Shown here one piece after another: positions 1-64,000 of a DNA stretch of 64,000 nucleotides (position 1 is the first letter of the stretch; each line of letters begins with the position of its first letter). The position numbers were made by a program, and so were the translations under genes. The stretch is from Streptomyces sp. NBC_01463. GTDB lineage: Bacteria; Actinomycetota; Actinomycetes; Streptomycetales; Streptomycetaceae. Below the pieces are notes generated by a model. That model saw only the letters and a program-made list of their open reading frames with translations. It made no database searches and was not told the origin of the DNA. The stretch spans positions 6,696,001 through 6,760,000 of the forward strand of contig CP109468.1 of assembly GCA_036227345.1 (NCBI GenBank), read 5' to 3'.

Positions 1-21
1 AACGGCGTACGGAACTGAACG

Positions 22-63
22 CGGCGCCTGCCCGTCCCCGACCGGACGATTCGGCAGGCGCCG
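22..63. terminator. Terminator-like hairpin at the window edge
   Basis: An 11-bp stem pairs 22-32 with 53-63, and an inner CGTCC/GGACG stem strengthens it. It lies just past the stop of the leftward permease gene that ends at 117, so it probably ends that transcript. There is no clear T-run, which is common for Streptomyces terminators. Confidence 0.5.
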
Positions 64-116
64 TGGCGCATCCCGGGCCGGTTCACGGCCCCGGCCCCTC
101 AGGTCTCCCAGCTGCC

Positions 117-1361
117 TCAGGTGACCAGAGCCAGCGCGCAGGTGGCGGCCGCCGTCGCCGTCACCGCCAGCACCAGACCCGTCAGGACGAACCGCCCCAA
201 CGCGATCCGCGTCCCCTGCTGACGGCACCGCTCGAACCACAGCAGGGTCGCCAGCGAACCCCACGGAGTGACGACGGAACCCGCGTTGACCCCGATCAGC
301 AGGGCCAGCAGCTGGTCGTGGTTCCCCGCCGGGATGACCGCCTCGCCCGCCACGTACGCAGGCAGGTTGTTCAGCACGTTGGCGAGCCCCGCACCCACCC
401 CGGCCGACCGCAGCATGCCCAGGAAGCCGTTGTCCGAGCCGAGCGCCCGCACCAGCAGTTCGTGCAGCCCGTGCGCGTTGACCGTCTCCACGACCAGGAA
501 CATCCCCGGGACCAGTACCAGCAGCCGCCACGGGACCAGCGACAGCCGCAGCTCCTCCCGGCGCCGCACCGCGAACGCCGCCACCACGACCACCATCGCG
601 GCCAGCGACGCCGACCACAGCGGCACATCCACCGCCAGGATCGCCACCAGGAACCCGACGCACGCCACCGCGCAGATCCGCAGCAGCACCGGATCGCCGG
701 GCACCGGCAGGGCGGGCGGTGTGTAGCGCTCCGCCCCGCGCCGGCCGCGGCGCCAGTAGAACACCCACAGACAGAGCGCCGTCACCCCGATCGCCGCCAG
801 CTGGGGCAGCCACATCACCGAGGCCAGACCGGCCGGCGACAGCGCCACCCGGTCCGCGGCCAGCAGATTCGTCAGGTTCGACACCGGCAGCAGCAGACTC
901 GCCGTGTTGGCCAGCCACACCGTCGTCATCGCCAACGGCACCCCGGCGATGCCCACCCGGGTCCCCAGCGCCAGCATCACCGGCGTGAGCAGGACCGCGG
1001 TCGTGTCCAGGTTCAGGGTGATCGTGGTCAGCGAGGCGAACGCCACGCACAGCCCGAACAGCAGCGCGTAACGGCCCCGGCCGGCCCGTGCCACCCAGGC
1101 CGCCACCACATCGAAGACCTGCGCCCGGCCCGCCAGCTCCGCCATCACGATCACGGTGGCCAGGAACGCCAGCAGCGGCCCGATCCGCCGCATCTGATCG
1201 GCCGCCGGGCCGGCGGGCAGCAGCCCGGTCACCGCGGCGAGCAGTCCCGCCAGGAGCAGCCCGGCCGCCAGCCAGTCGAGCGGGTGCAGCCGTCGGACCA
1301 GGGATGACAGCACAGCCGCGCTCCCGCCGCCGGGCCGCGGCGTGGAGTGATCGTTCCGCAT
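117..1361 (-). CDS. SLC13/ArsB-type inner-membrane permease
   Basis: A polytopic permease of 414 aa with about 10-12 hydrophobic segments. The two halves carry the paired motifs expected of the ion-transporter superfamily: a TTITLNLDTTAVLLTP segment and an NTASLLLPVSNLTNLL segment in the first half, and an NNLPAYV segment in the second. Families with this layout include arsenite exporter ArsB and SLC13 dicarboxylate/sulfate carriers. The substrate cannot be read from sequence. No arsR, arsC or other resistance gene is adjacent, so an arsenic role is only one option. The ATG start is followed by a short charged N-terminus before the first membrane segment. Its neighbour at 1398 is read in the same direction 36 bp upstream, so the two may be co-transcribed. 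Confidence 0.8.
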   Translation of the reverse strand: MRNDHSTPRPGGGSAAVLSSLVRRLHPLDWLAAGLLLAGLLAAVTGLLPAGPAADQMRRIGPLLAFLATVIVMAELAGRAQVFDVVAAWVARAGRGRYALLFGLCVAFASLTTITLNLDTTAVLLTPVMLALGTRVGIAGVPLAMTTVWLANTASLLLPVSNLTNLLAADRVALSPAGLASVMWLPQLAAIGVTALCLWVFYWRRGRRGAERYTPPALPVPGDPVLLRICAVACVGFLVAILAVDVPLWSASLAAMVVVVAAFAVRRREELRLSLVPWRLLVLVPGMFLVVETVNAHGLHELLVRALGSDNGFLGMLRSAGVGAGLANVLNNLPAYVAGEAVIPAGNHDQLLALLIGVNAGSVVTPWGSLATLLWFERCRQQGTRIALGRFVLTGLVLAVTATAAATCALALVT

Positions 1362-1397
1362 GCGGTCATCGTGTCAGACCGCGGAACCGCTCCCCGC

Positions 1398-2336
1398 TCA
1401 GCCCGTCAGCGCCGACGTCTTGAGGACCACCAGCAGCACCAGCACGGCCAGCAGCACCACGCACCCGGCGGCCTGGACCGCCGTGCGGCGCTGCGCCGGG
1501 GCGTACGCGTAGACGACCGTGACCAGCGCACCGGTCAGCAGCCCGCCCAGATGCCCCTGCCACGAGGTGAAACCCGCGGAGATCACCATCCAGATCAGGA
1601 ACCCGGCCAGGAACCGGTTCACCGCCTGCATGTTCCGGCCCAGCCGCCGGCTGATGACGTAGAACGACGCGGCGAGACCGAAGACCGCACCGGACGCGCC
1701 CACCGAGGAGTCGAGCGGCGCGATCAGATACACCAGGACCGAGCCGCCCAGCGCCGACAGCAGGTACAGCGCCAGATAGCGGGCCCGCCCCAGCTGTTCC
1801 TCGACGACCCGGCCCAGATTCCACAGCGCGTACATGTTGAAGGCGATGTGCAGCACGCCGAACGGCAGCGAGCCGAAGGAGGACTCGCCCGGCGGCAGAT
1901 GCAGGAAGGCCCCCGTCAGCAGCCGGTACCACTCACCGTCGACCACACCGGTCACGTCGAATCCGGGGAATCCGCCGTCCACGTAGACGTACTGGGCGCC
2001 GTCCGGGCCGGTCAGCCCGGCACCCGTCATCGCGAACCGGTCGACGATCCCCGGCCGGACCAGCTCGCCCAGGTACGCCAGGATGTTGAGGCCCATCAGC
2101 ACGTAGGTGACGAGCGGCACCGCGTCCCGGGACACCGCGCCGCCGAACACCGTGCGCGCCTGCCGCACCGAGCGCCGCCCCTCCTTCACGCACTCCACGC
2201 AGTGGTGGCCGACGGCGGCCTCGCGCATGCAGTCCGGGCAGATGAAGCGCTCACAGCGGGTGCAGCTCACATACGTCTCGTACGACGGGTGGCGGTAGCA
2301 CGTGGTGACGGCGGCTTCCATGGCCGGCTCCTTCAT
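1398..2336 (-). CDS. Rhomboid-family intramembrane serine protease with N-terminal zinc finger
   Basis: A 312-aa membrane protease that should cut membrane proteins within the bilayer. Residues about 13-49 hold a B-box-like Cys/His cluster (C13, H16, C25, C28, C33, C36, H44, C46, C49), probably zinc binding and cytoplasmic. Six or more membrane segments follow. The rhomboid dyad is visible as S215 in GASG and H262 in WQGHLGG, with N167 in HIAFN as the oxyanion-side residue. The start chosen gives MKEPAMEAAV; Met6 (2321) is also possible. Rhomboids with a B-box-type finger are usual in actinobacteria. Substrates are unknown. It may share a transcript with the permease downstream. Confidence 0.9.
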   Translation of the reverse strand: MKEPAMEAAVTTCYRHPSYETYVSCTRCERFICPDCMREAAVGHHCVECVKEGRRSVRQARTVFGGAVSRDAVPLVTYVLMGLNILAYLGELVRPGIVDRFAMTGAGLTGPDGAQYVYVDGGFPGFDVTGVVDGEWYRLLTGAFLHLPPGESSFGSLPFGVLHIAFNMYALWNLGRVVEEQLGRARYLALYLLSALGGSVLVYLIAPLDSSVGASGAVFGLAASFYVISRRLGRNMQAVNRFLAGFLIWMVISAGFTSWQGHLGGLLTGALVTVVYAYAPAQRRTAVQAAGCVVLLAVLVLLVVLKTSALTG

Positions 2337-2453
2337 CGGTGTACGGACAAGAAGCCGGTGGGGCGGCGGCGATCAAGATAGCGAACCCGGGGGAGGGGTA
2401 CACACCCGGGTTTAGGCTCGGGTTCCCCCACCCCCGACGATCGGAGCCCCCTG

Positions 2454-3041
2454 ATGACCGCCGAGGCCTTCCGGATCCTGCGCGCGGCCGGCCGCACACC
2501 GCTGGCGTGGAAGAACGGCGGGGGCGTCACCCGGGAGATCGCCGCGTCCCCCGGCGCCACGACCGGCGCCTTCGACTGGCGGGTCAGCCTGGCGGACGTG
2601 GCGGCGGACGGGCCGTTCTCCGTGTTCCCGGGCGTCGACCGCACCCTGACCGTGGTGGAGGGGGCCGGGATGGACCTGATGGTGGGCGGCGAGCACCACA
2701 TCGTCGACGAGCCGTACTGGCCGCACGACTTCCCGGGCGACCTGGACACCGACGGCCGGCTCCTGGCGGGCCCGGTCGTGAACCTCAACGTGATGTACCG
2801 CCGTGACCGGGTCCGGGCGGAGACGGCGGTGGTGCGCGGCACCCTGCGGCTGGCGGCGCCGGAGGGCGGGGCGGTGCTGGCCGTGGCGATCGAGGACGGC
2901 GCCGTCGTCGACGGGACGGACACCGTGCTCGGCCGTTACGACGCGGTGCTGCTGCGGAGCAGGGAGGCGTCCTGCGTACTGCGGACGCAGGGATACGCGG
3001 CGCTGGTCACCCTGTCGGGTGACGAGACCGGCGGCCGGTAG
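2454..3041 (+). CDS. HutD/Ves-family cupin-like protein
   Basis: A 195-aa protein with the HutD/Ves hallmark near its N-terminus, a tryptophan-lysine-asparagine-glycine-glycine run (WKNGGGVTREIA) at about residues 21-32, then an FDWRVSLADV segment. The family has a cupin fold. HutD is linked to histidine utilisation genes in proteobacteria, but its biochemical role is not settled. No hut genes are next to it here, so the function is inferred from family only. It is transcribed away from the rhomboid gene; the 117-bp gap between the two starts must hold both promoters. The ATG follows a GGAG-containing leader. Confidence 0.8.
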   Translation: MTAEAFRILRAAGRTPLAWKNGGGVTREIAASPGATTGAFDWRVSLADVAADGPFSVFPGVDRTLTVVEGAGMDLMVGGEHHIVDEPYWPHDFPGDLDTDGRLLAGPVVNLNVMYRRDRVRAETAVVRGTLRLAAPEGGAVLAVAIEDGAVVDGTDTVLGRYDAVLLRSREASCVLRTQGYAALVTLSGDETGGR

Positions 3042-3152
3042 CGGTACTGGCGGTACCCCGGGGGCTGCCCGCCGGGCATCCGATCGGGTGGTCCGCACCG
3101 TCCTCGCGGAATCCGGACAGAAGATGTCGGGTTTCCCGGGTTCCATGGAGCC

Positions 3153-3659
3153 ATGACCTCATCCTCCTGGGCAGATTTCCGGTCGGCGGAGCCGGACTTC
3201 GCCGACACCGTGCGACAGCGGTTCGAGCAGTACAAGCACCACGTCCTGGCGACCCTCCGGAGCGACGGCTCGCCGCGGGTCACCGGCCTGGAGGTGGACT
3301 TCCGGCTCGGCGAGCCCTTCCTCGGCATGATGCCGAACTCGCGCAAGGCGCTGGACCTGCGCCGCGACCCCCGCTTCGCGGTGCAGGCCAACCCGGGCCC
3401 GGACGCCGAGATGGCCGACGGCGACGTGCGGATCTCGGGACGCGCGGTGGAGGTGACCGACCCCGAGGTGCTCGCCCGCTTCATCGCCGAGGTGAAGCCG
3501 CCGGAACCCTTCCACCTCTTCCGGGTCGAGCTGACCGAGGTGGTGCGCATCGGGCTCGAAGGGGGCGACACCCTGCTCATCCGGACCTGGCGTCCGGGTC
3601 ACCCGCTCCGCACGATCCGCCGGGGCAACGACGACGGGCCGGCGTCCACCGCGCCCTGA
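3153..3659 (+). CDS. Pyridoxamine 5'-phosphate oxidase-fold protein
   Basis: A 168-aa single-domain protein with the PPOX split-barrel pattern: a helix, then HVLATLRSDGSPRVTGLEVDF at about residues 29-49, a PNSRKALDLRRDPR segment, and a VRISGRAVEVTDPE strand pair. Relatives bind FMN, F420, heme or biliverdin and usually act as reductases or oxidases of small substrates. It is not the biosynthetic PdxH, which is longer and carries a distinct C-terminal signature. The cofactor cannot be decided from sequence alone. A TetR gene starts 62 bp downstream in the same direction, so co-transcription is possible but unproved. Confidence 0.8.
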   Translation: MTSSSWADFRSAEPDFADTVRQRFEQYKHHVLATLRSDGSPRVTGLEVDFRLGEPFLGMMPNSRKALDLRRDPRFAVQANPGPDAEMADGDVRISGRAVEVTDPEVLARFIAEVKPPEPFHLFRVELTEVVRIGLEGGDTLLIRTWRPGHPLRTIRRGNDDGPASTAP

Positions 3660-3721
3660 CCGCTGCGGGAGGCGGGCGACGCGGTGTCCGCCGCGCCGCC
3701 CGCCGGGCGGAGAATGGGCGG

Positions 3722-4333
3722 GTGCCTACCAAGAAGAAGCCCCAGGCGACCCCCTCGCCCGAGCGCCGCGGCGAACTGCTCGCCACGGCCGCCGAGGTGT
3801 TCGCCGCCCAGGGATACAACGCCACCACCGTCCGCAGGATCGCGGACGAGGCCGGCATGCTCGCGGGCAGCCTCTACTACCACTTCGATTCCAAGGAATC
3901 GATGCTCGACGAGATCCTCTCCACCTTCCTGAACGAACTGTGGGAGGGGTACGACACCGTCCTCGGCGCCGGGCTCGGCCCCCGGGAGACCATCGAGGCG
4001 CTCGTCACCGAGTCCTTCCGCGAGATCGACCGGCACCGGGCCGCCGTCGCCATCTACCAGAAGGAGTCCGGGCACCTGGCGGCCCAGCCGCGGTTCCACT
4101 ACCTGGTCGAGTCCCAGCAGAGGTTCGAGAAGGCCTGGCTCGGCACCCTGGAGCGCGGCGTCGCCGACCGGACCTTCCGCGCCGACCTCGACATCCGCCT
4201 CACCTACCGGTTCGTCCGCGACACCGTCTGGGTCGCCGCCTCCTGGTACCGGCCGGGCGGCCGGCACAGCCCCGAGGAAATCGCCCGGCAGTACCTCTCG
4301 ATGGTCCTGGACGGGATCGCCCTGCGCGGCTGA
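3722..4333 (+). CDS. TetR/AcrR-family transcriptional repressor
   Basis: A 203-aa regulator starting at GTG. The N-terminal helix-turn-helix (about residues 17-63) is typical: RRGELLATAAEVFAAQGY, then TTVRRIADEAGMLAGSLYYHF and SKESMLDEIL. The C-terminal ligand-binding region is helical and has the length usual for the family. The DNA-binding part resembles KstR2/FadR-like members that control lipid or steroid use, but that is only a resemblance. No divergent target gene is adjacent; possible targets are itself and the PPOX gene upstream. Confidence 0.9.
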   Translation: MPTKKKPQATPSPERRGELLATAAEVFAAQGYNATTVRRIADEAGMLAGSLYYHFDSKESMLDEILSTFLNELWEGYDTVLGAGLGPRETIEALVTESFREIDRHRAAVAIYQKESGHLAAQPRFHYLVESQQRFEKAWLGTLERGVADRTFRADLDIRLTYRFVRDTVWVAASWYRPGGRHSPEEIARQYLSMVLDGIALRG

Positions 4334-4469
4334 ACCGGCCGGGGCGGGAAATCCACCCGCGCCCCGAACGGCTCCGGGCCGGACGCCCCAAGGGTTCGCA
4401 CGGATATCCGCCGGCCGGCGGCGTGGCGCGTTCCACCGCTGGTCGGCAGATCGTGCTACGGTGGTCCGG

Positions 4470-4498
4470 TTGCAGTTTTGGTACCCATGAACTTTATG
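4470..4498 (+). promoter_or_regulatory. Possible promoter of the cold-shock gene
   Basis: TTGCAG (4470-4475) and TTTATG (4493-4498) are 17 bases apart, in an unusually AT-rich stretch for this genome. The -35 matches the vegetative consensus at several positions; the -10 is weak. If used, transcription would start near 4505 and leave a leader of about 120 nt before the cold-shock start codon. Confidence 0.35.
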
Positions 4499-4499
4499 T

Positions 4500-4537
4500 G
4501 CGCCTGACGGGAATGCTTCCTCAGGCGCTTTATTGTT
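4500..4537 (+). terminator. Intrinsic-terminator-like hairpin with T-rich tail ahead of the cold-shock gene
   Basis: An 8-bp GC-rich stem, GCGCCTGA (4500-4507) with TCAGGCGC (4521-4528), is followed by TTTATTGTTTT. This looks like a classic rho-independent terminator, which is rare in such a GC-rich genome. It lies 90 bp before the cold-shock start and about 165 bp after the TetR stop. It could end the TetR transcript or act as an attenuator in the cold-shock leader. Confidence 0.5.
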
Positions 4538-4627
4538 TTCCGGCTTTCTCCGGGTGGGGCTCAATGCGGCGACTTGGAATTCGTAAAGTGCGGATTTCCG
4601 GCACTGCACCTGTTTTAGGAGAATGAC

Positions 4628-4831
4628 ATGGCTACTGGAACCGTGAAGTGGTTCAACTCGGAAAAGGGCTTCGGCTTCATCGAGCAGGACGGCGGCGGCG
4701 CCGACGTCTTCGCCCACTACTCCAACATCGCCACCCAGGGCTTCCGTGAGCTCCAGGAGGGCCAGAAGGTCTCCTTCGACGTCACGCAGGGCCAGAAGGG
4801 CCCGCAGGCGGAGAACATCGTCCCGGCCTAA
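4628..4831 (+). CDS. Cold-shock protein, CspA family
   Basis: A 67-aa OB-fold nucleic-acid-binding protein. Both RNA-binding motifs are present: KGFGFIEQ at residues 16-23 (RNP1) and VFAHYSN at about 31-37 (RNP2), preceded by the invariant [10 protein letters not shown] context. Such proteins bind single-stranded RNA/DNA and keep mRNA unstructured in the cytoplasm, at low temperature or constitutively. The start has a strong Shine-Dalgarno (TTAGGAGAATGAC). The long AT-rich leader is typical for cold-shock genes. A strong hairpin follows, and a DEAD-box RNA helicase gene comes next in the same direction, a partnership known from cold adaptation. Confidence 0.97.
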
Positions 4832-4852
4832 TTGCCGGACGCGTACCTCGCA

Positions 4853-4887
4853 GCCGGGGCCCGCACCGTGAAGGTGCGGGTCCCGGC
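4853..4887 (+). terminator. Terminator hairpin after the cold-shock gene
   Basis: A 15-bp stem (4853-4867 with 4873-4887, one G-T pair) closes a 5-nt GTGAA loop. It lies 21 bp beyond the stop codon, so most cold-shock transcripts should end here, with read-through possible into the helicase gene. Confidence 0.8.
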
Positions 4888-5093
4888 TTGTGCTGTCCCT
4901 GGGAAGCAACGCAAAGACGGGCGCCGGACCGGCGCCCCGCACCGGGTGCGACGAAGCACCCCGGGTGCCCGAGAGAGCTCCGCGCTCCGTGCGCAGCGGT
5001 CACCTCCGCAGATCCGCGCGGACCCGGAATTCTTGAGCAGTCCCCAGCAGTCCCACGTAGTTCCCCAGGAATCCCCCAGGAGGGCAATTCCGT

Positions 5094-6710
5094 ATGACCC
5101 GCTCCGAACGTCAGGACCGTCCCGCCCGCAATCGCCCGTCGAGGGGGCGTGGCACGGCCCAGGCAAAGGCAACCGCACAGGGTTCCGGCAAGGGATCCGG
5201 CAAGGCGTCACCCCGTCGCAGGGCCACGCCGCCGCAGGGTGAGTTCGCCCTGCCCGAAACCATGACCCCCGCACTGCCCGCCGTCGAGGCGTTCGCCGAG
5301 CTGGACATGCCCGCCGCCCTGCTGAAAACCCTTGCCGCGCAGGGCGTCACCGACCCGTTCCCGATCCAGGGCGCCACCCTGCCGAACTCGCTGGCCGGCC
5401 GGGACATCCTCGGCCGCGGCCGCACCGGCTCCGGCAAGACCCTCGCCTTCGGCCTCGCGCTGCTGGCCCGCACCGCCGGACGCCGCTGCGAGCCGAAGGC
5501 ACCGCTGGCGCTCGTCCTCGTCCCGACCCGTGAGCTCGCGCAGCAGGTCACCGACGCGCTGACGCCGTACGCCACCGCGGTCAACCTGCGGATGGCCACC
5601 GTCGTCGGCGGCATGTCGATCAGCAAGCAGTCCGGCACCCTGCGCCGCGGCGCCGAGGTGCTCGTCGCCACGCCGGGCCGCCTCAAGGACCTCATCGAGC
5701 GCGGCGACTGCCGCCTGGACGACGTCGCCATCACGGTCCTCGACGAGGCCGACCAGATGGCCGACATGGGCTTCATGCCGCAGGTCGTCGCCCTGCTCAA
5801 GCAGGTCGAGGAGGGCGGACAGCGGATGCTGTTCTCCGCCACCCTGGACAAGAACATCGACCGGCTGGTCAAGATGTTCCTGACCGACCCCGTCGTGCAC
5901 TCCGTCGACCCGTCCGCCGGTGCCGTCACCACCATGGAGCACCACGTGCTCCACGTGATCGACGAGACCGACAAGAAGGCCGTCGCCACGAAGATCGCCG
6001 CCCGTGAAGGCCGCGTCATCATGTTCGTCGACACCAAGCGCGCCGCCGACCGCTTCGCCAAGCGGCTGCTCGCCAGCGGCGTACGGGCTGCCGCGCTGCA
6101 CGGCGGCCGTTCGCAGCCGCAGCGCAACCGGACCCTGGACCAGTTCAAGAACGGCCAGGTCACCGCGCTCGTCGCGACGAACGTGGCGGCCCGTGGCATC
6201 CACGTCGACGACCTCGACCTGGTCGTCAACGTGGACCCGCCCACCGACCACAAGGACTACCTCCACCGCGGCGGGCGCACGGCGCGCGCCGGGGAGTCCG
6301 GCAGCGTCGTCACGCTGGTGCTGCCCGAGGAGAAGCGGGAGATGACCCGGCTGATGCAGGACGCGGGCATCGCGCCGCGCACCACCCGGATCAAGTCCAG
6401 CGACGAGGAGCTCACCCGGATCACCGGGGCACGCGAGCCGTCCGGCGTCGCGATCGTGATCGAGGTCCCGCAGCCCACCCAGCCGAAGCCGCGCACGCGC
6501 TCCGGCGCGGGTGGTGCGGGCACGGGCACCGGTGGCGGCTTCCGCTCGGGCAGCCGTGGCCGTGGCCGCCGCGGTGGCTCCGGCGGCGCGGGTGCTGCCG
6601 GTGGCGGCGGCGCGCAGGGCACCGGCGGAGCGGGTCGTGCCGGTGGCACGGGCCGCTCGGGCGGTACCGGCCGCAGCGGTGCGCCCTCGCGCGGACGCCG
6701 CGCGGCGTAA
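5094..6710 (+). CDS. DEAD-box ATP-dependent RNA helicase
   Basis: A 538-aa RNA helicase that unwinds structured RNA using ATP. Order of parts: a basic, low-complexity N-terminus (1-50), Q-motif region (about 88-93), Walker A GRTGSGKT (109-116), PTRELAQ (motif Ia), DEAD (217-220), SAT (about 245), then the second RecA-like domain with ARGIHVDD and HRGGRTARAG. The last 70 residues are a Gly/Arg/Ser-rich tail, usual for RNA-binding helicases of the RhlE/CsdA type. An AGGAGG Shine-Dalgarno lies about 10 nt before the ATG. It follows the cold-shock gene, suggesting cold or RNA-metabolism duty. Confidence 0.95.
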   Translation: MTRSERQDRPARNRPSRGRGTAQAKATAQGSGKGSGKASPRRRATPPQGEFALPETMTPALPAVEAFAELDMPAALLKTLAAQGVTDPFPIQGATLPNSLAGRDILGRGRTGSGKTLAFGLALLARTAGRRCEPKAPLALVLVPTRELAQQVTDALTPYATAVNLRMATVVGGMSISKQSGTLRRGAEVLVATPGRLKDLIERGDCRLDDVAITVLDEADQMADMGFMPQVVALLKQVEEGGQRMLFSATLDKNIDRLVKMFLTDPVVHSVDPSAGAVTTMEHHVLHVIDETDKKAVATKIAAREGRVIMFVDTKRAADRFAKRLLASGVRAAALHGGRSQPQRNRTLDQFKNGQVTALVATNVAARGIHVDDLDLVVNVDPPTDHKDYLHRGGRTARAGESGSVVTLVLPEEKREMTRLMQDAGIAPRTTRIKSSDEELTRITGAREPSGVAIVIEVPQPTQPKPRTRSGAGGAGTGTGGGFRSGSRGRGRRGGSGGAGAAGGGGAQGTGGAGRAGGTGRSGGTGRSGAPSRGRRAA

Positions 6711-6722
6711 CCGGGGTCTTCG

Positions 6723-6800
6723 GCCCGTCCGGTGTGCGAGGACGGAGCGTCGCGCGGGTTCGCCCGCCGTGCCGCTTCCGTCCTCGCACACCGGACGGGC
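6723..6800. terminator. Long perfect inverted repeat between convergent genes
   Basis: A perfect 24-bp arm at 6723-6746 pairs with 6777-6800 around a 30-nt loop. It lies between the helicase stop (6710) and the stop of the leftward ankyrin gene (6807), so it probably ends transcription in both directions. The outer GCCCGTCCGG core is shared with dispersed repeats at 19.4 and 24.4 kb. Confidence 0.8.
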
Positions 6801-6806
6801 TTGGAA

Positions 6807-7820
6807 TCAGGCCTCTCCGGTGACTGAGGAGCCGGCATCCGGGGGCAGCGTCCCCGGAAGGCGTGCATCCAGCCCCGCCAGCACCTCCGCGCCGAACTCC
6901 CGCAGCAACGGCTCACCGCTCGCACACCACGCGGCCGCCGCCTGGCGGGTCTCCTCGTCGCCGCGCCCGCACAGCGCCTCCGCCGATGCCTGCCAGTTGT
7001 CCAGCCCCGGGCCCCCGGACCGCAGCGCCCGTCGCGCCAGTTCCTCGAAGGAAGCGCGCACACCCAGCTCCGCCTCCAGGACCGTGGCGATCGCACCGTG
7101 CCCCGTCTGCTGGTCCCGGCCGGCGGCCGGCCGGCCCTCGCGGACGAGTTCGACGGTCAGCGTCTCCCCGTCGTCGACCACGGTCCGGCGCACCACCACG
7201 TCGTACGCGTCCCTGTACAACTCCCGCAGACCCGCCCGCATCTCCTGCTCCAGGTCGGTGTCCAGCATGCGCCGCGCCTCGCCCAGCGCCTCCTCGACGG
7301 CACCCTCCACCGCTCCCGCACCATGCCTCAGCAGGGCGCGGACCGTCGGCAGGGAGCCCCGCCGGGCCGCCAGCAGCAGCGGCGACTCGCCCTCGGGGCC
7401 CGGCAGACAGGGATCGGCGCCGTACGCCAGCAGCACCTCGGCGGTCCGCGCGTGACCCAGCCCCACCGCCCAGCGCAGCGCCGTGAACCCGAACTGTTCC
7501 CGCAGATCCGGCCGCGCACCGGCCGCCAGCAGTGCCTCGGCCACCTCCGTGTGCCCGCCGCACGCCGCCCCGCACAGCGGCAGGTCGCCCGCCTCCGGAC
7601 CACAGGCCCGGTCCGGGTCCGCGCCCGCTGCGAGCAGCAGCCGCACCACCCCCGGACGGTCCGACACCGCCGCCAGATAGAGCGCGCTCGCACCGTCCTC
7701 GTCCACCGACTCGGCGGACACACCGCTGCGGAGCAGCCGTACGACGGCGTTCTCACCCTCGTACAACGCATCGAACAGGCGGTGTCCGCCCGCTGCTGCC
7801 GCCATCGGATCTTCTGTCAC
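6807..7820 (-). CDS. Ankyrin-repeat protein
   Basis: A 337-aa soluble protein. Residues about 12-175 form four to five ankyrin repeats, visible as recurring units such as DGASALYLAAVSDRPGVVRLLLAAGAD and GFTALRWAVGLGHARTAEVLLAYGAD. Ankyrin repeats mediate protein-protein contact. The C-terminal half has no domain I recognise. The listed start is GTG at 7820; an ATG at 7805 would remove five residues and is equally plausible. It is the last of a leftward group with the metallopeptidase-like gene (54 bp upstream) and the GH35 gene. The partner protein is unknown. Confidence 0.85.
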   Translation of the reverse strand: MTEDPMAAAAGGHRLFDALYEGENAVVRLLRSGVSAESVDEDGASALYLAAVSDRPGVVRLLLAAGADPDRACGPEAGDLPLCGAACGGHTEVAEALLAAGARPDLREQFGFTALRWAVGLGHARTAEVLLAYGADPCLPGPEGESPLLLAARRGSLPTVRALLRHGAGAVEGAVEEALGEARRMLDTDLEQEMRAGLRELYRDAYDVVVRRTVVDDGETLTVELVREGRPAAGRDQQTGHGAIATVLEAELGVRASFEELARRALRSGGPGLDNWQASAEALCGRGDEETRQAAAAWCASGEPLLREFGAEVLAGLDARLPGTLPPDAGSSVTGEA

Positions 7821-7874
7821 ATTTCGACTGTAATACGCCGCGCGGCAAGGCCACTTGCCCGGAGCGGGCCGTTC

Positions 7875-8783
7875 TCAGGTCGTGCAGTCCAGCACGGTCC
7901 TGCACAGCGCGCACCGCGCCCGCACCCGGCCGCGCACCGGAACCCGGTTGCGCTGGTGGCAGGTCGGGCAGGCGAACGCGACCCGCAGCCCGTCCCCGCC
8001 GGACTCGAAGGAGTACGGCACCTCCGGCCCCGGGCCCGTAACCGCGCCCGGATGGTCCTGCGCGTACCGCCGGTCCTTGGCGTACCGGCGGCGGCCCGCC
8101 CAGCCCGCGGCCGTCAGCGGCGGCTGTGTGCTCTCCCGCAGGGCCTGCGCCCGGCCCTTGGTGTACGCCGTGTACGCCTGCGGACTGGTGAACCACGGCG
8201 ACGGGTCCTCGTCGAAGGCGAGCGCCCGCTTGGCCAGCACGTACCCGAACTCCTCCGGGGTGAGGTAGCCGAGCTTCTGGCTGGACGTGGCGTCCTCCCG
8301 GAACGCGTCCAGCAGCAGCCAGCCGGCCCCCAGATAGGCCGCCGCCGTGTCCGTCAGGATCTCGTTGTCCCGGGTGCCCGGGAACTCCAGGCCGAGCCGG
8401 TGCAGCAGCACATGCATGACCTCGTGCGACAACGCGGCGCCGATGTCCCGGCGATGGGTGCGGAACCGGTCGTTCAGCTCGATGAAGTACTCCGGCCCCG
8501 CCGCGAGTTCGACGCTTCCCGCATGCTCCATCGCACGGAACGCCACGATCATCCGGGCATCCGGCAGCCGCAGGTGCTGCACCATCGCCCGCGCCACCCG
8601 CTGCGCACCGAGATGCAGGTCGTCCGCGTCGGCGAACGCCGCGTCGGCGGGGGCGAGGCTCGGGGCGAAGCGGTGCACGCCGTCGTAGGAGAGGCGGCGG
8701 TACAGCGCGGTGATCGCGGAGCGGACGGTGGCCAGATGCGGGAAACCGTGCACCACCGGGCTGCCGTGGGGGCTGTCCGACAT
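7875..8783 (-). CDS. HExxH zinc-metallopeptidase-like protein with C-terminal zinc ribbon
   Basis: A 302-aa protein. A zincin motif HEVMH lies at residues 120-124, with D145 in NEILTDTAA as a possible third ligand. The segment ASSQKLGYLTPEEFGYVLA follows. The C-terminus has two CxxC-type pairs (CPTC and CALC), a likely zinc ribbon. No signal peptide or membrane helix is visible, so it should be cytoplasmic. The reading frame is open further upstream, but the ATG at 8783 is chosen because GGGAGGG lies just before it and homology-like sequence begins there (MSDSPHG). Substrate unknown. It sits 65 bp after the GH35 gene in the same direction. Confidence 0.75.
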   Translation of the reverse strand: MSDSPHGSPVVHGFPHLATVRSAITALYRRLSYDGVHRFAPSLAPADAAFADADDLHLGAQRVARAMVQHLRLPDARMIVAFRAMEHAGSVELAAGPEYFIELNDRFRTHRRDIGAALSHEVMHVLLHRLGLEFPGTRDNEILTDTAAAYLGAGWLLLDAFREDATSSQKLGYLTPEEFGYVLAKRALAFDEDPSPWFTSPQAYTAYTKGRAQALRESTQPPLTAAGWAGRRRYAKDRRYAQDHPGAVTGPGPEVPYSFESGGDGLRVAFACPTCHQRNRVPVRGRVRARCALCRTVLDCTT

Positions 8784-8848
8784 GTCCCTCCCCCCCGCGC
8801 CGTGGCGCTCGACTCCGCACCACTGTAGACCGCGGCGGGCGGGACGCG

Positions 8849-10651
8849 TCAGGCGTCCGGGGCCGCCCGCACGGGCGCCCGCACCGGCACCCCCGGCCCC
8901 AGCGACACGTACGGTGCCGCCGCACCCTCCAGCTCCAGCACCCACACCTCGTTGACCCCGTCGCGCAGCACGGGACCCGGCACGTACAGGGTGCGCTGCG
9001 GGCCCGCCGCCCAGTACCGCCCGAGGCAGAAGCCGTTCACCCAGACGAATCCACGCGTCCAGCCCGGCAGTTCGAGCCCGGCGTGCCCCGTCCCCGACAC
9101 GTCCCCGGCCTCGAACGTGCCCCGGTACAGACCCGTCCCCCCGGACCCGTCGACCGGCACGAACGGAACACCCGCCACCGCGGCCGGTTCGTCGAACGCG
9201 TCGAGCCGCAGCGCCCGCGCCCGCACCCCGTGCAGGAACTGGCGCTCGTGCAGCACACCTCCGGTGATCCCCTTCGGCTCGCCCAGGCGCGGCCCGTAGT
9301 TGACCCGGCCCAGCGACTCCACCCACAGCTCCACATCGGCGGGCCCGGCCACCGGCTCCGGCAGGGTGCTGTCCTCCTCGCTCAGGACGCCCCTGCGGAC
9401 CCCGTCCACGTACACCACCGCCCGGTCGCGCAGGCCCGAGATCCCCAGGGTGTAGGGGCGGCGCGGACCCGGCACGGCGACCCGGTAGCGCACCAGACCG
9501 CGGTCCACCCCCAACTCCTCGAACGTGGGCGGCACGCCGGACTCCGCCCGTTCCTCGTCGCCCAGCGCCTCCAGCACGGCGGGCAGCGGTGCCCACTCGG
9601 TCAGCGCGGCCCGCACCGGCGTCAGCCCCACGGGCTCCGGCGGCAGCGGGGGCAGCGGCCCGTCCGCGTACTGCGCGAGGACCTCACGGAACAGACGGAA
9701 CTTCTCCGTCGGCCGTCCGTACTCGTCGACCGGCGCGTCGTAGTCGTACGACGTCACCGTCGGCTGCAACTCCTGGTCCTGGAGCGGGCCGGCCCGGTTG
9801 GCGCCCGCCCAGCCGCCGAAGTTCGTCCCCCCGTGCGCCATGTAGATGTTCACCGAGGCCCCGCACTCCAGGATCTCCCGCAGCGCACCGGCGGCCTGCG
9901 CCGGATCCCGTACGACCGGCGGCGCACCCCAGTGCTCGAACCAGCCGCACCAGAACTCCATGCACATCAGCGGACCTGCGGGCTGGTGGCGGCGCAGCAC
10001 CCGGAACGCCTCGTGCGCCCCCGACCCGAAGTTCGCCGTCGCGAGCAGTCCGGGCACCGAACCACCGGTGAGCATGTGGTCCTCCGGCCCGTCGGAGGTG
10101 AACAGCGGAACGCTCAGCCCGTGCGCGACGAGCAGATCGGCCACCTGGCGCAGATGGACGGCGTCGGTGCCGTAGCTGCCGTACTCGTTCTCCGCCTGCA
10201 CCATGATCACCGGACCGCCGCGGCCGGTCTGCCGCTCCGCCACCTGCGGCAGCAGCTCGTCGAACCAACGCCGCACCGCGTCCAGGTAGCCGGCGTCCCG
10301 GGTCCGCACCCGCCGGCCGAACCGCCCGGTCACCCAGGCCGGCAGCCCGCCGTTCTCCCACTCCGCGCAGATGTACGGACCCGGGCGGACGATCGCCCAC
10401 AGACCGGCCCGGTGCGCCGCGTCCAGGAACCGGCCGAGCGCCGGGACGTCCCGGAACTCGCCCGGCCGCGGCTCGTGGAGGTTCCACGGCACGTACGTCT
10501 CGACGCAGTTCAGGCCCATCGCCCGCAGCATCGACAGCCGGTGGTCCCACTGCGCCTCGTGCACCCGGAAGTAGTGCAGGGCCCCCGACAGCAGCCGTAC
10601 GGGCTTCCCGTCGAGCCGGAAGTGGTCGTCCCCCACGGTGAAGTCAGCCAT
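8849..10651 (-). CDS. Beta-galactosidase, glycoside hydrolase family 35
   Basis: A 600-aa cytoplasmic enzyme (no signal peptide) that hydrolyses terminal beta-galactosides. The GH35 TIM barrel covers about residues 5-330, opening with SGALHYFRVHEAQW and NCVETYVPWNLHEP. The acid/base is E156 in AENEYGSYG and the nucleophile E232 in MEFWCGWFEHWG, spaced as in the family. The remaining C-terminal part forms the beta-sandwich jelly rolls (GLYRGTFEAGD, FVWVNGFCLGRYW). It is divergent from an AraC regulator starting 223 bp away, the usual arrangement for a sugar-responsive locus. No transporter is adjacent, so uptake must be encoded elsewhere. Confidence 0.95.
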   Translation of the reverse strand: MADFTVGDDHFRLDGKPVRLLSGALHYFRVHEAQWDHRLSMLRAMGLNCVETYVPWNLHEPRPGEFRDVPALGRFLDAAHRAGLWAIVRPGPYICAEWENGGLPAWVTGRFGRRVRTRDAGYLDAVRRWFDELLPQVAERQTGRGGPVIMVQAENEYGSYGTDAVHLRQVADLLVAHGLSVPLFTSDGPEDHMLTGGSVPGLLATANFGSGAHEAFRVLRRHQPAGPLMCMEFWCGWFEHWGAPPVVRDPAQAAGALREILECGASVNIYMAHGGTNFGGWAGANRAGPLQDQELQPTVTSYDYDAPVDEYGRPTEKFRLFREVLAQYADGPLPPLPPEPVGLTPVRAALTEWAPLPAVLEALGDEERAESGVPPTFEELGVDRGLVRYRVAVPGPRRPYTLGISGLRDRAVVYVDGVRRGVLSEEDSTLPEPVAGPADVELWVESLGRVNYGPRLGEPKGITGGVLHERQFLHGVRARALRLDAFDEPAAVAGVPFVPVDGSGGTGLYRGTFEAGDVSGTGHAGLELPGWTRGFVWVNGFCLGRYWAAGPQRTLYVPGPVLRDGVNEVWVLELEGAAAPYVSLGPGVPVRAPVRAAPDA

Positions 10652-10812
10652 CGTGCTCGTTCTCTCCTGTGCGCGCGGTCCCGGGCCACGCCGCGCTCCG
10701 CGGCCCGGTACGGGCCGTGTGCGGTACGGGTGACGGAGCGGGCGAACCCGGGAGGAAGGTCACGGGCCAGCCTCACCCCCTGGCGTGCGGCCGGTCCATG
10801 GACAAAGATCAC

Positions 10813-10830
10813 TGCTGTTTGGACACAGCA
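10813..10830. promoter_or_regulatory. Small dyad upstream of the AraC gene, possible operator
   Basis: TGCTGT (10813-10818) and ACAGCA (10825-10830) form a perfect 6-bp inverted repeat with a 6-bp spacer in the divergent region between the GH35 and AraC genes, 45 bp before the AraC start. It is a candidate site for autoregulation, but short dyads arise by chance. Confidence 0.3.
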
Positions 10831-10874
10831 CACGACGCCGCACGTCACACGGGAGCGGACAGGAGCGAGGGCCG

Positions 10875-11765
10875 ATGTACCACACCTGGATGCGCTTCTT
10901 CACGCCGAGCCCGCTGCACCACCGCCTCGGCCTGGTCTGTCTGGGCGTCGGCCTGCAGCACGGCACGCTGCCGACCGTCGGCCCCCGCACCCTGGACCAC
11001 CACGTGGCCGTCGTCGTGCACACGGGCAGCGGATGGTTCGCCGGGCCGGACGGCCGCCGGGTCCCCGTCACCGCGCCCAGCCTGATCTGGCTCACCCCCG
11101 GCACCCCGCACCACTACGGCGCCGACCCGGCCACCGGCTGGGACGAGAGCTTCGTCGACTTCACCGGGCCCGCCACCACCACGTACACCGAGCTCGGCTA
11201 CATCGAACCGGACCGCCCCCTCGTCCCGCTGTCCGACACCGCGGCACCGCGCGCCGCCATCGGCCGGATGGTCCGGGCCGCCCGGCGCGGCAATCCGCTG
11301 CTGGAGGTGGAGACCGGCGCGGCCGTCCACGAACTGCTCGTCGCGCTGCGCCGGGCCAGGGCCGATGTCGGCCCGGACGGCGACCCGGTGCTGCACGCCC
11401 TGGCCAGGGACGCGTTCCAGCCGCTGTCCGTCGCCGAGCACGCGGCCCGGCACGGCATGACACCCGCCGAACTGCGCACGGCGGTGCGGCGGGGGGCGGG
11501 CTGCAGCCCGAAGGACTACCTCCTCACCATCCGGCTCGGCCGCGCCAAGGAGCTCCTCGCCACCGGTGACCTGCCGGTCGCGGCGGTCGCCCGGCGCGTC
11601 GGCTACGACGATCCGGCGTACTTCTCCCGGCTGTTCGCCCGCCGGGTCGGCATGGCCCCGGTCCGCTTCCGCGAGCAGCAGGGCCGCAGTGTGCCGGGCG
11701 GCTGGAGCGACCGGGTCCCGGACCCGGAACACCCTCCGACGATCATCCAGCAGCCCGGCGTCTAA
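10875..11765 (+). CDS. AraC-family transcriptional regulator
   Basis: A 296-aa regulator. The N-terminal half (about 20-150) is the cupin-like sugar-sensing domain, with HHVAVVVHTGSGWFAGPDGRR and LTPGTPHHYGAD. The C-terminal AraC domain (about 195-290) has two helix-turn-helix units, ending KELLATGDLPVAAVARRVGYDDPAYFSRLFARRVGMAPVRFR-like sequence, diagnostic for the family. The frame extends 90 bp upstream, but the ATG at 10875 is preferred because the family homology starts at MYHTWMRF. It diverges from the GH35 gene, which it probably activates in response to a galactoside. Confidence 0.9.
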   Translation: MYHTWMRFFTPSPLHHRLGLVCLGVGLQHGTLPTVGPRTLDHHVAVVVHTGSGWFAGPDGRRVPVTAPSLIWLTPGTPHHYGADPATGWDESFVDFTGPATTTYTELGYIEPDRPLVPLSDTAAPRAAIGRMVRAARRGNPLLEVETGAAVHELLVALRRARADVGPDGDPVLHALARDAFQPLSVAEHAARHGMTPAELRTAVRRGAGCSPKDYLLTIRLGRAKELLATGDLPVAAVARRVGYDDPAYFSRLFARRVGMAPVRFREQQGRSVPGGWSDRVPDPEHPPTIIQQPGV

Positions 11766-11776
11766 GCTCGCTGACC

Positions 11777-12112
11777 ATGACCACGAGCGACATCGACGAT
11801 TCCGTAGGCGCCGAACTCAACCGGCTGCGCGAGAGCATCGACAACATCGACGCGGCAGTCGTCCACATGCTGGCCGAGCGCTTCAAGTGCACCCAGCAGG
11901 TCGGCCACCTCAAGGCCGCCCACCAGCTGCCGCCGGCCGATCCGGACCGGGAGTCCCGGCAGATCGCCCGGCTGCGTCAGCTGGCCGAGAGCGCGCACCT
12001 GGACCCGGCGTTCGCGGAGAAGCTGCTGAACTTCATCGTGGCCGAGGTCATCCGCCACCACGAGCGGATCGCGGAGGAGTCGGCGAGCAGGACGGGCGGC
12101 GCGGGGGAGTAG
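11777..12112 (+). CDS. Chorismate mutase, AroQ type
   Basis: A 111-aa all-helical protein that converts chorismate to prephenate in phenylalanine and tyrosine synthesis. The AroQ pattern is clear: LNRLRESIDNIDAAVVHMLAERFKCTQQVGHLKAAHQLPPADPDRE-type sequence with the conserved Arg (about 17), Lys (about 46) and the PxxDxxRE segment, then a third helix. There is no fused dehydratase or dehydrogenase. It starts 11 bp after the AraC stop, so it may be on that transcript although the functions are unrelated. Confidence 0.93.
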   Translation: MTTSDIDDSVGAELNRLRESIDNIDAAVVHMLAERFKCTQQVGHLKAAHQLPPADPDRESRQIARLRQLAESAHLDPAFAEKLLNFIVAEVIRHHERIAEESASRTGGAGE

Positions 12113-12131
12113 CGGTCCCGGCCCGGGGGCC

Positions 12132-13592
12132 TCAGGGGGAGATCTCCTCCAGTGGCCGGTTGGCCGTCTCCTCGGCCAGGGTCCCCGCCACCACCGCGCC
12201 GATCACGGCCACCGCGCCGAGCATCACGAACACGGCGACGACGCTGTCGTTCGCCGCGTAGACGACGCCCACCAGGATCGGGCCGAGGATCACGCCGAGG
12301 CGGTTGACCGCGCCACCGACGCTGCAGCCGAGGGCGCGCATCCGGGTCGGGTACAGCTCGGGTGTGTACAGGTAGAGGCAGATGTTGGAGCCGAAGAAGC
12401 CGACCGCGGACAGCGAGGTCCAGATCAGGACCTGTACGGGGGAGTGGGCGCCGAGCGCCGCCAGGGTGAGCAGGAGCGCGGCCGAGGCGCCGAGGCAGAC
12501 GGCGAAGATCCGGCGGCGGCCCAGCACGTCCACGGTGAGGGCGACGAACAGGCAGCCGAGCAGTCCGGCGACCGAGGTCACGGTGGAGTAGAGCAGGGCG
12601 TCGGAGAGGCCGAGGCCGTACTCGTCCTTGTAGATGCTGGGCAGCCAGGACGTCACGCCGTAGTTCACGAAGTAGCCGGTGAACCAGATCGCGCCGACGA
12701 CCAGGGTGCGGCGCCGGTAGCGGCCGGTGAACAGGCCGCGCACACCCGTCGCGGCGCGTTCCGCGGGGGTGGCGGTCCCGGCGGCCGGTGCGGGTGAGGG
12801 GGCGGGCGCGGCCGGGGCGGCCACCGGCGGGGGCAGGGGCTGCCCGGTGGCCGCCGACACCTTCGCCTCGATCCCGCTCATCACCGCGTCGGCCTCCGTG
12901 AGCCGGCCGCGGTCCGCGAGCCAGCGCGGGGACTCCGGCACCCTGCGCTGGACGAGGAAGGCCAGCAGCCCGGGTACGGCGGCGACGGCGAACATCACGC
13001 GCCAGCCCGCCGCCGGGACCACCCAGGCCGCCACCAGGGCGCCGACGGTGAGGCCGGCCGGGAAGACGAGTTCGTACAGCAGGACGAAGCGGCCCCGCTT
13101 GAAGCTCCGGGTGATCTCGCTGATGAAGGCGGCCGCCACCGGCACCTCGCCGCCGATCGCGAGCCCCTGGAGGAAGCGCAGGGCCAGGAACGGGGTGAGC
13201 GAGGTGCAGGCGGTGAGGGCCAGGCTCGCCAGACCGGACGCGGCCACGCAGTACGCGATCACCTTCACCCGGCCGTAGCGGTCGGCGAGCCGTCCCGAGA
13301 GCAGGGCGCCGACGAGCATGCCGGCCGAGCCGACCGTGAGGACCGCGGTGGCGTCACCCGTGGTCAGGTGCCACTCGTCGCGGAGCTCGGGCAGCGCGTA
13401 GGCGATCAGCAGCTGGTCGAACGCCTCGAAGAAGGTGACGACGCCCACGATCAGGCGGACGGTGACGTGCCAGCGCGAGAGCGGCAGGCGCTCGAAGCGG
13501 GCGGCGATGCCGGCGCGGGTGGTGAGGGCGGTTTCGGTGGGGCCGGCCGGCAAGGGATCCGGTTCGGCGCCCTGCGCGGTGTCGGTGCTCAT
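12132..13592 (-). CDS. MFS transporter, aromatic-acid/sugar-porter type
   Basis: A 486-aa secondary transporter with about 12 membrane segments and a Pro/Ala-rich central loop near residues 255-285. The segment FFEAFDQLLIAYALPEL in helix 1, GRLADRYGRVKV between helices 2 and 3, and RFLQGLAIGGEVPVAAAFISE in helix 4 are typical of the AAHS (aromatic acid:H+ symporter) and sugar-porter branches. Gene position decides between them: it diverges from an aromatic-type catabolic operon across a region with two shared operators. The likely job is import of that pathway's substrate by proton symport. Its leader is about 160 nt if the promoter at 13767-13795 is right. Confidence 0.85.
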   Translation of the reverse strand: MSTDTAQGAEPDPLPAGPTETALTTRAGIAARFERLPLSRWHVTVRLIVGVVTFFEAFDQLLIAYALPELRDEWHLTTGDATAVLTVGSAGMLVGALLSGRLADRYGRVKVIAYCVAASGLASLALTACTSLTPFLALRFLQGLAIGGEVPVAAAFISEITRSFKRGRFVLLYELVFPAGLTVGALVAAWVVPAAGWRVMFAVAAVPGLLAFLVQRRVPESPRWLADRGRLTEADAVMSGIEAKVSAATGQPLPPPVAAPAAPAPSPAPAAGTATPAERAATGVRGLFTGRYRRRTLVVGAIWFTGYFVNYGVTSWLPSIYKDEYGLGLSDALLYSTVTSVAGLLGCLFVALTVDVLGRRRIFAVCLGASAALLLTLAALGAHSPVQVLIWTSLSAVGFFGSNICLYLYTPELYPTRMRALGCSVGGAVNRLGVILGPILVGVVYAANDSVVAVFVMLGAVAVIGAVVAGTLAEETANRPLEEISP

Positions 13593-13753
13593 CCAGGGTT
13601 CCTCCTGCTCCGCGTGGGGCCGGAGCGGTTGGGGAGCCAGGTGTACGGGGTCGCAGAGGGGACGGGGATGAGCTGAGCGTACGGGTGGGAACGGCCGCCC
13701 GATGCTCGTGAGCCCGTGAGATCACCCACTGACCTCTGTAAGTGCCTAGCTTT

Positions 13754-13766
13754 TAAGTGCTTAAGT
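13754..13766. promoter_or_regulatory. Operator 1, TAAGTGCTTAAGT, probable MarR site
   Basis: A 13-bp near-palindrome (TTAAGTGCTTAA core, 13753-13764) in an AT-rich patch. It occurs in inverted orientation at 13845-13857. Operator 1 sits at or just past the -10 of the leftward MFS promoter. A third partial copy, TAAGTGCCTAG, begins near 13739. The MarR gene at the end of the cluster is the natural candidate regulator; MarR proteins bind such TTAAG-type dyads. Confidence 0.7.
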
Positions 13767-13795
13767 TTTATCCGGCCGGGACTGGTGGCCGTCAA
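13767..13795 (-). promoter_or_regulatory. Promoter for the MFS transporter gene
   Basis: On the minus strand, TTGACG (13795-13790) and GATAAA (13772-13767) are separated by 17 bases. The -35 matches the vegetative consensus at five of six positions, the -10 at four. Operator 1 immediately follows, so a bound repressor would block initiation. Confidence 0.6.
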
Positions 13796-13832
13796 CCCCT
13801 CCGGAGGCAAAAGGAGATTTTGCCGAGGGGGC

Positions 13833-13861
13833 TTGCGGGGAATTACTTAAGCACTTAGATT
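13833..13861 (+). promoter_or_regulatory. Promoter for the catabolic operon, with operator 2 inside the spacer
   Basis: TTGCGG (13833-13838) and TAGATT (13856-13861) are 17 bases apart. Operator 2, ACTTAAGCACTTA, occupies 13845-13857, filling the spacer between the two boxes. Repressor binding here would exclude RNA polymerase. The start codon of the first gene lies at 13904, giving a leader of about 35 nt with an AGGAGG Shine-Dalgarno. Confidence 0.65.
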
Positions 13862-13903
13862 TTTAGGCCTGAGGTAACCGATTCGATCGCAGGAGGCCAA
13901 CTG

Positions 13904-15385
13904 ATGCTTGCCGACGAGGTGTTGGTCGCGGGGCAGTGGCGGCAGGGCCGTGGCGCCCTCATCGAGACGGTCGACCCGGCCACCGGCCAGGTCATCGCCA
14001 CCGTGCACGCCGCATCCCTCGACGACGTCGAGGAGGCCGCCACCGCAGCCGCCCGCGCCGCCCACGACCCTGCCTGGCGCACCCTCCCCGCTCACCTCCG
14101 CGCCCGGCTGCTCCACCGGATCGCCGACCTCGTCGAGCAGAGCGCCGACCGGCTCTCCGCCCTGCAGACCGCCGACACCGGCAAGTGCCGCACCGAGACC
14201 CGCGCCCTCGTCCTGAGCGCCGCCGGCACCTTCCGCTACACCGCCGCCGCCCTGGAGACCGCCGAGGACGCCCTCACCCCGTCCCGCGGCCCGTACGTCA
14301 CGATGAGCGTCCACGAACCCATCGGCGTCATCGGCGCGATCACCCCCTGGAACTCGCCGATCGCCAGCGACGCCCAGAAGCTCGCCCCCGCCCTCGCCGC
14401 GGGCAACGCCGTCCTCCTCAAGCCCGCCGAATGGACCCCGCTCGTCGCCCTCGCGCTGGGCCGGCTGGTCCACCAGGCCCTCACCGAGGCCGCACTGCCC
14501 ACCGCCCTGCTGTCCGTGCTGCCCGGCCGCGGCAGCGTCATCGGCGACGCGATCGTCCGCCACCCGGCCGTCGGGAAGATCACCTTCACCGGCGGCACCG
14601 CCACCGGCCGCACCCTCGCCCACGTCGCCGCCGACAAGCTCATCCCCGTCTCGCTCGAACTCGGCGGCAAGTCCCCGACGATCGTGCTGGAGGACGCCGA
14701 CCTGGAACAGGCCGTCGCCGGCGTCATGTACGGCGTCTTCTCCTCCACCGGACAGAGCTGCATCGCCGGCTCCCGGCTCTTCGTCGCCCGCTCCCGCTAC
14801 GACGAGTTCCTCGGCGAACTCGTCGCCCGCACCGAGAAACTGCGCGTCGGACCCGGCACCGACCCCGACACCCAGGTCGCCCCCCTCGTCCACCACAAGC
14901 ACCGCGACGGCGTCGCCGCCTACGTCGACCTGGCCCGCGAGGAAGGCGCCACCGTCCGCTGCGGGGGAGCGGCCCCCGAAGGCGAGCGCTACCGCGACGG
15001 CGCCTACTACCTCCCCACCGTCCTGGACGGCCTGCCCCACACCGCCCGCGTCTGCCAGGAGGAGATCTTCGGCCCGGTCCTGGTCGCCCTGCCCTTCGAC
15101 GACGAGGACGACCTCGTCGGCCTGGCCAACGACAGCGTCTACGGACTGGCCTGCGGCATCTGGACCCGCGACCACGCCCGCGCCTGGCGCCTGGCCCGCC
15201 GCATCGACGCGGGCACCGTCTGGATCAACACGTACAAGCAGTTCAGCATCTCCACCCCGTTCGGCGGGCTGAAGGACAGCGGGATCGGTACCGAGAAGGG
15301 CCGCGACCTCGTCCGCGGCTACCAGCGGCAGAAGTCCCTCTACTGGGCCACCGACACCACCCCGCTGCCCTGGGCCGCCCAGTGA
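13904..15385 (+). CDS. Aldehyde dehydrogenase (NAD(P)+), first gene of the catabolic operon
   Basis: A 493-aa enzyme oxidising an aldehyde to an acid. Catalytic residues are in place: E252 in LELGGKSP and C286 in STGQSCIAGSR; the PWNSP motif lies at about 147-151 and the NAD-binding lysine in LLKPAEWTP. It has the usual family length. The closest general types are hydroxymuconic-semialdehyde and betaine/HpaE-like dehydrogenases, but the substrate cannot be assigned. In this operon the likely substrate is a semialdehyde formed after ring cleavage, or an aldehyde released by the ThDP enzyme. The ATG follows AGGAGGCCAACTG. Confidence 0.92.
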   Translation: MLADEVLVAGQWRQGRGALIETVDPATGQVIATVHAASLDDVEEAATAAARAAHDPAWRTLPAHLRARLLHRIADLVEQSADRLSALQTADTGKCRTETRALVLSAAGTFRYTAAALETAEDALTPSRGPYVTMSVHEPIGVIGAITPWNSPIASDAQKLAPALAAGNAVLLKPAEWTPLVALALGRLVHQALTEAALPTALLSVLPGRGSVIGDAIVRHPAVGKITFTGGTATGRTLAHVAADKLIPVSLELGGKSPTIVLEDADLEQAVAGVMYGVFSSTGQSCIAGSRLFVARSRYDEFLGELVARTEKLRVGPGTDPDTQVAPLVHHKHRDGVAAYVDLAREEGATVRCGGAAPEGERYRDGAYYLPTVLDGLPHTARVCQEEIFGPVLVALPFDDEDDLVGLANDSVYGLACGIWTRDHARAWRLARRIDAGTVWINTYKQFSISTPFGGLKDSGIGTEKGRDLVRGYQRQKSLYWATDTTPLPWAAQ

Positions 15386-15414
15386 AGCCGAGCGAGAAGA
15401 AGCCGGAGCCCCCC

Positions 15415-16383
15415 ATGCCGTACGAGAACACCCCACACCCGCTGCCCGAACCCGTCGCCCGGCTGCGCGCCCTGCGCTCCGTCGAGCTCCGCACCCCCGC
15501 CCTCACCGAGTCCGCCGACTTCTACGCCGAGGTCTGGGGCCTGGAACCCGTCGAACGCGAACACGACGCCACCTGGCTGCGCGGCACCGGCGAGGAGCAC
15601 CACGTCCTCCACCTCGCCCGCGGTGAGCAGAACGGCCTCGGCCGCATCACCTTCGCCGTCGCCACCCCCGCCGAGATCGACGAGGCCGCCCGCCGGCTCC
15701 TGGCCCGCTCCATCGTCCCGGTCGCCGGACCCGGACCCCTCGACCAGGTCGGCGGCGGCTACGGACTCCGCTTCACCGACCCCGAGGGCCGGCTGATCGA
15801 ACTCAGCGCCCAGACCCACGCCGTCACCCCGCGCGGCCGGGACGCCGCCGTCCCCGTCGGCGTCACCCACACCGTCCTCAACACCACGGACATCGACGCC
15901 GCCGTCGCCTTCTACACCTCGGTCCTCGGCCTGCGCGTCTCCGACTGGTCCGAACACCAGATGGCGTTCCTGCGCTGCAACGCCGACCACCACTGCATCG
16001 CGTTCAACCAGGCCGAGTGGACCTCCCTCAACCACGTCGCGTACGAGATGACATCCGTCGACCACTTCATGCGCGGCCTAGGCCGCCTCCGCCACCACGG
16101 CATCACCCCCCAGTGGGGGCCCGGCCGGCACGGCCCCGGCAACAACACCTTCTCCTACTTCACCGACCCCGCCGGACTCGTCTGCGAATACACCTCCGAG
16201 GTCGCGCAGATCGTCGAGGACGCCTGGATCGCCAAGGTCTGGCGCCGCACCCCCGACCTCTCCGACCTCTGGGGAACCGCCGGACCGCCCTCGCCCGGAA
16301 TCCGCCGCCACATGGCCGGAACACCCGACCCCGGCCCCCTCACCACCACCCCCACCGACGCACCGGAAGAGGTGACCGCATGA
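15415..16383 (+). CDS. VOC-superfamily extradiol dioxygenase
   Basis: A 322-aa two-module VOC protein with the layout of type I extradiol ring-cleavage dioxygenases such as BphC. The iron ligands can be read at matching positions: H152 in VGVTHTVLN, H207 in LNHVAYE and E258 in LVCEYTSE. The N-terminal module (about 18-140) lacks metal ligands, as in the family. It should open the ring of a catechol next to its hydroxyls using Fe(II) and O2. The start was chosen at ATG 15415 because it lies just after the aldehyde dehydrogenase stop and begins the homologous sequence. Its stop overlaps the next start (ATGA). Confidence 0.88.
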   Translation: MPYENTPHPLPEPVARLRALRSVELRTPALTESADFYAEVWGLEPVEREHDATWLRGTGEEHHVLHLARGEQNGLGRITFAVATPAEIDEAARRLLARSIVPVAGPGPLDQVGGGYGLRFTDPEGRLIELSAQTHAVTPRGRDAAVPVGVTHTVLNTTDIDAAVAFYTSVLGLRVSDWSEHQMAFLRCNADHHCIAFNQAEWTSLNHVAYEMTSVDHFMRGLGRLRHHGITPQWGPGRHGPGNNTFSYFTDPAGLVCEYTSEVAQIVEDAWIAKVWRRTPDLSDLWGTAGPPSPGIRRHMAGTPDPGPLTTTPTDAPEEVTA

Positions 16384-17219
16384 CCGCCACCCTCACCCCC
16401 CGGCCGGACGCCTCCGCCCGCCCCGCCCGCCCCGTGCGCCGTATCGGCCTCGTCGGCTGGGGAGCCATCGGACGCGTCGTCGGCACCGCACTGGCCGAAG
16501 GACACATCCCCGGCGCCGAACTCACCTGCATCATCGACAACCGGCCCCTCGTCGACGCCCCCGCACCCCAGCTGTCCTTCGAGGACGCCCTCACCGTCTG
16601 CGACCTCATCGTCGAAGCAGCGGGCCAGGCCGTCGTACGGGAATGGGCCGAACGCGTCCTGAACAGCGGCGCCGACCTGCTGATCGCCTCCACCGGCGCT
16701 CTCGTCGACCCCGAACTCACCGGCCGGCTGCGCGCCGCCGGACCCGGACGCGTCTACTTCACCGGCGGAGCCGTCGGCGGACTCGACCTCCTCCAGGCCG
16801 TCCGCGGACTCGGCCCCCTCACCTCCGTCACCCTCACCACCACCAAGCTTCCCGCCACCCTCCACCAGCCGTGGATGGACGCGGAACTGACCGAGCGGCT
16901 GCGGACCGCCGCCGGACCCGTCGAGGTGATGCGCGGCACCGCACGCGACGTACCCGTCAAGTTCCCCAAGTCGACCAACGTCGCCGCGTCCGTCGCCCTC
17001 GCCACCGGCGACCCCGCACTCGTCGAGGTCGTCGTCGTCGCCGACCCGGCCGCCACCCTCACCCGGCACGTCATCGAGGCGGCCGGACCGCACGGCAGCT
17101 ACCGCTTCGAGGTCGCCCACCGGCCCGACGAAGCCAACCCCGCCACCAGCCAGGTCGTCCCGCACGCCGTGCTCCGCAGCCTCGGCGCCGTCGTCGGCCG
17201 GGCAGGACAGATCCTGTGA
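16380..17219 (+). CDS. Aspartate-dehydrogenase-like oxidoreductase
   Basis: A 279-aa NAD(P)-dependent enzyme related to L-aspartate dehydrogenase (NadX). The Rossmann motif GLVGWGAIGRVVG is at about 23-35. Family markers include IASTGALVDPEL, GGAVGGLDLLQAV, VKFPKSTNVAAS and NPATSQVVP. True NadX makes iminoaspartate from aspartate for NAD synthesis, or oxaloacetate and ammonia. Here it overlaps dioxygenase and hydrolase genes and no nad genes are near, so it more likely acts on a pathway intermediate, for example by reductive amination or dehydrogenation. That is inference. It is translationally coupled on both sides by ATGA and GTGA overlaps. Confidence 0.85.
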   Translation: MTATLTPRPDASARPARPVRRIGLVGWGAIGRVVGTALAEGHIPGAELTCIIDNRPLVDAPAPQLSFEDALTVCDLIVEAAGQAVVREWAERVLNSGADLLIASTGALVDPELTGRLRAAGPGRVYFTGGAVGGLDLLQAVRGLGPLTSVTLTTTKLPATLHQPWMDAELTERLRTAAGPVEVMRGTARDVPVKFPKSTNVAASVALATGDPALVEVVVVADPAATLTRHVIEAAGPHGSYRFEVAHRPDEANPATSQVVPHAVLRSLGAVVGRAGQIL

Positions 17220-18013
17220 CCGCCGCCACCGTTGCCGGGGTGCACACGCGGGAGGCCGGCGACCCCGCCGCCCCGCTGCTCCTCTGCCTGCACGGCATCG
17301 GCTCCTCGTCCGCCGCCTTCGCCCCTCAACTGGACCAACTCGCCGACCAGGTAAGGGTCGTGGCCTGGGACGCCCCGGGCTACGCGGACTCCGCCGACCC
17401 CGGCCACGCCCCCGGCCTCGACGGCTACGCCGACACCGCGGCCGCCCTCATCCGCGCCCACGGCGGCCCCGCCCACGTCCTCGGCGTCTCCTGGGGCGGC
17501 GTCATCGCGCTGCGCCTCGCCACCCGCCACCCGGACCTCGTCGCCTCGCTCGTCGTCGCCGACTCCAGCCGGGGCTCCGGGACCGACCCGGACAGGGCGA
17601 CGGCCATGCGCGGACGCGCCGAACAGCTGGCCGCCCAGGGCCCCGAGGCGTTCGCCGCCGCCCGCGGACCACGCCTCGTCTCCGCCGCCGCACCCCCCGC
17701 GCTCGTCGCACGCGTCGTCGCCACCATGGCCTCCTCCGTCCGCAGCCCCGGCTACGGATACGCCGCCGCGTCCATGGCCGAGGCCGACCTCACCGACGAC
17801 CTGCCCGCCATCACCGCACCGGCCCTCGTGCTGTGCGGCGAACAGGACACCGTCACCGGAACCGACGAGTCACAGGCCATCGCCGGCGGACTCACCAAGT
17901 CCGTCTACGTCACCCTCTCCGGCGCCGGACACCTCGCCAACCAGGAACGCCCCGAGGCCTTCAACGCCTGGGTCCGCGCCCACCTCCACGTCGTCGCCCG
18001 CGTCCCCGCGTAA
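17216..18013 (+). CDS. Alpha/beta-hydrolase, possible C-C bond hydrolase
   Basis: A 265-aa hydrolase starting at a GTG that overlaps the previous stop. The oxyanion-hole region LLLCLHGIGSSS is followed by nucleophile S92 in GVSWGG, acid D211 in CGEQDTV and base H239 in SGAGHLANQE. Length and motifs suit meta-cleavage-product hydrolases (BphD/MhpC) and also haloperoxidase-like or lactone hydrolases. Its place after an extradiol dioxygenase gene favours hydrolysis of a ring-cleavage product, with the exact substrate open. Confidence 0.85.
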   Translation: MTAATVAGVHTREAGDPAAPLLLCLHGIGSSSAAFAPQLDQLADQVRVVAWDAPGYADSADPGHAPGLDGYADTAAALIRAHGGPAHVLGVSWGGVIALRLATRHPDLVASLVVADSSRGSGTDPDRATAMRGRAEQLAAQGPEAFAAARGPRLVSAAAPPALVARVVATMASSVRSPGYGYAAASMAEADLTDDLPAITAPALVLCGEQDTVTGTDESQAIAGGLTKSVYVTLSGAGHLANQERPEAFNAWVRAHLHVVARVPA

Positions 18014-18055
18014 CGACGCCACCCCCAACCCCCACCACCGAACCGAGGAGCACCC

Positions 18056-18577
18056 GTGCCCATCGACAACACCCCGTACGAGACCGACGGCGACCTCGCG
18101 AAGTTCACCGACTCCCTCATCGCCACCAAGGACTCCCGCGAACCCGACTGGAACACCCTCTCCTTCCAGGAGAAGGCCGGCGCCCAGTACCGGCGCGCCC
18201 AGATCCGCTACGTCGGCTCCGGCGCCACCGGCAACCACGAGAACGACAACCGCATCCTCCCGTCCGGCGGCTTCACCCTCTCCAACATGCTGCTCCCGCC
18301 GGGCGCCGAAGGCCCCGAGCACACCCACCACGACGTCGAGGAGGCCTTCTTCGTCCTGGAGGGCCAGGTCAGGGTCGGCATCCACCGCGGCTCCGACGAG
18401 GCCGAATACCGCACCCTCGGCTACCGCGACATGATCGTCGTCCCCGCCGGAGTGGCCCGTTCGCTGAAGAACGAGGGCGACACCGACGCCCTGTTCTGCG
18501 TCATCATCGGCACCCGGAAGCCGCAGGTCCCCACCTACCCCGAGCACTCCCCGATGCACGGCATCACCCGCGACTGA
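18056..18577 (+). CDS. Cupin-domain protein
   Basis: A 173-aa single cupin. The metal-binding motif 1 is seen as PEHTHHDVEEAFFVLEGQVRVG-like sequence from about residue 88 (H89, H91, E96 region), and motif 2 as YRDMIVVPAGVARSLKN. Such proteins can be dioxygenases, isomerases or small-molecule sensors; which one cannot be read here. It starts at GTG after GAGGAGCACCC, 42 bp past the hydrolase, and its stop overlaps the next start (TGATG). By context it takes part in the same pathway. Confidence 0.85.
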   Translation: MPIDNTPYETDGDLAKFTDSLIATKDSREPDWNTLSFQEKAGAQYRRAQIRYVGSGATGNHENDNRILPSGGFTLSNMLLPPGAEGPEHTHHDVEEAFFVLEGQVRVGIHRGSDEAEYRTLGYRDMIVVPAGVARSLKNEGDTDALFCVIIGTRKPQVPTYPEHSPMHGITRD

Positions 18578-19335
18578 TGGCCGCCGACGACACCCCCCGT
18601 ACGGTCGTCGTCACCGGCGCCGGCCGCGGCCTGGGACTGGCCGCGGCCCGCCGGATCGGCAACGACGGCCACCGCGTCGTCATCGCCGAACTCGACGCGA
18701 CGACCGGCACGCAGGCCGCCGAGGAACTGCGCGCCGAGGGCATCACCGCCGACTTCCACCCGCTCGACGTCGCCGACCCGGCCTCCACCGCCGCACTGGC
18801 CGCCACCCTCGCCGAGGACGGCAGCAGGCTGTACGGACTGGTCAACAACGCCGGCCTCGCCAACGCGGTGGGCGGCAAACCGTTCCACGAGATCGACGTC
18901 GAGGCCTGGGACCGCATCATGACGGTCAACGCCCGCGGCCCCTGGCTCGTCGCCCGCGCCCTCCTCCCGCTCATGCGGGACCACGGCAGCGGACGCATCG
19001 TCAACCTCGCCTCGGACGCCGCCCTGTACGGATCGCCCCGGCTCGCCCACTACATCGCCTCCAAGGGCGCCGTGATCTCCCTGACCCGGGCCATGGCACG
19101 CGAGACCGGCGACTTCGGCATCACCGTCAACGCCGTCGCCCCCGGCCTCACGGAGGGGGAGTCCGCCGTGGACATCCCCGCAGAACGCCACGAGCTGTAC
19201 CGCCTGAACCGGGCGATCTCCCGCCCGCAGCAACCCGCCGACCTGGTCGGCCTGATCGCCTTCCTCATCGGCGACGAATCCGGCTACATCACGGGCCAGA
19301 CCTTCGCGGTCAACGGCGGCTTCACGATGCAGTGA
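18577..19335 (+). CDS. Short-chain dehydrogenase/reductase, canonical
   Basis: A 252-aa NAD(P)-dependent SDR. The cofactor motif TGAGRGLG lies at about 14-21, NNAG at about 88-91, and the catalytic residues S146, Y159 and K163 are all present (YIASK). The aspartate-type residue after beta-2 (AELDATTG) suggests NAD rather than NADP. Role in the cluster might be rearomatisation of a cis-diol or oxidation of an alcohol intermediate. Its stop is followed by a repeat-rich gap of 168 bp before the second SDR, the largest gap in the operon. Confidence 0.9.
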   Translation: MAADDTPRTVVVTGAGRGLGLAAARRIGNDGHRVVIAELDATTGTQAAEELRAEGITADFHPLDVADPASTAALAATLAEDGSRLYGLVNNAGLANAVGGKPFHEIDVEAWDRIMTVNARGPWLVARALLPLMRDHGSGRIVNLASDAALYGSPRLAHYIASKGAVISLTRAMARETGDFGITVNAVAPGLTEGESAVDIPAERHELYRLNRAISRPQQPADLVGLIAFLIGDESGYITGQTFAVNGGFTMQ

Positions 19336-19338
19336 GAA

Positions 19339-19426
19339 ACGAAACCGGTCCGGCACACATCCAAGCCGGTCCGGCGCAACCTCCAAGCCGGTCCGGCACA
19401 ACCTTCAAGCCCGTCCGGCGATTGAG
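19339..19426. repeat. Four degenerate 22-bp tandem units ending in a dispersed repeat
   Basis: Units begin at 19339, 19361, 19383 and 19405, exactly 22 bp apart, each with an AAGCCGGTCCGGC-like core. The last unit is the dispersed repeat TCAAGCCCGTCCGGCGATTG, also found at 24365 and 24418. It is followed by a palindrome around 19434-19455 (CACCGGGGTTCCGGTG). The array splits the catabolic operon between the two SDR genes. Confidence 0.85.
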
Positions 19427-19503
19427 GACACCCCCGCACCGGGGTTCCGGTGCCCCGCGGAGCCCCCGCACCCGCACCCCGCCCCCAACCCGCAAGGAAC
19501 CCC

Positions 19504-20289
19504 ATGGACCTCCGCCTGAAAGGCCACCGCATCCTCGTCACCGGCGGCAGCTCCGGCGTCGGCCTCGCCACCATCCGCATGCTGCTGGAAGAGGGCGCCC
19601 ACGTCGCCACCTGCGGCCGCCGCGCCGACGCCCTCGCCCGGGCCCTCGACGGCCTCGCCGGCCCGGACGTGCTCTACCACGCCCCCTGCGACGTCCGCGA
19701 CGAAGCCGCCGTACAGGCCTTCACCGAGGCCGCCGCCGACCACCTCGGCGGGCTGGACGGCCTCGTCAACAACGCCGGCGCCTCCCGGATGAAACCCTTC
19801 GCCGAGACCACCGCCGACGACTGGCGCGACGAACTGGAACTCAAGTTCTTCGGCGTCCTCAACCCCCTCAACGCCGCCCTGCCCCACCTCCGCGCCGCCG
19901 GCCACGCCTCCGTCGTCAACATCAACGCCGTCCTCGCCAAACAGCCCGAGACGGCGCTGATGACCACCAGCGCCGCCCGCGCCGGCATCCTCAACCTCTC
20001 CACCTCCCTGTCCAAGGAACTCGCCCCCGACGGCATCCGCGTCAACTCCGTCTGCCTCGGCCTCATCGACACCGGACAGTGGGAACGCCGCTACGCCGCC
20101 TCCGGCAGCCCACTCGACTACACCGCCTGGCAGACCGGCCTCGCCGCCGACCGAGGCATCGCGCTCGGCCGCCTCGGCAACGCCGGCGAAGTCGCGTACG
20201 CCGTCACCGCCCTCCTCTCACCCAGGGCCTCGTACATCACCGGCACCACCGTCGACGTCTGCGGCGGCGTCAACCGCGCCATCGCGTAA
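19504..20289 (+). CDS. SDR-fold protein lacking the catalytic tetrad
   Basis: A 261-aa protein with an intact Rossmann entry (TGGSSGVG at about 14-21) and NNAG (about 88-91), so it should still bind a dinucleotide. At the four positions of the SDR tetrad it has K114, A142, T155 and R159 in place of Asn, Ser, Tyr and Lys. The frame is clean and the rest of the fold is conserved, including CGGV near the C-terminus, so this is not a decayed gene. It may use another mechanism or be a structural partner. The ATG at 19504 follows GCAAGGAACCCC. Function unknown. Confidence 0.85.
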   Translation: MDLRLKGHRILVTGGSSGVGLATIRMLLEEGAHVATCGRRADALARALDGLAGPDVLYHAPCDVRDEAAVQAFTEAAADHLGGLDGLVNNAGASRMKPFAETTADDWRDELELKFFGVLNPLNAALPHLRAAGHASVVNINAVLAKQPETALMTTSAARAGILNLSTSLSKELAPDGIRVNSVCLGLIDTGQWERRYAASGSPLDYTAWQTGLAADRGIALGRLGNAGEVAYAVTALLSPRASYITGTTVDVCGGVNRAIA

Positions 20290-20321
20290 CCCCCCGTCCC
20301 AGAGACCCAGGAGCACCCGAC

Positions 20322-21992
20322 ATGACCCCACCCAACGGCGGCGACCTGCTCGTCGAGACGCTGCGCGGACTCGGCGTCGACACGGTGTTCGGCATCGTCA
20401 GCGTGCACAACCTGCCGCTCGTCGAAGCCGTCGACCGCGACCTGCGCTTCGTGCCCGTCCGCCACGAAGCCGCCGCGGTCAACGCCGCCGACGGCTACGC
20501 CCGCGCCACCGGCAGCCTCGGCTGCGCCCTCACCAGCACCGGCACGGGAGCGGGCAACGCCGCGGGCTCCCTCATCGAGTCCCTCAGCTCCGGCACCCCC
20601 GTCCTGCACATCACCGGACAGATCGACAGCGAACACCTCGGCTCCGGACGCGGCTTCATCCACGAGACCAAGGACCAGCTCGGCATGCTCCGCGCGGTCT
20701 CCACCCACGCCGTCACCGTCACCGACGCCGTGGACGCGGGCGACATCCTCCGCGACGCGGCGGCCCGCGCCCTCACCGCACCGCACGGCCCGGTCAGCGT
20801 CGAATGGCCCATCGACCTGCAGTTCGCCCCCCAGCAGCTCACCGGCACCCCCGTGCCGAAGCCGGCCGTCCCCGCCCTGCCCGACCCGGCACTCCTCGAC
20901 GAAGCGGCCGCCCTGCTGTCCGCCGCCCGCCGCCCCCTCGTCTGGGCCGGCGGCGGAGCCAACAGCGCCCGCCCCGAACTCGCCGCGCTCCTCGACGCAC
21001 TGAACGCCGGACTCGTCACCTCCAACTCCGGCCGCGGCTCCGTCCCCGAATCCGACGACCGCGTCCTCGGCAACTACGCCACCGCACCCGCCGGCCGCGC
21101 CCTGCTCGCCGAGGCCGACGTCCTGCTCTCCATCGGCACCCACTTCCGCTCCAACGAGACCGCCGACTACAGCCTCGGACTCCCGCCCGTCCACATCCAG
21201 CTGGACCTGGACCCGGCAGCCCCCGGCCGCGTGTACCCCGCCACCTGCGCCCTCCACGGCGACGCCGCCACCGTCCTCGCCGCACTCCTGGGACGCGTCA
21301 CCAGCGGCGGTACGGAGACGAGCTGGCCGGACCGCGTACGCAGGGCCCGCACCGACGCCCGCACCGCACAGCGCCACGCCATCGGACCCCAGGCCGCCGT
21401 CAACGACGCGATCCGCGACGCCTGCCCGCCCGGCTCCGTCATCGCCCGCGACGTCACCATCCCCTCCTCCACCTGGGGAAACCGGCTCCTGGAGATCACC
21501 GACCCGGCCACCAACGTGTTCCCCCGCGGCGGCGGCATCGGACAGGGCCTCGCCATGGGCATCGGCGCCGCACTCGGCCGCCCCTCCACCCCCACCGTCG
21601 TCATCGCGGGCGACGGCGGCCTCGCCGTCCACCTCGGCGAACTCCTCACCCTCGCCCAGGAGAAGCCCGACCTCACGCTCCTCGTCTTCAACGACGGCGG
21701 CTACGGCGTCCTGCGCAACATGCAGGACAACCACTTCCCCCGCCGCTCCGGAGTCGACCTCACCACCCCCGACTTCGCCCTCCTCGCCGCCGCCGTCGGC
21801 CTCCCGTACGCCCGGATCGCCGCCGAAGCCGACGCCGGACCCGTCATCAGGGCCGCCACCGCGTCCCCCGGCCCCACCCTCGTCGAGATCGACCTCGCCG
21901 CGCTCGGCCCGATGAACACCCCGTTCACCCCGCCGGTCAAGCTCCCCGCGACCGCCACCGATACCTCAGGAGAAGGAGGCAACCCGTCATGA
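20322..21992 (+). CDS. Thiamine-diphosphate-dependent enzyme, acetolactate-synthase-like
   Basis: A 556-aa three-domain ThDP enzyme. The N-terminal Pyr domain carries the activating glutamate E49 (VRHEAAAVNAADGYAR). The middle domain follows at about 190-320. The C-terminal PP domain has the metal/ThDP signature GDGG at 430 through N457 (FNDGGYG). Relatives include acetolactate synthase, benzoylformate decarboxylase and 2-hydroxyacyl lyases. No regulatory subunit is nearby and ilvB is normally elsewhere, so decarboxylation or carboligation of a 2-oxo acid in the pathway is more likely. It has a CAGGAG Shine-Dalgarno, and its stop overlaps the reductase start. Confidence 0.88.
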   Translation: MTPPNGGDLLVETLRGLGVDTVFGIVSVHNLPLVEAVDRDLRFVPVRHEAAAVNAADGYARATGSLGCALTSTGTGAGNAAGSLIESLSSGTPVLHITGQIDSEHLGSGRGFIHETKDQLGMLRAVSTHAVTVTDAVDAGDILRDAAARALTAPHGPVSVEWPIDLQFAPQQLTGTPVPKPAVPALPDPALLDEAAALLSAARRPLVWAGGGANSARPELAALLDALNAGLVTSNSGRGSVPESDDRVLGNYATAPAGRALLAEADVLLSIGTHFRSNETADYSLGLPPVHIQLDLDPAAPGRVYPATCALHGDAATVLAALLGRVTSGGTETSWPDRVRRARTDARTAQRHAIGPQAAVNDAIRDACPPGSVIARDVTIPSSTWGNRLLEITDPATNVFPRGGGIGQGLAMGIGAALGRPSTPTVVIAGDGGLAVHLGELLTLAQEKPDLTLLVFNDGGYGVLRNMQDNHFPRRSGVDLTTPDFALLAAAVGLPYARIAAEADAGPVIRAATASPGPTLVEIDLAALGPMNTPFTPPVKLPATATDTSGEGGNPS

Positions 21993-22951
21993 CGCCCGCC
22001 GAGGAACCCCGGCTCGACCTGCTCGTCCACCGCATGACCTGGGAGGCCGACGGAGTCCTGAGCATCGAACTCGTCCACCCCGCGGGCGACCCGCTCCCCG
22101 CCTGGCGGCCCGGCGCCCACATCGACGTGCACACCGGCGGACACATCCGCCAGTACTCCCTGTGCTCCGACCCCGACGACACCACCCGCTGGCGCATCGG
22201 CATCCTCCGCGAACCCGCCTCCCGCGGCGGCTCCGCCCACGTCCACACCCAGCTCCGCCCCGGCCAGACCCTCCATGTCCAGGGTCCCCGCAACCACTTC
22301 GAGCTCGACCCGGCGGGCGACGCCACCGGTTACCTCTTCATCGCCGGCGGCATCGGCATCACCCCGCTCCTCGCCATGGCCCGCGAGGCCGCCCGCACCG
22401 GCACCCCGTGGCGCCTCGTCCACGGCGGCCGCACCCGCACCTCCCTGGCCTTCGGCGCCGAACTCACCGCACTGGCCGGACTCCCGGGCGGCACAGTCGA
22501 ATTCGTCCCGCAGGACGAACACGGCCACCTCGACCTCGACACCCTCCTCGGCGACCTCGCCCCCGGCACCCAGGTCTACTGCTGCGGACCCGAACCCCTC
22601 CTCGCCGCCGTCGAGGAACGCCACCCCGGCGCCCGCACCGAACGCTTCGCCGCACCCGCCGCCGCACCCCGCGACGGCGCGGACAGCGCCTTCGACCTCG
22701 TCTGCTCCCGCACCGGACGCACCGTCGAGGTCGCTCCCGGCACCTCCGCACTCGACGCACTGGAGAGCGCGGGCATCCCCGTCGCCTCCTCCTGCCGCGA
22801 CGGCATCTGCGGCACCTGCGAGACCAAGGTCCTCGAAGGCACCCCCGACCACCGCGACTTCCTGCTCACCGACACCGAACGCGAAGCCGGCGCCTCGATG
22901 ATGCTCTGCGTCTCCCGCGCCCGGACCCCCCGCCTCGTACTCGACCTCTGA
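21989..22951 (+). CDS. Oxygenase reductase, PDR/VanB type (FMN, NAD(P)H, [2Fe-2S])
   Basis: A 320-aa electron-transfer protein with three domains in the phthalate-dioxygenase-reductase order: flavin-binding barrel (RQYSLCSDP at about 51-59), NAD-binding domain (FIAGGIGITPLLAMA) and C-terminal plant-type ferredoxin. The cluster-binding cysteines are C269, C274, C277 and C307. It should pass electrons from NAD(P)H to the Rieske oxygenase encoded two genes later. The domain order matches VanB, the partner of vanillate demethylase. It overlaps the ThDP gene by ATGA and has a strong AGGAG leader. Confidence 0.93.
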   Translation: MTPAEEPRLDLLVHRMTWEADGVLSIELVHPAGDPLPAWRPGAHIDVHTGGHIRQYSLCSDPDDTTRWRIGILREPASRGGSAHVHTQLRPGQTLHVQGPRNHFELDPAGDATGYLFIAGGIGITPLLAMAREAARTGTPWRLVHGGRTRTSLAFGAELTALAGLPGGTVEFVPQDEHGHLDLDTLLGDLAPGTQVYCCGPEPLLAAVEERHPGARTERFAAPAAAPRDGADSAFDLVCSRTGRTVEVAPGTSALDALESAGIPVASSCRDGICGTCETKVLEGTPDHRDFLLTDTEREAGASMMLCVSRARTPRLVLDL

Positions 22952-22988
22952 ACCCCTCCGAACGAACCCCTACCGAAGGGATGCGGAC

Positions 22989-23219
22989 ATGACCACCCCG
23001 ACCACCCCGCAGTACCTCGACCCGAACCAGGCACGCACCACCGAGCCCACCCCGTACGAGAAGAAGCTCGCCGCGGTGATCGAAGAGGTCTTCGGCAGCG
23101 GAGCCCACGACCTGCCCGGCCTCGTCGCCGGACTCAACGCCCGCGACCTGCCCGCACCCGACGGCACCCCGTGGACCGAGGAAACCTTCCGCAACGAGAT
23201 GCGACGACTGGGAGCGTGA
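22989..23219 (+). CDS. Small HTH-like protein between reductase and oxygenase genes
   Basis: A 76-aa acidic protein. Residues about 22-76 form three predicted helices, including a DLPGLVAGLNARDLPAPDG turn and a WTEETFRNEMRRLGA end. This resembles the helix-turn-helix part of serine recombinases, but there is no catalytic domain. It sits 37 bp after the reductase and only 7 bp before the oxygenase gene, so it is part of the same unit. It may be an accessory subunit of the oxygenase system or a small regulator. I do not know a proven function. Confidence 0.75.
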   Translation: MTTPTTPQYLDPNQARTTEPTPYEKKLAAVIEEVFGSGAHDLPGLVAGLNARDLPAPDGTPWTEETFRNEMRRLGA

Positions 23220-23226
23220 GCCGATC

Positions 23227-24294
23227 ATGACCACCGACACCACCACCGCGGACCCGGGCACCCCCACCCGCCCCTCCGAGGTCGCCCGCCCCGGCCGGCG
23301 CACCGCCGACAAGCTCTTCGCCACCGGCATCCGCAACCAGTGGTACGCCGTCTGCCCCTCCGGCTTCGTCCCCGCGGGCGGCATGAAGCGCCTCACCCTC
23401 CTCGGCGAGGAATGGGTCCTCTTCCGCCGTGCCGACGGCACCCTCCACATGCTGGAGGACCGCTGCCCCCACCGCGGCGCCCGCCTCTCCCTCGGCAAGC
23501 ACCTCGGCGACCGCATCGCCTGCTGGTACCACGGCGTCCAGGTCGACGGCACCGGCACCGTCGCCGCCGTCCCCGGCCTGCCCGGCTGCAACCTCGAAGG
23601 CAAGCAGCTCGTCGCCGCCCCGCACGTCATCGAGACCGGCGGCGGCATCCTCGCCTACTTCGGCGACGAGGAGCACCCCGAACCGGCACCGCTCGTACTT
23701 CCCGAACCCCTCACCGACCCCGGCACCTCCGCGTTCCTCTGCTACGCCGAGTGGAACGTCAACTGGCGCTACGCGGTGGAGAACCTCCTCGACCCCATGC
23801 ACGGATCGTTTCTCCACCGCGACTCGCACAGCATGGCCGAGGGCCAGACCACCGCACGCTTCCGCATCCGGGAGACCGAGCGCGGCTTCTTCTTCGAGAA
23901 GACCGACCAGACCGGCGTCAACTTCGACTGGGTCGAACTCTGCCGCACCGGCGTCGACTGGGTCGACCTCACCATCCCGTACCCGCCGACCGCCGGCCCC
24001 GGCGGACCCTTCGGCATCGTCGGCATGGCCACGCCCATCGACGAGAACCGCTGCGCCGTCTTCTTCTGGCGCTACCGCAAGGTCACGGACTGGCAGCGCG
24101 ACACCTGGCGCTTCCTCTACAAGACGCTCCTGGAGGACCGCCACTGGGAGGTCCTCGAACAGGACCGCATCATGCTGGAGGACCTGCGCACGGACGCCGA
24201 CCAGGCGGAGAACCTCTACCAGCACGACCTGGGCGTGGTCCGCGTCCGCCGCATGTACCGCACGGAGGCGGAAGCACAGGCAACGAAGGCCTGA
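23227..24294 (+). CDS. Rieske non-heme iron oxygenase, large subunit
   Basis: A 355-aa terminal oxygenase. The Rieske [2Fe-2S] ligands are C80, H82, C99 and H102 (CPHRG and CWYHG, 16 residues apart). The mononuclear iron site is D189-x2-H192-x4-H197 (LLDPMHGSFLHRDSH), with D313 or D319 as the third ligand. No small subunit gene is present, as in the one-component VanA-type oxygenases that demethylate or hydroxylate aromatic acids or quaternary amines. Together with the VanB-type reductase it should start the pathway by hydroxylating or O-/N-demethylating the substrate. It is the last gene of the operon. Confidence 0.93.
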   Translation: MTTDTTTADPGTPTRPSEVARPGRRTADKLFATGIRNQWYAVCPSGFVPAGGMKRLTLLGEEWVLFRRADGTLHMLEDRCPHRGARLSLGKHLGDRIACWYHGVQVDGTGTVAAVPGLPGCNLEGKQLVAAPHVIETGGGILAYFGDEEHPEPAPLVLPEPLTDPGTSAFLCYAEWNVNWRYAVENLLDPMHGSFLHRDSHSMAEGQTTARFRIRETERGFFFEKTDQTGVNFDWVELCRTGVDWVDLTIPYPPTAGPGGPFGIVGMATPIDENRCAVFFWRYRKVTDWQRDTWRFLYKTLLEDRHWEVLEQDRIMLEDLRTDADQAENLYQHDLGVVRVRRMYRTEAEAQATKA

Positions 24295-24301
24295 CCGCCT
24301 C

Positions 24302-24475
24302 GGGTCCTCAATCGCCGGCAGCACAGCCCGCCACCGGCACGCTCAAGCCGGACACCGGCAAAAATCAAGCCCGTCCGGCGATTGAGGACACGTGCACCCG
24401 GGGCAACAGTGCCCAAATCAAGCCCGTCCGGCGATTGAGGACACCCCCCGCACCGGGGCCCCGGTGCCCCCGCGG
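24302..24475. repeat. Dispersed repeat cluster at the operon end
   Basis: Two perfect 30-bp copies, 24362-24391 and 24415-24444, share the core TCAAGCCCGTCCGGCGATTG with the copy at 19405. A partial unit starts 22 bp before the first at 24343, and an inverted piece, GTCCTCAATCGCCGGC, is at 24304-24319. A palindrome around 24450-24467 (GCACCGGGGCCCCGGTGC) ends the block. The region lies between the convergent Rieske and MarR genes and probably also serves as terminator. Confidence 0.85.
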
Positions 24476-24508
24476 AGCGCCCCCGCCAAGCCCGCCCCCG
24501 CCAAACCG

Positions 24509-25075
24509 CTACGCCCCCGACTCCGCAGCCAGCACAGACCGCTCAAGCTTCTCCAGCAACCCCGCCAACTGCCCGCACTCCGCCGCGGTCAGCCCCGCCA
24601 GCATCCGCCGCTCGTTGTCCAGATGCTCCGAGAACAGTTCGTCGATCACCGACAGCCCCTCGTCCGTCAGCCGCGAGTGCACCACCCGGCGGTCCTCCGG
24701 ATCCCGCTCCCGCCGGATCAGCCCGTCCTTCTCCAGACGGTCGATCCGCAACGTGACCCCCGCCGAGCTGATCAGCCCGGAATCGGCCAGCTCACCCGCC
24801 GTACGCCGGAACGGCGCCCCCGCCCTGCGCAGCGCCGTCAGCACATCGAACCCGGCCATCGACAGCCCCTTGCGCTCCACCGGCCGCGAGATCGCCGCGC
24901 TGTACCGCAGGAACGCCCGGTGCAGCCGGCCGAACACCTCCAGCGGAGCCGTGTCCAGCTCGGGCCGCTCCCGCCGCCAGTCCGCCACGATCGACGCCAC
25001 CGCGTCCTCCCGCGGCGCGGACCCGGCCGGCCCCGCAGATGCCGCGGACCCCGCGGACGCCTGGTTCTTCGCCAT
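24509..25075 (-). CDS. MarR-family transcriptional regulator
   Basis: A 188-aa winged-helix regulator. The core (about 50-150) reads LSMAGFDVLTALRRAGAPFRRTAGELAD, then SAGVTLRIDRLEKDGLIRRERDPEDRRVVHSRLTDEG, the diagnostic wing. The frame is open to a TTG at 25111, but the ATG at 25075 is preferred because GGAGGA precedes it by nine bases. It is read toward the catabolic operon and is the only regulator gene in the cluster, so it is the best candidate to bind the operators at 13754 and 13845 and release on binding an aromatic ligand. A possible autoregulatory dyad lies at 25108-25120. Confidence 0.9.
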   Translation of the reverse strand: MAKNQASAGSAASAGPAGSAPREDAVASIVADWRRERPELDTAPLEVFGRLHRAFLRYSAAISRPVERKGLSMAGFDVLTALRRAGAPFRRTAGELADSGLISSAGVTLRIDRLEKDGLIRRERDPEDRRVVHSRLTDEGLSVIDELFSEHLDNERRMLAGLTAAECGQLAGLLEKLERSVLAAESGA

Positions 25076-25107
25076 CCCGGGCACTCCTCCGTACAGGTAC
25101 ACCGTCA

Positions 25108-25120
25108 TCAAGAATCTTAG
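25108..25120. promoter_or_regulatory. Possible MarR autoregulatory dyad
   Basis: TCAAGAATCTTAG is an imperfect palindrome (core AAGAATCTT) 32 bp before the MarR start. On the minus strand it reads CTAAGATTCTTGA and contains a -10-like TAAGAT. It shares the TAAG...CTT architecture with operators 1 and 2 but not their full sequence. Confidence 0.35.
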
Positions 25121-25203
25121 CCCTCAAAGGACGACGTCGGCCCCCGTCAGCCCAGCGAGAACCCGCCTGCACACCGCACCCCGCATACGGCAGCATGGCC
25201 CCC

Positions 25204-27735
25204 ATGTCCGTACTGATGCGCGATGAAGCGCAGGCCCGAGCCCAGTTCCTCGACGTACAGCGGTACACGATCGACCTCGATCTGACCGCGGGGGAGGAAA
25301 CCTTCGACTCCCGAACCGTCATCCGGTTCACCGCCCTGGCCGACGGTGACACCTTCGTCGAGATCAAGCCCGCCACCTTGCGCTCCATCAGCCTCGACGG
25401 ACACGCACTGGACCCCGCGGACCTCGACGAGAACCGCTTCCCCCTCACCGCGCTCACCGCAGGCCCCCACGAACTGCACATCGACGCCGCCATGCGCTAC
25501 TCCCGCACCGGCGAAGGCATGCACCGCTTCACCGACCCCACCGACGACGAGACCTACGTCTACACCCAGCTCTTCATGGACGACGTCCAGCGCGTCTTCG
25601 GCGCGTTCGACCAGCCCGACCTCAAGTCCGTCTTCGCCCTCACCGTCACCGCCCCCGAAGGCTGGACCGTCCTCGGCAACGGCATCGCCGAGCACACCGG
25701 CGAAGGCCGCTGGGCCCTCGCCCCCACCCCGCCGGTCTCCACCTATCTCGTCGCCGTCGCCGCCGGCCCCTGGCACTCCGTGACCACCGAACACGCCGGA
25801 CTGCCCTTCGGCATCCACTGCCGCCGCTCCCTGGCCCCCCACCTCGACGACGACGCCGACGAGATCCTCGACATCACCCGCGCCTGCTTCGACCGGTTCC
25901 AGGAGAAGTTCGACGAGCCCTACCCGTTCGACTCCTACGACCAGGCCTTCGTCCCCGAGTTCAACGCGGGCGCCATGGAGAACCCCGGCCTCGTCACCTT
26001 CCGCGACGAGTTCGTCTACCGCTCGGCCGTGACCGACACCGAACGCCAGACCCGCGGCATGGTCATCGCCCACGAGATGGCCCACATGTGGTTCGGCGAC
26101 CTCGTCACCCTCGCCTGGTGGGACGACATCTGGCTCAACGAGTCCTTCGCCGAGTACATGGGCTACCAGACCCTCGCCGAAGCCACACGCTTCACCGACA
26201 CCTGGGTCGACTTCGGCGTCGCCCGCAAGGGCTGGGGATACGACGCCGACCAGCGCCCCTCCACCCACCCCGTGGCACCCGACCCCGCCGCCGTCCCCGA
26301 CACCGCGTCCGCGATGCTCAACTTCGACGGCATCTCCTACGCCAAGGGCGCATCCGCCCTGCGCCAGCTCGTCGCCTGGCTCGGCGAGAAGGACTTCCTC
26401 GCGGGCATCAACACCCACTTCGCCCGCCACAGGTTCGCCAACGCCACCCTCGCGGACTTCATCGACAACCTCGCCTCCGCCACCGACCGCGACGTCCACG
26501 CCTGGGCCGACCAGTGGCTGCGCACCACCGGAGTCGACACCCTCACCCCGCACGTCGACGAGGCCGACACCACCTGGTCCCTCGCCGTCGACCACCACGG
26601 GACCCGCCCCCACCGCATCACCGTCGGCACCTACGACCACACCATCGACACCCAGTCCGGCCCCGACCGGCTCGTCCTGCGCGACCGCTTCGACATCGGC
26701 ATCCCCCAGGAGAGCGCCACCGAGGAGAACGCCACCCAGGACGGCGCCGTCACCCGCCCCGGCCGCCGCCCCGCCCTCGTCGTCCTCAACGACAACGACC
26801 TCACCTACGCCAAGATCCGCCTCGACCCGGACTCCTGGCGCACCGTCCTGGACAGCCTCTCCGGCATCCCCGACGCCCTCACCAGGGCCGTCGTGTGGAA
26901 CGCCGCCCGCGACATGGTCCGCGACGGCGAACTCGCCCCCGCCACCTACCTCGAAACGGCCCGCACCCACCTCCCGCACGAGACGGACCTGGCCCTCCTC
27001 CAGGGCGTACTCGCCTTCGCCGACACCCAGGTCGCCGCACGCTACGTCACCCCCGAGGACCGGCCCGCCGCCCTCGCCACCCTCACCGCCCTCACCCGCG
27101 ACCTGATCCGCCGCACCGAGGACGGCAGCCACCCCGGACTCCGCCTCACCGCCGTCCGCCACTTCATCGCCGCCGCCACCCAGCCCGACACCATCCACGG
27201 CTGGCTCACCGACGGCACCGTCCCCGGCGGCCCCGAACTCGACCCCGAACTGCGCTGGCGCATCCTCACCCGCCTCGCCGTCCTCGGCGCCACCGACGAA
27301 ACCGCCATCGCCGCCGCACTCGAAGCCGACCCCAGCGCCACCGGCCAGGAAGGCGCCGCCCGCTGCCGCGCCGCCCTGCCCACCCCCGAGGCCAAGGCCG
27401 CCGCCTGGAACGCCATGTTCGGCGACGACACCCTGTCCAACTACCTGTTCACCGCCACCGCCCAAGGCTTCTGGCAGCCCGAACAGACCGACCTCGTCAC
27501 CTCGTACGTGCCCCGCTACTACCCCGACGCCACCGCGCTCGCCGTACGCCGCGGCCCCGCCATCGCCGAAGCCGCCGGACGCTACGCCTTCCCCGCGTAC
27601 GCCGTCGACACAGACAGCCTCCGCCTCGGCGAACAGGCCCTCACCGACCGGGCCCTCATCCCCGCCCTGCACCGCAAGCTCGCCGACCAGATCGACGACC
27701 TGCGCCGCGCCCTCACCGTCCGCACCGCCCACTGA
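25204..27735 (+). CDS. pepN: Aminopeptidase N, M1 family
   Basis: An 843-aa cytoplasmic zinc aminopeptidase that trims N-terminal residues from peptides. The substrate-anchoring GAMEN motif is at about 255-259 and the zinc site is H290-E291-x2-H294 (HEMAHMWFGD) with E313 (NESFAEY). The N-terminal beta domain and the long helical C-terminal ERAP1-like domain are both present, and the length is normal for the actinobacterial enzyme. In-frame ATGs occur at 25195, 25204 and 25216; 25204 (MSVLMRDEAQ) matches the usual family beginning best. It is divergent from the MarR gene but probably unrelated in function. Confidence 0.95.
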   Translation: MSVLMRDEAQARAQFLDVQRYTIDLDLTAGEETFDSRTVIRFTALADGDTFVEIKPATLRSISLDGHALDPADLDENRFPLTALTAGPHELHIDAAMRYSRTGEGMHRFTDPTDDETYVYTQLFMDDVQRVFGAFDQPDLKSVFALTVTAPEGWTVLGNGIAEHTGEGRWALAPTPPVSTYLVAVAAGPWHSVTTEHAGLPFGIHCRRSLAPHLDDDADEILDITRACFDRFQEKFDEPYPFDSYDQAFVPEFNAGAMENPGLVTFRDEFVYRSAVTDTERQTRGMVIAHEMAHMWFGDLVTLAWWDDIWLNESFAEYMGYQTLAEATRFTDTWVDFGVARKGWGYDADQRPSTHPVAPDPAAVPDTASAMLNFDGISYAKGASALRQLVAWLGEKDFLAGINTHFARHRFANATLADFIDNLASATDRDVHAWADQWLRTTGVDTLTPHVDEADTTWSLAVDHHGTRPHRITVGTYDHTIDTQSGPDRLVLRDRFDIGIPQESATEENATQDGAVTRPGRRPALVVLNDNDLTYAKIRLDPDSWRTVLDSLSGIPDALTRAVVWNAARDMVRDGELAPATYLETARTHLPHETDLALLQGVLAFADTQVAARYVTPEDRPAALATLTALTRDLIRRTEDGSHPGLRLTAVRHFIAAATQPDTIHGWLTDGTVPGGPELDPELRWRILTRLAVLGATDETAIAAALEADPSATGQEGAARCRAALPTPEAKAAAWNAMFGDDTLSNYLFTATAQGFWQPEQTDLVTSYVPRYYPDATALAVRRGPAIAEAAGRYAFPAYAVDTDSLRLGEQALTDRALIPALHRKLADQIDDLRRALTVRTAH

Positions 27736-27773
27736 CCCGAGGCCCCGCACCACCCGCACCACCCGCACCACCC

Positions 27774-27811
27774 GTGCCCGGCCCGCCCTCACCCGAGGAC
27801 GGGCCGGGCAC
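27774..27811 (+). terminator. Terminator hairpin after pepN
   Basis: A perfect 12-bp stem, GTGCCCGGCCCG (27774-27785) with CGGGCCGGGCAC (27800-27811), lies 39 bp after the pepN stop. It separates pepN from the decarboxylase gene downstream. Confidence 0.75.
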
Positions 27812-28011
27812 ACCCGTATCCGGGCACGACCGCAACCGAACCCGCCCCCTCCCATGCGACTCCGTGTCCGGCTCCCCGTCCCGACCCAACTGCCCGCGCA
27901 CCCCTACCACCCGCACCCCACGCCAACACCCCCAAGCGCCGGCCCATCCCCCTTTCGAGTTCAGATCACCGAGCTCACCGGCCGCGCCCACCGAAACCCG
28001 GACAAGCTGGC

Positions 28012-29451
28012 ATGTCCACCCGTGTGCACCCGAAGGGCCAGCCAGCCATGCCCACCCCACCCCTCGCCGGATCCACCACCGGACCCACCGCCCTGCGCCC
28101 CCTCATCGACACCGTCCTCACCGCCCTCCAAGAAGGCGCCCGCCGCCGCGACGGCCCCCTCCCCGCGGGCGGACCCGACACCGTCACCACCCAGCTGCGC
28201 GCCGCCCTCGACCCCGTCATCCCCGAACACGGAACCGGCGCCCACCACGCACTCGCCACCCTCATCGGCGCCCTCACCGAAGGCGCGGCCGACCCCGCGG
28301 ACCCGCTCTGCGCAGCCCACCTCCACACACCGCCCCTCGCCCTAGCCACCGCAGCCGACCTCGCCGCCTCCGCCCTCAACCCCTCCATGGACTCCTGGGA
28401 CCAGGCCCCCGCCGCCTCCGCCCTCGAAGCCGACACCACCGCCGCCCTCGCCGCCGAGATCTACCCCCGCCACCCCGCACCCGACGCCCTCGTCACCACC
28501 GGCGGCACCGAAGCCAACCAACTCGCCCTGCTCCTCGCCCGCGAACGCCACGGCGCCATCCAGACCATCACCGGCAGCAACGCCCACCACAGCATCACCC
28601 GCGCCACCTGGCTCCTCGGCCTCCCCACACCCCTCACCGTCCCCGCCCCCCACGGAACCATCGACCTCACCGCCCTCGGCGACACCCTCACCCGCCACCA
28701 GGGCCACGGCCCGCTCCTCGTCACCGCCACCGCAGGGACCACCGACACCGGCCAGATCGACCCCCTCACCGACATCGCCGACCTCTGCGACACCCACGGC
28801 GCCGAACTCCACATCGACGCCGCCTACGGCGGACCACTCCTCCTCAGCCCCACCCACCGCACCAAACTCACCGGCCTCGACCGCGCCCACAGCGTCACCC
28901 TCGACCTCCACAAACTCGGCTGGCAACCCGCATCAGCCGGCATCCTCGCCGTCCCCGACCGCCACCACCTCCACGCCCTCCACCACCACGCCCCCTACCT
29001 CAACGCCGACGACGACACCGAAGCCGGACTCCCCGACCTCCTCGGCCGATCCCTGCGCACCACCCGCCGCCCCGACGTACTCAAGATCGCCGTCACCCTC
29101 CAGGCACTCGGCCGCACCGGACTCGCCGACCTCATCGACCGCACCTGCACCGCCGCCCACCGACTCGCCGACCTCATCACCAAGAACCCCGCCCTCGACC
29201 TCTACGACCGCCCCACCATCAGCACCGTCCTCTTCCGCCCCACCGACACCGACGACCACACCGTCGCCACCATCCGCCGCACCCTCCTCGACCGGGGCCA
29301 CGCCGTACTCGGCCGCACCCACATCCAAGGCCGCCTCTGGCTCAAGGCCACCCTCCTCAACCCCCACACCACCCCCGACGACCTCGACCGACTCCTCGGC
29401 CTCGTCACCCACCTCGCCACAGACATCACGGAAGGCAGCCCCAACCGATGA
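28012..29451 (+). CDS. PLP-dependent (group II) amino-acid decarboxylase, DesA-like
   Basis: A 479-aa fold-type I enzyme that removes the carboxyl group of an amino acid. K301 in LDLHKLGWQP is the PLP lysine, ATAGTTDTGQIDPL is typical, and D in HIDAAYGG binds the PLP ring nitrogen. NPSMDSWDQAP and TTGGTEANQLALLLARE are shared with DesA (lysine decarboxylase of desferrioxamine synthesis) and with 2,4-diaminobutyrate decarboxylases. An alternative ATG at 28048 would give MPTPPLAG. Its stop overlaps the next start (ATGA), so it is coupled to the N-monooxygenase. Lysine or a related diamino acid is the likely substrate. No iron box was seen upstream. Confidence 0.88.
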   Translation: MSTRVHPKGQPAMPTPPLAGSTTGPTALRPLIDTVLTALQEGARRRDGPLPAGGPDTVTTQLRAALDPVIPEHGTGAHHALATLIGALTEGAADPADPLCAAHLHTPPLALATAADLAASALNPSMDSWDQAPAASALEADTTAALAAEIYPRHPAPDALVTTGGTEANQLALLLARERHGAIQTITGSNAHHSITRATWLLGLPTPLTVPAPHGTIDLTALGDTLTRHQGHGPLLVTATAGTTDTGQIDPLTDIADLCDTHGAELHIDAAYGGPLLLSPTHRTKLTGLDRAHSVTLDLHKLGWQPASAGILAVPDRHHLHALHHHAPYLNADDDTEAGLPDLLGRSLRTTRRPDVLKIAVTLQALGRTGLADLIDRTCTAAHRLADLITKNPALDLYDRPTISTVLFRPTDTDDHTVATIRRTLLDRGHAVLGRTHIQGRLWLKATLLNPHTTPDDLDRLLGLVTHLATDITEGSPNR

Positions 29452-30872
29452 CAGCCCGGCCAGCCCGGTCCGACCGGCCCACCCCCCAGACCGACCAGCC
29501 GCACGACCTCGTCGGGATCGGCATCGGCCCCTTCAACCTCTCCCTCGCCGCCCTCGCCCACGGCATCCGCGAACCCCTCACCGCCACGTTCTACGACCAG
29601 CGCCCCGCCTTCCACTGGCACCCCGGCCTCCTCATCGACGGCGCCAGCCTCCAAGTCCCCTTCCTCGCCGACCTCGTCACCCTCGCCGACCCCACCAGCC
29701 CCTGGACCCTCCTGAACTACCTACGCACCCGCGACCGGCTCTTCCCCTTCTACTTCGCCGAGCGCTTCCACATCCAACGCGCCGAATACGACGCCTACTG
29801 CCGCTGGGTCAGCCAGCAACTCCCCAGCCTCCACTTCAGCCACCAGGTCGACGCCATCCGCTGGAACCCCGAACACGCCCACTTCGAAGTCGACTTCACC
29901 CAGCTCGACCAGGACGGCGAAGCCGAAGCCCTCGGCCGCGCCCACACCCGCCACATCGCCCTCGGCATCGGCACCGAACCCCACATCCCCGAACCCCTCA
30001 AACCCCTCGCCGACGCAGGCTCCGTCCCCGTCATCCACTCCGCCGACTACCTCCACCACCGCCAGCAGCTCCTCGACGCCGAACACATCACCGTCATCGG
30101 CTCCGGACAGTCCGGCGCCGAGATCTTCCTCGACCTCCTCCGCGCCCGCCCCGCCGGCCGCGAAAAGCTCCACTGGCTCGCCCGCACCCCCGCCTTCGCC
30201 CCCATGGAGTACTCCAAACTCGGCCTCGAACACTTCACCCCCGACTACACCCGCTACTTCCACGCACTCCCCGAATCCGTACGCGACCAACTCGTCCCCG
30301 ACCAATGGCAACTCCACAAGGGCATCGACCACGACACCATCACCGCCATCCACGACGAGCTCTACCGCCGCACCCTCCACGGCGGCTGGCCCGACGCCAC
30401 CCTCACCCCCGGCGTCTCCGTACGCACCGCGGGCCGCGTCGCCACCACCCGCGTCGAACTCCACCTCGAACACACCCAGCAAGGCACCCGCACCCGCCTC
30501 ACCACCGACGCCGTCGTCCTCGCCACCGGCTACCGCGAACGCCCCCTGGACCAGATCCTCGGCAGCCTCGGCACCCACCTGCGCCGCGACGCCGCCGGAC
30601 GCCCCCGCATCGACGACCAGTACCGCCTCGACCTCGACCCCACCATCACCGGCAACATCTACGTACAGAACGCCGAACGCCACACCCACGGCGTCGGCGC
30701 CCCCGACCTCGGCCTCGCCGCCTGGCGCAGCGCCACCATCCTCAACAACCTCACCGGCACCACCCCCTACCCCCTCCCGCAACGCACCGCCTTCACCACC
30801 TTCGGCCTCACCCCCCACCCCCACATCCCGGCCCAGAACCCCGCCCTCATCCCTCTCGTCCGCACCAACTGA
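29448..30872 (+). CDS. Lysine/ornithine/diamine N-monooxygenase, DesB/IucD-like
   Basis: A 474-aa flavoprotein that hydroxylates a side-chain amine. The FAD motif GIGIGPFNLSLAAL is at about 25-38, the substrate region has FPFYFAERFHIQRAEYDAYCRW, the NADPH motif is VIGSGQSGAEIFLD, and ATGY occurs near the C-terminal part. This is the SidA/PvdA/IucD/DesB family. Coupled to the decarboxylase, it would act on the decarboxylated amine, as DesB hydroxylates cadaverine. But no acyltransferase (DesC) or siderophore synthetase (DesD) follows; the next gene is a convergent 5'-nucleotidase. The product's fate is therefore unknown. Confidence 0.92.
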   Translation: MTARPARSDRPTPQTDQPHDLVGIGIGPFNLSLAALAHGIREPLTATFYDQRPAFHWHPGLLIDGASLQVPFLADLVTLADPTSPWTLLNYLRTRDRLFPFYFAERFHIQRAEYDAYCRWVSQQLPSLHFSHQVDAIRWNPEHAHFEVDFTQLDQDGEAEALGRAHTRHIALGIGTEPHIPEPLKPLADAGSVPVIHSADYLHHRQQLLDAEHITVIGSGQSGAEIFLDLLRARPAGREKLHWLARTPAFAPMEYSKLGLEHFTPDYTRYFHALPESVRDQLVPDQWQLHKGIDHDTITAIHDELYRRTLHGGWPDATLTPGVSVRTAGRVATTRVELHLEHTQQGTRTRLTTDAVVLATGYRERPLDQILGSLGTHLRRDAAGRPRIDDQYRLDLDPTITGNIYVQNAERHTHGVGAPDLGLAAWRSATILNNLTGTTPYPLPQRTAFTTFGLTPHPHIPAQNPALIPLVRTN

Positions 30873-30892
30873 CCCACCCCGCACACAGAGAA

Positions 30893-30933
30893 GGGCGGCC
30901 GCCCCCTCCCACGAAGGAAGAGAGCGGCCGCCC
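30893..30933. terminator. Hairpin between convergent genes
   Basis: GGGCGGCCGC (30893-30902) pairs perfectly with GCGGCCGCCC (30924-30933) around a 21-nt loop. It lies between the N-monooxygenase stop and the nucleotidase stop and may serve both. Confidence 0.55.
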
Positions 30934-30956
30934 CGCACACACGGACCCGCACCCGG

Positions 30957-32762
30957 CTAGAACACCGGCGTACCGTCCCGCGTCAGACGCCAGTCCACCG
31001 AAGCGAACTCGGCACCGTCCACCGAACCCTTCGCCTGCACCCACGCGATGATCGTGTTCCGGATCTCCTCGGAATTCGCCCACAGCTGCTTCGCAGCCGG
31101 CACATGCGGGAAGTTGCCCCCGCCGCTCGCCCGGTAGTTGTTCACCGCCAGCACGAACTGCGCCGCCGGATCAATCGCCTTCCCCTCGAACGACAGACCC
31201 ACGATCCGCGAACCATTCGGCTTCGCGATATCGATGTCGTACGTCAGCCCCGACACCGCGTCATAGTTGTAGTCCGGCGTGCTGCCCGCGTTCGTCAGAT
31301 TCTCCGGATCCACCGGAGCACCCGCCGCCGTCTGCACGTAATACCGCGCCGAGAACTCCAGATAGTCCTTGATCTGCGCACCCGTCACCAAACGCGCCTC
31401 AAGGGTGTTCTCGAACGGATACAGCCCCGCCGCATCCTTGATCGTCACATTCCCCGCAGGAATCTGCGCCGTACGCGAGAAGCACGAGGCCTGCGAAAGC
31501 ACCGGCAGCGCCGCGTACTCGCCACCCGCCAGCGCCGCCTTCACCGTCTCCGTCTGGACGACGTTGATCAGATCGATGATCGGCTCGTCCTTCCACGCCG
31601 CCTCGGCCGTCGTCATCGCCGCAGCCGACGTGCCGATCACCTGGTTGACGTACGCCACGACCTTCTTGTGCTCGTCCGCCAGCAGCCTCGTGATCTTCCG
31701 GTCCTCCGCCACCGTGTTGGAGTTCAGCACCTGGGAACCGGCCTTCTCGACCACCCAACGGCCCTTCTCCCACACCAGGTCGAAGTCGAACAGCGTCAGC
31801 CGCTGCCCCCACTTCAACGGCTCCGACAGCACGACCTTCTTACCGGTCTCCTTGTTCTCCACGAAGTACTCGGGGATCTCCAGATGCGCATGACCCACCA
31901 GAATCGCGTCGATCCCCGGCACCTGCTCCGCCACCAGACCCGCCGCGTTCTCCACGTACGGAATCTGATCGCCGTACGACGACGTCCCGCTGTTCCCCGA
32001 GTGCGCCGACACGATCACCACGTCCGCACCCATCGAACGAAGCCGCGGCACGTACTTCGCCGCCTGCTCCTCAAGACCCGGGAACACCATCTTCCCGCCC
32101 ACGTTCACCTTGTCCCAGATCGCGATCCCCGGGTTGGTCAGACCCAGGATCGCCACCTTCACATCCCGGCCGTGCGGCGTACGCAGCTTCTTGATCACAT
32201 ACGGCGCGAACGCCGGCCGCAACGTCTTCGCGTCCAGCGCGTTCGCCCCCAGCAGCGGGAAATCACACTGCTCCTCGAACTTCCGCAGCACCGGAATGCC
32301 GTAGTTGAACTCGTGGTTGCCCAGCGCCGCCGCGTCGTACCCGATCGCGTTCATCGCCTGCGCCATCGGATGCACCGGACCGTGCTTCGCCGTGATCGGA
32401 TCGATCTTCGCGTAGTAGTACGACAACTGCGTGCCCTGGATCGTGTCACCCGCATCGATCATCAGGGTGTTGTGGCGGCCCTTCTCCCGGCGCACCTGGT
32501 CCACCAGCGTCGAGATCTTCGCCAGACCGACGTCGTTGTGGTCCTTGTCGTCGAACTCCTTGTCCGTGAAGTAGTCCCAGTTGAACGCGTTCCCGTGCAG
32601 ATCCGTCGTCCCCATCACGGTGAACGAGTACCGCTTCGGCGGACGCCCGTGGCCGTGCCCGTGACCATGCGCCTCGGCCGGGGCCGCCGCCCCGCCGGCG
32701 ATCGCCACACCCGCACCGGCCGCGGCCGACGTACCCAGGAACGTCCTTCGGTTCAGCGGCAT
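30957..32762 (-). CDS. Exported bifunctional metallophosphatase/5'-nucleotidase
   Basis: A 601-aa secreted enzyme that removes phosphate from nucleotides or nucleotide diesters outside the cell. A Tat signal is clear: NRRTFLG at residues 4-10, a hydrophobic Ala/Gly stretch, and an AEA cleavage area near residue 35, then a His-Gly repeat. The metallophosphatase domain has TDLHGN, GDTIQG, GNHEFNYG, SAHSGN and GHAHLE. The C-terminal 5'-nucleotidase substrate domain follows (from about 390). The ATG at 32762 is chosen over the longer frame because GGGAGAG precedes it and the Tat signal begins at once. Phosphate scavenging is the likely role. Confidence 0.92.
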   Translation of the reverse strand: MPLNRRTFLGTSAAAGAGVAIAGGAAAPAEAHGHGHGHGRPPKRYSFTVMGTTDLHGNAFNWDYFTDKEFDDKDHNDVGLAKISTLVDQVRREKGRHNTLMIDAGDTIQGTQLSYYYAKIDPITAKHGPVHPMAQAMNAIGYDAAALGNHEFNYGIPVLRKFEEQCDFPLLGANALDAKTLRPAFAPYVIKKLRTPHGRDVKVAILGLTNPGIAIWDKVNVGGKMVFPGLEEQAAKYVPRLRSMGADVVIVSAHSGNSGTSSYGDQIPYVENAAGLVAEQVPGIDAILVGHAHLEIPEYFVENKETGKKVVLSEPLKWGQRLTLFDFDLVWEKGRWVVEKAGSQVLNSNTVAEDRKITRLLADEHKKVVAYVNQVIGTSAAAMTTAEAAWKDEPIIDLINVVQTETVKAALAGGEYAALPVLSQASCFSRTAQIPAGNVTIKDAAGLYPFENTLEARLVTGAQIKDYLEFSARYYVQTAAGAPVDPENLTNAGSTPDYNYDAVSGLTYDIDIAKPNGSRIVGLSFEGKAIDPAAQFVLAVNNYRASGGGNFPHVPAAKQLWANSEEIRNTIIAWVQAKGSVDGAEFASVDWRLTRDGTPVF

Positions 32763-32796
32763 CTCGTTCTCTCCCACATCGCAGTTCACTCCGTAC

Positions 32797-32841
32797 ACAA
32801 CGCGCGTAGATCCCACGCACGCGCGGACAACGCGCGTAGAT
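32797..32841. repeat. Direct repeat upstream of the 5'-nucleotidase gene
   Basis: A perfect 15-bp repeat, ACAACGCGCGTAGAT, occurs at 32797-32811 and 32827-32841, with starts exactly 30 bp apart, 35-80 bp before the nucleotidase start. Thirty bases is close to three helical turns, so a dimeric regulator could touch both on one face. The sequence is not the PHO box (GTTCACC repeats) expected for phosphate control. Confidence 0.7.
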
Positions 32842-33047
32842 AATCACCCACACACCGCCCCCGGCAACACCCCCGGCAGGTTTCCATCCGATGACCAGCC
32901 GCCGACAGCCTCCAGCGCCCCGGCGGAATGCTCATCCGAGCACCCCGCCGCACAATTCAACACTTGTCAAAAACCCTTCACCCAAAGGTTGTTGAGGAGT
33001 CATGCGCAGCCAATTAACTACCCGTAGGTAAGGTCTAGGCTCAAACC

Positions 33048-34481
33048 ATGCGCCGAGCCAAAATCGTTTGTACCCTGGGACCCGCCACCGATACATACGA
33101 CCAGATCAAAGCCCTGGTCGAGGCGGGAATGGACATCGCCCGCCTCAACCTCAGCCACGGCACCTACGCCGAACACGAAGAGCGCTACCACCGCGTACGC
33201 AAAGCATCCGACGAGGCCGGACGCAGCGTCGGCATCCTCGCCGACCTTCAAGGCCCGAAGATCCGCCTCGGGCGCTTCCGTGAAGGACCCGTACTCCTTG
33301 AACGCGGCGACGACTTCACCATCACCGTCGAACCGATGGAAGGCGACCGCCACACCTGCGGCACCACCTACACCGGCCTCGCACACGACGTCACCGCCGG
33401 CGAACGCATCCTCATCGACGACGGCCGCGTCACCCTCGAAGTCACCCAGGTCGACGGCCCCCGCGTCCACACCACCGTCATCGAGGGCGGCATGGTCTCC
33501 GACCACAAGGGACTCAACCTCCCCGGCGTCGCCGTCTCCGTCCCCGCCCTCTCCGAGAAGGACATCGAAGACCTCCGCTGGGCCCTGCGCACCGGCGCCG
33601 ACATCATCGCCCTCTCCTTCGTCCGCAGCGGACGCGACATCGAGGACGTCCACCGCATCATGGACGAGGAAGGCCGCCGCCTCCCCGTCATCGCCAAGGT
33701 CGAGAAGCCACAGGCCGTCGAGAACATCGACGACATCGTCGCCGCCTTCGACGGCATCATGGTCGCCCGCGGCGACCTCGGCGTCGAAATGCCCCTGGAG
33801 CAGGTCCCGATCGTCCAGAAGCGCGCGATCAAACTGGCCAAGCGCAACGCCAAGCCGGTCATCGTCGCGACGCAGATGCTCGACTCGATGATCGACAACT
33901 CCCGGCCCACCCGCGCCGAGGCGTCCGACGTCGCCAACGCCGTCATCGACGGCACGGACGCGGTGATGCTCTCCGGCGAGACGAGCGTCGGCAAGTACCC
34001 CATCGAGACGGTCCGCACGATGTCCCGCATCGTCGAAGCGGCGGAGGAGGACATCCTCGCGAAGGGCCTCCCGCCCCTCACCGACCGCAACAAGCCCCGC
34101 ACCCAGGGCGGCGCGGTCGCCCGCGCGGCAGCGGAGATGGGCGACTTCCTCGGCGCGAAGTTCCTGGTCGCCTTCACCCAGAGCGGCGACACGGTCAAGC
34201 GCCTCTCCCGCTACCGCTCACCCATCCCGCTCCTCGCCTTCACCCCGGACCCGGCCACCCGCTCCCAGCTGAACCTCACGTGGGGCGTGGAGACGTTCCT
34301 GGGGCCGCACGTGGACTCGACGGACGCGATGGTGGCGCAGGTCGACGAGGAACTGCTGAAGATCGGCCGCTGCCGGAGGGGCGACGTGGTCGTCATCACG
34401 GCAGGCTCCCCGCCGGGCGTCGCGGGCTCGACGAACCTGGTACGCGTGCACCACATCGGCGAGGACGACAGCCCGAAGTAG
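33048..34481 (+). CDS. pyk: Pyruvate kinase
   Basis: A 477-aa glycolytic enzyme converting phosphoenolpyruvate and ADP to pyruvate and ATP. The opening AKIVCTLGPA and ARLNLSHG are standard, and the active-site signature is VIAKVEKPQAVENIDDI with the K and ARGDLGVEMP that follow. The allosteric C-domain is complete. The 285 bp upstream hold the nucleotidase direct repeat, an AT-richer stretch near 32950-33010, and no other gene; a strong promoter is likely there but I could not fix its boxes with confidence. Streptomyces have two pyk genes; the neighbours here match the copy beside the ANTAR response regulator and liv operon. Confidence 0.96.
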   Translation: MRRAKIVCTLGPATDTYDQIKALVEAGMDIARLNLSHGTYAEHEERYHRVRKASDEAGRSVGILADLQGPKIRLGRFREGPVLLERGDDFTITVEPMEGDRHTCGTTYTGLAHDVTAGERILIDDGRVTLEVTQVDGPRVHTTVIEGGMVSDHKGLNLPGVAVSVPALSEKDIEDLRWALRTGADIIALSFVRSGRDIEDVHRIMDEEGRRLPVIAKVEKPQAVENIDDIVAAFDGIMVARGDLGVEMPLEQVPIVQKRAIKLAKRNAKPVIVATQMLDSMIDNSRPTRAEASDVANAVIDGTDAVMLSGETSVGKYPIETVRTMSRIVEAAEEDILAKGLPPLTDRNKPRTQGGAVARAAAEMGDFLGAKFLVAFTQSGDTVKRLSRYRSPIPLLAFTPDPATRSQLNLTWGVETFLGPHVDSTDAMVAQVDEELLKIGRCRRGDVVVITAGSPPGVAGSTNLVRVHHIGEDDSPK

Positions 34482-34490
34482 GGGGCTCGC

Positions 34491-35255
34491 TCAGTATTTC
34501 GGCCCGACGTGTGCATCCATGAGCGCTACGGATGCCCGTCGGGCGACGGAGATGTTCTTCCCGTTGGTGTTCTTCCACTCGACTCCGACCTGGTCGAGCG
34601 TGCTGGTGAAGAGTCCCAGGATGTCGGTCGAAAGGTTGGTGAAGAAGTAGCGGGGGTACTCGTAGCGCCGTTGCTCGCCGCCGACTACGCGTGTGGTCCA
34701 GTTCGTGATCCGGCAACCGTCGGAGTGGATGAGGCCTCGGATGAACTCCCAAGGATGTGCGTCCACAATTTCCTGCTGCCAGGTGGTGAGGGCGATTTCG
34801 CGATGGTGCTTCTTGCCGGGCCCGTGCTGAGGGAAGAAGCAGGGCCAGTGCTTGCTGAAGGATGTGACGTACTGACAGCCCTGACTCGGCACGAGACATA
34901 CCTTGTTGGTCGGTCGCGTGATCTGTACGGCGTCGACGCAGGCGTTGATGAGACCGGGCCAGGCATCGGCGCATGCGATGCGGAGGCTGTACACGCCTCG
35001 CTTGGTTGCGCTGATGCAGCCGTCGCCGAGGTAAAGGCCGAGCAGGTATGAGTAGGCGGCAGGGGTGTCCGGGGGCCTGGGCGTATCGCCACATCGAGGG
35101 CATTCGCGGCCACGGTCGTAGCCTAGGGGCTCTATTCGCGCGAGCCAGGAACGGATTGCGGCTCGCGAAATGCCGGTCTGCTTGCTTACGGAGTTCTGGC
35201 TGAAGCCCTGATCAAGGAGAGCCAGCGCGTGCTTGCGTGTTTCAAGGTCGTACAC
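34491..35255 (-). CDS. Stand-alone LAGLIDADG-type homing-endonuclease-like protein with HTH
   Basis: A 254-aa protein. Residues about 8-42 are a helix-turn-helix (FSQNSVSKQTGISRAAIRSWL), followed by a CPRC pair at 52-55. Two LAGLIDADG-like helices are visible: LLGLYLGDG (71-79, acid D78) and FIRGLIHSDG (171-180, acid D179), each acidic residue at the catalytic place of homing endonucleases. It is not inside an intron or intein; both flanking genes are whole. The coding sequence is visibly AT-richer than its neighbours, a sign of transfer. It may be a DNA-cutting mobile gene or a regulator that kept the fold. It starts 109 bp past the 3' end of a tRNA gene. Confidence 0.8.
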   Translation of the reverse strand: MYDLETRKHALALLDQGFSQNSVSKQTGISRAAIRSWLARIEPLGYDRGRECPRCGDTPRPPDTPAAYSYLLGLYLGDGCISATKRGVYSLRIACADAWPGLINACVDAVQITRPTNKVCLVPSQGCQYVTSFSKHWPCFFPQHGPGKKHHREIALTTWQQEIVDAHPWEFIRGLIHSDGCRITNWTTRVVGGEQRRYEYPRYFFTNLSTDILGLFTSTLDQVGVEWKNTNGKNISVARRASVALMDAHVGPKY

Positions 35256-35364
35256 ACGGCCGAGCTTGGACGGATCTTTACACCCGAGGGCCGGAACGGC
35301 CCTGCAGCCACACGATCACGTGAATCTACGCCATTTTCGCTCAACCTTGGAATCTAAGGAAAAG

Positions 35365-35439
35365 TGCCCCAGGTGGGATTCGAACCCACACTGTCCGCTG
35401 TTTGAGAGCGGCCTCTCTAACCAGTTGGAGTACTGGGGC
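35365..35439 (-). tRNA. tRNA-Leu (anticodon CAA), atypical short variable loop
   Basis: A 75-nt cloverleaf on the minus strand. Acceptor GCCCCAG pairs with CTGGGGC, discriminator A; the anticodon stem is CCGCT/AGCGG with loop CTCAAAC, so the anticodon is CAA; the T arm is GTGGG-TTCGAAT-CCCAC. The D stem has three pairs and one C-A mismatch. CCA is not encoded. The variable region is only five nucleotides, whereas bacterial tRNA-Leu normally has a long variable arm, so its charging is uncertain. Confidence 0.85.
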
Positions 35440-35536
35440 CTTGGAAAGGAAGGGTGTCCCCTGCCCTGCGTAGTGCCACCATATCGTAGCTAGGTAGGCT
35501 CGTGGGAGCTGTACCTGCCCTGAACCAAGGAGCCCC

Positions 35537-36187
35537 GTGACCACCCCCGAGTCGCCCCAGCCCGTCGCCGACGACGACAAGTCGCACGTCCCGCCGCTGA
35601 CGACCCGCGTCGTCATCGCCGAGGACGAGGCGCTCATCCGCCTCGACCTCAAAGAGATGCTTGAAGAAGAGGGGTACTCGGTCGTCGGTGAGGCCGGGGA
35701 CGGGCAGCAGGCTGTCGAGCTGGCCCGGGAGCACAAGCCGGATCTGGTCATCCTCGATGTGAAGATGCCGGTCCTCGACGGGATCTCCGCCGCCGAGAAG
35801 ATCGCCGAGGAGTCCATCGCGCCCGTCCTGATGCTCACCGCGTTCTCGCAGCGCGACCTCGTCGAGCGGGCCCGGGACGCCGGGGCGATGGCGTACCTCG
35901 TGAAGCCGTTCAGCAAGAGCGACGTGGTGCCGGCCATCGAGATGGCGGTGTCGCGGTTCGCGGAGCTGAAGGCGCTGGAGGGCGAGGTCGCGGACCTGTC
36001 GCAGCGGCTGGAGACGCGGAAGCTCGTGGACCGCGCGAAGAGCATTCTGCAGACGGACTACGGGCTGTCCGAGCCCGCCGCGTTCCGCTGGATCCAGAAG
36101 ACGTCGATGGACCGGCGGCTGTCGATGCAGCAGCTCGCGGAGGCGTTGATCGAGGACGCCGAGGAGAAGAAGCGGGCGGCGGAGTAG
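35537..36187 (+). CDS. Response regulator with ANTAR RNA-binding domain, PdtaR-like
   Basis: A 216-aa two-domain protein. The receiver domain has acidic E29-D30, phospho-acceptor D74 (VILDVKMP), T101 and K123 (YLVKPFS). The C-terminal ANTAR domain (about 146-205) reads LETRKLVDRAKSILQTDYGLSEPAAFRWIQKTSM, which binds paired RNA hairpins and prevents termination. It thus acts after transcription begins rather than on promoters. Its kinase is not adjacent; in mycobacteria the PdtaS kinase gene is also separate. It starts at GTG with AAGGAG upstream and is conserved beside pyk in Streptomyces. Confidence 0.95.
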   Translation: MTTPESPQPVADDDKSHVPPLTTRVVIAEDEALIRLDLKEMLEEEGYSVVGEAGDGQQAVELAREHKPDLVILDVKMPVLDGISAAEKIAEESIAPVLMLTAFSQRDLVERARDAGAMAYLVKPFSKSDVVPAIEMAVSRFAELKALEGEVADLSQRLETRKLVDRAKSILQTDYGLSEPAAFRWIQKTSMDRRLSMQQLAEALIEDAEEKKRAAE

Positions 36188-36210
36188 CCGCGCTCGTACG
36201 TGTACACAGA

Positions 36211-36248
36211 GAAGGCCCGCACCCCGGACATCCGGGGCACGGGCCTTC
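36211..36248. terminator. Bidirectional terminator
   Basis: A 17-bp near-perfect stem (36211-36227 with 36232-36248) around a 4-nt loop, flanked by TTCTTCG on the right. It lies between the stops of the response regulator and livF and can serve both. Confidence 0.85.
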
Positions 36249-36260
36249 TTCGTATCGCGG

Positions 36261-36973
36261 TCAGTCCTCGCCGAGGTACGCCTTGCGGACGGACTCGTCG
36301 TGGAGGAGGTCCGCTCCGGTGCCGGAGAGGACGATCTTGCCGATCTCCATGACGTGGCCCTGGTCCGCGAGGGACAGGGCGGCCTGGGCGTTCTGCTCGA
36401 CGAGCAGGATCGTGGTGCCCGCGGCCTTGAGCTCGACGATGGTCTCCATGATCTTCTGCATCATGATCGGGGAGAGGCCCATGGAGGGCTCGTCGAGCAT
36501 GAGCAGTTTGGGCTGGGACATGAGGGCGCGTCCCATGGCGAGCATCTGCTGTTCGCCGCCCGAGAGGGTTCCGGCGGCCTGCTTCCGGCGTTCCCCGAGG
36601 ATGGGGAAGAGGTCGTAGGCGCGCTGGATGTCCTTCTCGATGCCGGCCTTGTCGTTGCGGAGGTAGGCGCCGAGGAGGAGGTTCTCGGTGATCGTCAGCC
36701 GGGGGAAGATGTGGCGGCCCTCGGGGGAGTGGGCGATTCCGAGGGAGACGATCTTGTGTGCGGGGATGTTGCTGAGTGGTTTGCCCTCGAAGAGGATGCG
36801 GCCGCCGAGGGGCTTGAGCAGTCCGGAGAGGGTGCGCAGGGTGGTGGTCTTGCCGGCGCCGTTGGTGCCGATGAGGGTGACCACCTGGCCGGCGTCGACG
36901 GTGAAGGAGATGCCCTTGACGGCTTCGATCTTGCCGTAGGCGACGCGGAGGTCCTCGACCTCGAGCAGTGCGG

Positions 36974-36977
<4 letters not shown>
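36261..36977 (-). CDS. livF: Branched-chain amino-acid ABC transporter ATPase LivF
   Basis: A 238-aa ABC ATPase that powers uptake through LivHM. Walker A is GTNGAGKTT, the signature LSGGEQQMLAMGRAL and Walker B LLMLDEPSMGLSP. The family-specific C-terminus ends in RKAYLGED, as usual for LivF. It is the last gene of the liv operon and overlaps livG by four bases (ATGA), so translation is coupled. Confidence 0.95.
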
Positions 36978-37884
<907 letters not shown>

Positions 37885-37888
<4 letters not shown>

Positions 37889-39666
37889 GCCCCCGCCTTG
37901 GCGATGCCGGCGCCGCTGTCTTCGGACTGCCGTGGTTCGGGTACGTCGATGAGCTCGTCGTTCTCGTGGAATTCGAGCTGTTTCCTGCGGTCGGCGACCA
38001 GGCCTTCGGGGCGGAAGCGCATCAGGAGGATGAGCGCGATGCCGAAGAGGAAGAGCTGGTAGTCCTGCATGAACTGCAGTTTGGCCGGGATGAGGTAGAG
38101 CAGCGCGGCGCCGACGAAGGGTCCGCTGAGGGTTCCCATGCCGCCGAGGATGACGGCGGCGAGGAGGAAGGCGGAGTTCGGGGGTACGGAGCCGGCGAAC
38201 TGGTACTGCTCGGGCGTCACGGTGTAGTTGACGTGGGCCTGGACGGTTCCGGCGAGTCCGGCGAGGGTGGCGCCGAGGGCGAAGGCGAGCAGCTTGAGCC
38301 GGAAGGCGTTGATGCCCATGGCGGTGGCTGCGGTCTCGTCCTCGCGGATGGCGACCCAGGCGCGGCCGATGCGGGAGTCCCCGGAGCGGCGGAAGACGAG
38401 GACGACGACGGCGGTGACGACGAGCATCAGCAGGTAGTAGTTGGCCGGCCTGCTGAGGGTGAAGGGGCCGATGTCGTGGCTGAGTCCGAAGTCGATCCCG
38501 AACAGGTTGAGGTCGGGGATGCTGGGGATGCCCTGGGAGCCGTTGGTGAGGTCGGGTCCGCTGTTGCCGTTGAGGTTGTTGACGGTGACGCGGAAGATCT
38601 CTCCGAAGCCGAGGGTGACGATGGCGAGGTAGTCGCCGCGCAGCCGCAGGGTCGGGGCGCCGATCAGGACGCCGAAGATCAGGGAGACGACGGCTCCGGT
38701 GAGGACGGCGGCCCAGAAGGGGAAGTGGACGCCGATGGCGGAGAGGGGTGCGCCGGAGACGAGGGCCGCGGTGTAGGCGCCGACGCCGAGGAAGGCGACG
38801 TAGCCGAGGTCGAGGAGGCCGGCGAGGCCGACGACGACGTTGAGGCCCAGTGCGACGGTGGCGAAGATGAGGATGTTCGCGCCGATGAGGGCGTATTCCG
38901 CGGTGTCCTGGGTGAAGGGGAAGCAGAAGGCCGCGGCCAGGGCGGCGGTGAGGGTGACGTTGCGGTGCTTCGTGGTCAGCGCGGTGATGCGGGCGATGAG
39001 TCCGGCCCGGGTGAGCGCGGTGAACGCGAAGCCCGCGGTGATGAGGAAGCCGATGAACTCCTCGGATTCCTCGGTGGGGATGTCGACGCCGAAGGTGAAG
39101 ACGTAGAGGGCGGCGCCGAAGGCCGCGGTGATGATGAGGATCTCCACCCAGCCGGGGAGTGCCTTGGCACGGCCGGCGGAGGGTGCGGCGAGGCTGTTGC
39201 GGAAGCGCTGCCAGGCGCCCGGCCGGGGTTCGTCGGCGGGGAGGGGCTCGTCGCTGGGGAGGGCGAGGGCGGCGAGGAGGGCGATGAGTGCGCCGATGCC
39301 GCTGACCCAGGCTCCGGGTTCGAGGTTGACCACGCCGCCGAGTTCGTAGGCGATCGCACCGATGGTGTAGCCGGTGGTGCCGAGGGTGGCGAGGGCGAGG
39401 AGGCGGACGGGGCTGTTGGTGCCGCCGGGGGTGAGCCAGCGGAGTCCCGGGATGCCGTATCCGCTGAGGGTGAAGAGGAGGGTGAGGACCGAGGCGGTGA
39501 GGGTGAGGATCTGGAGGCCGCCGGGGTAGCCGGTGACGGTGAGGTCGCCGGGGAACTCGGAGGTCCAGGTCCAGGGGAGGAAGGTGCCGGCGAGTGCTGC
39601 CGCGGCGCCGATGAGGGTGGCGATGCGGGCGGCGGGTGCGGGGACGTGTGTGTTCTGGGTGGTCAT
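37885..39666 (-). CDS. livM: Branched-chain amino-acid ABC permease LivM with long N-terminal extension
   Basis: A 593-aa membrane protein. The C-terminal part (from about 290) is ordinary LivM, with ALGLNVVVGLAGLLDLGYVAFLGVGAY and the cytoplasmic loop AWVAIREDETAATAMGIN that contacts the ATPases. The first 280 residues add about six further hydrophobic segments of no clear family, making it roughly 1.7 times the usual size. The ATG at 39666 (MTTQNTHVP) is chosen because it lies 5 bp after the livH stop; the longer frame would run into livH. The extension looks original to the gene because the frame is uninterrupted. Confidence 0.9.
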
Positions 39667-39671
39667 CCGTA

Positions 39672-40601
39672 TCACGCCCGATCCGCGACGCGTTCGCCGA
39701 GCAGGCCCTGGGGCCGCAGCAGGAGGACGACGATGAGGAGGACGAAGGCCCATACGTCCTTCCAGGCGCCGCCGCCGAAGAGGTCCATGCCGGGGACGTC
39801 GCTCATGTAGCCGGTGGCGAGGGATTCGGCGACGCCGAGTACGACTCCGCCGAGCATGGCGCCGTAGATGTTGCCGATGCCGCCGAGTACGGCTGCGGTG
39901 AAGGCCTTGAGCCCCATGAGGAAGCCCATTTTGAAGCCGATCTGGCCGTTCTTGAGCCCGTAGGCGACGGCGGCGACGGCGGCGAACGCGGCACCGATGG
40001 CGAAGGCCATGACGATGATGCGGTCGGTGTTGATGCCCATGAGCTTGGCGGTGTCGGGGTCCTGGCTGGTCGCCTGCATGCCGCGGCCGGAGCGGGTCTT
40101 GGAGACGAAGAGGCCCAGCGCGATCATGCAGATGGGTGCGGCGATGAGGACGAAGAGGTCACCGCGTTGGATGTGGGCGCCGAAGACGTCGAACGCTTCG
40201 CCCTTGAACTGGGGGAAGGGGCGGTCCTTGGTGGCGTTGGGGTACCACTTCCAGATGGCCTGCTGGAGCGCGAGGGAGAGTCCGATCGCGGTGATCAGCG
40301 GGGCGAGCCGGGGAGCGGTGCGCAGCGGCCGGTACGCGAAGCGTTCGGCTGCGACGCTGATGGCGACGGAGCATATGACGCCGCCGATGATCATGAGGGG
40401 GACGATCGCGAGGAGGTTGGAGCCGGCCGGCATCCAGAGGTACACGGTGAGAGCTCCGAAGCCTCCGATCATGAAGATCTCGCCGTGGGCGAAGTTGATG
40501 AGCTGGATGATTCCGTAGACCATCGTGTATCCGATCGCGATGAGTCCGTACATCGCGCCGAGGATGAGTCCATTGGCCAGCTGTTGCGGCAGTTCGTGCA
40601 C
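39672..40601 (-). CDS. livH: Branched-chain amino-acid ABC permease LivH
   Basis: A 309-aa permease with about eight membrane segments. It begins with the typical LivH opening (QLANGLILGAMYGLIAIGYTMVYGIIQLINFAHGE) and contains the loop KTRSGRGMQATSQDPDTAKLMGIN that docks on LivG/LivF. It forms the channel with LivM. The gene lies 100 bp downstream of the binding-protein gene, beyond an intercistronic hairpin. Confidence 0.95.
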   Translation of the reverse strand: MHELPQQLANGLILGAMYGLIAIGYTMVYGIIQLINFAHGEIFMIGGFGALTVYLWMPAGSNLLAIVPLMIIGGVICSVAISVAAERFAYRPLRTAPRLAPLITAIGLSLALQQAIWKWYPNATKDRPFPQFKGEAFDVFGAHIQRGDLFVLIAAPICMIALGLFVSKTRSGRGMQATSQDPDTAKLMGINTDRIIVMAFAIGAAFAAVAAVAYGLKNGQIGFKMGFLMGLKAFTAAVLGGIGNIYGAMLGGVVLGVAESLATGYMSDVPGMDLFGGGAWKDVWAFVLLIVVLLLRPQGLLGERVADRA

Positions 40602-40634
40602 CGCAGGGCCTCCGTGGAGTGGTTCGGATATGGC

Positions 40635-40669
40635 ACCGCGCGGGAGCGCTCGTAGCGCTCCCGCGCGGT
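40635..40669 (-). terminator. Strong intercistronic hairpin between livK and livH
   Basis: A perfect 16-bp stem (40635-40650 with 40654-40669) with a 3-nt CGT loop lies in the 100-bp gap between the binding-protein and LivH genes. It should stabilise or end most livK transcripts, giving more binding protein than permease, a common arrangement in ABC operons. Confidence 0.8.
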
Positions 40670-40701
40670 CTGGTGTCAGTCGTTGCGTGACCGGGAGCTT
40701 G

Positions 40702-41928
40702 TTACGGCTTGTAGGCCTCGCTGAGCTTGGACGCCCACTTGCCGCCGTCGACCTGGTAGGCGGTCATCATGGTGTTCGTGGTGTCGCCGAACTCGTCGAA
40801 CGAGACGGGGCCGGTGACGCCTTCGAAGTTGACCTTGCTCATCGCGTCGAGGACCTTGGTGCGGGCGTCGTCGGGGAGCTTGCCGTCATTGGCCGCGACG
40901 ACGGCCTTGACGGCCTCGATGATCGACCAGGTGGCGTCGTAGGTGCCGCCGCCGTAGGCCTCGTAGGCGTCCTTGTATCCGGCCGTCTTGTAGTCCGCGA
41001 TGAACTTCTTGGCGGACTCGAGCTCCTCGACGGGCTTGCCGACGGAGGTGGCGATGTCGCCCTGGGCCTTCTTGTTGAGCTTGATGAAGTCGGCGCTGTA
41101 CATGCCGTCGCCGCCCATGAGCGGGATCTGGACGCTGTCCTTGAGCTGCTGGCTCAGGGGGGCGCCGGCGGGGTACTCACCGCCGTAGTAGACGGCCTTG
41201 GCGCCGGACTTCTTGACCTTGGTGACGACGGCGTTGAAGTCGCGGTCGTCGGGGTTGACGTGGTCGGAGCCGGCGATCTTGCCGCCGAGTCCGGTGAACG
41301 TCGCCTTGAAGGAGGCTGCGAGACCGGCGCCGTAGGGCTTCTGGTCGTCGATGAGGTAGACCTGCTTGATCTTCGCGTTGTTGTACAGGTACTTCGCGGC
41401 GAAGGCGCCCTGGATCTGGTCCGTGGTGGCGGTGCGGAAGTAGGTCTTGAAGGGGCGCTTCTTGTCGCCGGTCTTCCAGTTGTCGCCCTGGGTCAGCTCG
41501 GTGCCCGTGTTGGCGGGGGAGACCTGGGTGAGGCCGGCGTCGTTGAGCGGCTTCTGCATCGACTGGGAGACGCCGGAGTTCAGCGGGCCGACGACGCCGA
41601 GAACGCTCTTGTTGTCGATGAACTTGGTGGCGTTCTGCTGGCCGACGGAGGGCTGGGCCTGGTCGTCGAGCGGCTGGATCTCGAACTTGATGCCCGGGAC
41701 CGTCTTGTCCTTGTTCGCCGTTTTGGCGGCGAGGTCGGCGGAGTTCTTGATGCCGAGGCCGAGGGCGGAGAGGTCACCGGTCAGCGGGGCGTCGACGCCG
41801 ATGACGACGGTCTGGGTGTCGCCGCTGCTGCTGTCCTTCTTGTCGTCGTCGCGCGACCCGCAGGCGGTGAGTGTCAGTGCTCCTGTGGTGAGCACTGTGG
41901 TGAGGATGAGCAAAGAACGGTGTCGCAC
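40702..41928 (-). CDS. livK: Branched-chain amino-acid binding lipoprotein LivK
   Basis: A 408-aa periplasmic-type binding protein that delivers substrate to LivHM. A lipoprotein signal is clear: RHRSLLILTTVLTTGALTLTAC with the lipid-anchored cysteine near residue 23. The family I fold follows: VVIGVDAPLTGDLSALGLGI, VVGPLNSGVSQSM, and VYYGGEYPAGAPL. The frame is open to 42060, but GTG 41928 is preferred because AAAGGA precedes it and the signal peptide starts there. First gene of the livKHMGF unit. Confidence 0.93.
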   Translation of the reverse strand: MRHRSLLILTTVLTTGALTLTACGSRDDDKKDSSSGDTQTVVIGVDAPLTGDLSALGLGIKNSADLAAKTANKDKTVPGIKFEIQPLDDQAQPSVGQQNATKFIDNKSVLGVVGPLNSGVSQSMQKPLNDAGLTQVSPANTGTELTQGDNWKTGDKKRPFKTYFRTATTDQIQGAFAAKYLYNNAKIKQVYLIDDQKPYGAGLAASFKATFTGLGGKIAGSDHVNPDDRDFNAVVTKVKKSGAKAVYYGGEYPAGAPLSQQLKDSVQIPLMGGDGMYSADFIKLNKKAQGDIATSVGKPVEELESAKKFIADYKTAGYKDAYEAYGGGTYDATWSIIEAVKAVVAANDGKLPDDARTKVLDAMSKVNFEGVTGPVSFDEFGDTTNTMMTAYQVDGGKWASKLSEAYKP

Positions 41929-42503
41929 GAAAAGTCCTTTCCCTGGCGCGGCCTCCTCTGCTTGAGGTGCCGTGTCGTTCGCCGGGCCGTACTGGTTGGT
42001 ACAGGGCCGTGCTGCAGACGCGCCCGGCGGCGCGGTGACTGGCGGTGACTCTAAGGGCATGGGTGGGGGTCGGGGATGGGAGTGGAGCAGGATGTGACTG
42101 TCTTGTTATGCCCTTGAGCAAGGCTTGAGGTGGCTGTGTGGACATGTACGGCTTTCTGCCGGACGGTGAAGTGACCGCATGCTGAGAACGCGCAGCTCTG
42201 CTAAGGGGCTTGGAGCGATCTTGGTGCTGTCGCCCGGTGGGGGGTGCGCGGCGGTGCGGGAGGGCGTGCCGGGGCGCCCGGTGCCTGCGGGGCCGGGTGG
42301 GGCGTGGGGTGCCGGGCGGCTGCACATTGCGCGGTTGTTACGCAGTGTTACAGCCGGGCTGGTGGGGTCGACGCGGTGTGGTGGGTGCGCAGGCGGGCGT
42401 GGCTGATGAGTGGGCCACGGAACGGGGTTGGTGGTCAAGGGCGTTGGCTGCGGTGGTTGTGCAAGTTCGGTGTGCGTGGCGGTGGTTGTGCCCGGATATG
42501 ACA
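41929..42503. other. Long intergenic region upstream of livK
   Basis: No convincing gene was found in these 575 bp. It must hold the livK promoter. TGTTAC occurs twice, at 42336-42341 and 42346-42351 (ten bases apart, one helical turn). On the livK strand this reads GTAAC-N5-GTAAC, which resembles but does not match the GlnR box (gTnAc-n6-GaAAc). Confidence 0.4.
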
Positions 42504-42536
42504 CTGCCCGGCCGGATTGGGGATCCGGCCGGGCAG
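42504..42536 (-). terminator. Terminator hairpin after the thioesterase gene
   Basis: A perfect 14-bp stem, 42504-42517 with 42523-42536, around a 5-nt loop, 23 bp beyond the stop of the leftward thioesterase gene. Confidence 0.8.
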
Positions 42537-42559
42537 GGGGTGGTGCGGGTGCCGCGGGG

Positions 42560-43030
42560 TCAGGAGGCGTCGGCCTTGGGGGCGTCGCGCAGGAGGCAGG
42601 TGAGGCGGGCGGTGCAGACCCGCTTGTCCTGTTCGTCGGTGATGACGATCTCGTACGTGGCGGTGGTGCGGCCGCGGTGTACGGGGGTGGCGACGCCGGT
42701 GACGAGGCCGTTCCGTACCCCTCGGTGATGGGTGCAGTTCAGGTCGACGCCGACGGCGAGCTTGGCGGGGCCGCCGTGGAGCATGGCGCCCACCGAGCCG
42801 AGGGTCTCGGCGAGGACGGCGGAGGCGCCGCCGTGCAGGAGTCCGTAGGGCTGGGTGTTGCCCTCGACGGGCATGGTGGCGACGACGCGGTCCGCGGAGG
42901 CCTCGGTGATCGTGACGCCCATGCGTTCGCCGAGGTGGCCCGCGGAGAAGAGGGAGGGCAGGTCGACGCCGAGGGTGGCGTACTCGTCGATGATCTCCTG
43001 GGGGAACGTGGGTGTGGTGTGCTCGCCCAT
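42560..43030 (-). CDS. PaaI-family hotdog-fold thioesterase
   Basis: A 156-aa acyl-CoA thioesterase. The hotdog core is visible from LGERMGVTITEASADRVVATMPVEGNTQPYGLLHGGASAVLAETLGS-like sequence (HGG at about 66-68), ending VCTARLTCLLRD. PaaI/YbgC-type enzymes hydrolyse aryl- or acyl-CoA esters. No phenylacetate genes are next to it, so the natural substrate is unknown. It is transcribed alone, between a terminator and its own short upstream gap. Confidence 0.9.
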   Translation of the reverse strand: MGEHTTPTFPQEIIDEYATLGVDLPSLFSAGHLGERMGVTITEASADRVVATMPVEGNTQPYGLLHGGASAVLAETLGSVGAMLHGGPAKLAVGVDLNCTHHRGVRNGLVTGVATPVHRGRTTATYEIVITDEQDKRVCTARLTCLLRDAPKADAS

Positions 43031-43141
43031 GGGTCCGGCTCCGTCTCTCTGCGGTGGTTCGGTGCTGTGCGCTGGTCCTGGCTGTGCTCCCTGTTCATAT
43101 CAGACGGCTGAGCGGGCGCTTAGCGCGGCTGTCTCCGGGGA

Positions 43142-45415
43142 TCAGCGCAGGTTCTCGAACCGCACCACGACGGACTTGCTGGCGGGGGTGTTGCTGGTGT
43201 CCGCGGTGGAGCCGAGGGGGACGAGCACATTGGTCTCGGGGTAGTAGGCGGCGGCGCAGCCGCGGGCGGTGGGGTAGTGGACGACGCGGAAGCCGGGGGC
43301 GCGCCGTTCCACCCCGTCCTTCCATTCGCCGACGAGGTCGGCGTAGGCGCCGTCGGCGAGGCCCAGGGCGGCGGCGTCGTCCGGGTTGACGAGGACGACG
43401 CGGCGGCCGCCCTTGATGCCGCGGTAGCGGTCGTCGAGGCCGTAGATGGTGGTGTTGTACTGGTCGTGGGAGCGCAGCGTCTGCAACAGGAGCCGGCCTT
43501 CGGGGAGTTCGGGGAACTCGACGGGGGCGGCGGTGAAGTTGGCCCGGCCGGTGGCGGTGGGGAAGCGGCGGGAGTCGCGGGGGGCGTGGGGGAGGGTGAA
43601 CCCGCCGGGGTGCGCGACGCGTTGGTTGAAGTTCTCGAAGCCGGGGACGACGCGGGAGATGCGGTCGCGGATCGTCGCGTAGTCCTTCTCGAACTCCTCC
43701 CAGGGGGTGGCGGATCCGGGTCCGAGCACGGCGCGGGCGAGACGGGCGACGATGGCGGGCTCGGAGAGCAGGTGGGGGCTCGCGGGGGTGAGGTTGCCGC
43801 GGGAGGCGTGCACCTTGCTCATGGAGTCCTCGACGGTGACGAACTGCTTGCCGCCGGCCTGGACGTCCTTGTCGGTGCGGCCCAGGGTGGGCAGGATCAG
43901 GGCCCGGGTGCCGGTGACGGCGTGGGAGCGGTTGAGCTTCGTCGAGACGTGGACGGTGAGGCGTGCGGTGCGCATCGCGGCCTCGGTGACGTCGGTGTCG
44001 GGGGTGGCGGCGACGAAGTTGCCGCCCATGGCGAAGAAGACCTTGGCGTCGCCGTCGCGCAGGGCCTGGATGGAGCGGACCACGTCGTAGCCGTGGTGCC
44101 GCGGTGAGGTGATGGAGAACTCCTTGTCGAGGGCGTCGAGGAACGCCGTCGACGGCCTCTCGAAGATGCCCATGGTGCGGTCGCCCTGGACGTTGGAGTG
44201 GCCGCGGACGGGGCAGACCCCGGCGCCGGGCCGGCCGATGTTGCCGCGCAGCAGGAGGAAGTTGACGACTTCCCGGATGGTCGGCACGGAGTGCTTGTGC
44301 TGGGTGAGGCCCATGGCCCAGCACACGATGGTGCGCCGGGAGGCGAGGACCATGGCGAGGGCCTCCTCGATGGCGGCGCGTTCGAGGCCGGTGGCGGTGA
44401 GGGTCTGATCCCAGTCCGCCTCGGCCGCCGCGGCGGCGAACTCCTCGAAGCCGTGGGTGTGTTCGGCCACGAAGGTCTCGTCGACGGCTCCCTCGGCGGC
44501 GAGGATCATCTTGTTGAGGAGCCGGAAGAGTGCCTGGTCGCCACCTATGCGTATCTGCAGGAACAGGTCGTTGAGGGCCGCCCCCCTGATCATGCCGACG
44601 GGGGTCTGCGGGTTCTTGAAGCGTTCCAGGCCGGCCTCGGGCAGCGGGTTCACCGAGATGATCTTCGCTCCGGCGGACTTGGCCTTCTCCAGGGCGGAGA
44701 GCATCCGGGGGTGGTTGGTGCCCGGGTTCTGCCCGGCGACGATGATCAGGTCGGCGTGGTGGAGGTCCTCCAGGGAGACGGAGCCCTTGCCGACGCCGAT
44801 CGTCTCGGTGAGGGCCGAGCCGGAGGACTCGTGGCACATGTTGGAGCAGTCGGGGAGGTTGTTGGTGCCGAATTCGCGGGCGAACAGCTGGAGCAGGAAC
44901 GCGGCCTCGTTGCTCGTGCGCCCGGAGGTGTAGAAGAGGGCCTCGTCGGGGGAGGCGAGTGCGCCGAGCTCCTCGGCCATGACGGCGAAGGCGCGCTCCC
45001 AGGTCACGGCCTCGTACCGGTCGGCGCCCTCGGGCAGGTACATGGGTTGCGTGATACGCCCCTGCTGGCCGAGCCAGTAGCCGCTGCGGGTGGCGAGATC
45101 GGCGACCGGGTGGGCGGCGAAGAAGTCCGGGGTGACGCGGCGCAGCGTGGCTTCCTCGGCGACGGCCTTGGCGCCGTTCTCGCAGAACTCGGCGGTGTGC
45201 CGCTTGTCGCCCTCGGGCCAGGCGCAGCCGGGGCAGTCGAAGCCGTCCTTCTGGTTGACCTTGAGGAGGGTCTGCGCGGTGCGGCGCACGCCCATCTGCT
45301 GCTGGGCGATGCGCAGGCTGTGGGCGACGGCGGGCAGCCCGGCGGCGGCGTGCGGGGCGGGTGCGACCTGCGGTGCGTCCTGGACCGGGTCTCCGGTGGG
45401 CGGCTTGGTGGCCAT
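43142..45415 (-). CDS. Molybdopterin oxidoreductase, FdhF/YdeP type
   Basis: A 757-aa bis-MGD enzyme related to formate dehydrogenase alpha chains and to E. coli YdeP. Near the N-terminus there is a C-x2-C-x14-C arrangement (CPGCAWPE, then FCENG), one cysteine fewer than the classic [4Fe-4S] site of FdhF. The molybdopterin signatures include FYTSGRTSNEAAFLLQLFAREFGTNN, NMCHESSG (its Cys may be the Mo ligand; no selenocysteine codon) and GHSNVQGDRTMG. No electron-transfer subunit or fdhD is adjacent. The ATG at 45415 (MATKPPTGD) follows AAGGGGAG and is preferred to the longer frame. Reaction unknown. Confidence 0.88.
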   Translation of the reverse strand: MATKPPTGDPVQDAPQVAPAPHAAAGLPAVAHSLRIAQQQMGVRRTAQTLLKVNQKDGFDCPGCAWPEGDKRHTAEFCENGAKAVAEEATLRRVTPDFFAAHPVADLATRSGYWLGQQGRITQPMYLPEGADRYEAVTWERAFAVMAEELGALASPDEALFYTSGRTSNEAAFLLQLFAREFGTNNLPDCSNMCHESSGSALTETIGVGKGSVSLEDLHHADLIIVAGQNPGTNHPRMLSALEKAKSAGAKIISVNPLPEAGLERFKNPQTPVGMIRGAALNDLFLQIRIGGDQALFRLLNKMILAAEGAVDETFVAEHTHGFEEFAAAAAEADWDQTLTATGLERAAIEEALAMVLASRRTIVCWAMGLTQHKHSVPTIREVVNFLLLRGNIGRPGAGVCPVRGHSNVQGDRTMGIFERPSTAFLDALDKEFSITSPRHHGYDVVRSIQALRDGDAKVFFAMGGNFVAATPDTDVTEAAMRTARLTVHVSTKLNRSHAVTGTRALILPTLGRTDKDVQAGGKQFVTVEDSMSKVHASRGNLTPASPHLLSEPAIVARLARAVLGPGSATPWEEFEKDYATIRDRISRVVPGFENFNQRVAHPGGFTLPHAPRDSRRFPTATGRANFTAAPVEFPELPEGRLLLQTLRSHDQYNTTIYGLDDRYRGIKGGRRVVLVNPDDAAALGLADGAYADLVGEWKDGVERRAPGFRVVHYPTARGCAAAYYPETNVLVPLGSTADTSNTPASKSVVVRFENLR

Positions 45416-45582
45416 CGTGCTCCCCTTCGGGCCTGCGGCGGGCCGGGGCGCGGTCCGCGGTGCGTGATTCCTTGTCTCCGATCCTGGCACGCGGCGGGGG
45501 AGGGCCGCCCGGCGAGCCGCCGCAGGACGGCCGGAGACGGCGGCCGGTCCGGATTGTCAGTGGTACGTGGCAGGATCGGGGT

Positions 45583-48294
45583 GTGGCTGAGACGGCATCG
45601 AAGAAGACGGCAGACAACCGACCGCGCCTGCTCCTGATGGACGGGCACTCCCTGGCGTACCGGGCGTTCTTTGCGCTGCCTGCGGAGAATTTCACGACGG
45701 GGGCGGGGCAGCCGACGAACGCGGTCTACGGCTTCGCGTCGATGCTCGCGAACACGCTGCGTGACGAGGCGCCGACGCACTTCGCGGTGGCGTTCGACGT
45801 GTCGCGCAAGACGTGGCGCTCGCAGGAGTTCCCGGAGTACAAGGCGAACCGGTCGAAGACCCCGGACGAGTTCAAGGGCCAGGTCGAGCTGATCGGGGAG
45901 CTGCTCGACGCGATGCACGCCGACCGGTTCGCGGTCGACGGCTTCGAGGCGGACGATGTCATCGCGACGCTGGCCACGCAGGCGGAGGCGGCCGGTTTCG
46001 AGGTCCTGATCGTCACGGGCGACCGGGACTCGTTCCAGCTGATCACGGAGAACGTGACGGTGCTGTACCCGACCAAGGGTGTGTCGGAGCTGACGCGGTT
46101 CACTCCGGAGAAGGTCGAGGAGAAGTACGGCCTCACCCCGCAGCAGTACCCGGACTTCGCGGCGCTGCGCGGTGACCCGTCGGACAACCTTCCGGGCATC
46201 CCCGGGGTCGGCGAGAAGACGGCCGCGAAGTGGATCAACCAGTTCGGTTCGTTCGACGAGCTGGTGGACCGGGCCGAGGAGGTCAAGGGGAAGGCCGGGC
46301 AGAATTTCCGCGACCACCTGGACGCGGTGCGGCTGAACCGGCGGCTGACCGAGATGGTCCGCGACGTGGAACTGCCGAAGACCCCCGCCGATCTGGAGCG
46401 CGCCCCCTACGACCGCACGGCGGTCACCGGGGTGCTCGATGTGCTGGAGATCCGCAACCCGAGCCTGCGTGAGCGGCTGCTCGCGGTGGACCCGGGCAAG
46501 GCGGAGGACGAGGCCCCGGCTCCGGCCGCGGGCATCGAGCTGGACGGTGCGGTGCTGGGGGCCGGCGAGCTCGCTCCGTGGCTGGCCGAGCACGGCGCGC
46601 AGCCGCTCGGCGTCGCCACGGTGGACACCTGGGCGCTCGGCAGCGGCACGGTCACGGAGATCGCGCTCGCCACGGCCGGCGGGGCCGCCGCCTGGTTCGA
46701 CCCGGCGCAGGTCGACGAGGCCGACGAGCAGGCGTTCGCCGCCTGGATCGCGGACGCGTCCCGGCCGAAGGTCATGCACAACGCGAAGAGCGCGATGCGC
46801 GTCTTCCCGGAGCACGGCTGGCGGATCGAGGGCGTGTCGATGGACACCGCGCTCGCCGCGTATCTGGTCAAGCCGGGCCGGCGCTCCTTCGCGCTGGACG
46901 CCCTGGCGGTGGAGTACCTGGGCCGGGAGCTCGCCCCGGCGGCCGCGTCCGACGGCCAGCTGGCGTTCGGTGCGGACGACCAGGCCGAGGCCGACGCCCT
47001 GATGACGCAGGCCCGTGCCGTCCTCGACCTCGGCGACGCGTTCACGACGCGGCTCAAGGAGGTCGGCGCGGCCGAGCTGCTGCACGACATGGAGCTGCCG
47101 ACGTCGATCCTGCTGGCCCGCCTGGAGCGGCACGGCATCGCGGCGGACCGGCCCCATCTGGAGGGCATGGAGCAGCAGTTCGCGGGCGCCGTGCAGCAGG
47201 CGGTGAAGGAGGCGCACGCCGCGGTGGGCCGCGAGTTCAACCTCGGTTCGCCCAAGCAGCTCCAGGAGGTCCTCTTCGGCGAGCTGGGCCTGCCGAAGAC
47301 GAAGAAGACGAAGACCGGGTACACGACGGACGCGGACGCGCTGGCGTGGCTGGCCGCGCAGACCGAGCACGAGCTGCCGGTCATCATGCTGCGCCACCGC
47401 GAGCAGGCGAAGCTGCGGGTCACGGTCGAGGGCCTGGTCAAGACGATCGCCGCGGACGGCCGGATCCACACCACGTTCAACCAGACCGTGGCCGCGACCG
47501 GCCGGCTCTCCTCCACCGACCCCAACCTGCAGAACATCCCCGTCCGCACCGACGAGGGCCGGGCGATCCGCCGGGGCTTCGTCGTCGGCGAGGGCTTCGA
47601 GACGCTGATGACGGCGGACTACAGCCAGATCGAGCTGCGCGTGATGGCGCACCTCTCCGAGGACGCGGGCCTGATCGAGGCGTTCACCTCCGGCGAGGAC
47701 CTGCACACCACGGTCGCCTCGCAGGTCTTCGGTGTCGAGAAGACCGCGGTCGACCCCGAGATGCGGCGCAAGATCAAGGCCATGAGCTACGGGCTGGCGT
47801 ACGGCCTGTCCGCGTTCGGTCTCTCCCAGCAGCTGAACATCGAGGCGGGCGAGGCCCGGGGCCTGATGGACACCTACTTCGAGCGGTTCGGCGGCGTCCG
47901 CGACTATCTGCACCGCGTGGTGGAGGAGGCGCGGGCCACCGGCTACACGGAGACGGTCTTCGGCCGCCGCCGCTATCTGCCGGACCTCAACAGCGACAAC
48001 CGCCAGCGCCGCGAGACGGCCGAGCGGATGGCGCTCAACGCACCGATCCAGGGCACGGCCGCGGACATCGTGAAGGTCGCCATGCTCCACGTCGACCGGG
48101 CACTCACCGAGGCGAAGCTGACGTCACGGATGCTGCTCCAGGTCCACGACGAAATCGTGCTGGAGATCGCCGCGGGTGAGCGGGAGCAGGTGGAGAAGAT
48201 CCTGCGCCACGAGATGGCGACGGCGGTGCAGTTGCGGGCGCCGCTGGATGTGTCGGTCGGCGTGGGCACGGACTGGGAGTCCGCCGCACACTGA
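45583..48294 (+). CDS. polA: DNA polymerase I
   Basis: A 903-aa family A polymerase used for Okazaki fragment processing and repair. The 5'-3' exonuclease domain fills the first 300 residues (LLLMDGHSLAYRAFFAL, EADDVIATLA, GDRDSFQL). The middle 3'-5' exonuclease domain is degenerate: the DxE of exo I reads VDTWA and the exo II Asp is lost (MHNAKSAM). The polymerase domain has motifs A (ADYSQIELRVMAH), B (RRKIKAMSYGLAYG) and C (QVHDEIVLE). The GTG at 45583 (MAETASKK) matches the usual Streptomyces length. It diverges from the molybdopterin gene. Confidence 0.97.
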   Translation: MAETASKKTADNRPRLLLMDGHSLAYRAFFALPAENFTTGAGQPTNAVYGFASMLANTLRDEAPTHFAVAFDVSRKTWRSQEFPEYKANRSKTPDEFKGQVELIGELLDAMHADRFAVDGFEADDVIATLATQAEAAGFEVLIVTGDRDSFQLITENVTVLYPTKGVSELTRFTPEKVEEKYGLTPQQYPDFAALRGDPSDNLPGIPGVGEKTAAKWINQFGSFDELVDRAEEVKGKAGQNFRDHLDAVRLNRRLTEMVRDVELPKTPADLERAPYDRTAVTGVLDVLEIRNPSLRERLLAVDPGKAEDEAPAPAAGIELDGAVLGAGELAPWLAEHGAQPLGVATVDTWALGSGTVTEIALATAGGAAAWFDPAQVDEADEQAFAAWIADASRPKVMHNAKSAMRVFPEHGWRIEGVSMDTALAAYLVKPGRRSFALDALAVEYLGRELAPAAASDGQLAFGADDQAEADALMTQARAVLDLGDAFTTRLKEVGAAELLHDMELPTSILLARLERHGIAADRPHLEGMEQQFAGAVQQAVKEAHAAVGREFNLGSPKQLQEVLFGELGLPKTKKTKTGYTTDADALAWLAAQTEHELPVIMLRHREQAKLRVTVEGLVKTIAADGRIHTTFNQTVAATGRLSSTDPNLQNIPVRTDEGRAIRRGFVVGEGFETLMTADYSQIELRVMAHLSEDAGLIEAFTSGEDLHTTVASQVFGVEKTAVDPEMRRKIKAMSYGLAYGLSAFGLSQQLNIEAGEARGLMDTYFERFGGVRDYLHRVVEEARATGYTETVFGRRRYLPDLNSDNRQRRETAERMALNAPIQGTAADIVKVAMLHVDRALTEAKLTSRMLLQVHDEIVLEIAAGEREQVEKILRHEMATAVQLRAPLDVSVGVGTDWESAAH

Positions 48295-48336
48295 GGCCCG
48301 ATGCGGGGCGGGCGCCCGTCGCCGGGCGCTCCGTCC

Positions 48337-49206
48337 TCAGTCGCCGGTCCGGCTCGTGTCCCGGGCCCGGCCGGCGACGGGGAGTGAGGGTGCCGCGGTG
48401 CCCCGGCCCCGCAGCCGCATCCACACCGCGTACAGCACGAGTCCGGCCGCCAGCCCGGCCCCCGCGCCGAAGCACGCGGTCGGGATGATGTCGAGCGGTG
48501 TGTCGATGTGCCCGAAGTAGGCGTACCAGCGCGCGCAGCGGTGCACGGTGCCCAGCAGGACGCACAGCCCGATGACCGCGGCCGCCCACCACCGCGCCCC
48601 GCGGTCCAGGACCGGTACGGACGCCGGCACCGGCCGGTTCCCGGTCCGGCGCAGCCCCGTCACGGCGAACCACGCGAGCACGGTCAGCGCGAGGGCCGAA
48701 CTGCCGTACTGCACCAGCTGGAACACCGGATATCCGGACACGTCGCGGTCCAGTACGGGCACCAGCCGCACCCCCCACCGGTCGTGGTGGGTGAACGCGT
48801 CCCAGACGACGTGCGTCCCGGCCCCGATGACGGCGGACACCAGGAACCAGCCACCGTCCCGCAGACCGCGCGGCCCCTCCCGCGGGGTGCGCCGCTCGCC
48901 GCGTACCCAGGTGTGCACGCGCCCCTGTTGGCTCGTGGGCAGCAGTGCCACGAGCGGTTCGCGCAGCAGCAGCCACAGCGCCACGGTCGCCGCGGTGATC
49001 ACGACGTCGACGGTGAACACACCCCACCACGCGTGGGTGACCTGCCCGAACTCCATGGCACCCGGGACCGCCGTGTCCGCGTAGTACGTCATGTCGGGGG
49101 CGAACGAGCCGGCGACGAGGGCCGAGGCCAGGAGCGGTCCGCGCCCGGTTCCGTTGCGGCGGATCCCGGGGAGGACGGCGGCGGCGTGGCTGAGCGTGAA
49201 CGGCAT
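48337..49206 (-). CDS. DUF4184-family membrane protein
   Basis: A 289-aa membrane protein with about six hydrophobic segments. It begins MPFTLSHAAAVLP and contains SFAPDMTYY and GAGTHVVWDAFTHHDRWG, with several conserved His and Asp residues near the membrane surface, the pattern of DUF4184 and of the wider YdjM-like metal-dependent hydrolase group. The conserved His/Asp suggest a metal site. No function is known to me. It converges on polA; only 42 bp separate the stops. Confidence 0.85.
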   Translation of the reverse strand: MPFTLSHAAAVLPGIRRNGTGRGPLLASALVAGSFAPDMTYYADTAVPGAMEFGQVTHAWWGVFTVDVVITAATVALWLLLREPLVALLPTSQQGRVHTWVRGERRTPREGPRGLRDGGWFLVSAVIGAGTHVVWDAFTHHDRWGVRLVPVLDRDVSGYPVFQLVQYGSSALALTVLAWFAVTGLRRTGNRPVPASVPVLDRGARWWAAAVIGLCVLLGTVHRCARWYAYFGHIDTPLDIIPTACFGAGAGLAAGLVLYAVWMRLRGRGTAAPSLPVAGRARDTSRTGD

Positions 49207-49392
49207 GGGGGAAGTATGCGGGAGCCGTCTTCACCGGCCCGTCACCCATTGGACAACTTGCGGACCGGAAGGTGAGAAACCGGTAAGAAGCGGTACGGCC
49301 GCTGTGTTCGGGCGGCACAAGTTGCCGTAGGGTCGCCTGAGTCCAGGCGCAGGGGAGCGCGGACAGCCGACGACGGGGAGGGCCCACACGTT

Positions 49393-51105
49393 ATGGCAGC
49401 GCAATTCGGTCGCCGACTTCGCAGAGGGGCGGCCACGACTGCCGTGGCAGCCGCCGCTGTGGCGGCACTCTCCGCATCGCAGGCCCCCGGCTCACCCCTG
49501 GTGGCGTCCGAGGGAGGCGAGCAGCCGGCCGCCGGATCGACGCCCTCGGGCGACGGCGCCGCGTCGGGCAACTCGCCCTACTTCACGGACCTGCCGCCGC
49601 TGAACACGCCCAACAAGCCGGGCACCTCCACCAATCTGCCCGTGACAGGCAGTGCGGAATCGGGCATACCGGCCTCGGTCCTGGCGGCGTACAAGAAGGC
49701 CCAGCAGACCATCGCGGGCACGGACGCCGCCTGCCGGCTGCCGTGGCAGCTCCTCGCCGCGATCGGCAAGGTGGAGTCCGGCCAGGCCCGCGGCGGCCGC
49801 GTCGACGCGCAGGGCACCACGTTCTCCCCGATCCTCGGACCGGCCCTCAACGGCCAGGGCTTCGCCCTGATCAAGGACACCGACAACGGTGTCTACGACG
49901 GCGACTCGACGCACGACCGGGCGGTCGGCCCGATGCAGTTCATCCCGTCGACCTGGGAGACCTGGGGCCAGGACGGCAACGCCGACGGCCGCAGGGACCC
50001 GAACAACATCTACGACGCGGCGCTCGCCGCCGGGCGCTACCTCTGCGCCGGCTCGCGCGACCTGTCGCTCGCCGCCGACCTGGACCGGGCGGTCCTGAGC
50101 TACAACCACTCGGACGAGTATCTGCGTACCGTCCGCACCTGGTTCGACTACTACAACCGCGGCACCCACGAGGTGCCGGACGGTACCGGTGTCCTGCCGG
50201 CCGAGACCGGCACGGGGACCCATCCGGACCTCGGCCCCGGCACCTCGGGCGGCTCCCCGTCGCCGTCCTCCTCGCCGTCCGGATCGCCGACGCCGAACCC
50301 CAAGCCTCCGACGACGCCGACCCCCAAGCCTCCGATGAAGCCGAGCCCCACGCCCACGGACCCGGGCCGTCCGACGACGCCGACGACCCCGACGCCGACG
50401 CCCGAGCCCACGCCGACCCCGGACCTCGCCGCCGTGCAGAACGCGGGCACCGGCGAGCTGACCGCGACGGCGGGCGACGCGTTCGCCGAGCGGATCAAGG
50501 CCCGGGCGAAGAGCAACCTCGGCAAGCCGCTCGCCAAGGTGTCCGTGACCTTCACCGTCGCCGGTGACACGGACGCCGCGTTCGACGGCGGGAAGAAGTC
50601 CGTCACCCTGGCCACCGGGGCCGACGGCACCGTTACCGCGCCGGTGCTGAAGGCGGGCGAGAAGACCGGTGCGTTCACCGTGCGCGCGACGGCCACCGGC
50701 ACCTCGCTGCCCGCCGTCACCTACCAGGCGGCCGTCACCGCCCGGCAGGCCGACGCCATCGCCAGGACGGGCACCGCGAAGCTGACCGCCGTCGCGGGCC
50801 AGACCTTCGCCGACGTCACCGCCAAGGCGACGTTCAAGGGCGCGGCCGCCGACCGGGTCGCCGTCACCGCCACCATGATCACCGACGACGAGAAGCCGGC
50901 GGAGAACGACAAGGGCCCGTACTTCACGGACGACGAGGGGGACCCGGTCCGCACCCTCGCGCTCACCACCGGGGCCGACGGCACGGTCACCCTGCCGAAG
51001 ATCTACGCCGACGGCGCCGCGGGCACGTACAAGCTGCGCCTCACCACCGAGGGCGGCGGCTCGGTCGTCATCGAGCTGACGGTCGAGGCCCCCGCCGCCG
51101 CCTGA
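49393..51105 (+). CDS. Secreted lytic transglycosylase with proline-rich linker and two beta domains
   Basis: A 570-aa cell-wall enzyme. A signal peptide of about 35 residues (Ala-rich after RRLRRG) leads to an MltB-like lytic transglycosylase domain at about 90-265: WQLLAAIGKVESGQ has the catalytic Glu, then AVGPMQFIPSTWETWGQDGNADG and DAALAAGRYLC. Residues about 275-345 are a Pro/Thr/Ser linker able to span the wall. Two similar beta-sandwich-like units follow (about 348-450 and 450-570), each with ATAG/AVAGxTFA and TGADGTVT. It cuts peptidoglycan glycan strands. I looked for a c-di-AMP riboswitch upstream and did not find one. Confidence 0.9.
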   Translation: MAAQFGRRLRRGAATTAVAAAAVAALSASQAPGSPLVASEGGEQPAAGSTPSGDGAASGNSPYFTDLPPLNTPNKPGTSTNLPVTGSAESGIPASVLAAYKKAQQTIAGTDAACRLPWQLLAAIGKVESGQARGGRVDAQGTTFSPILGPALNGQGFALIKDTDNGVYDGDSTHDRAVGPMQFIPSTWETWGQDGNADGRRDPNNIYDAALAAGRYLCAGSRDLSLAADLDRAVLSYNHSDEYLRTVRTWFDYYNRGTHEVPDGTGVLPAETGTGTHPDLGPGTSGGSPSPSSSPSGSPTPNPKPPTTPTPKPPMKPSPTPTDPGRPTTPTTPTPTPEPTPTPDLAAVQNAGTGELTATAGDAFAERIKARAKSNLGKPLAKVSVTFTVAGDTDAAFDGGKKSVTLATGADGTVTAPVLKAGEKTGAFTVRATATGTSLPAVTYQAAVTARQADAIARTGTAKLTAVAGQTFADVTAKATFKGAAADRVAVTATMITDDEKPAENDKGPYFTDDEGDPVRTLALTTGADGTVTLPKIYADGAAGTYKLRLTTEGGGSVVIELTVEAPAAA

Positions 51106-51134
51106 CCCGTCCGCACCAGGGCTCCACACGCCCC

Positions 51135-51173
51135 GAACAGCCCCTTCGCCGGGACCCGGCCAAGGGGCTGTTC
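51135..51173 (+). terminator. Terminator after the transglycosylase gene
   Basis: A perfect 12-bp stem, GAACAGCCCCTT (51135-51146) with AAGGGGCTGTTC (51162-51173), 30 bp past the stop codon. Confidence 0.75.
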
Positions 51174-51256
51174 TACGTGTTCTCATCTCGCGTCCGGGTT
51201 GCTACGGTGCCCCAGCCCTGACGACCCATCAGTTCCGTGCTTCCGGGAGGCCGAGC

Positions 51257-51394
51257 ATGCGTGCCCTAGTCGCCGCCGCCATCGGACTGGCCGCCGCCCT
51301 CGCCCTCGTGCTCACCATCAGTGCGATCGGCGCCCCACCCGGCGAGACCTCACCCAAACCCCTGCTGACCACGGTCCCGGGTCCGAAGAACTAG
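51257..51394 (+). CDS. Small membrane or secreted peptide, SPW_0924-like
   Basis: A 45-aa ORF too short for routine gene finding. It starts at ATG after GGGAGGCCGAGC. Residues 2-25 are a single hydrophobic segment (LVAAAIGLAAALALVLTISA), followed by a Pro-rich tail (GAPPGETSPKPLL) ending PGPKN. It looks like a signal-anchor peptide. The good ribosome-binding site, clean codon use and position 35 bp before the DUF3068 gene support it as real; I recall a family of such peptides named SPW_0924 at this place in Streptomyces. Confidence 0.75.
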   Translation: MRALVAAAIGLAAALALVLTISAIGAPPGETSPKPLLTTVPGPKN

Positions 51395-51429
51395 CCGTCC
51401 GCACCACGGAATGCAGAGGGAGGACCCCC

Positions 51430-52431
51430 ATGCGCCGCCGAGCCAGCCTCGTACTCCTGGCCTTCGCCGTCTTCTTCGCCGCGATGTCACCGCTGCTGCG
51501 CTGGTACGCCTTCCCGCGGCTGGCGAAGATACCGCCGAACCAGTACCAGGAGACGGTGCTGGAGGCGAAGCCCGCGACCCTGCTCAACTACAGCACGCTC
51601 AAGTCCGAGAAGGTCGACAAGATCACCATCGTGCAGACCCTCAAGGGCAATGTGGAGGAGTCCGACAAGATCGAGCGCAGCGCCGGCCGCGACGTCGTCG
51701 TGTGGGACGCGCTCTCCTACATCCAGGGTCCCGACGGCAAGATGGTCTCCAAGATCCCCGAGCGCTACATCTTCGACGCCCACAGCCAGGACCCCGTCCA
51801 CGCCACCGGCGAGTCGGTCGACGGGGACCCGGTCAGCCGCGAGGGCATCGAGTTCAAGTGGCCCTTCCTCACCGAGAAGCGCGACTACGAGTACTTCGAC
51901 GCCCAGACCCGCACCAGCGCGCCCATCCACTACGAGGGCACCCAGAAGTTCCGCGGCCTGGACGTCTACTACTTCGAGCAGACCATCCCGTGGACGAAGG
52001 TCCCGATGCCGAAGACGATGCCGATCAAGGGCATCACCCCGGCGCAGATCGCCAAGACCGGCATGACCCGCTGGTACACCACCAAGCGGATGTTCTGGGT
52101 CGACCCGGTCACCGGGGCGCCGGTCAACGGCGAGGAGGTCCACAAGGAGGAGCTGCGGAACGCGAAGGCGATGGGCATGTCCCAGGACACCGTCACCGTG
52201 TTCGCCGGGCACGTGAAGATGCGCGAGGACTACATCGTCTCGATCACCGACCTGGTCAAGTCCCAGCGCCTGCTGGTCCTGCTGCTGACCTCGTACCTGC
52301 CCTGGGGCTTCCTCGTCCTCGCCGTCCTCCTGCTGGCCCTGTCGCTGTGGCTGGAGGCCCGCTCGCGGCGGCCGGACGAGGCGGAGACGGCCGGGCGCAA
52401 GGAACCGGAACCCGCCCCTACTCCCGCTTGA
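51430..52431 (+). CDS. DUF3068-family membrane-anchored protein
   Basis: A 333-aa protein with a membrane segment at each end: residues about 5-22 and about 283-308 (LVLLLTSYLPWGFLVLAVLLLALSLWL). The large part between them should lie outside the membrane and contains RYTTKRMFWVDPVTGAPVNGEE-type sequence (TRWYTTKRMFWVDPVTG). The family is called porin-associated PorA-like in some actinobacteria; its role in Streptomyces is unknown. GGGAGGACCCCC precedes the ATG. Its last 14 bp overlap the end of the convergent hrpB gene. Confidence 0.88.
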   Translation: MRRRASLVLLAFAVFFAAMSPLLRWYAFPRLAKIPPNQYQETVLEAKPATLLNYSTLKSEKVDKITIVQTLKGNVEESDKIERSAGRDVVVWDALSYIQGPDGKMVSKIPERYIFDAHSQDPVHATGESVDGDPVSREGIEFKWPFLTEKRDYEYFDAQTRTSAPIHYEGTQKFRGLDVYYFEQTIPWTKVPMPKTMPIKGITPAQIAKTGMTRWYTTKRMFWVDPVTGAPVNGEEVHKEELRNAKAMGMSQDTVTVFAGHVKMREDYIVSITDLVKSQRLLVLLLTSYLPWGFLVLAVLLLALSLWLEARSRRPDEAETAGRKEPEPAPTPA

Positions 52432-54919
52432 GCCGCGCCTTCGTGAAGCGGGTCGCCGCCACCGTCGTCGGGTCCTCGGGCCACGGATGCCGCGGATAGC
52501 GGCCGCGCAGCTCCGCCCGCACCGCCTTGTAGCCCTCCCGCCAGAACGACGCCAGATCCGCCGTCACCGCCGCAGGGCGGCCCGCGGGCGAGAGCAGGTG
52601 CACCAGCACCGGGACGCCCGCCACCCGCGGGGTCTCCTGGAGGCCGAACAGTTCCTGGAGCTTCACCGCGAGCACCGGCTGCGGACCGCCGTACTCCACC
52701 CTGATCCGCGAACCGCTCGGCACCTCGATCCGCTCCGGGGCCAGTTCGTCCAGCCGGGCCGCCTCACCCGTCGCCCACGGCAGCAGTCTGCGCAGCGCCT
52801 GCCCGGCGTCGATCCCGGCCAGGTCCGAGCGGCGCCGGGCCCGCGACAGCTCGGGCTCCAGCCACGGCTCGGTACGGTCCAGCAGCGCCTCGTCCGAGAC
52901 GTCCGGCCACGGCGCGCCGAGCTCCCGGTGCAGAAAGGCCAGCCGCTCGCGCAGCTGCCCGGTGTCGCGGCTCCAGCGCAGCAGCCCGAGCCCCTCCCGG
53001 CGCAGCCCCTCCACCAGGGCCTCGCGCACCAGCGCGGGGTCCGGCCGCTTCAGCGGGCGCGTCGCCAGTTCGACGGCGCCCAGGCGCTCCACCCGTCGGG
53101 CCACCACGTCCCGGCCGTCCCAGCGCACCTCCTCGCCCGCGAACCGCAGATGCCCGGCCGCCAGCCGCGCCGTGTCCTCGTCGATGACGGCGGCGAGCCG
53201 CACCTGCGCGGAGGCCGCGTGCGCCGGACGGTCCGCGACCGCGACCGCCAGCCACGGGGCGCTGCGCAGCCGTGAGCCGTCCCGCAGTTCCGCGCCCGTG
53301 CCGGACGCCATCAGGAACGCCCCCTCGCCCCGGGCCCGCGCCACCCGCTCGGGAAACGCCAGCGCGGCGACCAGCCCCACGGCGGCATCGTCCGGACCCG
53401 GCCCGCCGTGACCCGCGTCCTTCAGGGAGGAGGACAGCCGCCGCACCTCCTGGCGCCAGCGGGCGGCATAACCGTCCTTGCCCAGCCGGGCGGTGCGCAA
53501 CGCGGCGGCCAGGTCGTCCCCGTAGTCCCGCGGCGGCTCCTCGCTCAGCAGCGCCACGACCTCCGCGGCCCGGCGCCCGCCGACCTCGGCCGCCCCGTCC
53601 AGCAGCGCCCTGGCCAGCCGCGGGTGCAGACCCAGCCGGGACATCCGGACCCCCCGCCCGGTGACCCGCCCGTCCGCCTCCACCGCGCCGACCGCCGTCA
53701 GCACCTCGCGGGCCGCGCCCATCGCACCGGCCGGCGGTGCGTCGAGCAGGGCGAGCCCCGTCGCGTCCGGATCGCCCCAGCAGGCCGCCTGGAGGGCGAA
53801 CGCCGCCAGGTCGGCCACCTTGATCTCGGGGGACGGGAAGCGGGCGAGCCGCCCGTCCTCCGCCTGCTCCCAGCAGCGGTAGACCGTCCCGGGCGCCTCC
53901 CGGCCGGCCCGGCCCGCCCGCTGCCGGCCCGCCGCCTGCGAGGCCCGTACCGTCGTCAGCGCGCTCAGCCCCCGCGCGTGGTCGGTGCGCGGCTCCCGGG
54001 CCAGACCCGAGTCGACGACGGTCCGCACACCCGGAACCGTCAGCGAGGACTCCGCCACCGAGGTCGCCAGCACCACCCGCCGCCCCTCGGGCGAACCGGC
54101 CAGCACCGCGTCCTGCACGGCGGCCGGGGCCCGCCCGTGGACCTGGAGCACCTCCGCGGCCACCCCGGACAGCTGCCCCGCCACCCGGCCGATCTCACCG
54201 ACGCCGGGCAGGAAGCACAGCACGTCGCCGTCCCGCTCCGCCAGCGCCCGCCGCACCACGGCGGCGACATGGCCCAGCAGCGCCGGATCGACACGCATCC
54301 CGTGCGGCGGCCGCACCGGCCGCAGCGGCGGCGCCCACACCACCTCCACCGGGTGCGACACCCCCTGCGCCTCGACGACCGGCGCGTCGCCCAGCAGCCG
54401 GGCCCAGCCCTGCGCGTCCGTCGTCGCCGACGCGGCGACCAGCCGCAGATCGGGACGGATCGCCTCCCGCACGTCCAGGAGGAACGCGGCCACCGTGTCC
54501 GCGTCCAGATGCCGTTCGTGGCACTCGTCGATGATCACCGCGTCGACACCCGCCAGCTCCTGGTCGCGCTGGAGCCGCTGGAGCAGCACCCCGGTGGTGA
54601 CCACCTCGACCACGGTCCGCGGACCCACCACGCGCTCGCCGCGCACCGTGAAGCCGACCCGTTCGCCCGGCCGCTCGCCGAGCAGCCACGCCATCCGCCG
54701 GGCCGCGGCCCGGGCGGCGATCCGCCGGGGTTCGGCGACCACGACCCGGCGCACCGGTCCGTCGCCGGTCAGACCGGCCAGGACCAGCGGGACGAGCGTC
54801 GTCTTGCCGGTGCCCGGCGGCGCGCAGAGCACCGCGGCACCGCGGTCGTCGAGCGCCTGCCGCAGCGCGGGCACGGCGGTGCGGACGGGCAGCTGGTCCA
54901 GTGCGTCGGTGCGGATCAC
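52418..54919 (-). CDS. hrpB: ATP-dependent helicase HrpB
   Basis: An 833-aa DExH-box helicase. Walker A is APPGTGKTTLVP at about 36-47, the DEAH-type box is DECH (IIDECHERHLD), SAT follows, and the second RecA domain has TSVAESSLTVPGVRTVVDSGL and QRAGRAGREAPG. The helicase-associated region and the HrpB-specific C-terminal domain (WLEPELSRARRRSDL) are present, and length is standard. HrpB is common but its RNA or DNA substrate is not established. Start codons of hrpB and the methyltransferase stop are 48 bp apart on the same strand. Confidence 0.94.
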   Translation of the reverse strand: MIRTDALDQLPVRTAVPALRQALDDRGAAVLCAPPGTGKTTLVPLVLAGLTGDGPVRRVVVAEPRRIAARAAARRMAWLLGERPGERVGFTVRGERVVGPRTVVEVVTTGVLLQRLQRDQELAGVDAVIIDECHERHLDADTVAAFLLDVREAIRPDLRLVAASATTDAQGWARLLGDAPVVEAQGVSHPVEVVWAPPLRPVRPPHGMRVDPALLGHVAAVVRRALAERDGDVLCFLPGVGEIGRVAGQLSGVAAEVLQVHGRAPAAVQDAVLAGSPEGRRVVLATSVAESSLTVPGVRTVVDSGLAREPRTDHARGLSALTTVRASQAAGRQRAGRAGREAPGTVYRCWEQAEDGRLARFPSPEIKVADLAAFALQAACWGDPDATGLALLDAPPAGAMGAAREVLTAVGAVEADGRVTGRGVRMSRLGLHPRLARALLDGAAEVGGRRAAEVVALLSEEPPRDYGDDLAAALRTARLGKDGYAARWRQEVRRLSSSLKDAGHGGPGPDDAAVGLVAALAFPERVARARGEGAFLMASGTGAELRDGSRLRSAPWLAVAVADRPAHAASAQVRLAAVIDEDTARLAAGHLRFAGEEVRWDGRDVVARRVERLGAVELATRPLKRPDPALVREALVEGLRREGLGLLRWSRDTGQLRERLAFLHRELGAPWPDVSDEALLDRTEPWLEPELSRARRRSDLAGIDAGQALRRLLPWATGEAARLDELAPERIEVPSGSRIRVEYGGPQPVLAVKLQELFGLQETPRVAGVPVLVHLLSPAGRPAAVTADLASFWREGYKAVRAELRGRYPRHPWPEDPTTVAATRFTKARLKRE

Positions 54920-54967
54920 GCCCCCAGTCTCGTACGGGCGGGGCCCGGCCCGTTCACCGGACGGCGG

Positions 54968-55780
54968 TCAGTCCCGTACGCAGACGAAGATCGCGGTGCC
55001 CGGGATCAGGTTGCCGCGCAGCGGCGACCAGCCGCCCCACTCCTGGCTGTTCCAGGCGGGCCACTCCGGTTCCACCAGGTCGACCAGGCGGAAACCGCCC
55101 GCCACCACGTCCCGCACCCGGTCGCCGAGCGTCCGGTGGTGCTCCACGTACACCGCGTCGCCCCGCTCGTCCTGCTCCACATAAGGGGTGCGGTCGAAGT
55201 ACGAGGCGGCGACGGACAGGCCCTCGGGCCCCGGCTCGTCCGGGAACGCCCAGCGGACCGGATGCGTGACGGAGAAGACCCAGCGGCCGCCGGGGCGCAG
55301 CACCCGGTGGACCTCACGGAACACCTGCACCGGGTCGGCGACGAACGGCACCGCGCCGTACGCGGAGCAGGCCAGGTCGAAGGAGCCGTCGCGGAACGGC
55401 AGCACCCCGGCGTCCGCCTCGACCAGGGGGATGCCCCCGCCGATCCGCAGGGCGTGCTGGAGCTGGCGGTGGGAGAGGTCGAGGGCGACCGGCCGGGCAC
55501 CCCGGGCGGCCAGCCAGCGCGAGCACTGTGCCGCGCCGGCGCCGATCTCCAGGACGTCCAGGCCCTTCAGCGAACCGGCCGGGCCCAGCAGGGCCGCGTC
55601 CGCCTCGTCGAGCCCCTCGGGTCCCCAGACGAAGCGGTCGTCGCCGAGGAAGCCGCCGTGGTCGTTCTGGTACTCGTCGGCATTGCGGTCCCACCAGCCG
55701 CGACTGGCCCGGCTGCTCTCCGCCTCGCCGGCGCCGCGCCGTGTCGCCTCTGGTTCGGCCGCGTAGATCTCTTGGCTCAT
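54968..55780 (-). CDS. Class I SAM-dependent methyltransferase
   Basis: A 270-aa enzyme. Motif I is VLEIGAGAAQCSRWLA at about 76-91, motif II VALDLSHRQLQHA, and motif IV FDLACSAYGAVPFV, then VLRPGGRWVFSVTHPVRW. This is the Methyltransf_11/UbiE-like group; the substrate cannot be told. The N-terminus has GWWDRNADEYQ, common to small-molecule methyltransferases. The ATG at 55780 is divergent from the rpsA leader, and hrpB follows in the same direction. Confidence 0.9.
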   Translation of the reverse strand: MSQEIYAAEPEATRRGAGEAESSRASRGWWDRNADEYQNDHGGFLGDDRFVWGPEGLDEADAALLGPAGSLKGLDVLEIGAGAAQCSRWLAARGARPVALDLSHRQLQHALRIGGGIPLVEADAGVLPFRDGSFDLACSAYGAVPFVADPVQVFREVHRVLRPGGRWVFSVTHPVRWAFPDEPGPEGLSVAASYFDRTPYVEQDERGDAVYVEHHRTLGDRVRDVVAGGFRLVDLVEPEWPAWNSQEWGGWSPLRGNLIPGTAIFVCVRD

Positions 55781-55951
55781 CGTGTCCGTCGTTGTAGTTT
55801 GCCTTCACCCCGTCGTACGCGGTACGTACCAGGGGGGATCCGTGAGTACGGAACCCGTGTGTCCGGAACATCTCCGGGGCCGATGTGGCCTCGGTGAACC
55901 TGAGTTGTGCCGGGTATGGGTCGTTCCGCCCTTGGTGTGCGCCTTCGCGCA

Positions 55952-55980
55952 TTGACCCTGCCCTGCTGCCCCCGTATGCT
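55952..55980 (+). promoter_or_regulatory. Vegetative promoter of rpsA
   Basis: TTGACC (55952-55957) and TATGCT (55975-55980) are separated by exactly 17 bases, the best consensus promoter in the window. Transcription would begin near 55987 and give a leader of about 190 nt before rpsA. The remaining sequence between 55781 and 56177 shows no gene. Confidence 0.8.
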
Positions 55981-56177
55981 ACAAGTTGCGCTGCGAGCCT
56001 GCGCGCCTCAGACCTAGCAGGCCGCGCTCGCATCTGTATGTATGTCCCCTCGGTTCACGAGGCGCCTCCCGGTTCGGGATCGGCGCTTCCCAGGCTGTCC
56101 GGCTTCTGCAGAGGCGATACGGGCTCACGGCGTAGCAGTAACTTCGACTCACTGTCCGTACCGGAGCCCTTTCCCAC

Positions 56178-57692
56178 ATGACGAGCAGCACCGAGACCAC
56201 CGCCACCACTCCGCAGGTTGCGGTCAACGACATCGGCGACGCGGACGCGTTCCTCGCGGCGATCGACGAGACGATCAAGTACTTCAACGACGGCGACATC
56301 GTTGACGGTGTCATCGTCAAGGTTGACCGGGACGAGGTTCTCCTCGACATCGGTTACAAGACCGAAGGTGTCATCCCGAGCCGCGAGCTCTCGATCAAGC
56401 ACGACGTCGACCCGAACGAGGTCGTCAAGGTCGGCGACGAGATCGAGGCCCTGGTTCTCCAGAAGGAGGACAAGGAAGGCCGCCTGATCCTCTCGAAGAA
56501 GCGCGCTCAGTACGAGCGTGCCTGGGGCACCATCGAGAAGATCAAGGAAGAAGACGGCATCGTCACCGGTACCGTCATCGAGGTCGTCAAGGGTGGTCTC
56601 ATCCTCGACATCGGCCTCCGTGGCTTCCTGCCGGCGTCGCTCGTCGAGATGCGCCGCGTCCGCGACCTCCAGCCGTACGTGGGCAAGGAGCTCGAGGCCA
56701 AGATCATCGAGCTGGACAAGAACCGCAACAACGTGGTCCTGTCCCGCCGTGCCTGGCTCGAGCAGACCCAGTCCGAGGTCCGCCAGACGTTCCTCACGAC
56801 CCTCCAGAAGGGTCAGGTCCGCTCCGGCGTCGTCTCCTCGATCGTCAACTTCGGTGCCTTCGTGGACCTGGGTGGCGTCGACGGTCTCGTGCACGTGTCC
56901 GAGCTGTCCTGGAAGCACATCGACCACCCCTCCGAGGTTGTCGAGGTCGGCCAGGAAGTCACCGTCGAGGTTCTCGACGTGGACATGGACCGCGAGCGCG
57001 TCTCCCTGTCGCTCAAGGCGACGCAGGAAGACCCGTGGCAGCAGTTCGCCCGTACGCACCAGATCGGGCAGGTCGTTCCCGGTAAGGTCACCAAGCTCGT
57101 TCCGTTCGGTGCGTTCGTGCGCGTCGACGAGGGCATCGAGGGCCTGGTCCACATCTCCGAGCTGGCCGAGCGCCACGTGGAGATCCCGGAGCAGGTCGTC
57201 CAGGTCAACGACGAGATCTTCGTCAAGGTCATCGACATCGACCTCGAGCGTCGTCGCATCAGCCTCTCGCTGAAGCAGGCCAACGAGTCCTTCGGTGGCG
57301 ACCCGGCCTCGGTCGAGTTCGACCCGACCCTGTACGGCATGGCCGCGTCGTACGACGACCAGGGCAACTACATCTACCCCGAGGGCTTCGACCCCGAGAC
57401 CAACGACTGGCTCGAGGGCTTCGAGGCTCAGCGCGAGGTCTGGGAGACGCAGTACGCCGAGGCGCAGACGCGCTTCGAGCAGCACCAGGCCCAGGTCATC
57501 AAGTCCCGCGAGGCCGACGAGGCCGCTGCTGCCGAGGGCGCTGCCGCCCCGGCCGGCAGCGCTCCGGCTGCCTCGGGCGGCAGCGGTGGCGGCGGCTCGT
57601 ACTCCTCGGAGTCCGCGGACAACTCCGGCGCCCTGGCGTCGGACGAGGCCCTGGCTGCCCTGCGCGAGAAGCTGGCGGGCGGCCAGAGCTGA
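56178..57692 (+). CDS. rpsA: 30S ribosomal protein S1
   Basis: A 504-aa RNA-binding protein that helps the 30S subunit capture mRNA. Four S1/OB domains are visible, each with a GxVxxVxxxGxxVDIG or FGAFVxxxGxxGLVHxSE pattern, at about 35-105, 120-190, 205-278 and 290-365. After that comes an acidic region and a Gly/Ser/Ala-rich tail (from about 450), usual for actinobacterial S1, which has fewer domains than the six of E. coli. It has its own promoter and a strong terminator. Confidence 0.98.
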   Translation: MTSSTETTATTPQVAVNDIGDADAFLAAIDETIKYFNDGDIVDGVIVKVDRDEVLLDIGYKTEGVIPSRELSIKHDVDPNEVVKVGDEIEALVLQKEDKEGRLILSKKRAQYERAWGTIEKIKEEDGIVTGTVIEVVKGGLILDIGLRGFLPASLVEMRRVRDLQPYVGKELEAKIIELDKNRNNVVLSRRAWLEQTQSEVRQTFLTTLQKGQVRSGVVSSIVNFGAFVDLGGVDGLVHVSELSWKHIDHPSEVVEVGQEVTVEVLDVDMDRERVSLSLKATQEDPWQQFARTHQIGQVVPGKVTKLVPFGAFVRVDEGIEGLVHISELAERHVEIPEQVVQVNDEIFVKVIDIDLERRRISLSLKQANESFGGDPASVEFDPTLYGMAASYDDQGNYIYPEGFDPETNDWLEGFEAQREVWETQYAEAQTRFEQHQAQVIKSREADEAAAAEGAAAPAGSAPAASGGSGGGGSYSSESADNSGALASDEALAALREKLAGGQS

Positions 57693-57733
57693 CGCTCTGA
57701 CCCTCCGGCCGGTCATCGGCTGCAGTAGGTGAA

Positions 57734-57769
57734 AGTGAGGCCCGCTCCCTTCGGGGAGCGGGCCTCACT
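57734..57769 (+). terminator. Strong rho-independent terminator after rpsA
   Basis: A perfect 16-bp stem (57734-57749 with 57754-57769) closed by a TTCG tetraloop, followed by CGTTTCC. This is the best terminator in the window and may also stop the convergent beta-helix transcript. Confidence 0.92.
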
Positions 57770-57796
57770 CGTTTCCGCGGCGGGCTGTTCGGGCTG

Positions 57797-58759
57797 TTAC
57801 GGGGTGACGTCGATGTTGGTCAGGCCGTTGCCGCCGGTCACCGTGTTGCTCGCGTAGACGGTGGTGGGGCAACTCGCGCCGTAGTTCGTGACGTTGACCG
57901 CGATCCGCTTGTCGCCCGTGGAGCCGGACAGGTCCGAGGCGTTGTCCCGGAAGACGGTCCCGCAGCCCCAGCCGCTCTGCTGGGTGTGCGTCTCGTAGCC
58001 GTTGTTGGTCGTACGGGAGCCGTGGTTGCCCTGGACGAGGACGTCGTTGCCCTTCACGTCGACCCAGGAGTCGTCGTAGTTGGCGCCCGTCAGCCCGCTC
58101 CCGTCGAAGGTGTTGCCGATGATCCGGGCCCCGGTCGTGCCCTCCTTGATGTCGACGTTCTCGCCGCCGACGTCCGGTCCGATCGTGTTGTCCAGGATCT
58201 GGACCCGGTCGCTGCGGTCGGAGAGGTCGCCCGCCGAGCCGACGTAGACGCCCTCGCCCATGCCCCGGCCGTCGTGCCCGGTGTCGTAGATCCGTGAGTT
58301 CCGGATGACGCCGTCGCTGCTGGACTTGCGGAAGTGGACGCCCTCCATGTCGAGGTCGTGCACGGTCACCGCATCGATGATCACGCCGTTGGCACCGTCG
58401 GCCATGATGCCCTTCTGGCCGCCGGTGACGGTGATGCCCTTCACCGTCCAGTACGAGGCGCCGTTCAAGTGCAGCCCGTAGCCGCCGCCGGCCGTGAGGA
58501 CCGCGCCGGAGGAGCCGGTCAGGGTGATGCGCGCGGAGGCGGTGCCGGGGACGAGGGCCTTGAAGTTGCCGGTGTACGTGCCGTCCGCGAGGTGGATCGT
58601 GTCGCCGGGGGCGGCCGCGGTGAGGGCCGACTTGAGCTGGGCGGCGGTGCTCACCTCGATGACCGTCGCGGCACCGGCCGTCGGGGCGGAGGCGAGGGTG
58701 AGCGCGCCGGTGGCGAGCGCGGTGGCCAGCAGGGCGGGGAGCAGCGTGCGGGTGCGCAT
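57797..58759 (-). CDS. Secreted right-handed beta-helix protein, pectate-lyase-like
   Basis: A 320-aa exported protein. A Sec signal peptide (RTRTLLPALLATALATGALTLASAPTAGA) ends near residue 31. The rest is a parallel beta-helix: ALTAAAPGDTIHLADGTYTGNF, then short repeating turns with GITVTGGQKGIMADGANGVIID and IRNSRIYDTGHDG. Two Cys pairs near the C-terminus may form a disulfide. Such folds include pectate and chondroitin lyases and epimerases; the catalytic residues are not clear enough to choose. The ATG at 58759 is preferred over a very long spurious extension. Confidence 0.85.
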   Translation of the reverse strand: MRTRTLLPALLATALATGALTLASAPTAGAATVIEVSTAAQLKSALTAAAPGDTIHLADGTYTGNFKALVPGTASARITLTGSSGAVLTAGGGYGLHLNGASYWTVKGITVTGGQKGIMADGANGVIIDAVTVHDLDMEGVHFRKSSSDGVIRNSRIYDTGHDGRGMGEGVYVGSAGDLSDRSDRVQILDNTIGPDVGGENVDIKEGTTGARIIGNTFDGSGLTGANYDDSWVDVKGNDVLVQGNHGSRTTNNGYETHTQQSGWGCGTVFRDNASDLSGSTGDKRIAVNVTNYGASCPTTVYASNTVTGGNGLTNIDVTP

Positions 58760-59002
58760 GGGGGTGCCTTCCCGTGAGAGGTTCAGGACGTTCTCGTACA
58801 TGAATATGGGGCGAGTGTCTGAACTTGCTGCCCAGTGACGGTAGGGACGAGGTCGGGCCATGTCAAGGTCTGGACCAATGTGCGTCGATGCTGCGGGCAG
58901 GGTGAACACAGGGAAACGTGCGGGATACACGAATAGCTGACGGCCCGTAACACGCCCTTGCCAGGATCCCGGCAACCTCAAGATCCGAAGGGGAGCCGGG
59001 AC

Positions 59003-60607
59003 ATGACTCACGCTTCGCACCACTCGCCCGCGAGCCGCCGCACCTTCCTCCGCAACGTCGGTCTGTCCGGCGGGGCGGGCGCGATGTTCGCCACCATGGG
59101 GGCGCTCGGCCTCGCCCCCACCGCCCAGGCCGCAGGCCGCGAACCCGCCTTCCGCGCCCCCAGCAGCGGTGACTTCCACCTGAAGGGGAAGGCCGCGGCC
59201 AAGGTCGTCGTCGTGGGCGGCGGCATCGCCGGTCTCGCCACGGCCTACGAGCTGGGCAAGGCGGGCTACGACTGTACGGTCCTGGAGGCCCGCGGCCGTA
59301 CGGGCGGCCGCAACTTCACCGTACGCGGCGGGGATTCCACCACCGACATCCACGGCGTCAAGCAGACCGCGCGGTTCTCCGACGGCCAGTACATGAACGC
59401 CGGACCCGGCCGGATCCCGCAGTGGATGGTCACCCTCGACTACTGCCGCGAACTCGGCGTCCCCATCGAGGTGTTCACCAACGTGAACGCCAATGCCTAC
59501 ATCTACAACGAGAAGTCGGGGATGAAGGCCCCCGTCCGCTACCGCACCGCCAAGGCCGACGTGTACGGCTACGTCGCCGAACTCCTCTCCAAGGCCACCG
59601 ACAAGGGCGCGCTCGACCGGCAGATCACCGCCGACGACCAGGAGCGGCTGCTCGACTTCCTCAAGGACTTCGGCGACATCGGCGACACCCTCGACTACAC
59701 CGGCAGCCCCCGACGCGGCTACCGCGTCGACCCCGCGGCCGCCGGCACCCCCGGCGAGGAGCTCGGGTCCGTACCCACCGCATCCGAGGTCTTCGCCAGC
59801 GGCGTCGGACGGTACTTCGCCTTCGAGTTCGAGTACGACCAGGCGATGCTGATGTTCCAGCCCGTCGGCGGCATGGACCGGATACCCGCCGCGCTCACCC
59901 GGGCGATCGGGGAGCGCCGGATCCGTACCGGCGCCGCCGTCACCGAGATCACCGACACCGCCCACGGCGTCACCGTCACCTACACGCAGTCCGGCCGCAC
60001 CCGCAGCATCGAGGCGGACTACTGCGTCGCCGCCCTGCCGCCCAACATCCTGGCCAAGACCGCCCACAACCTCGGCCCGGCCGTCCAGACGGCCCTGGAG
60101 GCCTGCAAGCCGTCGTCGGCCGGGAAGATCGGGCTGGAGTACCGCAGCCGCTGGTGGGAGAGCGACCAGCAGATCTACGGCGGCATCACCGAGACCGACA
60201 TGGACCTGGCCCACATCTGGTACCCGTCCTACGGCCACCAGGGCCGGCGCGGCACCATCATCGGCTACTACAACACCGGCTCCAACGCCGACGCGTACGC
60301 CGCGCTCACCCCGCGCGAGCGGGAGGCGCGGGCCCTCGCCCAGGGCGTCAAGATCCACGGTGAGAAGTACCGCACGGAACTCGCCACGTCGTTCTCCCAC
60401 CACTGGCGCCAGACCCCGTACCTCGAGGCCTCCTGGCACTCGCTGTCCGGCGGCCCCGACGCCCCCGTCTTCGCACCGCTCAACCGGGCGGCCGGACGGG
60501 TCTACTTCGCCGGTGACTACCTGAGCTACGCGGACGCCTGGCAGCACGGAGCGTTCACCTCCGCACGGAAGGCGGTCACCGCACTGCATACGCGGGTACT
60601 TGGGTAA
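59003..60607 (+). CDS. Secreted flavin L-amino-acid/monoamine oxidase
   Basis: A 534-aa exported flavoenzyme. A Tat signal is evident: [10 protein letters not shown] at about 11-20, then a hydrophobic stretch to AQA near 46. The FAD motif [36 protein letters not shown] is at about 69-103, and the C-terminal FAD part [18 protein letters not shown] matches L-amino-acid oxidases. It would oxidise an amino acid to the 2-oxo acid, releasing ammonia and hydrogen peroxide outside the cell. A substrate Arg is likely in [19 protein letters not shown] precedes the ATG. Divergent from the beta-helix gene; this pair sits inside otherwise core genes. Confidence 0.9.
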
Positions 60608-60619
60608 ACACCATGTGAA

Positions 60620-60647
60620 GGGGCACGGGCGGGAATGCCCGTGCCCC
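60620..60647 (+). terminator. Terminator hairpin after the oxidase gene
   Basis: An 11-bp perfect stem, 60620-60630 with 60637-60647, with a 6-nt loop, 12 bp past the stop codon. Confidence 0.75.
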
Positions 60648-60689
60648 CCGGGACGTTCTTCTTCAGGAACACAAGGAGGAGCGGTAACC

Positions 60690-61628
60690 GTGCCTGATCC
60701 GCAGAGTTTGTACGAATGGGAGCCGAAGGGCCTGGCTGTCGTCGACATGGCGCTCGCCCAGGAGTCGGCCGGCCTGGTCATGCTCTACCACTTCGAGGGC
60801 TACATCGACGCGGGTGAGACCGGTGAGCAGATCGTCGACGGCCTGCTCGAATCGCTGCCCCACCAGGTCGTGGCCCGGTTCGACCACGACCGCCTCGTCG
60901 ACTACCGCGCACGGCGCCCGCTGCTGACGTTCAAGCGCGACCGCTGGTCGGCGTACGAGACCCCGACGCTGGACGTGCGGGTGGTCCAGGACGCGACCGG
61001 GGCGCCCTTCCTGCTGCTGTCCGGGCCCGAGCCCGACGTGGAGTGGGAGCGGTTCGCCGCCGCCGTCGAGCAGATCGTGGAGCGGCTCGGTGTCCGTCTC
61101 GCCGTCACCTTCCACGGCATCCCGATGGGCGTCCCGCACACCCGCCCGGTCGGCGTCACCCCGCACGGCAACCGCACCGACCTCATGCCCGGCCACCGCA
61201 GCCCGTTCGACGAGGCGCAGGTGCCCGGCTCCGCCGCCGCCCTCGTCGAGTACCGGCTGATGGAGGCCGGACACGACGTGCTCGGTGTCGCCGCCCATGT
61301 GCCGCACTACGTCGCCCGCTCCGCCTACCCCGACGCCGCGCTCACCGCACTGGAGTCGATCACGGCGGCGACCGGACTGGTCCTGCCGACCGTCGCCCAC
61401 TCGCTGCGCACCGAGGCGCACCGCACCCAGACGGAGATCGACCGCCAGATCGACCAGGGCGACGAGGAGCTCGTCTCGCTGGTCGAGGGCCTGGAGCACC
61501 AGTACGACGCGGTCGCCGGCTCCGAGACCCGCGGCAATCTGGTCGCCGAACCGGTGGACCTGCCGTCCGCCGACGAGATCGGCCTCGAATTCGAGAAGTT
61601 CCTGGCCGAGCGCGAGGGTGACGGCTGA
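60690..61628 (+). CDS. PAC2-family protein (proteasome assembly chaperone-like)
   Basis: A 312-aa cytoplasmic protein of the PAC2 family: [26 protein letters not shown] at about 29-54, [16 protein letters not shown] and [14 protein letters not shown] are typical. Eukaryotic PAC2 helps assemble the 20S proteasome, and actinobacteria do possess proteasomes, but a chaperone role has not been shown for the bacterial proteins. It begins at GTG with AAGGAGGA ten bases before. coaE follows 54 bp later in the same direction. Confidence 0.9.
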
Positions 61629-61682
61629 GACCGGTCGGCCCGCTCACCGCACCACCGGGCGGCGGGTACTAGGCTGCCGCCC

Positions 61683-62285
61683 ATGCTGAAAGTGGGTCTG
61701 ACCGGTGGGATCGGCGCCGGCAAGAGCGAAGTGTCCCGGATGCTCACCGGCTACGGGGCCGTCCTCGTCGACGCCGACCGGATCGCCCGTGAGGTCGTCG
61801 AGCCCGGAACCCCCGGGCTCGACGCCGTCGTCGAGGAGTTCGGCACCGGCATCCTGACCCCCGAGGGCACGCTGGACCGGCCGAAGCTCGGCTCGGTCGT
61901 CTTCGCCGACAGCGAGCGGCTGGCCGCTCTCAACGCGATCGTCCACCCGCTGGTGGGCGCCCGCTCCGCCGCACTCGAACGGGCCGCCGGACCCGATTCC
62001 GTCGTCGTCCACGACGTGCCCCTCCTCACGGAGAACGGCCTCGCCCCCCTCTACGACCTGGTCGTCGTGGTCGACGCCGCCCCGGAGACCCAGCTCGACC
62101 GCCTCGTGCGGCTGCGCGGGATGACGGAGCAGGAGGCGCGCGCCCGGATGGCGGCCCAGGCCACCCGCGAGCAGCGGCGCGCGGTGGCCGATCTGATCAT
62201 CGACAACGACGGACCGGTCGAGGCCCTGGAACCGCAGGTCCGCGCGCTCTGGTCGGAACTGGAACGGCGGGCCGCGGCCGGCTGA
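61683..62285 (+). CDS. coaE: Dephospho-CoA kinase
   Basis: A 200-aa P-loop kinase that performs the last step of coenzyme A synthesis, phosphorylating the ribose 3'-hydroxyl. The Walker A motif [12 protein letters not shown] is at about 5-16, then [37 protein letters not shown] and [16 protein letters not shown] (lid and adenine region). Length is slightly under some actinobacterial CoaE, which carry an extra UPF0157 domain absent here. Confidence 0.96.
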
Positions 62286-62353
62286 CCCCGGGGCCGGAAT
62301 TCCGGCGGCCGGGCCGACGTTCACCCCGCGGTGGACGAGGGAAGGATGCGACT

Positions 62354-62722
62354 GTGCCCGAGAGGAACCCGGAGACCCACGTCATAGACTTCCGCGCGGC
62401 CGAGCAGCTGCTGGCAGCGCGCGACCCGCGGGGTGCCGTGCAACTGCTCGACTCGGTGATCGCCTCCCACCCGGAGAACACCGCTGCCCGGCTGCTGCGC
62501 GCCCGCGCCTTCTTCGCGGCCGCCCAACTGCGCCCCGCCGAGCTTGAGTTCGAGCTCGTGCTGGAGCGGGAGCCGGACAACGCGTTCGCGCACTTCGCCC
62601 TCGCGCGCACCTTCGAGCGGTCCGGCCACCCGGAGCGGGCCACGCGCCACTTCCGGCTGGCGGCGGCGCTCGACCCGAACCCGGAGTACCTGAAGGCGGC
62701 CCGCTTCGATGCGGACGGCTGA
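62354..62722 (+). CDS. Tetratricopeptide-repeat protein
   Basis: A 122-aa soluble protein starting at GTG. Three TPR-like helix pairs cover most of it, with GAVQLLDSVIASHPENTAARLLRARAFFAAAQ, then ELVLEREPDNAFAHFALARTFERSG and ERATRHFRLAAALDPN. TPRs serve as protein docking surfaces. It follows coaE by 68 bp. The partner is unknown. Confidence 0.88.
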   Translation: MPERNPETHVIDFRAAEQLLAARDPRGAVQLLDSVIASHPENTAARLLRARAFFAAAQLRPAELEFELVLEREPDNAFAHFALARTFERSGHPERATRHFRLAAALDPNPEYLKAARFDADG

Positions 62723-62747
62723 GGGCCCGGCCCCTACGGCCGGGCCC
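62723..62747. terminator. Terminator between convergent genes
   Basis: GGGCCCGGCC (62723-62732) pairs perfectly with GGCCGGGCCC (62738-62747) around a 5-nt loop, directly beyond the TPR stop and before the stop of the leftward membrane-protein gene. Confidence 0.75.
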
Positions 62748-62767
62748 GCATGTCCGGAGTCCGGCGC

Positions 62768-63046
62768 TCAGTGCCCGTAACGTCCCCGTCCGCCGGGACC
62801 GGGTGCGTACGGCGGGATCGTGCGGTCCGGCCGGCCGTGCGGCCCCCGGCGCAGGTGGTGGACGATCACGGCCAGATCCACCAGGACCAGCACCAGCAGC
62901 ACCCCGCAGGCCGCCGCCCAGCCCGGCCGGCCGGTGACAGTGAAGGCCGTCAGGCCGAAGACGGCCCAGGCCAGGCCCCATAGACTCAGCCAGAGCCGCA
63001 TCCGCAGCGGGCTGCGGGCGGTCATGGGCTCATTACCGGTACGCAT
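62768..63046 (-). CDS. Small two-helix membrane protein, DUF6343-like
   Basis: A 92-aa protein starting MRTGNEPMTARSP. Two hydrophobic helices (about 19-36 and 42-63) are followed by a basic segment and a Pro/Gly-rich tail ending GRGRYGH. The frame is open much further upstream, but the ATG at 63046 with GAGG upstream and the sudden change to sensible codon use mark the true start. Small proteins of this type in Streptomyces belong, as I recall, to DUF6343. Function unknown. Confidence 0.7.
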   Translation of the reverse strand: MRTGNEPMTARSPLRMRLWLSLWGLAWAVFGLTAFTVTGRPGWAAACGVLLVLVLVDLAVIVHHLRRGPHGRPDRTIPPYAPGPGGRGRYGH

Positions 63047-63125
63047 GGCGATCGCCTCACCTACCAGCATGGACCCGCGACGGCACTCGTGCGGCGATCC
63101 GACGGCAAAGAGTGGGGGCGGGGCC

Positions 63126-64000
63126 GTGAACGGCACAGCAACGGGGGACGCGGCCGTGCGCAGGTCCCGGATCCGCGGGTGTCTGCTGGGCGGGGCGATC
63201 GGGGACGCCCTGGGCAACCCGGTGGAGTTCCTGTCGCTCGCCGGCATCCGCCGCGCGCACGGCGAGCAGGGCGTCCAGGGGCTCACCGCCGACGAGGACG
63301 GGGCCGTCGGACGCGTCACGGACGACACCCAGATGACGCTCTTCACGGCCGAGGGACTGATCAGGGCGCACTCCCGGGCCATGTCCAAGGGGATCGGCGG
63401 TGCCGAGACGGCGGTCATGAAGCACGCCTATCTGCGCTGGCTGGACACCCAGAACCATCCCGCGCCGCCGGCCCGTGACGGGGGCGACCTCGTCCGGACC
63501 GGATGGCTCAGGCAGCAGCCCTGGCTGTACGCGCGCCGGGCCCCCGGAAACGCCTGCCTGAGCGGACTCACCTCCGCGCACACCCCCGACCCGCAGGGCC
63601 CGCTCGGGGTGCCGGGCCCGGTGAACACGGACTCCAAGGGCTGCGGCACGGTCATGCGCTCCGCCCCCTTCGGCCTGACCGGCGAGGACCCGGCCGGGGG
63701 CTTCGCGCTGGCCGCCCGGTGCGCGCAGATCACCCACGGCCACCCCACCGGTGCCTACGCGGCCGGAGCGCTCGCGGCGATCGTCGCCCATCTGCTGGCG
63801 GGCGACTCCCTGCCGGGATCGGTCCTGCGGGCCATGGACCTGCTCGCCCGCCACCCCGGGCACGAGGAGACGACCGCTGCCCTGCGCGGCGCCGTCGACC
63901 TGGCCGCGCAGGGCGCGCCGAGCGCCGGGAAGGTGGAGTCGCTCGGTGCGGGCTGGGTGGCCGAGGAGGCCCTGGCCATCGCCGTGTACTGCGCCCTGGT
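63126..64000 (+). CDS. ADP-ribosylglycohydrolase, truncated by the window edge
   Basis: The first 291 or so residues of an ADP-ribosylglycohydrolase-family enzyme, which removes ADP-ribose from proteins or small molecules using two magnesium ions. It begins at GTG after GGGGGCGGGG. Metal-binding motifs are visible: GCLLGGAIGDALGNPVEF near residue 20-37 and GRVTDDTQMTLFT (TDDT) near 65, then NTDSKGCGTVMRSAPF (about 175). The C-terminal metal motif lies past position 64000. Nearby genes give no hint of its target. Confidence 0.88.
   Translation, partial: MNGTATGDAAVRRSRIRGCLLGGAIGDALGNPVEFLSLAGIRRAHGEQGVQGLTADEDGAVGRVTDDTQMTLFTAEGLIRAHSRAMSKGIGGAETAVMKHAYLRWLDTQNHPAPPARDGGDLVRTGWLRQQPWLYARRAPGNACLSGLTSAHTPDPQGPLGVPGPVNTDSKGCGTVMRSAPFGLTGEDPAGGFALAARCAQITHGHPTGAYAAGALAAIVAHLLAGDSLPGSVLRAMDLLARHPGHEETTAALRGAVDLAAQGAPSAGKVESLGAGWVAEEALAIAVYCAL

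What the first reader, a model, noticed from the sequence alone, without database searches (positions are those of the whole stretch)
12132..25075. Uncharacterised 13-gene catabolic cluster: Rieske oxygenase, extradiol dioxygenase, ThDP enzyme and AspDH-like protein together
Eleven close-packed rightward genes, six of them linked by start/stop overlaps, lie between a divergent MFS transporter and a convergent MarR regulator. The order is ALDH, extradiol VOC, AspDH-like, C-C-type hydrolase, cupin, SDR, SDR, ThDP enzyme, VanB-type reductase, small HTH protein, Rieske oxygenase. It has the front end of an aromatic degradation route (uptake, hydroxylation or demethylation, ring opening, hydrolysis, aldehyde oxidation), but lacks the isomerase, decarboxylase, hydratase and aldolase of the homoprotocatechuate, catechol or gallate pathways. 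A ThDP enzyme and an aspartate-dehydrogenase-like protein are unusual in such a set and suggest a nitrogen-bearing or 2-oxo-acid intermediate.
Basis: partly seen in the sequence, partly recalled or inferred. Interest (0 to 1): 0.78.

Follow-up and report, generated by a model that had tools for sequence, protein, structure and literature searches.

The report
Conserved aromatic-ring breakdown gene cluster
A Streptomyces gene cluster that is shared, in varied gene order, with many unrelated soil, marine and clinical bacteria encodes a complete-looking aerobic route for breaking an aromatic ring, probably one that contains nitrogen, and its enzyme set fits the old, gene-less bacterial pathway for kynurenic acid.

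Summary
In detail: 11 rightward genes (13904-24294) lie between a divergent MFS and a convergent MarR gene. The set is not unique: the Rieske ortholog is in 34 of 246 genomes of this genus and 15 of 398 Pseudomonadota. 16 of 17 Streptomyces contexts keep the gene order; of 12 Pseudomonadota regions six hold all nine core enzymes and four lack only the short cupin. A palindrome TAAGYRCTTA lies twice between MFS and ALDH, with one further exact site in the genome. So it is a co-inherited, probably regulated catabolic module. Catalytic residues are intact except in SDR2. Best model (0.5): Rieske and SDR1 make a catechol, VOC cleaves it, ThDP and ALDH shorten a 2-oxo-acid side chain, a hydrolase opens a remaining pyridone, and AspDH saves its nitrogen as L-aspartate. 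This fits kynurenate degradation (steps partly recalled) and balances by formula. Against: no tryptophan dioxygenase or kynureninase gene lies nearby, SDR2 or cupin is absent from some modules, and substrate evidence is lacking.

The parts
12132..13592 (-). MFS transporter, nearest to the aromatic acid/H+ symporter subfamily (TIGR00895, 229 bits, below its 418.6 cut-off); proposed uptake of the aromatic acid
   Evidence: 40% identical to the module MFS of Caballeronia NK8
13739..13857 (.). divergent regulatory region with palindromic operator-like sites TAAGTGCCTA (13739-13748), TAAGTGCTTA (13754-13763), TAAGCACTTA (13848-13857); proposed MarR operator
   Evidence: 3 matches (up to 1 mismatch) in 64 kb vs 0.26 expected; relaxed palindrome before ALDH in 15 of 16 other Streptomyces loci; 2 of the 3 exact sites in the genome (reversed-pattern control: 1)
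13904..15385 (+). aldehyde dehydrogenase (Cys286, Glu252 conserved); proposed oxidation of the aldehyde made by the ThDP enzyme
   Evidence: 61% to Caballeronia ortholog
15382..16383 (+). VOC two-domain extradiol-type dioxygenase (His163, His218, Glu269, Tyr259); proposed ring cleavage
   Evidence: (3b59, 211 bits)
16380..17219 (+). L-aspartate-dehydrogenase-like protein (His230 conserved); proposed reduction of iminosuccinate to L-aspartate
17216..18013 (+). alpha/beta hydrolase (Ser92, Asp211, His239); proposed C-C/pyridone hydrolysis
18056..18577 (+). monocupin with HxHxxxEE metal-type site; role unknown, perhaps a second hydrolytic or tautomerising step; not in every module
18577..19335 (+). 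SDR1, canonical Ser-Tyr-Lys; proposed cis-dihydrodiol dehydrogenase
19406..19429 (+). copy of a dispersed intergenic repeat inside the operon (also 24366-24389 and 24419-24442); 42 copies in the genome with up to 1 mismatch
19504..20289 (+). SDR2 (PRK07062 family), Tyr and Lys of the active site replaced; proposed NAD(P)H-dependent C=C reduction of the side chain
20322..21992 (+). ThDP-dependent enzyme (PRK07064 family, Glu49 conserved); proposed 2-oxo-acid decarboxylase
21989..22951 (+). VanB-type NAD(P)H oxidoreductase with C-terminal 2Fe-2S domain; proposed electron supply to the Rieske oxygenase
22989..23219 (+). 76-aa HTH_62 (PF20552) protein, directly before the Rieske gene; function unknown
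23227..24294 (+). Rieske non-haem iron oxygenase (Cys80/His82/Cys99/His102; Asp189/His192/His197); proposed ring dihydroxylation
24509..25075 (-). MarR-type regulator, proposed repressor

Best explanation
A regulated, co-inherited catabolic operon for a quinoline-2-carboxylate, most likely kynurenate (4-hydroxyquinoline-2-carboxylate). SHOWN here: gene content, order, conservation, active-site residues, operator-like palindromes. INFERRED: every reaction. Proposed route: MFS imports the acid; the Rieske oxygenase with its VanB-type reductase dihydroxylates the benzene ring; SDR1 rearomatises it to 7,8-dihydroxykynurenate; the VOC enzyme cleaves it (8,8a) to a 4,6-dihydroxypicolinate with a 3-carboxy-3-oxopropenyl side chain; SDR2 reduces the side-chain C=C; the ThDP enzyme decarboxylates the 2-oxo acid to an aldehyde; ALDH oxidises this to the 2-carboxyethyl compound; the hydrolase (perhaps with the cupin) opens the pyridone by two hydrolyses to glutarate and iminosuccinate (aminofumarate); AspDH reduces iminosuccinate to L-aspartate. 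MarR, bound at the palindromes, controls both promoters. General frame (dioxygenation, extradiol cleavage, 2-oxo-acid shortening, nitrogen recovery by AspDH): about 0.75; kynurenate or a close quinoline-2-carboxylate as substrate: about 0.5.
For: Module conservation: best-matching relatives of all parts but VanB and MarR in Caballeronia NK8 (ALDH 61%, Rieske 53%, cupin 46%, SDR1 46%, SDR2 44%, ThDP 43%, HTH_62 43%, MFS 40%, hydrolase 35%, AspDH 32%, VOC 28%). Annotated sets. 16 of 17 Streptomyces contexts keep the full order. Strict recount (each gene at its own place, 100 bits or more): six of 12 Pseudomonadota regions hold all nine core enzymes, four lack only the short cupin, one lacks cupin and ALDH, one is cut by a contig end; of 80 AspDH-selected loci (mostly Burkholderiaceae, so biased) 65 hold all nine. 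Catalytic residues present. Held papers name the catechol and the reduced 2-oxo acid (PMC11364965) and the one-carbon-shorter acid, the last as a tryptophan-pathway metabolite (PMC12388018); going from one to the next takes a decarboxylation and an oxidation, as ThDP + ALDH would give. The formyl intermediate and the order are recalled from KEGG. The eight steps balance by formula. Other clusters pair an AspDH of the same family with kynureninase and/or 3-hydroxyanthranilate dioxygenase. In several lineages the module neighbours a flavin monooxygenase whose best solved relative is 6-hydroxynicotinate 3-monooxygenase (278 bits), and in two loci a second one nearest to the pyridine-ring-opening MHPCO (105 bits).
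Against: No tryptophan dioxygenase (TDO), kynureninase, KynB-type cyclase or 3-HAA dioxygenase hit near the module loci tested; kynurenine aminotransferase was not tested. A P. aeruginosa kynU mutant accumulates kynurenate to 100 uM (PMC4938989, passages), although a P. aeruginosa protein (3lf1, Q9HYA2; organism recalled) belongs to the SDR2 family. SDR2 is missing from four otherwise complete loci (L078, L079, L084, L086) and the short cupin from six contexts (L007 and five of the 12 fetched Pseudomonadota regions that are not cut by a contig end), so neither is indispensable. The window's AspDH reaches no NCBIfam aspartate dehydrogenase cut-off and its VOC no catechol-dioxygenase cut-off. 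The roles of cupin, HTH_62 and SDR2 are guessed. No substrate evidence exists. AspDH relatives also sit in clusters without any obvious aromatic-ring enzyme.
Confidence: 0.5

Rival explanations
1. Same chemistry frame but another nitrogen-bearing aromatic acid (indole- or pyridine-carboxylate, aminobenzoate, another quinoline) is the substrate; AspDH still captures the amino group.
For: AspDH is a steady part of the module (but the 80 loci were chosen by AspDH); related AspDHs beside 3-HAA dioxygenase and kynureninase; pyridine-type flavin monooxygenases beside some modules.
Against: None of these substrates that I could think of needs SDR1, ThDP and ALDH as simply as the kynurenate scheme (inference).
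Confidence: 0.25
2. Nitrogen-free aromatic: mandelate/benzoylformate- or vanillate-type route (ThDP = aroylformate decarboxylase, ALDH = benzaldehyde/vanillin dehydrogenase, VanAB-type demethylase, then extradiol cleavage), AspDH doing something unrelated.
For: VanA_C domain and VanB-type domain make-up; similarity of ThDP to benzoylformate decarboxylase, far under that family's cut-off (158 vs 493 bits).
Against: No VanA or VanB NCBIfam match; the reductase is replaced by ferredoxin + FAD reductase in several relatives while the SDR beside the Rieske gene stays; ThDP scores 684 vs cut-off 495 in its own family PRK07064; no protocatechuate or meta-pathway lower genes in the cluster.
Confidence: 0.15
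3. Flavonoid-type ring-A pathway like fde of Herbaspirillum.
For: The related isoflavone cluster contains an FdeC-like glyoxalase/extradiol protein, a hydrolase and two cupins (PMC11069340 passages).
Against: fde starts with a flavin 8-hydroxylase, FdeE (PMC11303751 passages), not a Rieske/SDR pair; a ThDP enzyme and AspDH are not mentioned in the passages seen; the operon contents could not be checked fully.
Confidence: 0.07

Closest known systems
Bacterial kynurenate degradation (dioxygenase, dihydrodiol dehydrogenase, 8,8a-dioxygenase; worked out in Pseudomonas extracts around 1961-63; recalled, the primary paper looked up is not held)
   Same: Enzyme classes and order of chemistry; three of its compounds are named.
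   Different: No genes linked to it in anything I found; terminal steps to aspartate and glutarate are my proposal.
Lumichrome/riboflavin catabolic operon lum of Nocardioides (PMC12746152: outline, abstract and passages)
   Same: Rieske dioxygenase, extradiol dioxygenase, a thiamin-dependent decarboxylase and a hydrolase in one actinobacterial catabolic operon for an N-heteroaromatic.
   Different: lum has a P450, a xanthine-oxidase type enzyme, amidases, a two-protein ThDP enzyme and alpha+beta Rieske subunits; the paper's text holds no 'aspartate dehydrogenase' (0 occurrences).
Alphaproteobacterial clusters with AspDH and 3-hydroxyanthranilate dioxygenase, two of them with kynureninase (L094, L097, L098, L099)
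   Same: Same AspDH family beside enzymes of amino-aromatic ring metabolism.
   Different: No Rieske/VOC/ThDP set; a DHDPS-like lyase instead.
A. baumannii A1S_0956-0958 (AspDH, 'betaine-aldehyde dehydrogenase', 'acetolactate synthase'), listed at 2.2-2.4 in a mucin expression table (PMC5757984, passages)
   Same: By the annotations, the same three genes as in the A. baumannii module L003.
   Different: Function not tested in the passages seen; sequence identity to L003 not checked.

Membership tests
Rieske non-haem iron oxygenase | CxH...CxxH cluster ligands and D-xx-H-xxxx-H iron site | tested here: met
   iron site in 24 of 24, cluster ligands in at least 90%; Pfam PF00355 74.6 bits
VanA (vanillate O-demethylase) | curated VanA model match and demethylase context without a diol dehydrogenase | tested here: not met
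   Pfam VanA_C only (43 bits); no NCBIfam VanA match; SDR1 beside the Rieske gene in the 24 contexts aligned
Type I (VOC) extradiol dioxygenase | two VOC domains with His-His-Glu site and active-site Tyr | tested here: met
   H163, H218, E269, Y259 in 24 of 24
Catechol 2,3-dioxygenase / HpaD / BphC equivalogs | score over the curated cut-off | tested here: not met
   108.9 vs 320.2; 99.8 vs 321.4; 81.9 vs 366.5 bits
L-aspartate dehydrogenase (NadX/PRK13303) | Asp_DH_C domain and conserved catalytic-type His | tested here: met
   PF01958 76.3 bits over 27; H230 in 24 of 24, its column aligned with a His of 2dc1 and 1h2h; that this His is catalytic is recalled
L-aspartate dehydrogenase (NadX/PRK13303) | NCBIfam cut-off | tested here: not met
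   best 134.7 vs 206.6 bits
PRK07064 ThDP family | score over the curated cut-off; ThDP-activating Glu | tested here: met
   684.3 vs 495 bits; E49 in 24 of 24
Classical SDR (for SDR2) | Tyr-x-x-x-Lys active site | tested here: not met
   absent in 23 of 23 rows, of which 20 are orthologs; Arg at the Lys position
Kynurenate degradation pathway | enzyme classes for dioxygenation, dihydrodiol oxidation, extradiol cleavage, side-chain reduction, decarboxylation, aldehyde oxidation | tested here: inconclusive
   all classes present in the window and the formulas balance, but the step list is partly recalled and SDR2 is absent from four relatives
Kynurenate degradation pathway | genomic link to kynurenine-forming genes | tested here: not met
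Kynurenate degradation pathway | turnover of kynurenate | not testable with these tools
   needs growth or enzyme assay

The most novel reading that the evidence does not exclude
These are the long-missing genes of bacterial kynurenate degradation (recalled orphan activities EC 1.14.99.2, 1.3.1.18, 1.13.11.10) together with unsuspected end steps: a Tyr/Lys-less SDR as side-chain reductase, ThDP + ALDH shortening, hydrolytic opening of a dihydroxypicolinate, and AspDH returning the tryptophan-derived ring nitrogen as L-aspartate with glutarate as co-product, spread across Streptomyces, Burkholderia, Klebsiella, Acinetobacter and roseobacters.
Probability: 0.42. Interest if true: 0.78.

Novelty: new variant of a known kind. 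Interest (0 to 1): 0.6.

Why it matters
Kynurenate is a neuro- and immunoactive tryptophan product. A widespread module that destroys it, found also in Klebsiella and Acinetobacter, would give genes to enzymes known (by recall) only as activities and let kynurenate removal be read from genomes. Even if the substrate is another N-aromatic acid, the pairing of extradiol cleavage with a ThDP decarboxylase and an aspartate dehydrogenase is a recurrent, unexplained route whose substrate can be tested directly.

Tried and rejected
Vanillate/mandelate reading: considered first, weakened by SDR1, by reductase replacement and by family assignment. Flavonoid fde: I recalled it as containing AspDH; the passages seen did not bear that out, and one paper held none of the terms. 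Lumichrome: abstract and passages looked at, different. Co-localisation with TDO/kynU/KynB/HAO: negative; family-level co-occurrence weak. Promoter/terminator scan uninformative (no sigma-70-like site vs 0.4 expected, one terminator-like site vs 3.6 expected). Cupin structure model (mean pLDDT 68) gave only generic cupin matches. The haloarchaeal locus L096 has AspDH (35-39%) and VOC (24-28%) relatives but a distant ThDP (23-24%) and an alpha/beta-type oxygenase, so it is at most an analogue. P. aeruginosa locus tags gave no paper; that the cluster exists there is recalled, supported only by 3lf1. Protein searches list only the best 120 each, close relatives. My first count of complete loci (70 of 80) let one SDR query match the other SDR; the stricter recount gives 65 of 80, and the distant cupins seen (30-35%) drop out of it.

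Full report
1. Observation. The gene calls of the finding are right. Eleven + strand genes from 13904 to 24294 are packed with 5 overlapping junctions of 10. They face a divergent MFS gene and a convergent MarR gene. Two proteins pass curated cut-offs of families whose names tell no function: ThDP (PRK07064, 684 vs 495 bits) and SDR2 (PRK07062, 336 vs 266). The genome is a Streptomyces-like chromosome (the named best relatives are nearly all Streptomyces).

2. It is a widespread module. The plasmid collection gave annotated relatives with the same set in Caballeronia, Acinetobacter baumannii, Novosphingobium, Klebsiella, Pseudosulfitobacter and, without Rieske and SDR1 genes in view, Vibrio. 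All window proteins except VanB and MarR have relatives in the Caballeronia NK8 module, the two SDRs each with its own partner. By whole-genome search the Rieske ortholog is in 34 of 246 genomes of the window's genus, own included, 2 of 296 of the phylum, own included and both of this genus, 15 of 398 of the Pseudomonadota, the centre G296, chosen for having it, included, and 27 of 250 genomes of one betaproteobacterial family, its centre G299 included. I fetched regions for 16 of the 33 other genus members and 12 of the 15 Pseudomonadota positives. With the S. chartreusis locus, 16 of 17 Streptomyces contexts keep the order MFS / ALDH-VOC-AspDH-hydrolase-cupin-SDR1-SDR2-ThDP-VanB-HTH_62-Rieske; G313 keeps only the Rieske end. 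In a strict recount (own place for each gene, at least 100 bits) six of the 12 Pseudomonadota regions (G702, G815, G732, G915, G864, G791) hold all nine core enzymes; G869, G744, G774 and G875 lack only the short cupin and carry a cupin that is only 30-35% similar instead; G595 lacks cupin and ALDH; G540 is cut by a contig end. Of 80 loci found with AspDH (capped at 80 and mostly Burkholderiaceae), 65 hold all nine; of the other 15, four (L078, L079, L084, L086) lack only SDR2, two (L051, L056) only Rieske, and nine lack three or more, eight of them stored on less than 14 kb. The MarR gene lies on either side of the operon in Streptomyces; IclR genes accompany the proteobacterial sets.

3. Regulation. 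The 311-base space between MFS and ALDH holds TAAGTGCCTA, TAAGTGCTTA and TAAGCACTTA. In the window only these three match TAAGYRCTTA with up to one mismatch (0.26 expected). The whole 9.07-Mb genome has three exact sites, two of them here (the reversed pattern has one). The relaxed palindrome TAAGNNCTTA (one mismatch allowed) occurs in the 450 bases before the ALDH match in 15 of 16 other Streptomyces loci; G382 is the exception and G313, without ALDH, was not counted. A MarR operator is the natural reading; binding is not shown.

4. Active sites. On alignments of 23-25 sequences (columns) the VOC has His163, His218, Glu269, Tyr259 in 24 of 24; the Rieske protein Asp189, His192, His197 in 24 of 24 and the cluster ligands in at least 90%; SDR1 Ser146, Tyr159, Lys163 in 24 of 24; hydrolase Ser92, Asp211, His239 in 24 of 24; ThDP Glu49 in 24 of 24; AspDH His230 in 24 of 24; ALDH Cys286, Glu252 in 23 of 23; cupin His89, His91, Glu95, Glu96 in 25 of 25, the distant cupins included. 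SDR2 is odd: the Tyr-x-x-x-Lys motif is absent in 23 of 23 rows (20 orthologs and three other SDRs), with Arg at the Lys position. Its best solved relative, 3lf1 (Q9HYA2), is a P. aeruginosa protein by recall. The Rieske protein's best solved relatives include carbazole 1,9a-dioxygenase (72.5 bits); the VOC's is 3b59, a structure without a specific function in its name.

5. Why nitrogen, and why kynurenate. L-aspartate dehydrogenase interconverts aspartate and iminosuccinate (recalled). Outside this module, relatives of the module AspDH sit beside 3-hydroxyanthranilate dioxygenase and, in two cases, kynureninase, where ring cleavage could also leave an aminofumarate unit (inference); other relatives sit in different settings. 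A Rieske + SDR + extradiol + hydrolase front end usually leads to hydratase and aldolase; here a ThDP enzyme and an ALDH stand instead, a pair that can turn R-CO-COOH into R-COOH. Kynurenate degradation, as recalled from KEGG map00380 and the 1960s papers (one looked up and not held; Horibata 1961 seen only as a reference), runs: 7,8-dioxygenation, dihydrodiol dehydrogenation, 8,8a cleavage, reduction of the propenyl side chain, decarboxylation, oxidation to 5-(2'-carboxyethyl)-4,6-dihydroxypicolinate. The catechol and the reduced oxo acid are named in PMC11364965 and the carboxyethyl compound in PMC12388018, passages only; the formyl compound was not found. Two further hydrolyses give exactly C4H5NO4 (iminosuccinate) and C5H8O4 (glutarate), and AspDH gives aspartate. 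This gives a task to nine of the eleven operon products; the cupin and the HTH_62 protein are left over. Beside modules of several lineages (G744, G774, G875, G869, G915, L085, Vibrio L008, Pandoraea L067-L070 and L072, these last cut by the locus end) lies a flavin monooxygenase, 53-83% identical to that of G744, whose best solved relative is 6-hydroxynicotinate 3-monooxygenase; G744 and G774 add one nearest to the pyridine-opening MHPCO. Neither passes a NCBIfam cut-off and both belong to a broad family, so this is a hint of pyridine chemistry, not proof.

6. Against. No TDO, kynureninase, KynB-type cyclase or 3-HAA dioxygenase was found near the module (single query sequences, most regions 20-40 kb); aminotransferases were not tested. 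Co-occurrence with TDO in one family is weak: 23 of 27 vs 140 of 223, one-sided p 0.014 without correction, and the four exceptions are the smallest module-positive genomes; among the 19 with printed TDO coordinates only one has both on one contig, 1.3 Mb apart. A P. aeruginosa kynU mutant accumulates kynurenate (PMC4938989 passages). SDR2 and the short cupin are each missing from some modules. The window AspDH and VOC are the parts least like those of Caballeronia (32% and 28%), which may mean a different substrate in Streptomyces. The scheme rests in part on recall.

7. Novelty. Ten literature searches found no gene-level description, but the library lacks most subscription journals. The kind of system, an aerobic ring-cleavage operon, is known; the combination is a new variant.

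Noticed in passing
window 19406-19429, 24366-24389, 24419-24442: Exact copies of a 24-base repeat (CAAGCCCGTCCGGCGATTGAGGAC) that occurs 42 times in the genome with up to one mismatch; one copy sits inside the operon between SDR1 and SDR2.
   Followed up: yes
window 22989-23219; L002, L004, L090, L092, L100 (and L007, apart from its Rieske gene): HTH_62 (PF20552, 'recombinase-like HTH') protein directly before the Rieske gene in Streptomyces and several Proteobacteria; it may be an oxygenase accessory rather than a regulator.
   Followed up: partly
L094, L097, L098, L099: Separate clusters with AspDH, 3-hydroxyanthranilate dioxygenase and a DHDPS-like lyase, three of them with an NAD-dependent succinate-semialdehyde dehydrogenase and two with kynureninase: a possible second AspDH-dependent tryptophan ring-cleavage route.
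   Followed up: partly
L164:11406-12590, L164:17000-18166, L161, L156, L008: Flavin monooxygenases like 6-hydroxynicotinate 3-monooxygenase, and in two loci MHPCO-like, beside the module.
   Followed up: partly
L092 6669-28795: Caballeronia NK8 carries a second full module on pNK84, and 21 kb further on the same ferredoxin and HTH_62 proteins start again.
   Followed up: no
L078, L084, L086: Otherwise complete modules in which no SDR2 ortholog was found in 20 kb, but another SDR without the Tyr-Lys motif is present.
   Followed up: no
L096 1163-12321: Haloarchaeal plasmid cluster with AspDH, VOC, a distant ThDP enzyme, an hcaB-like SDR and alpha/beta-type ring-hydroxylating subunits; the alpha ORF matches only the catalytic domain, not a Rieske domain.
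   Followed up: partly
window 11777-12112, 25156-27735, 28012-29451: Stand-alone chorismate mutase type II (PF01817) just left of the cluster; right of it an M1 aminopeptidase and a PLP decarboxylase.
   Followed up: no
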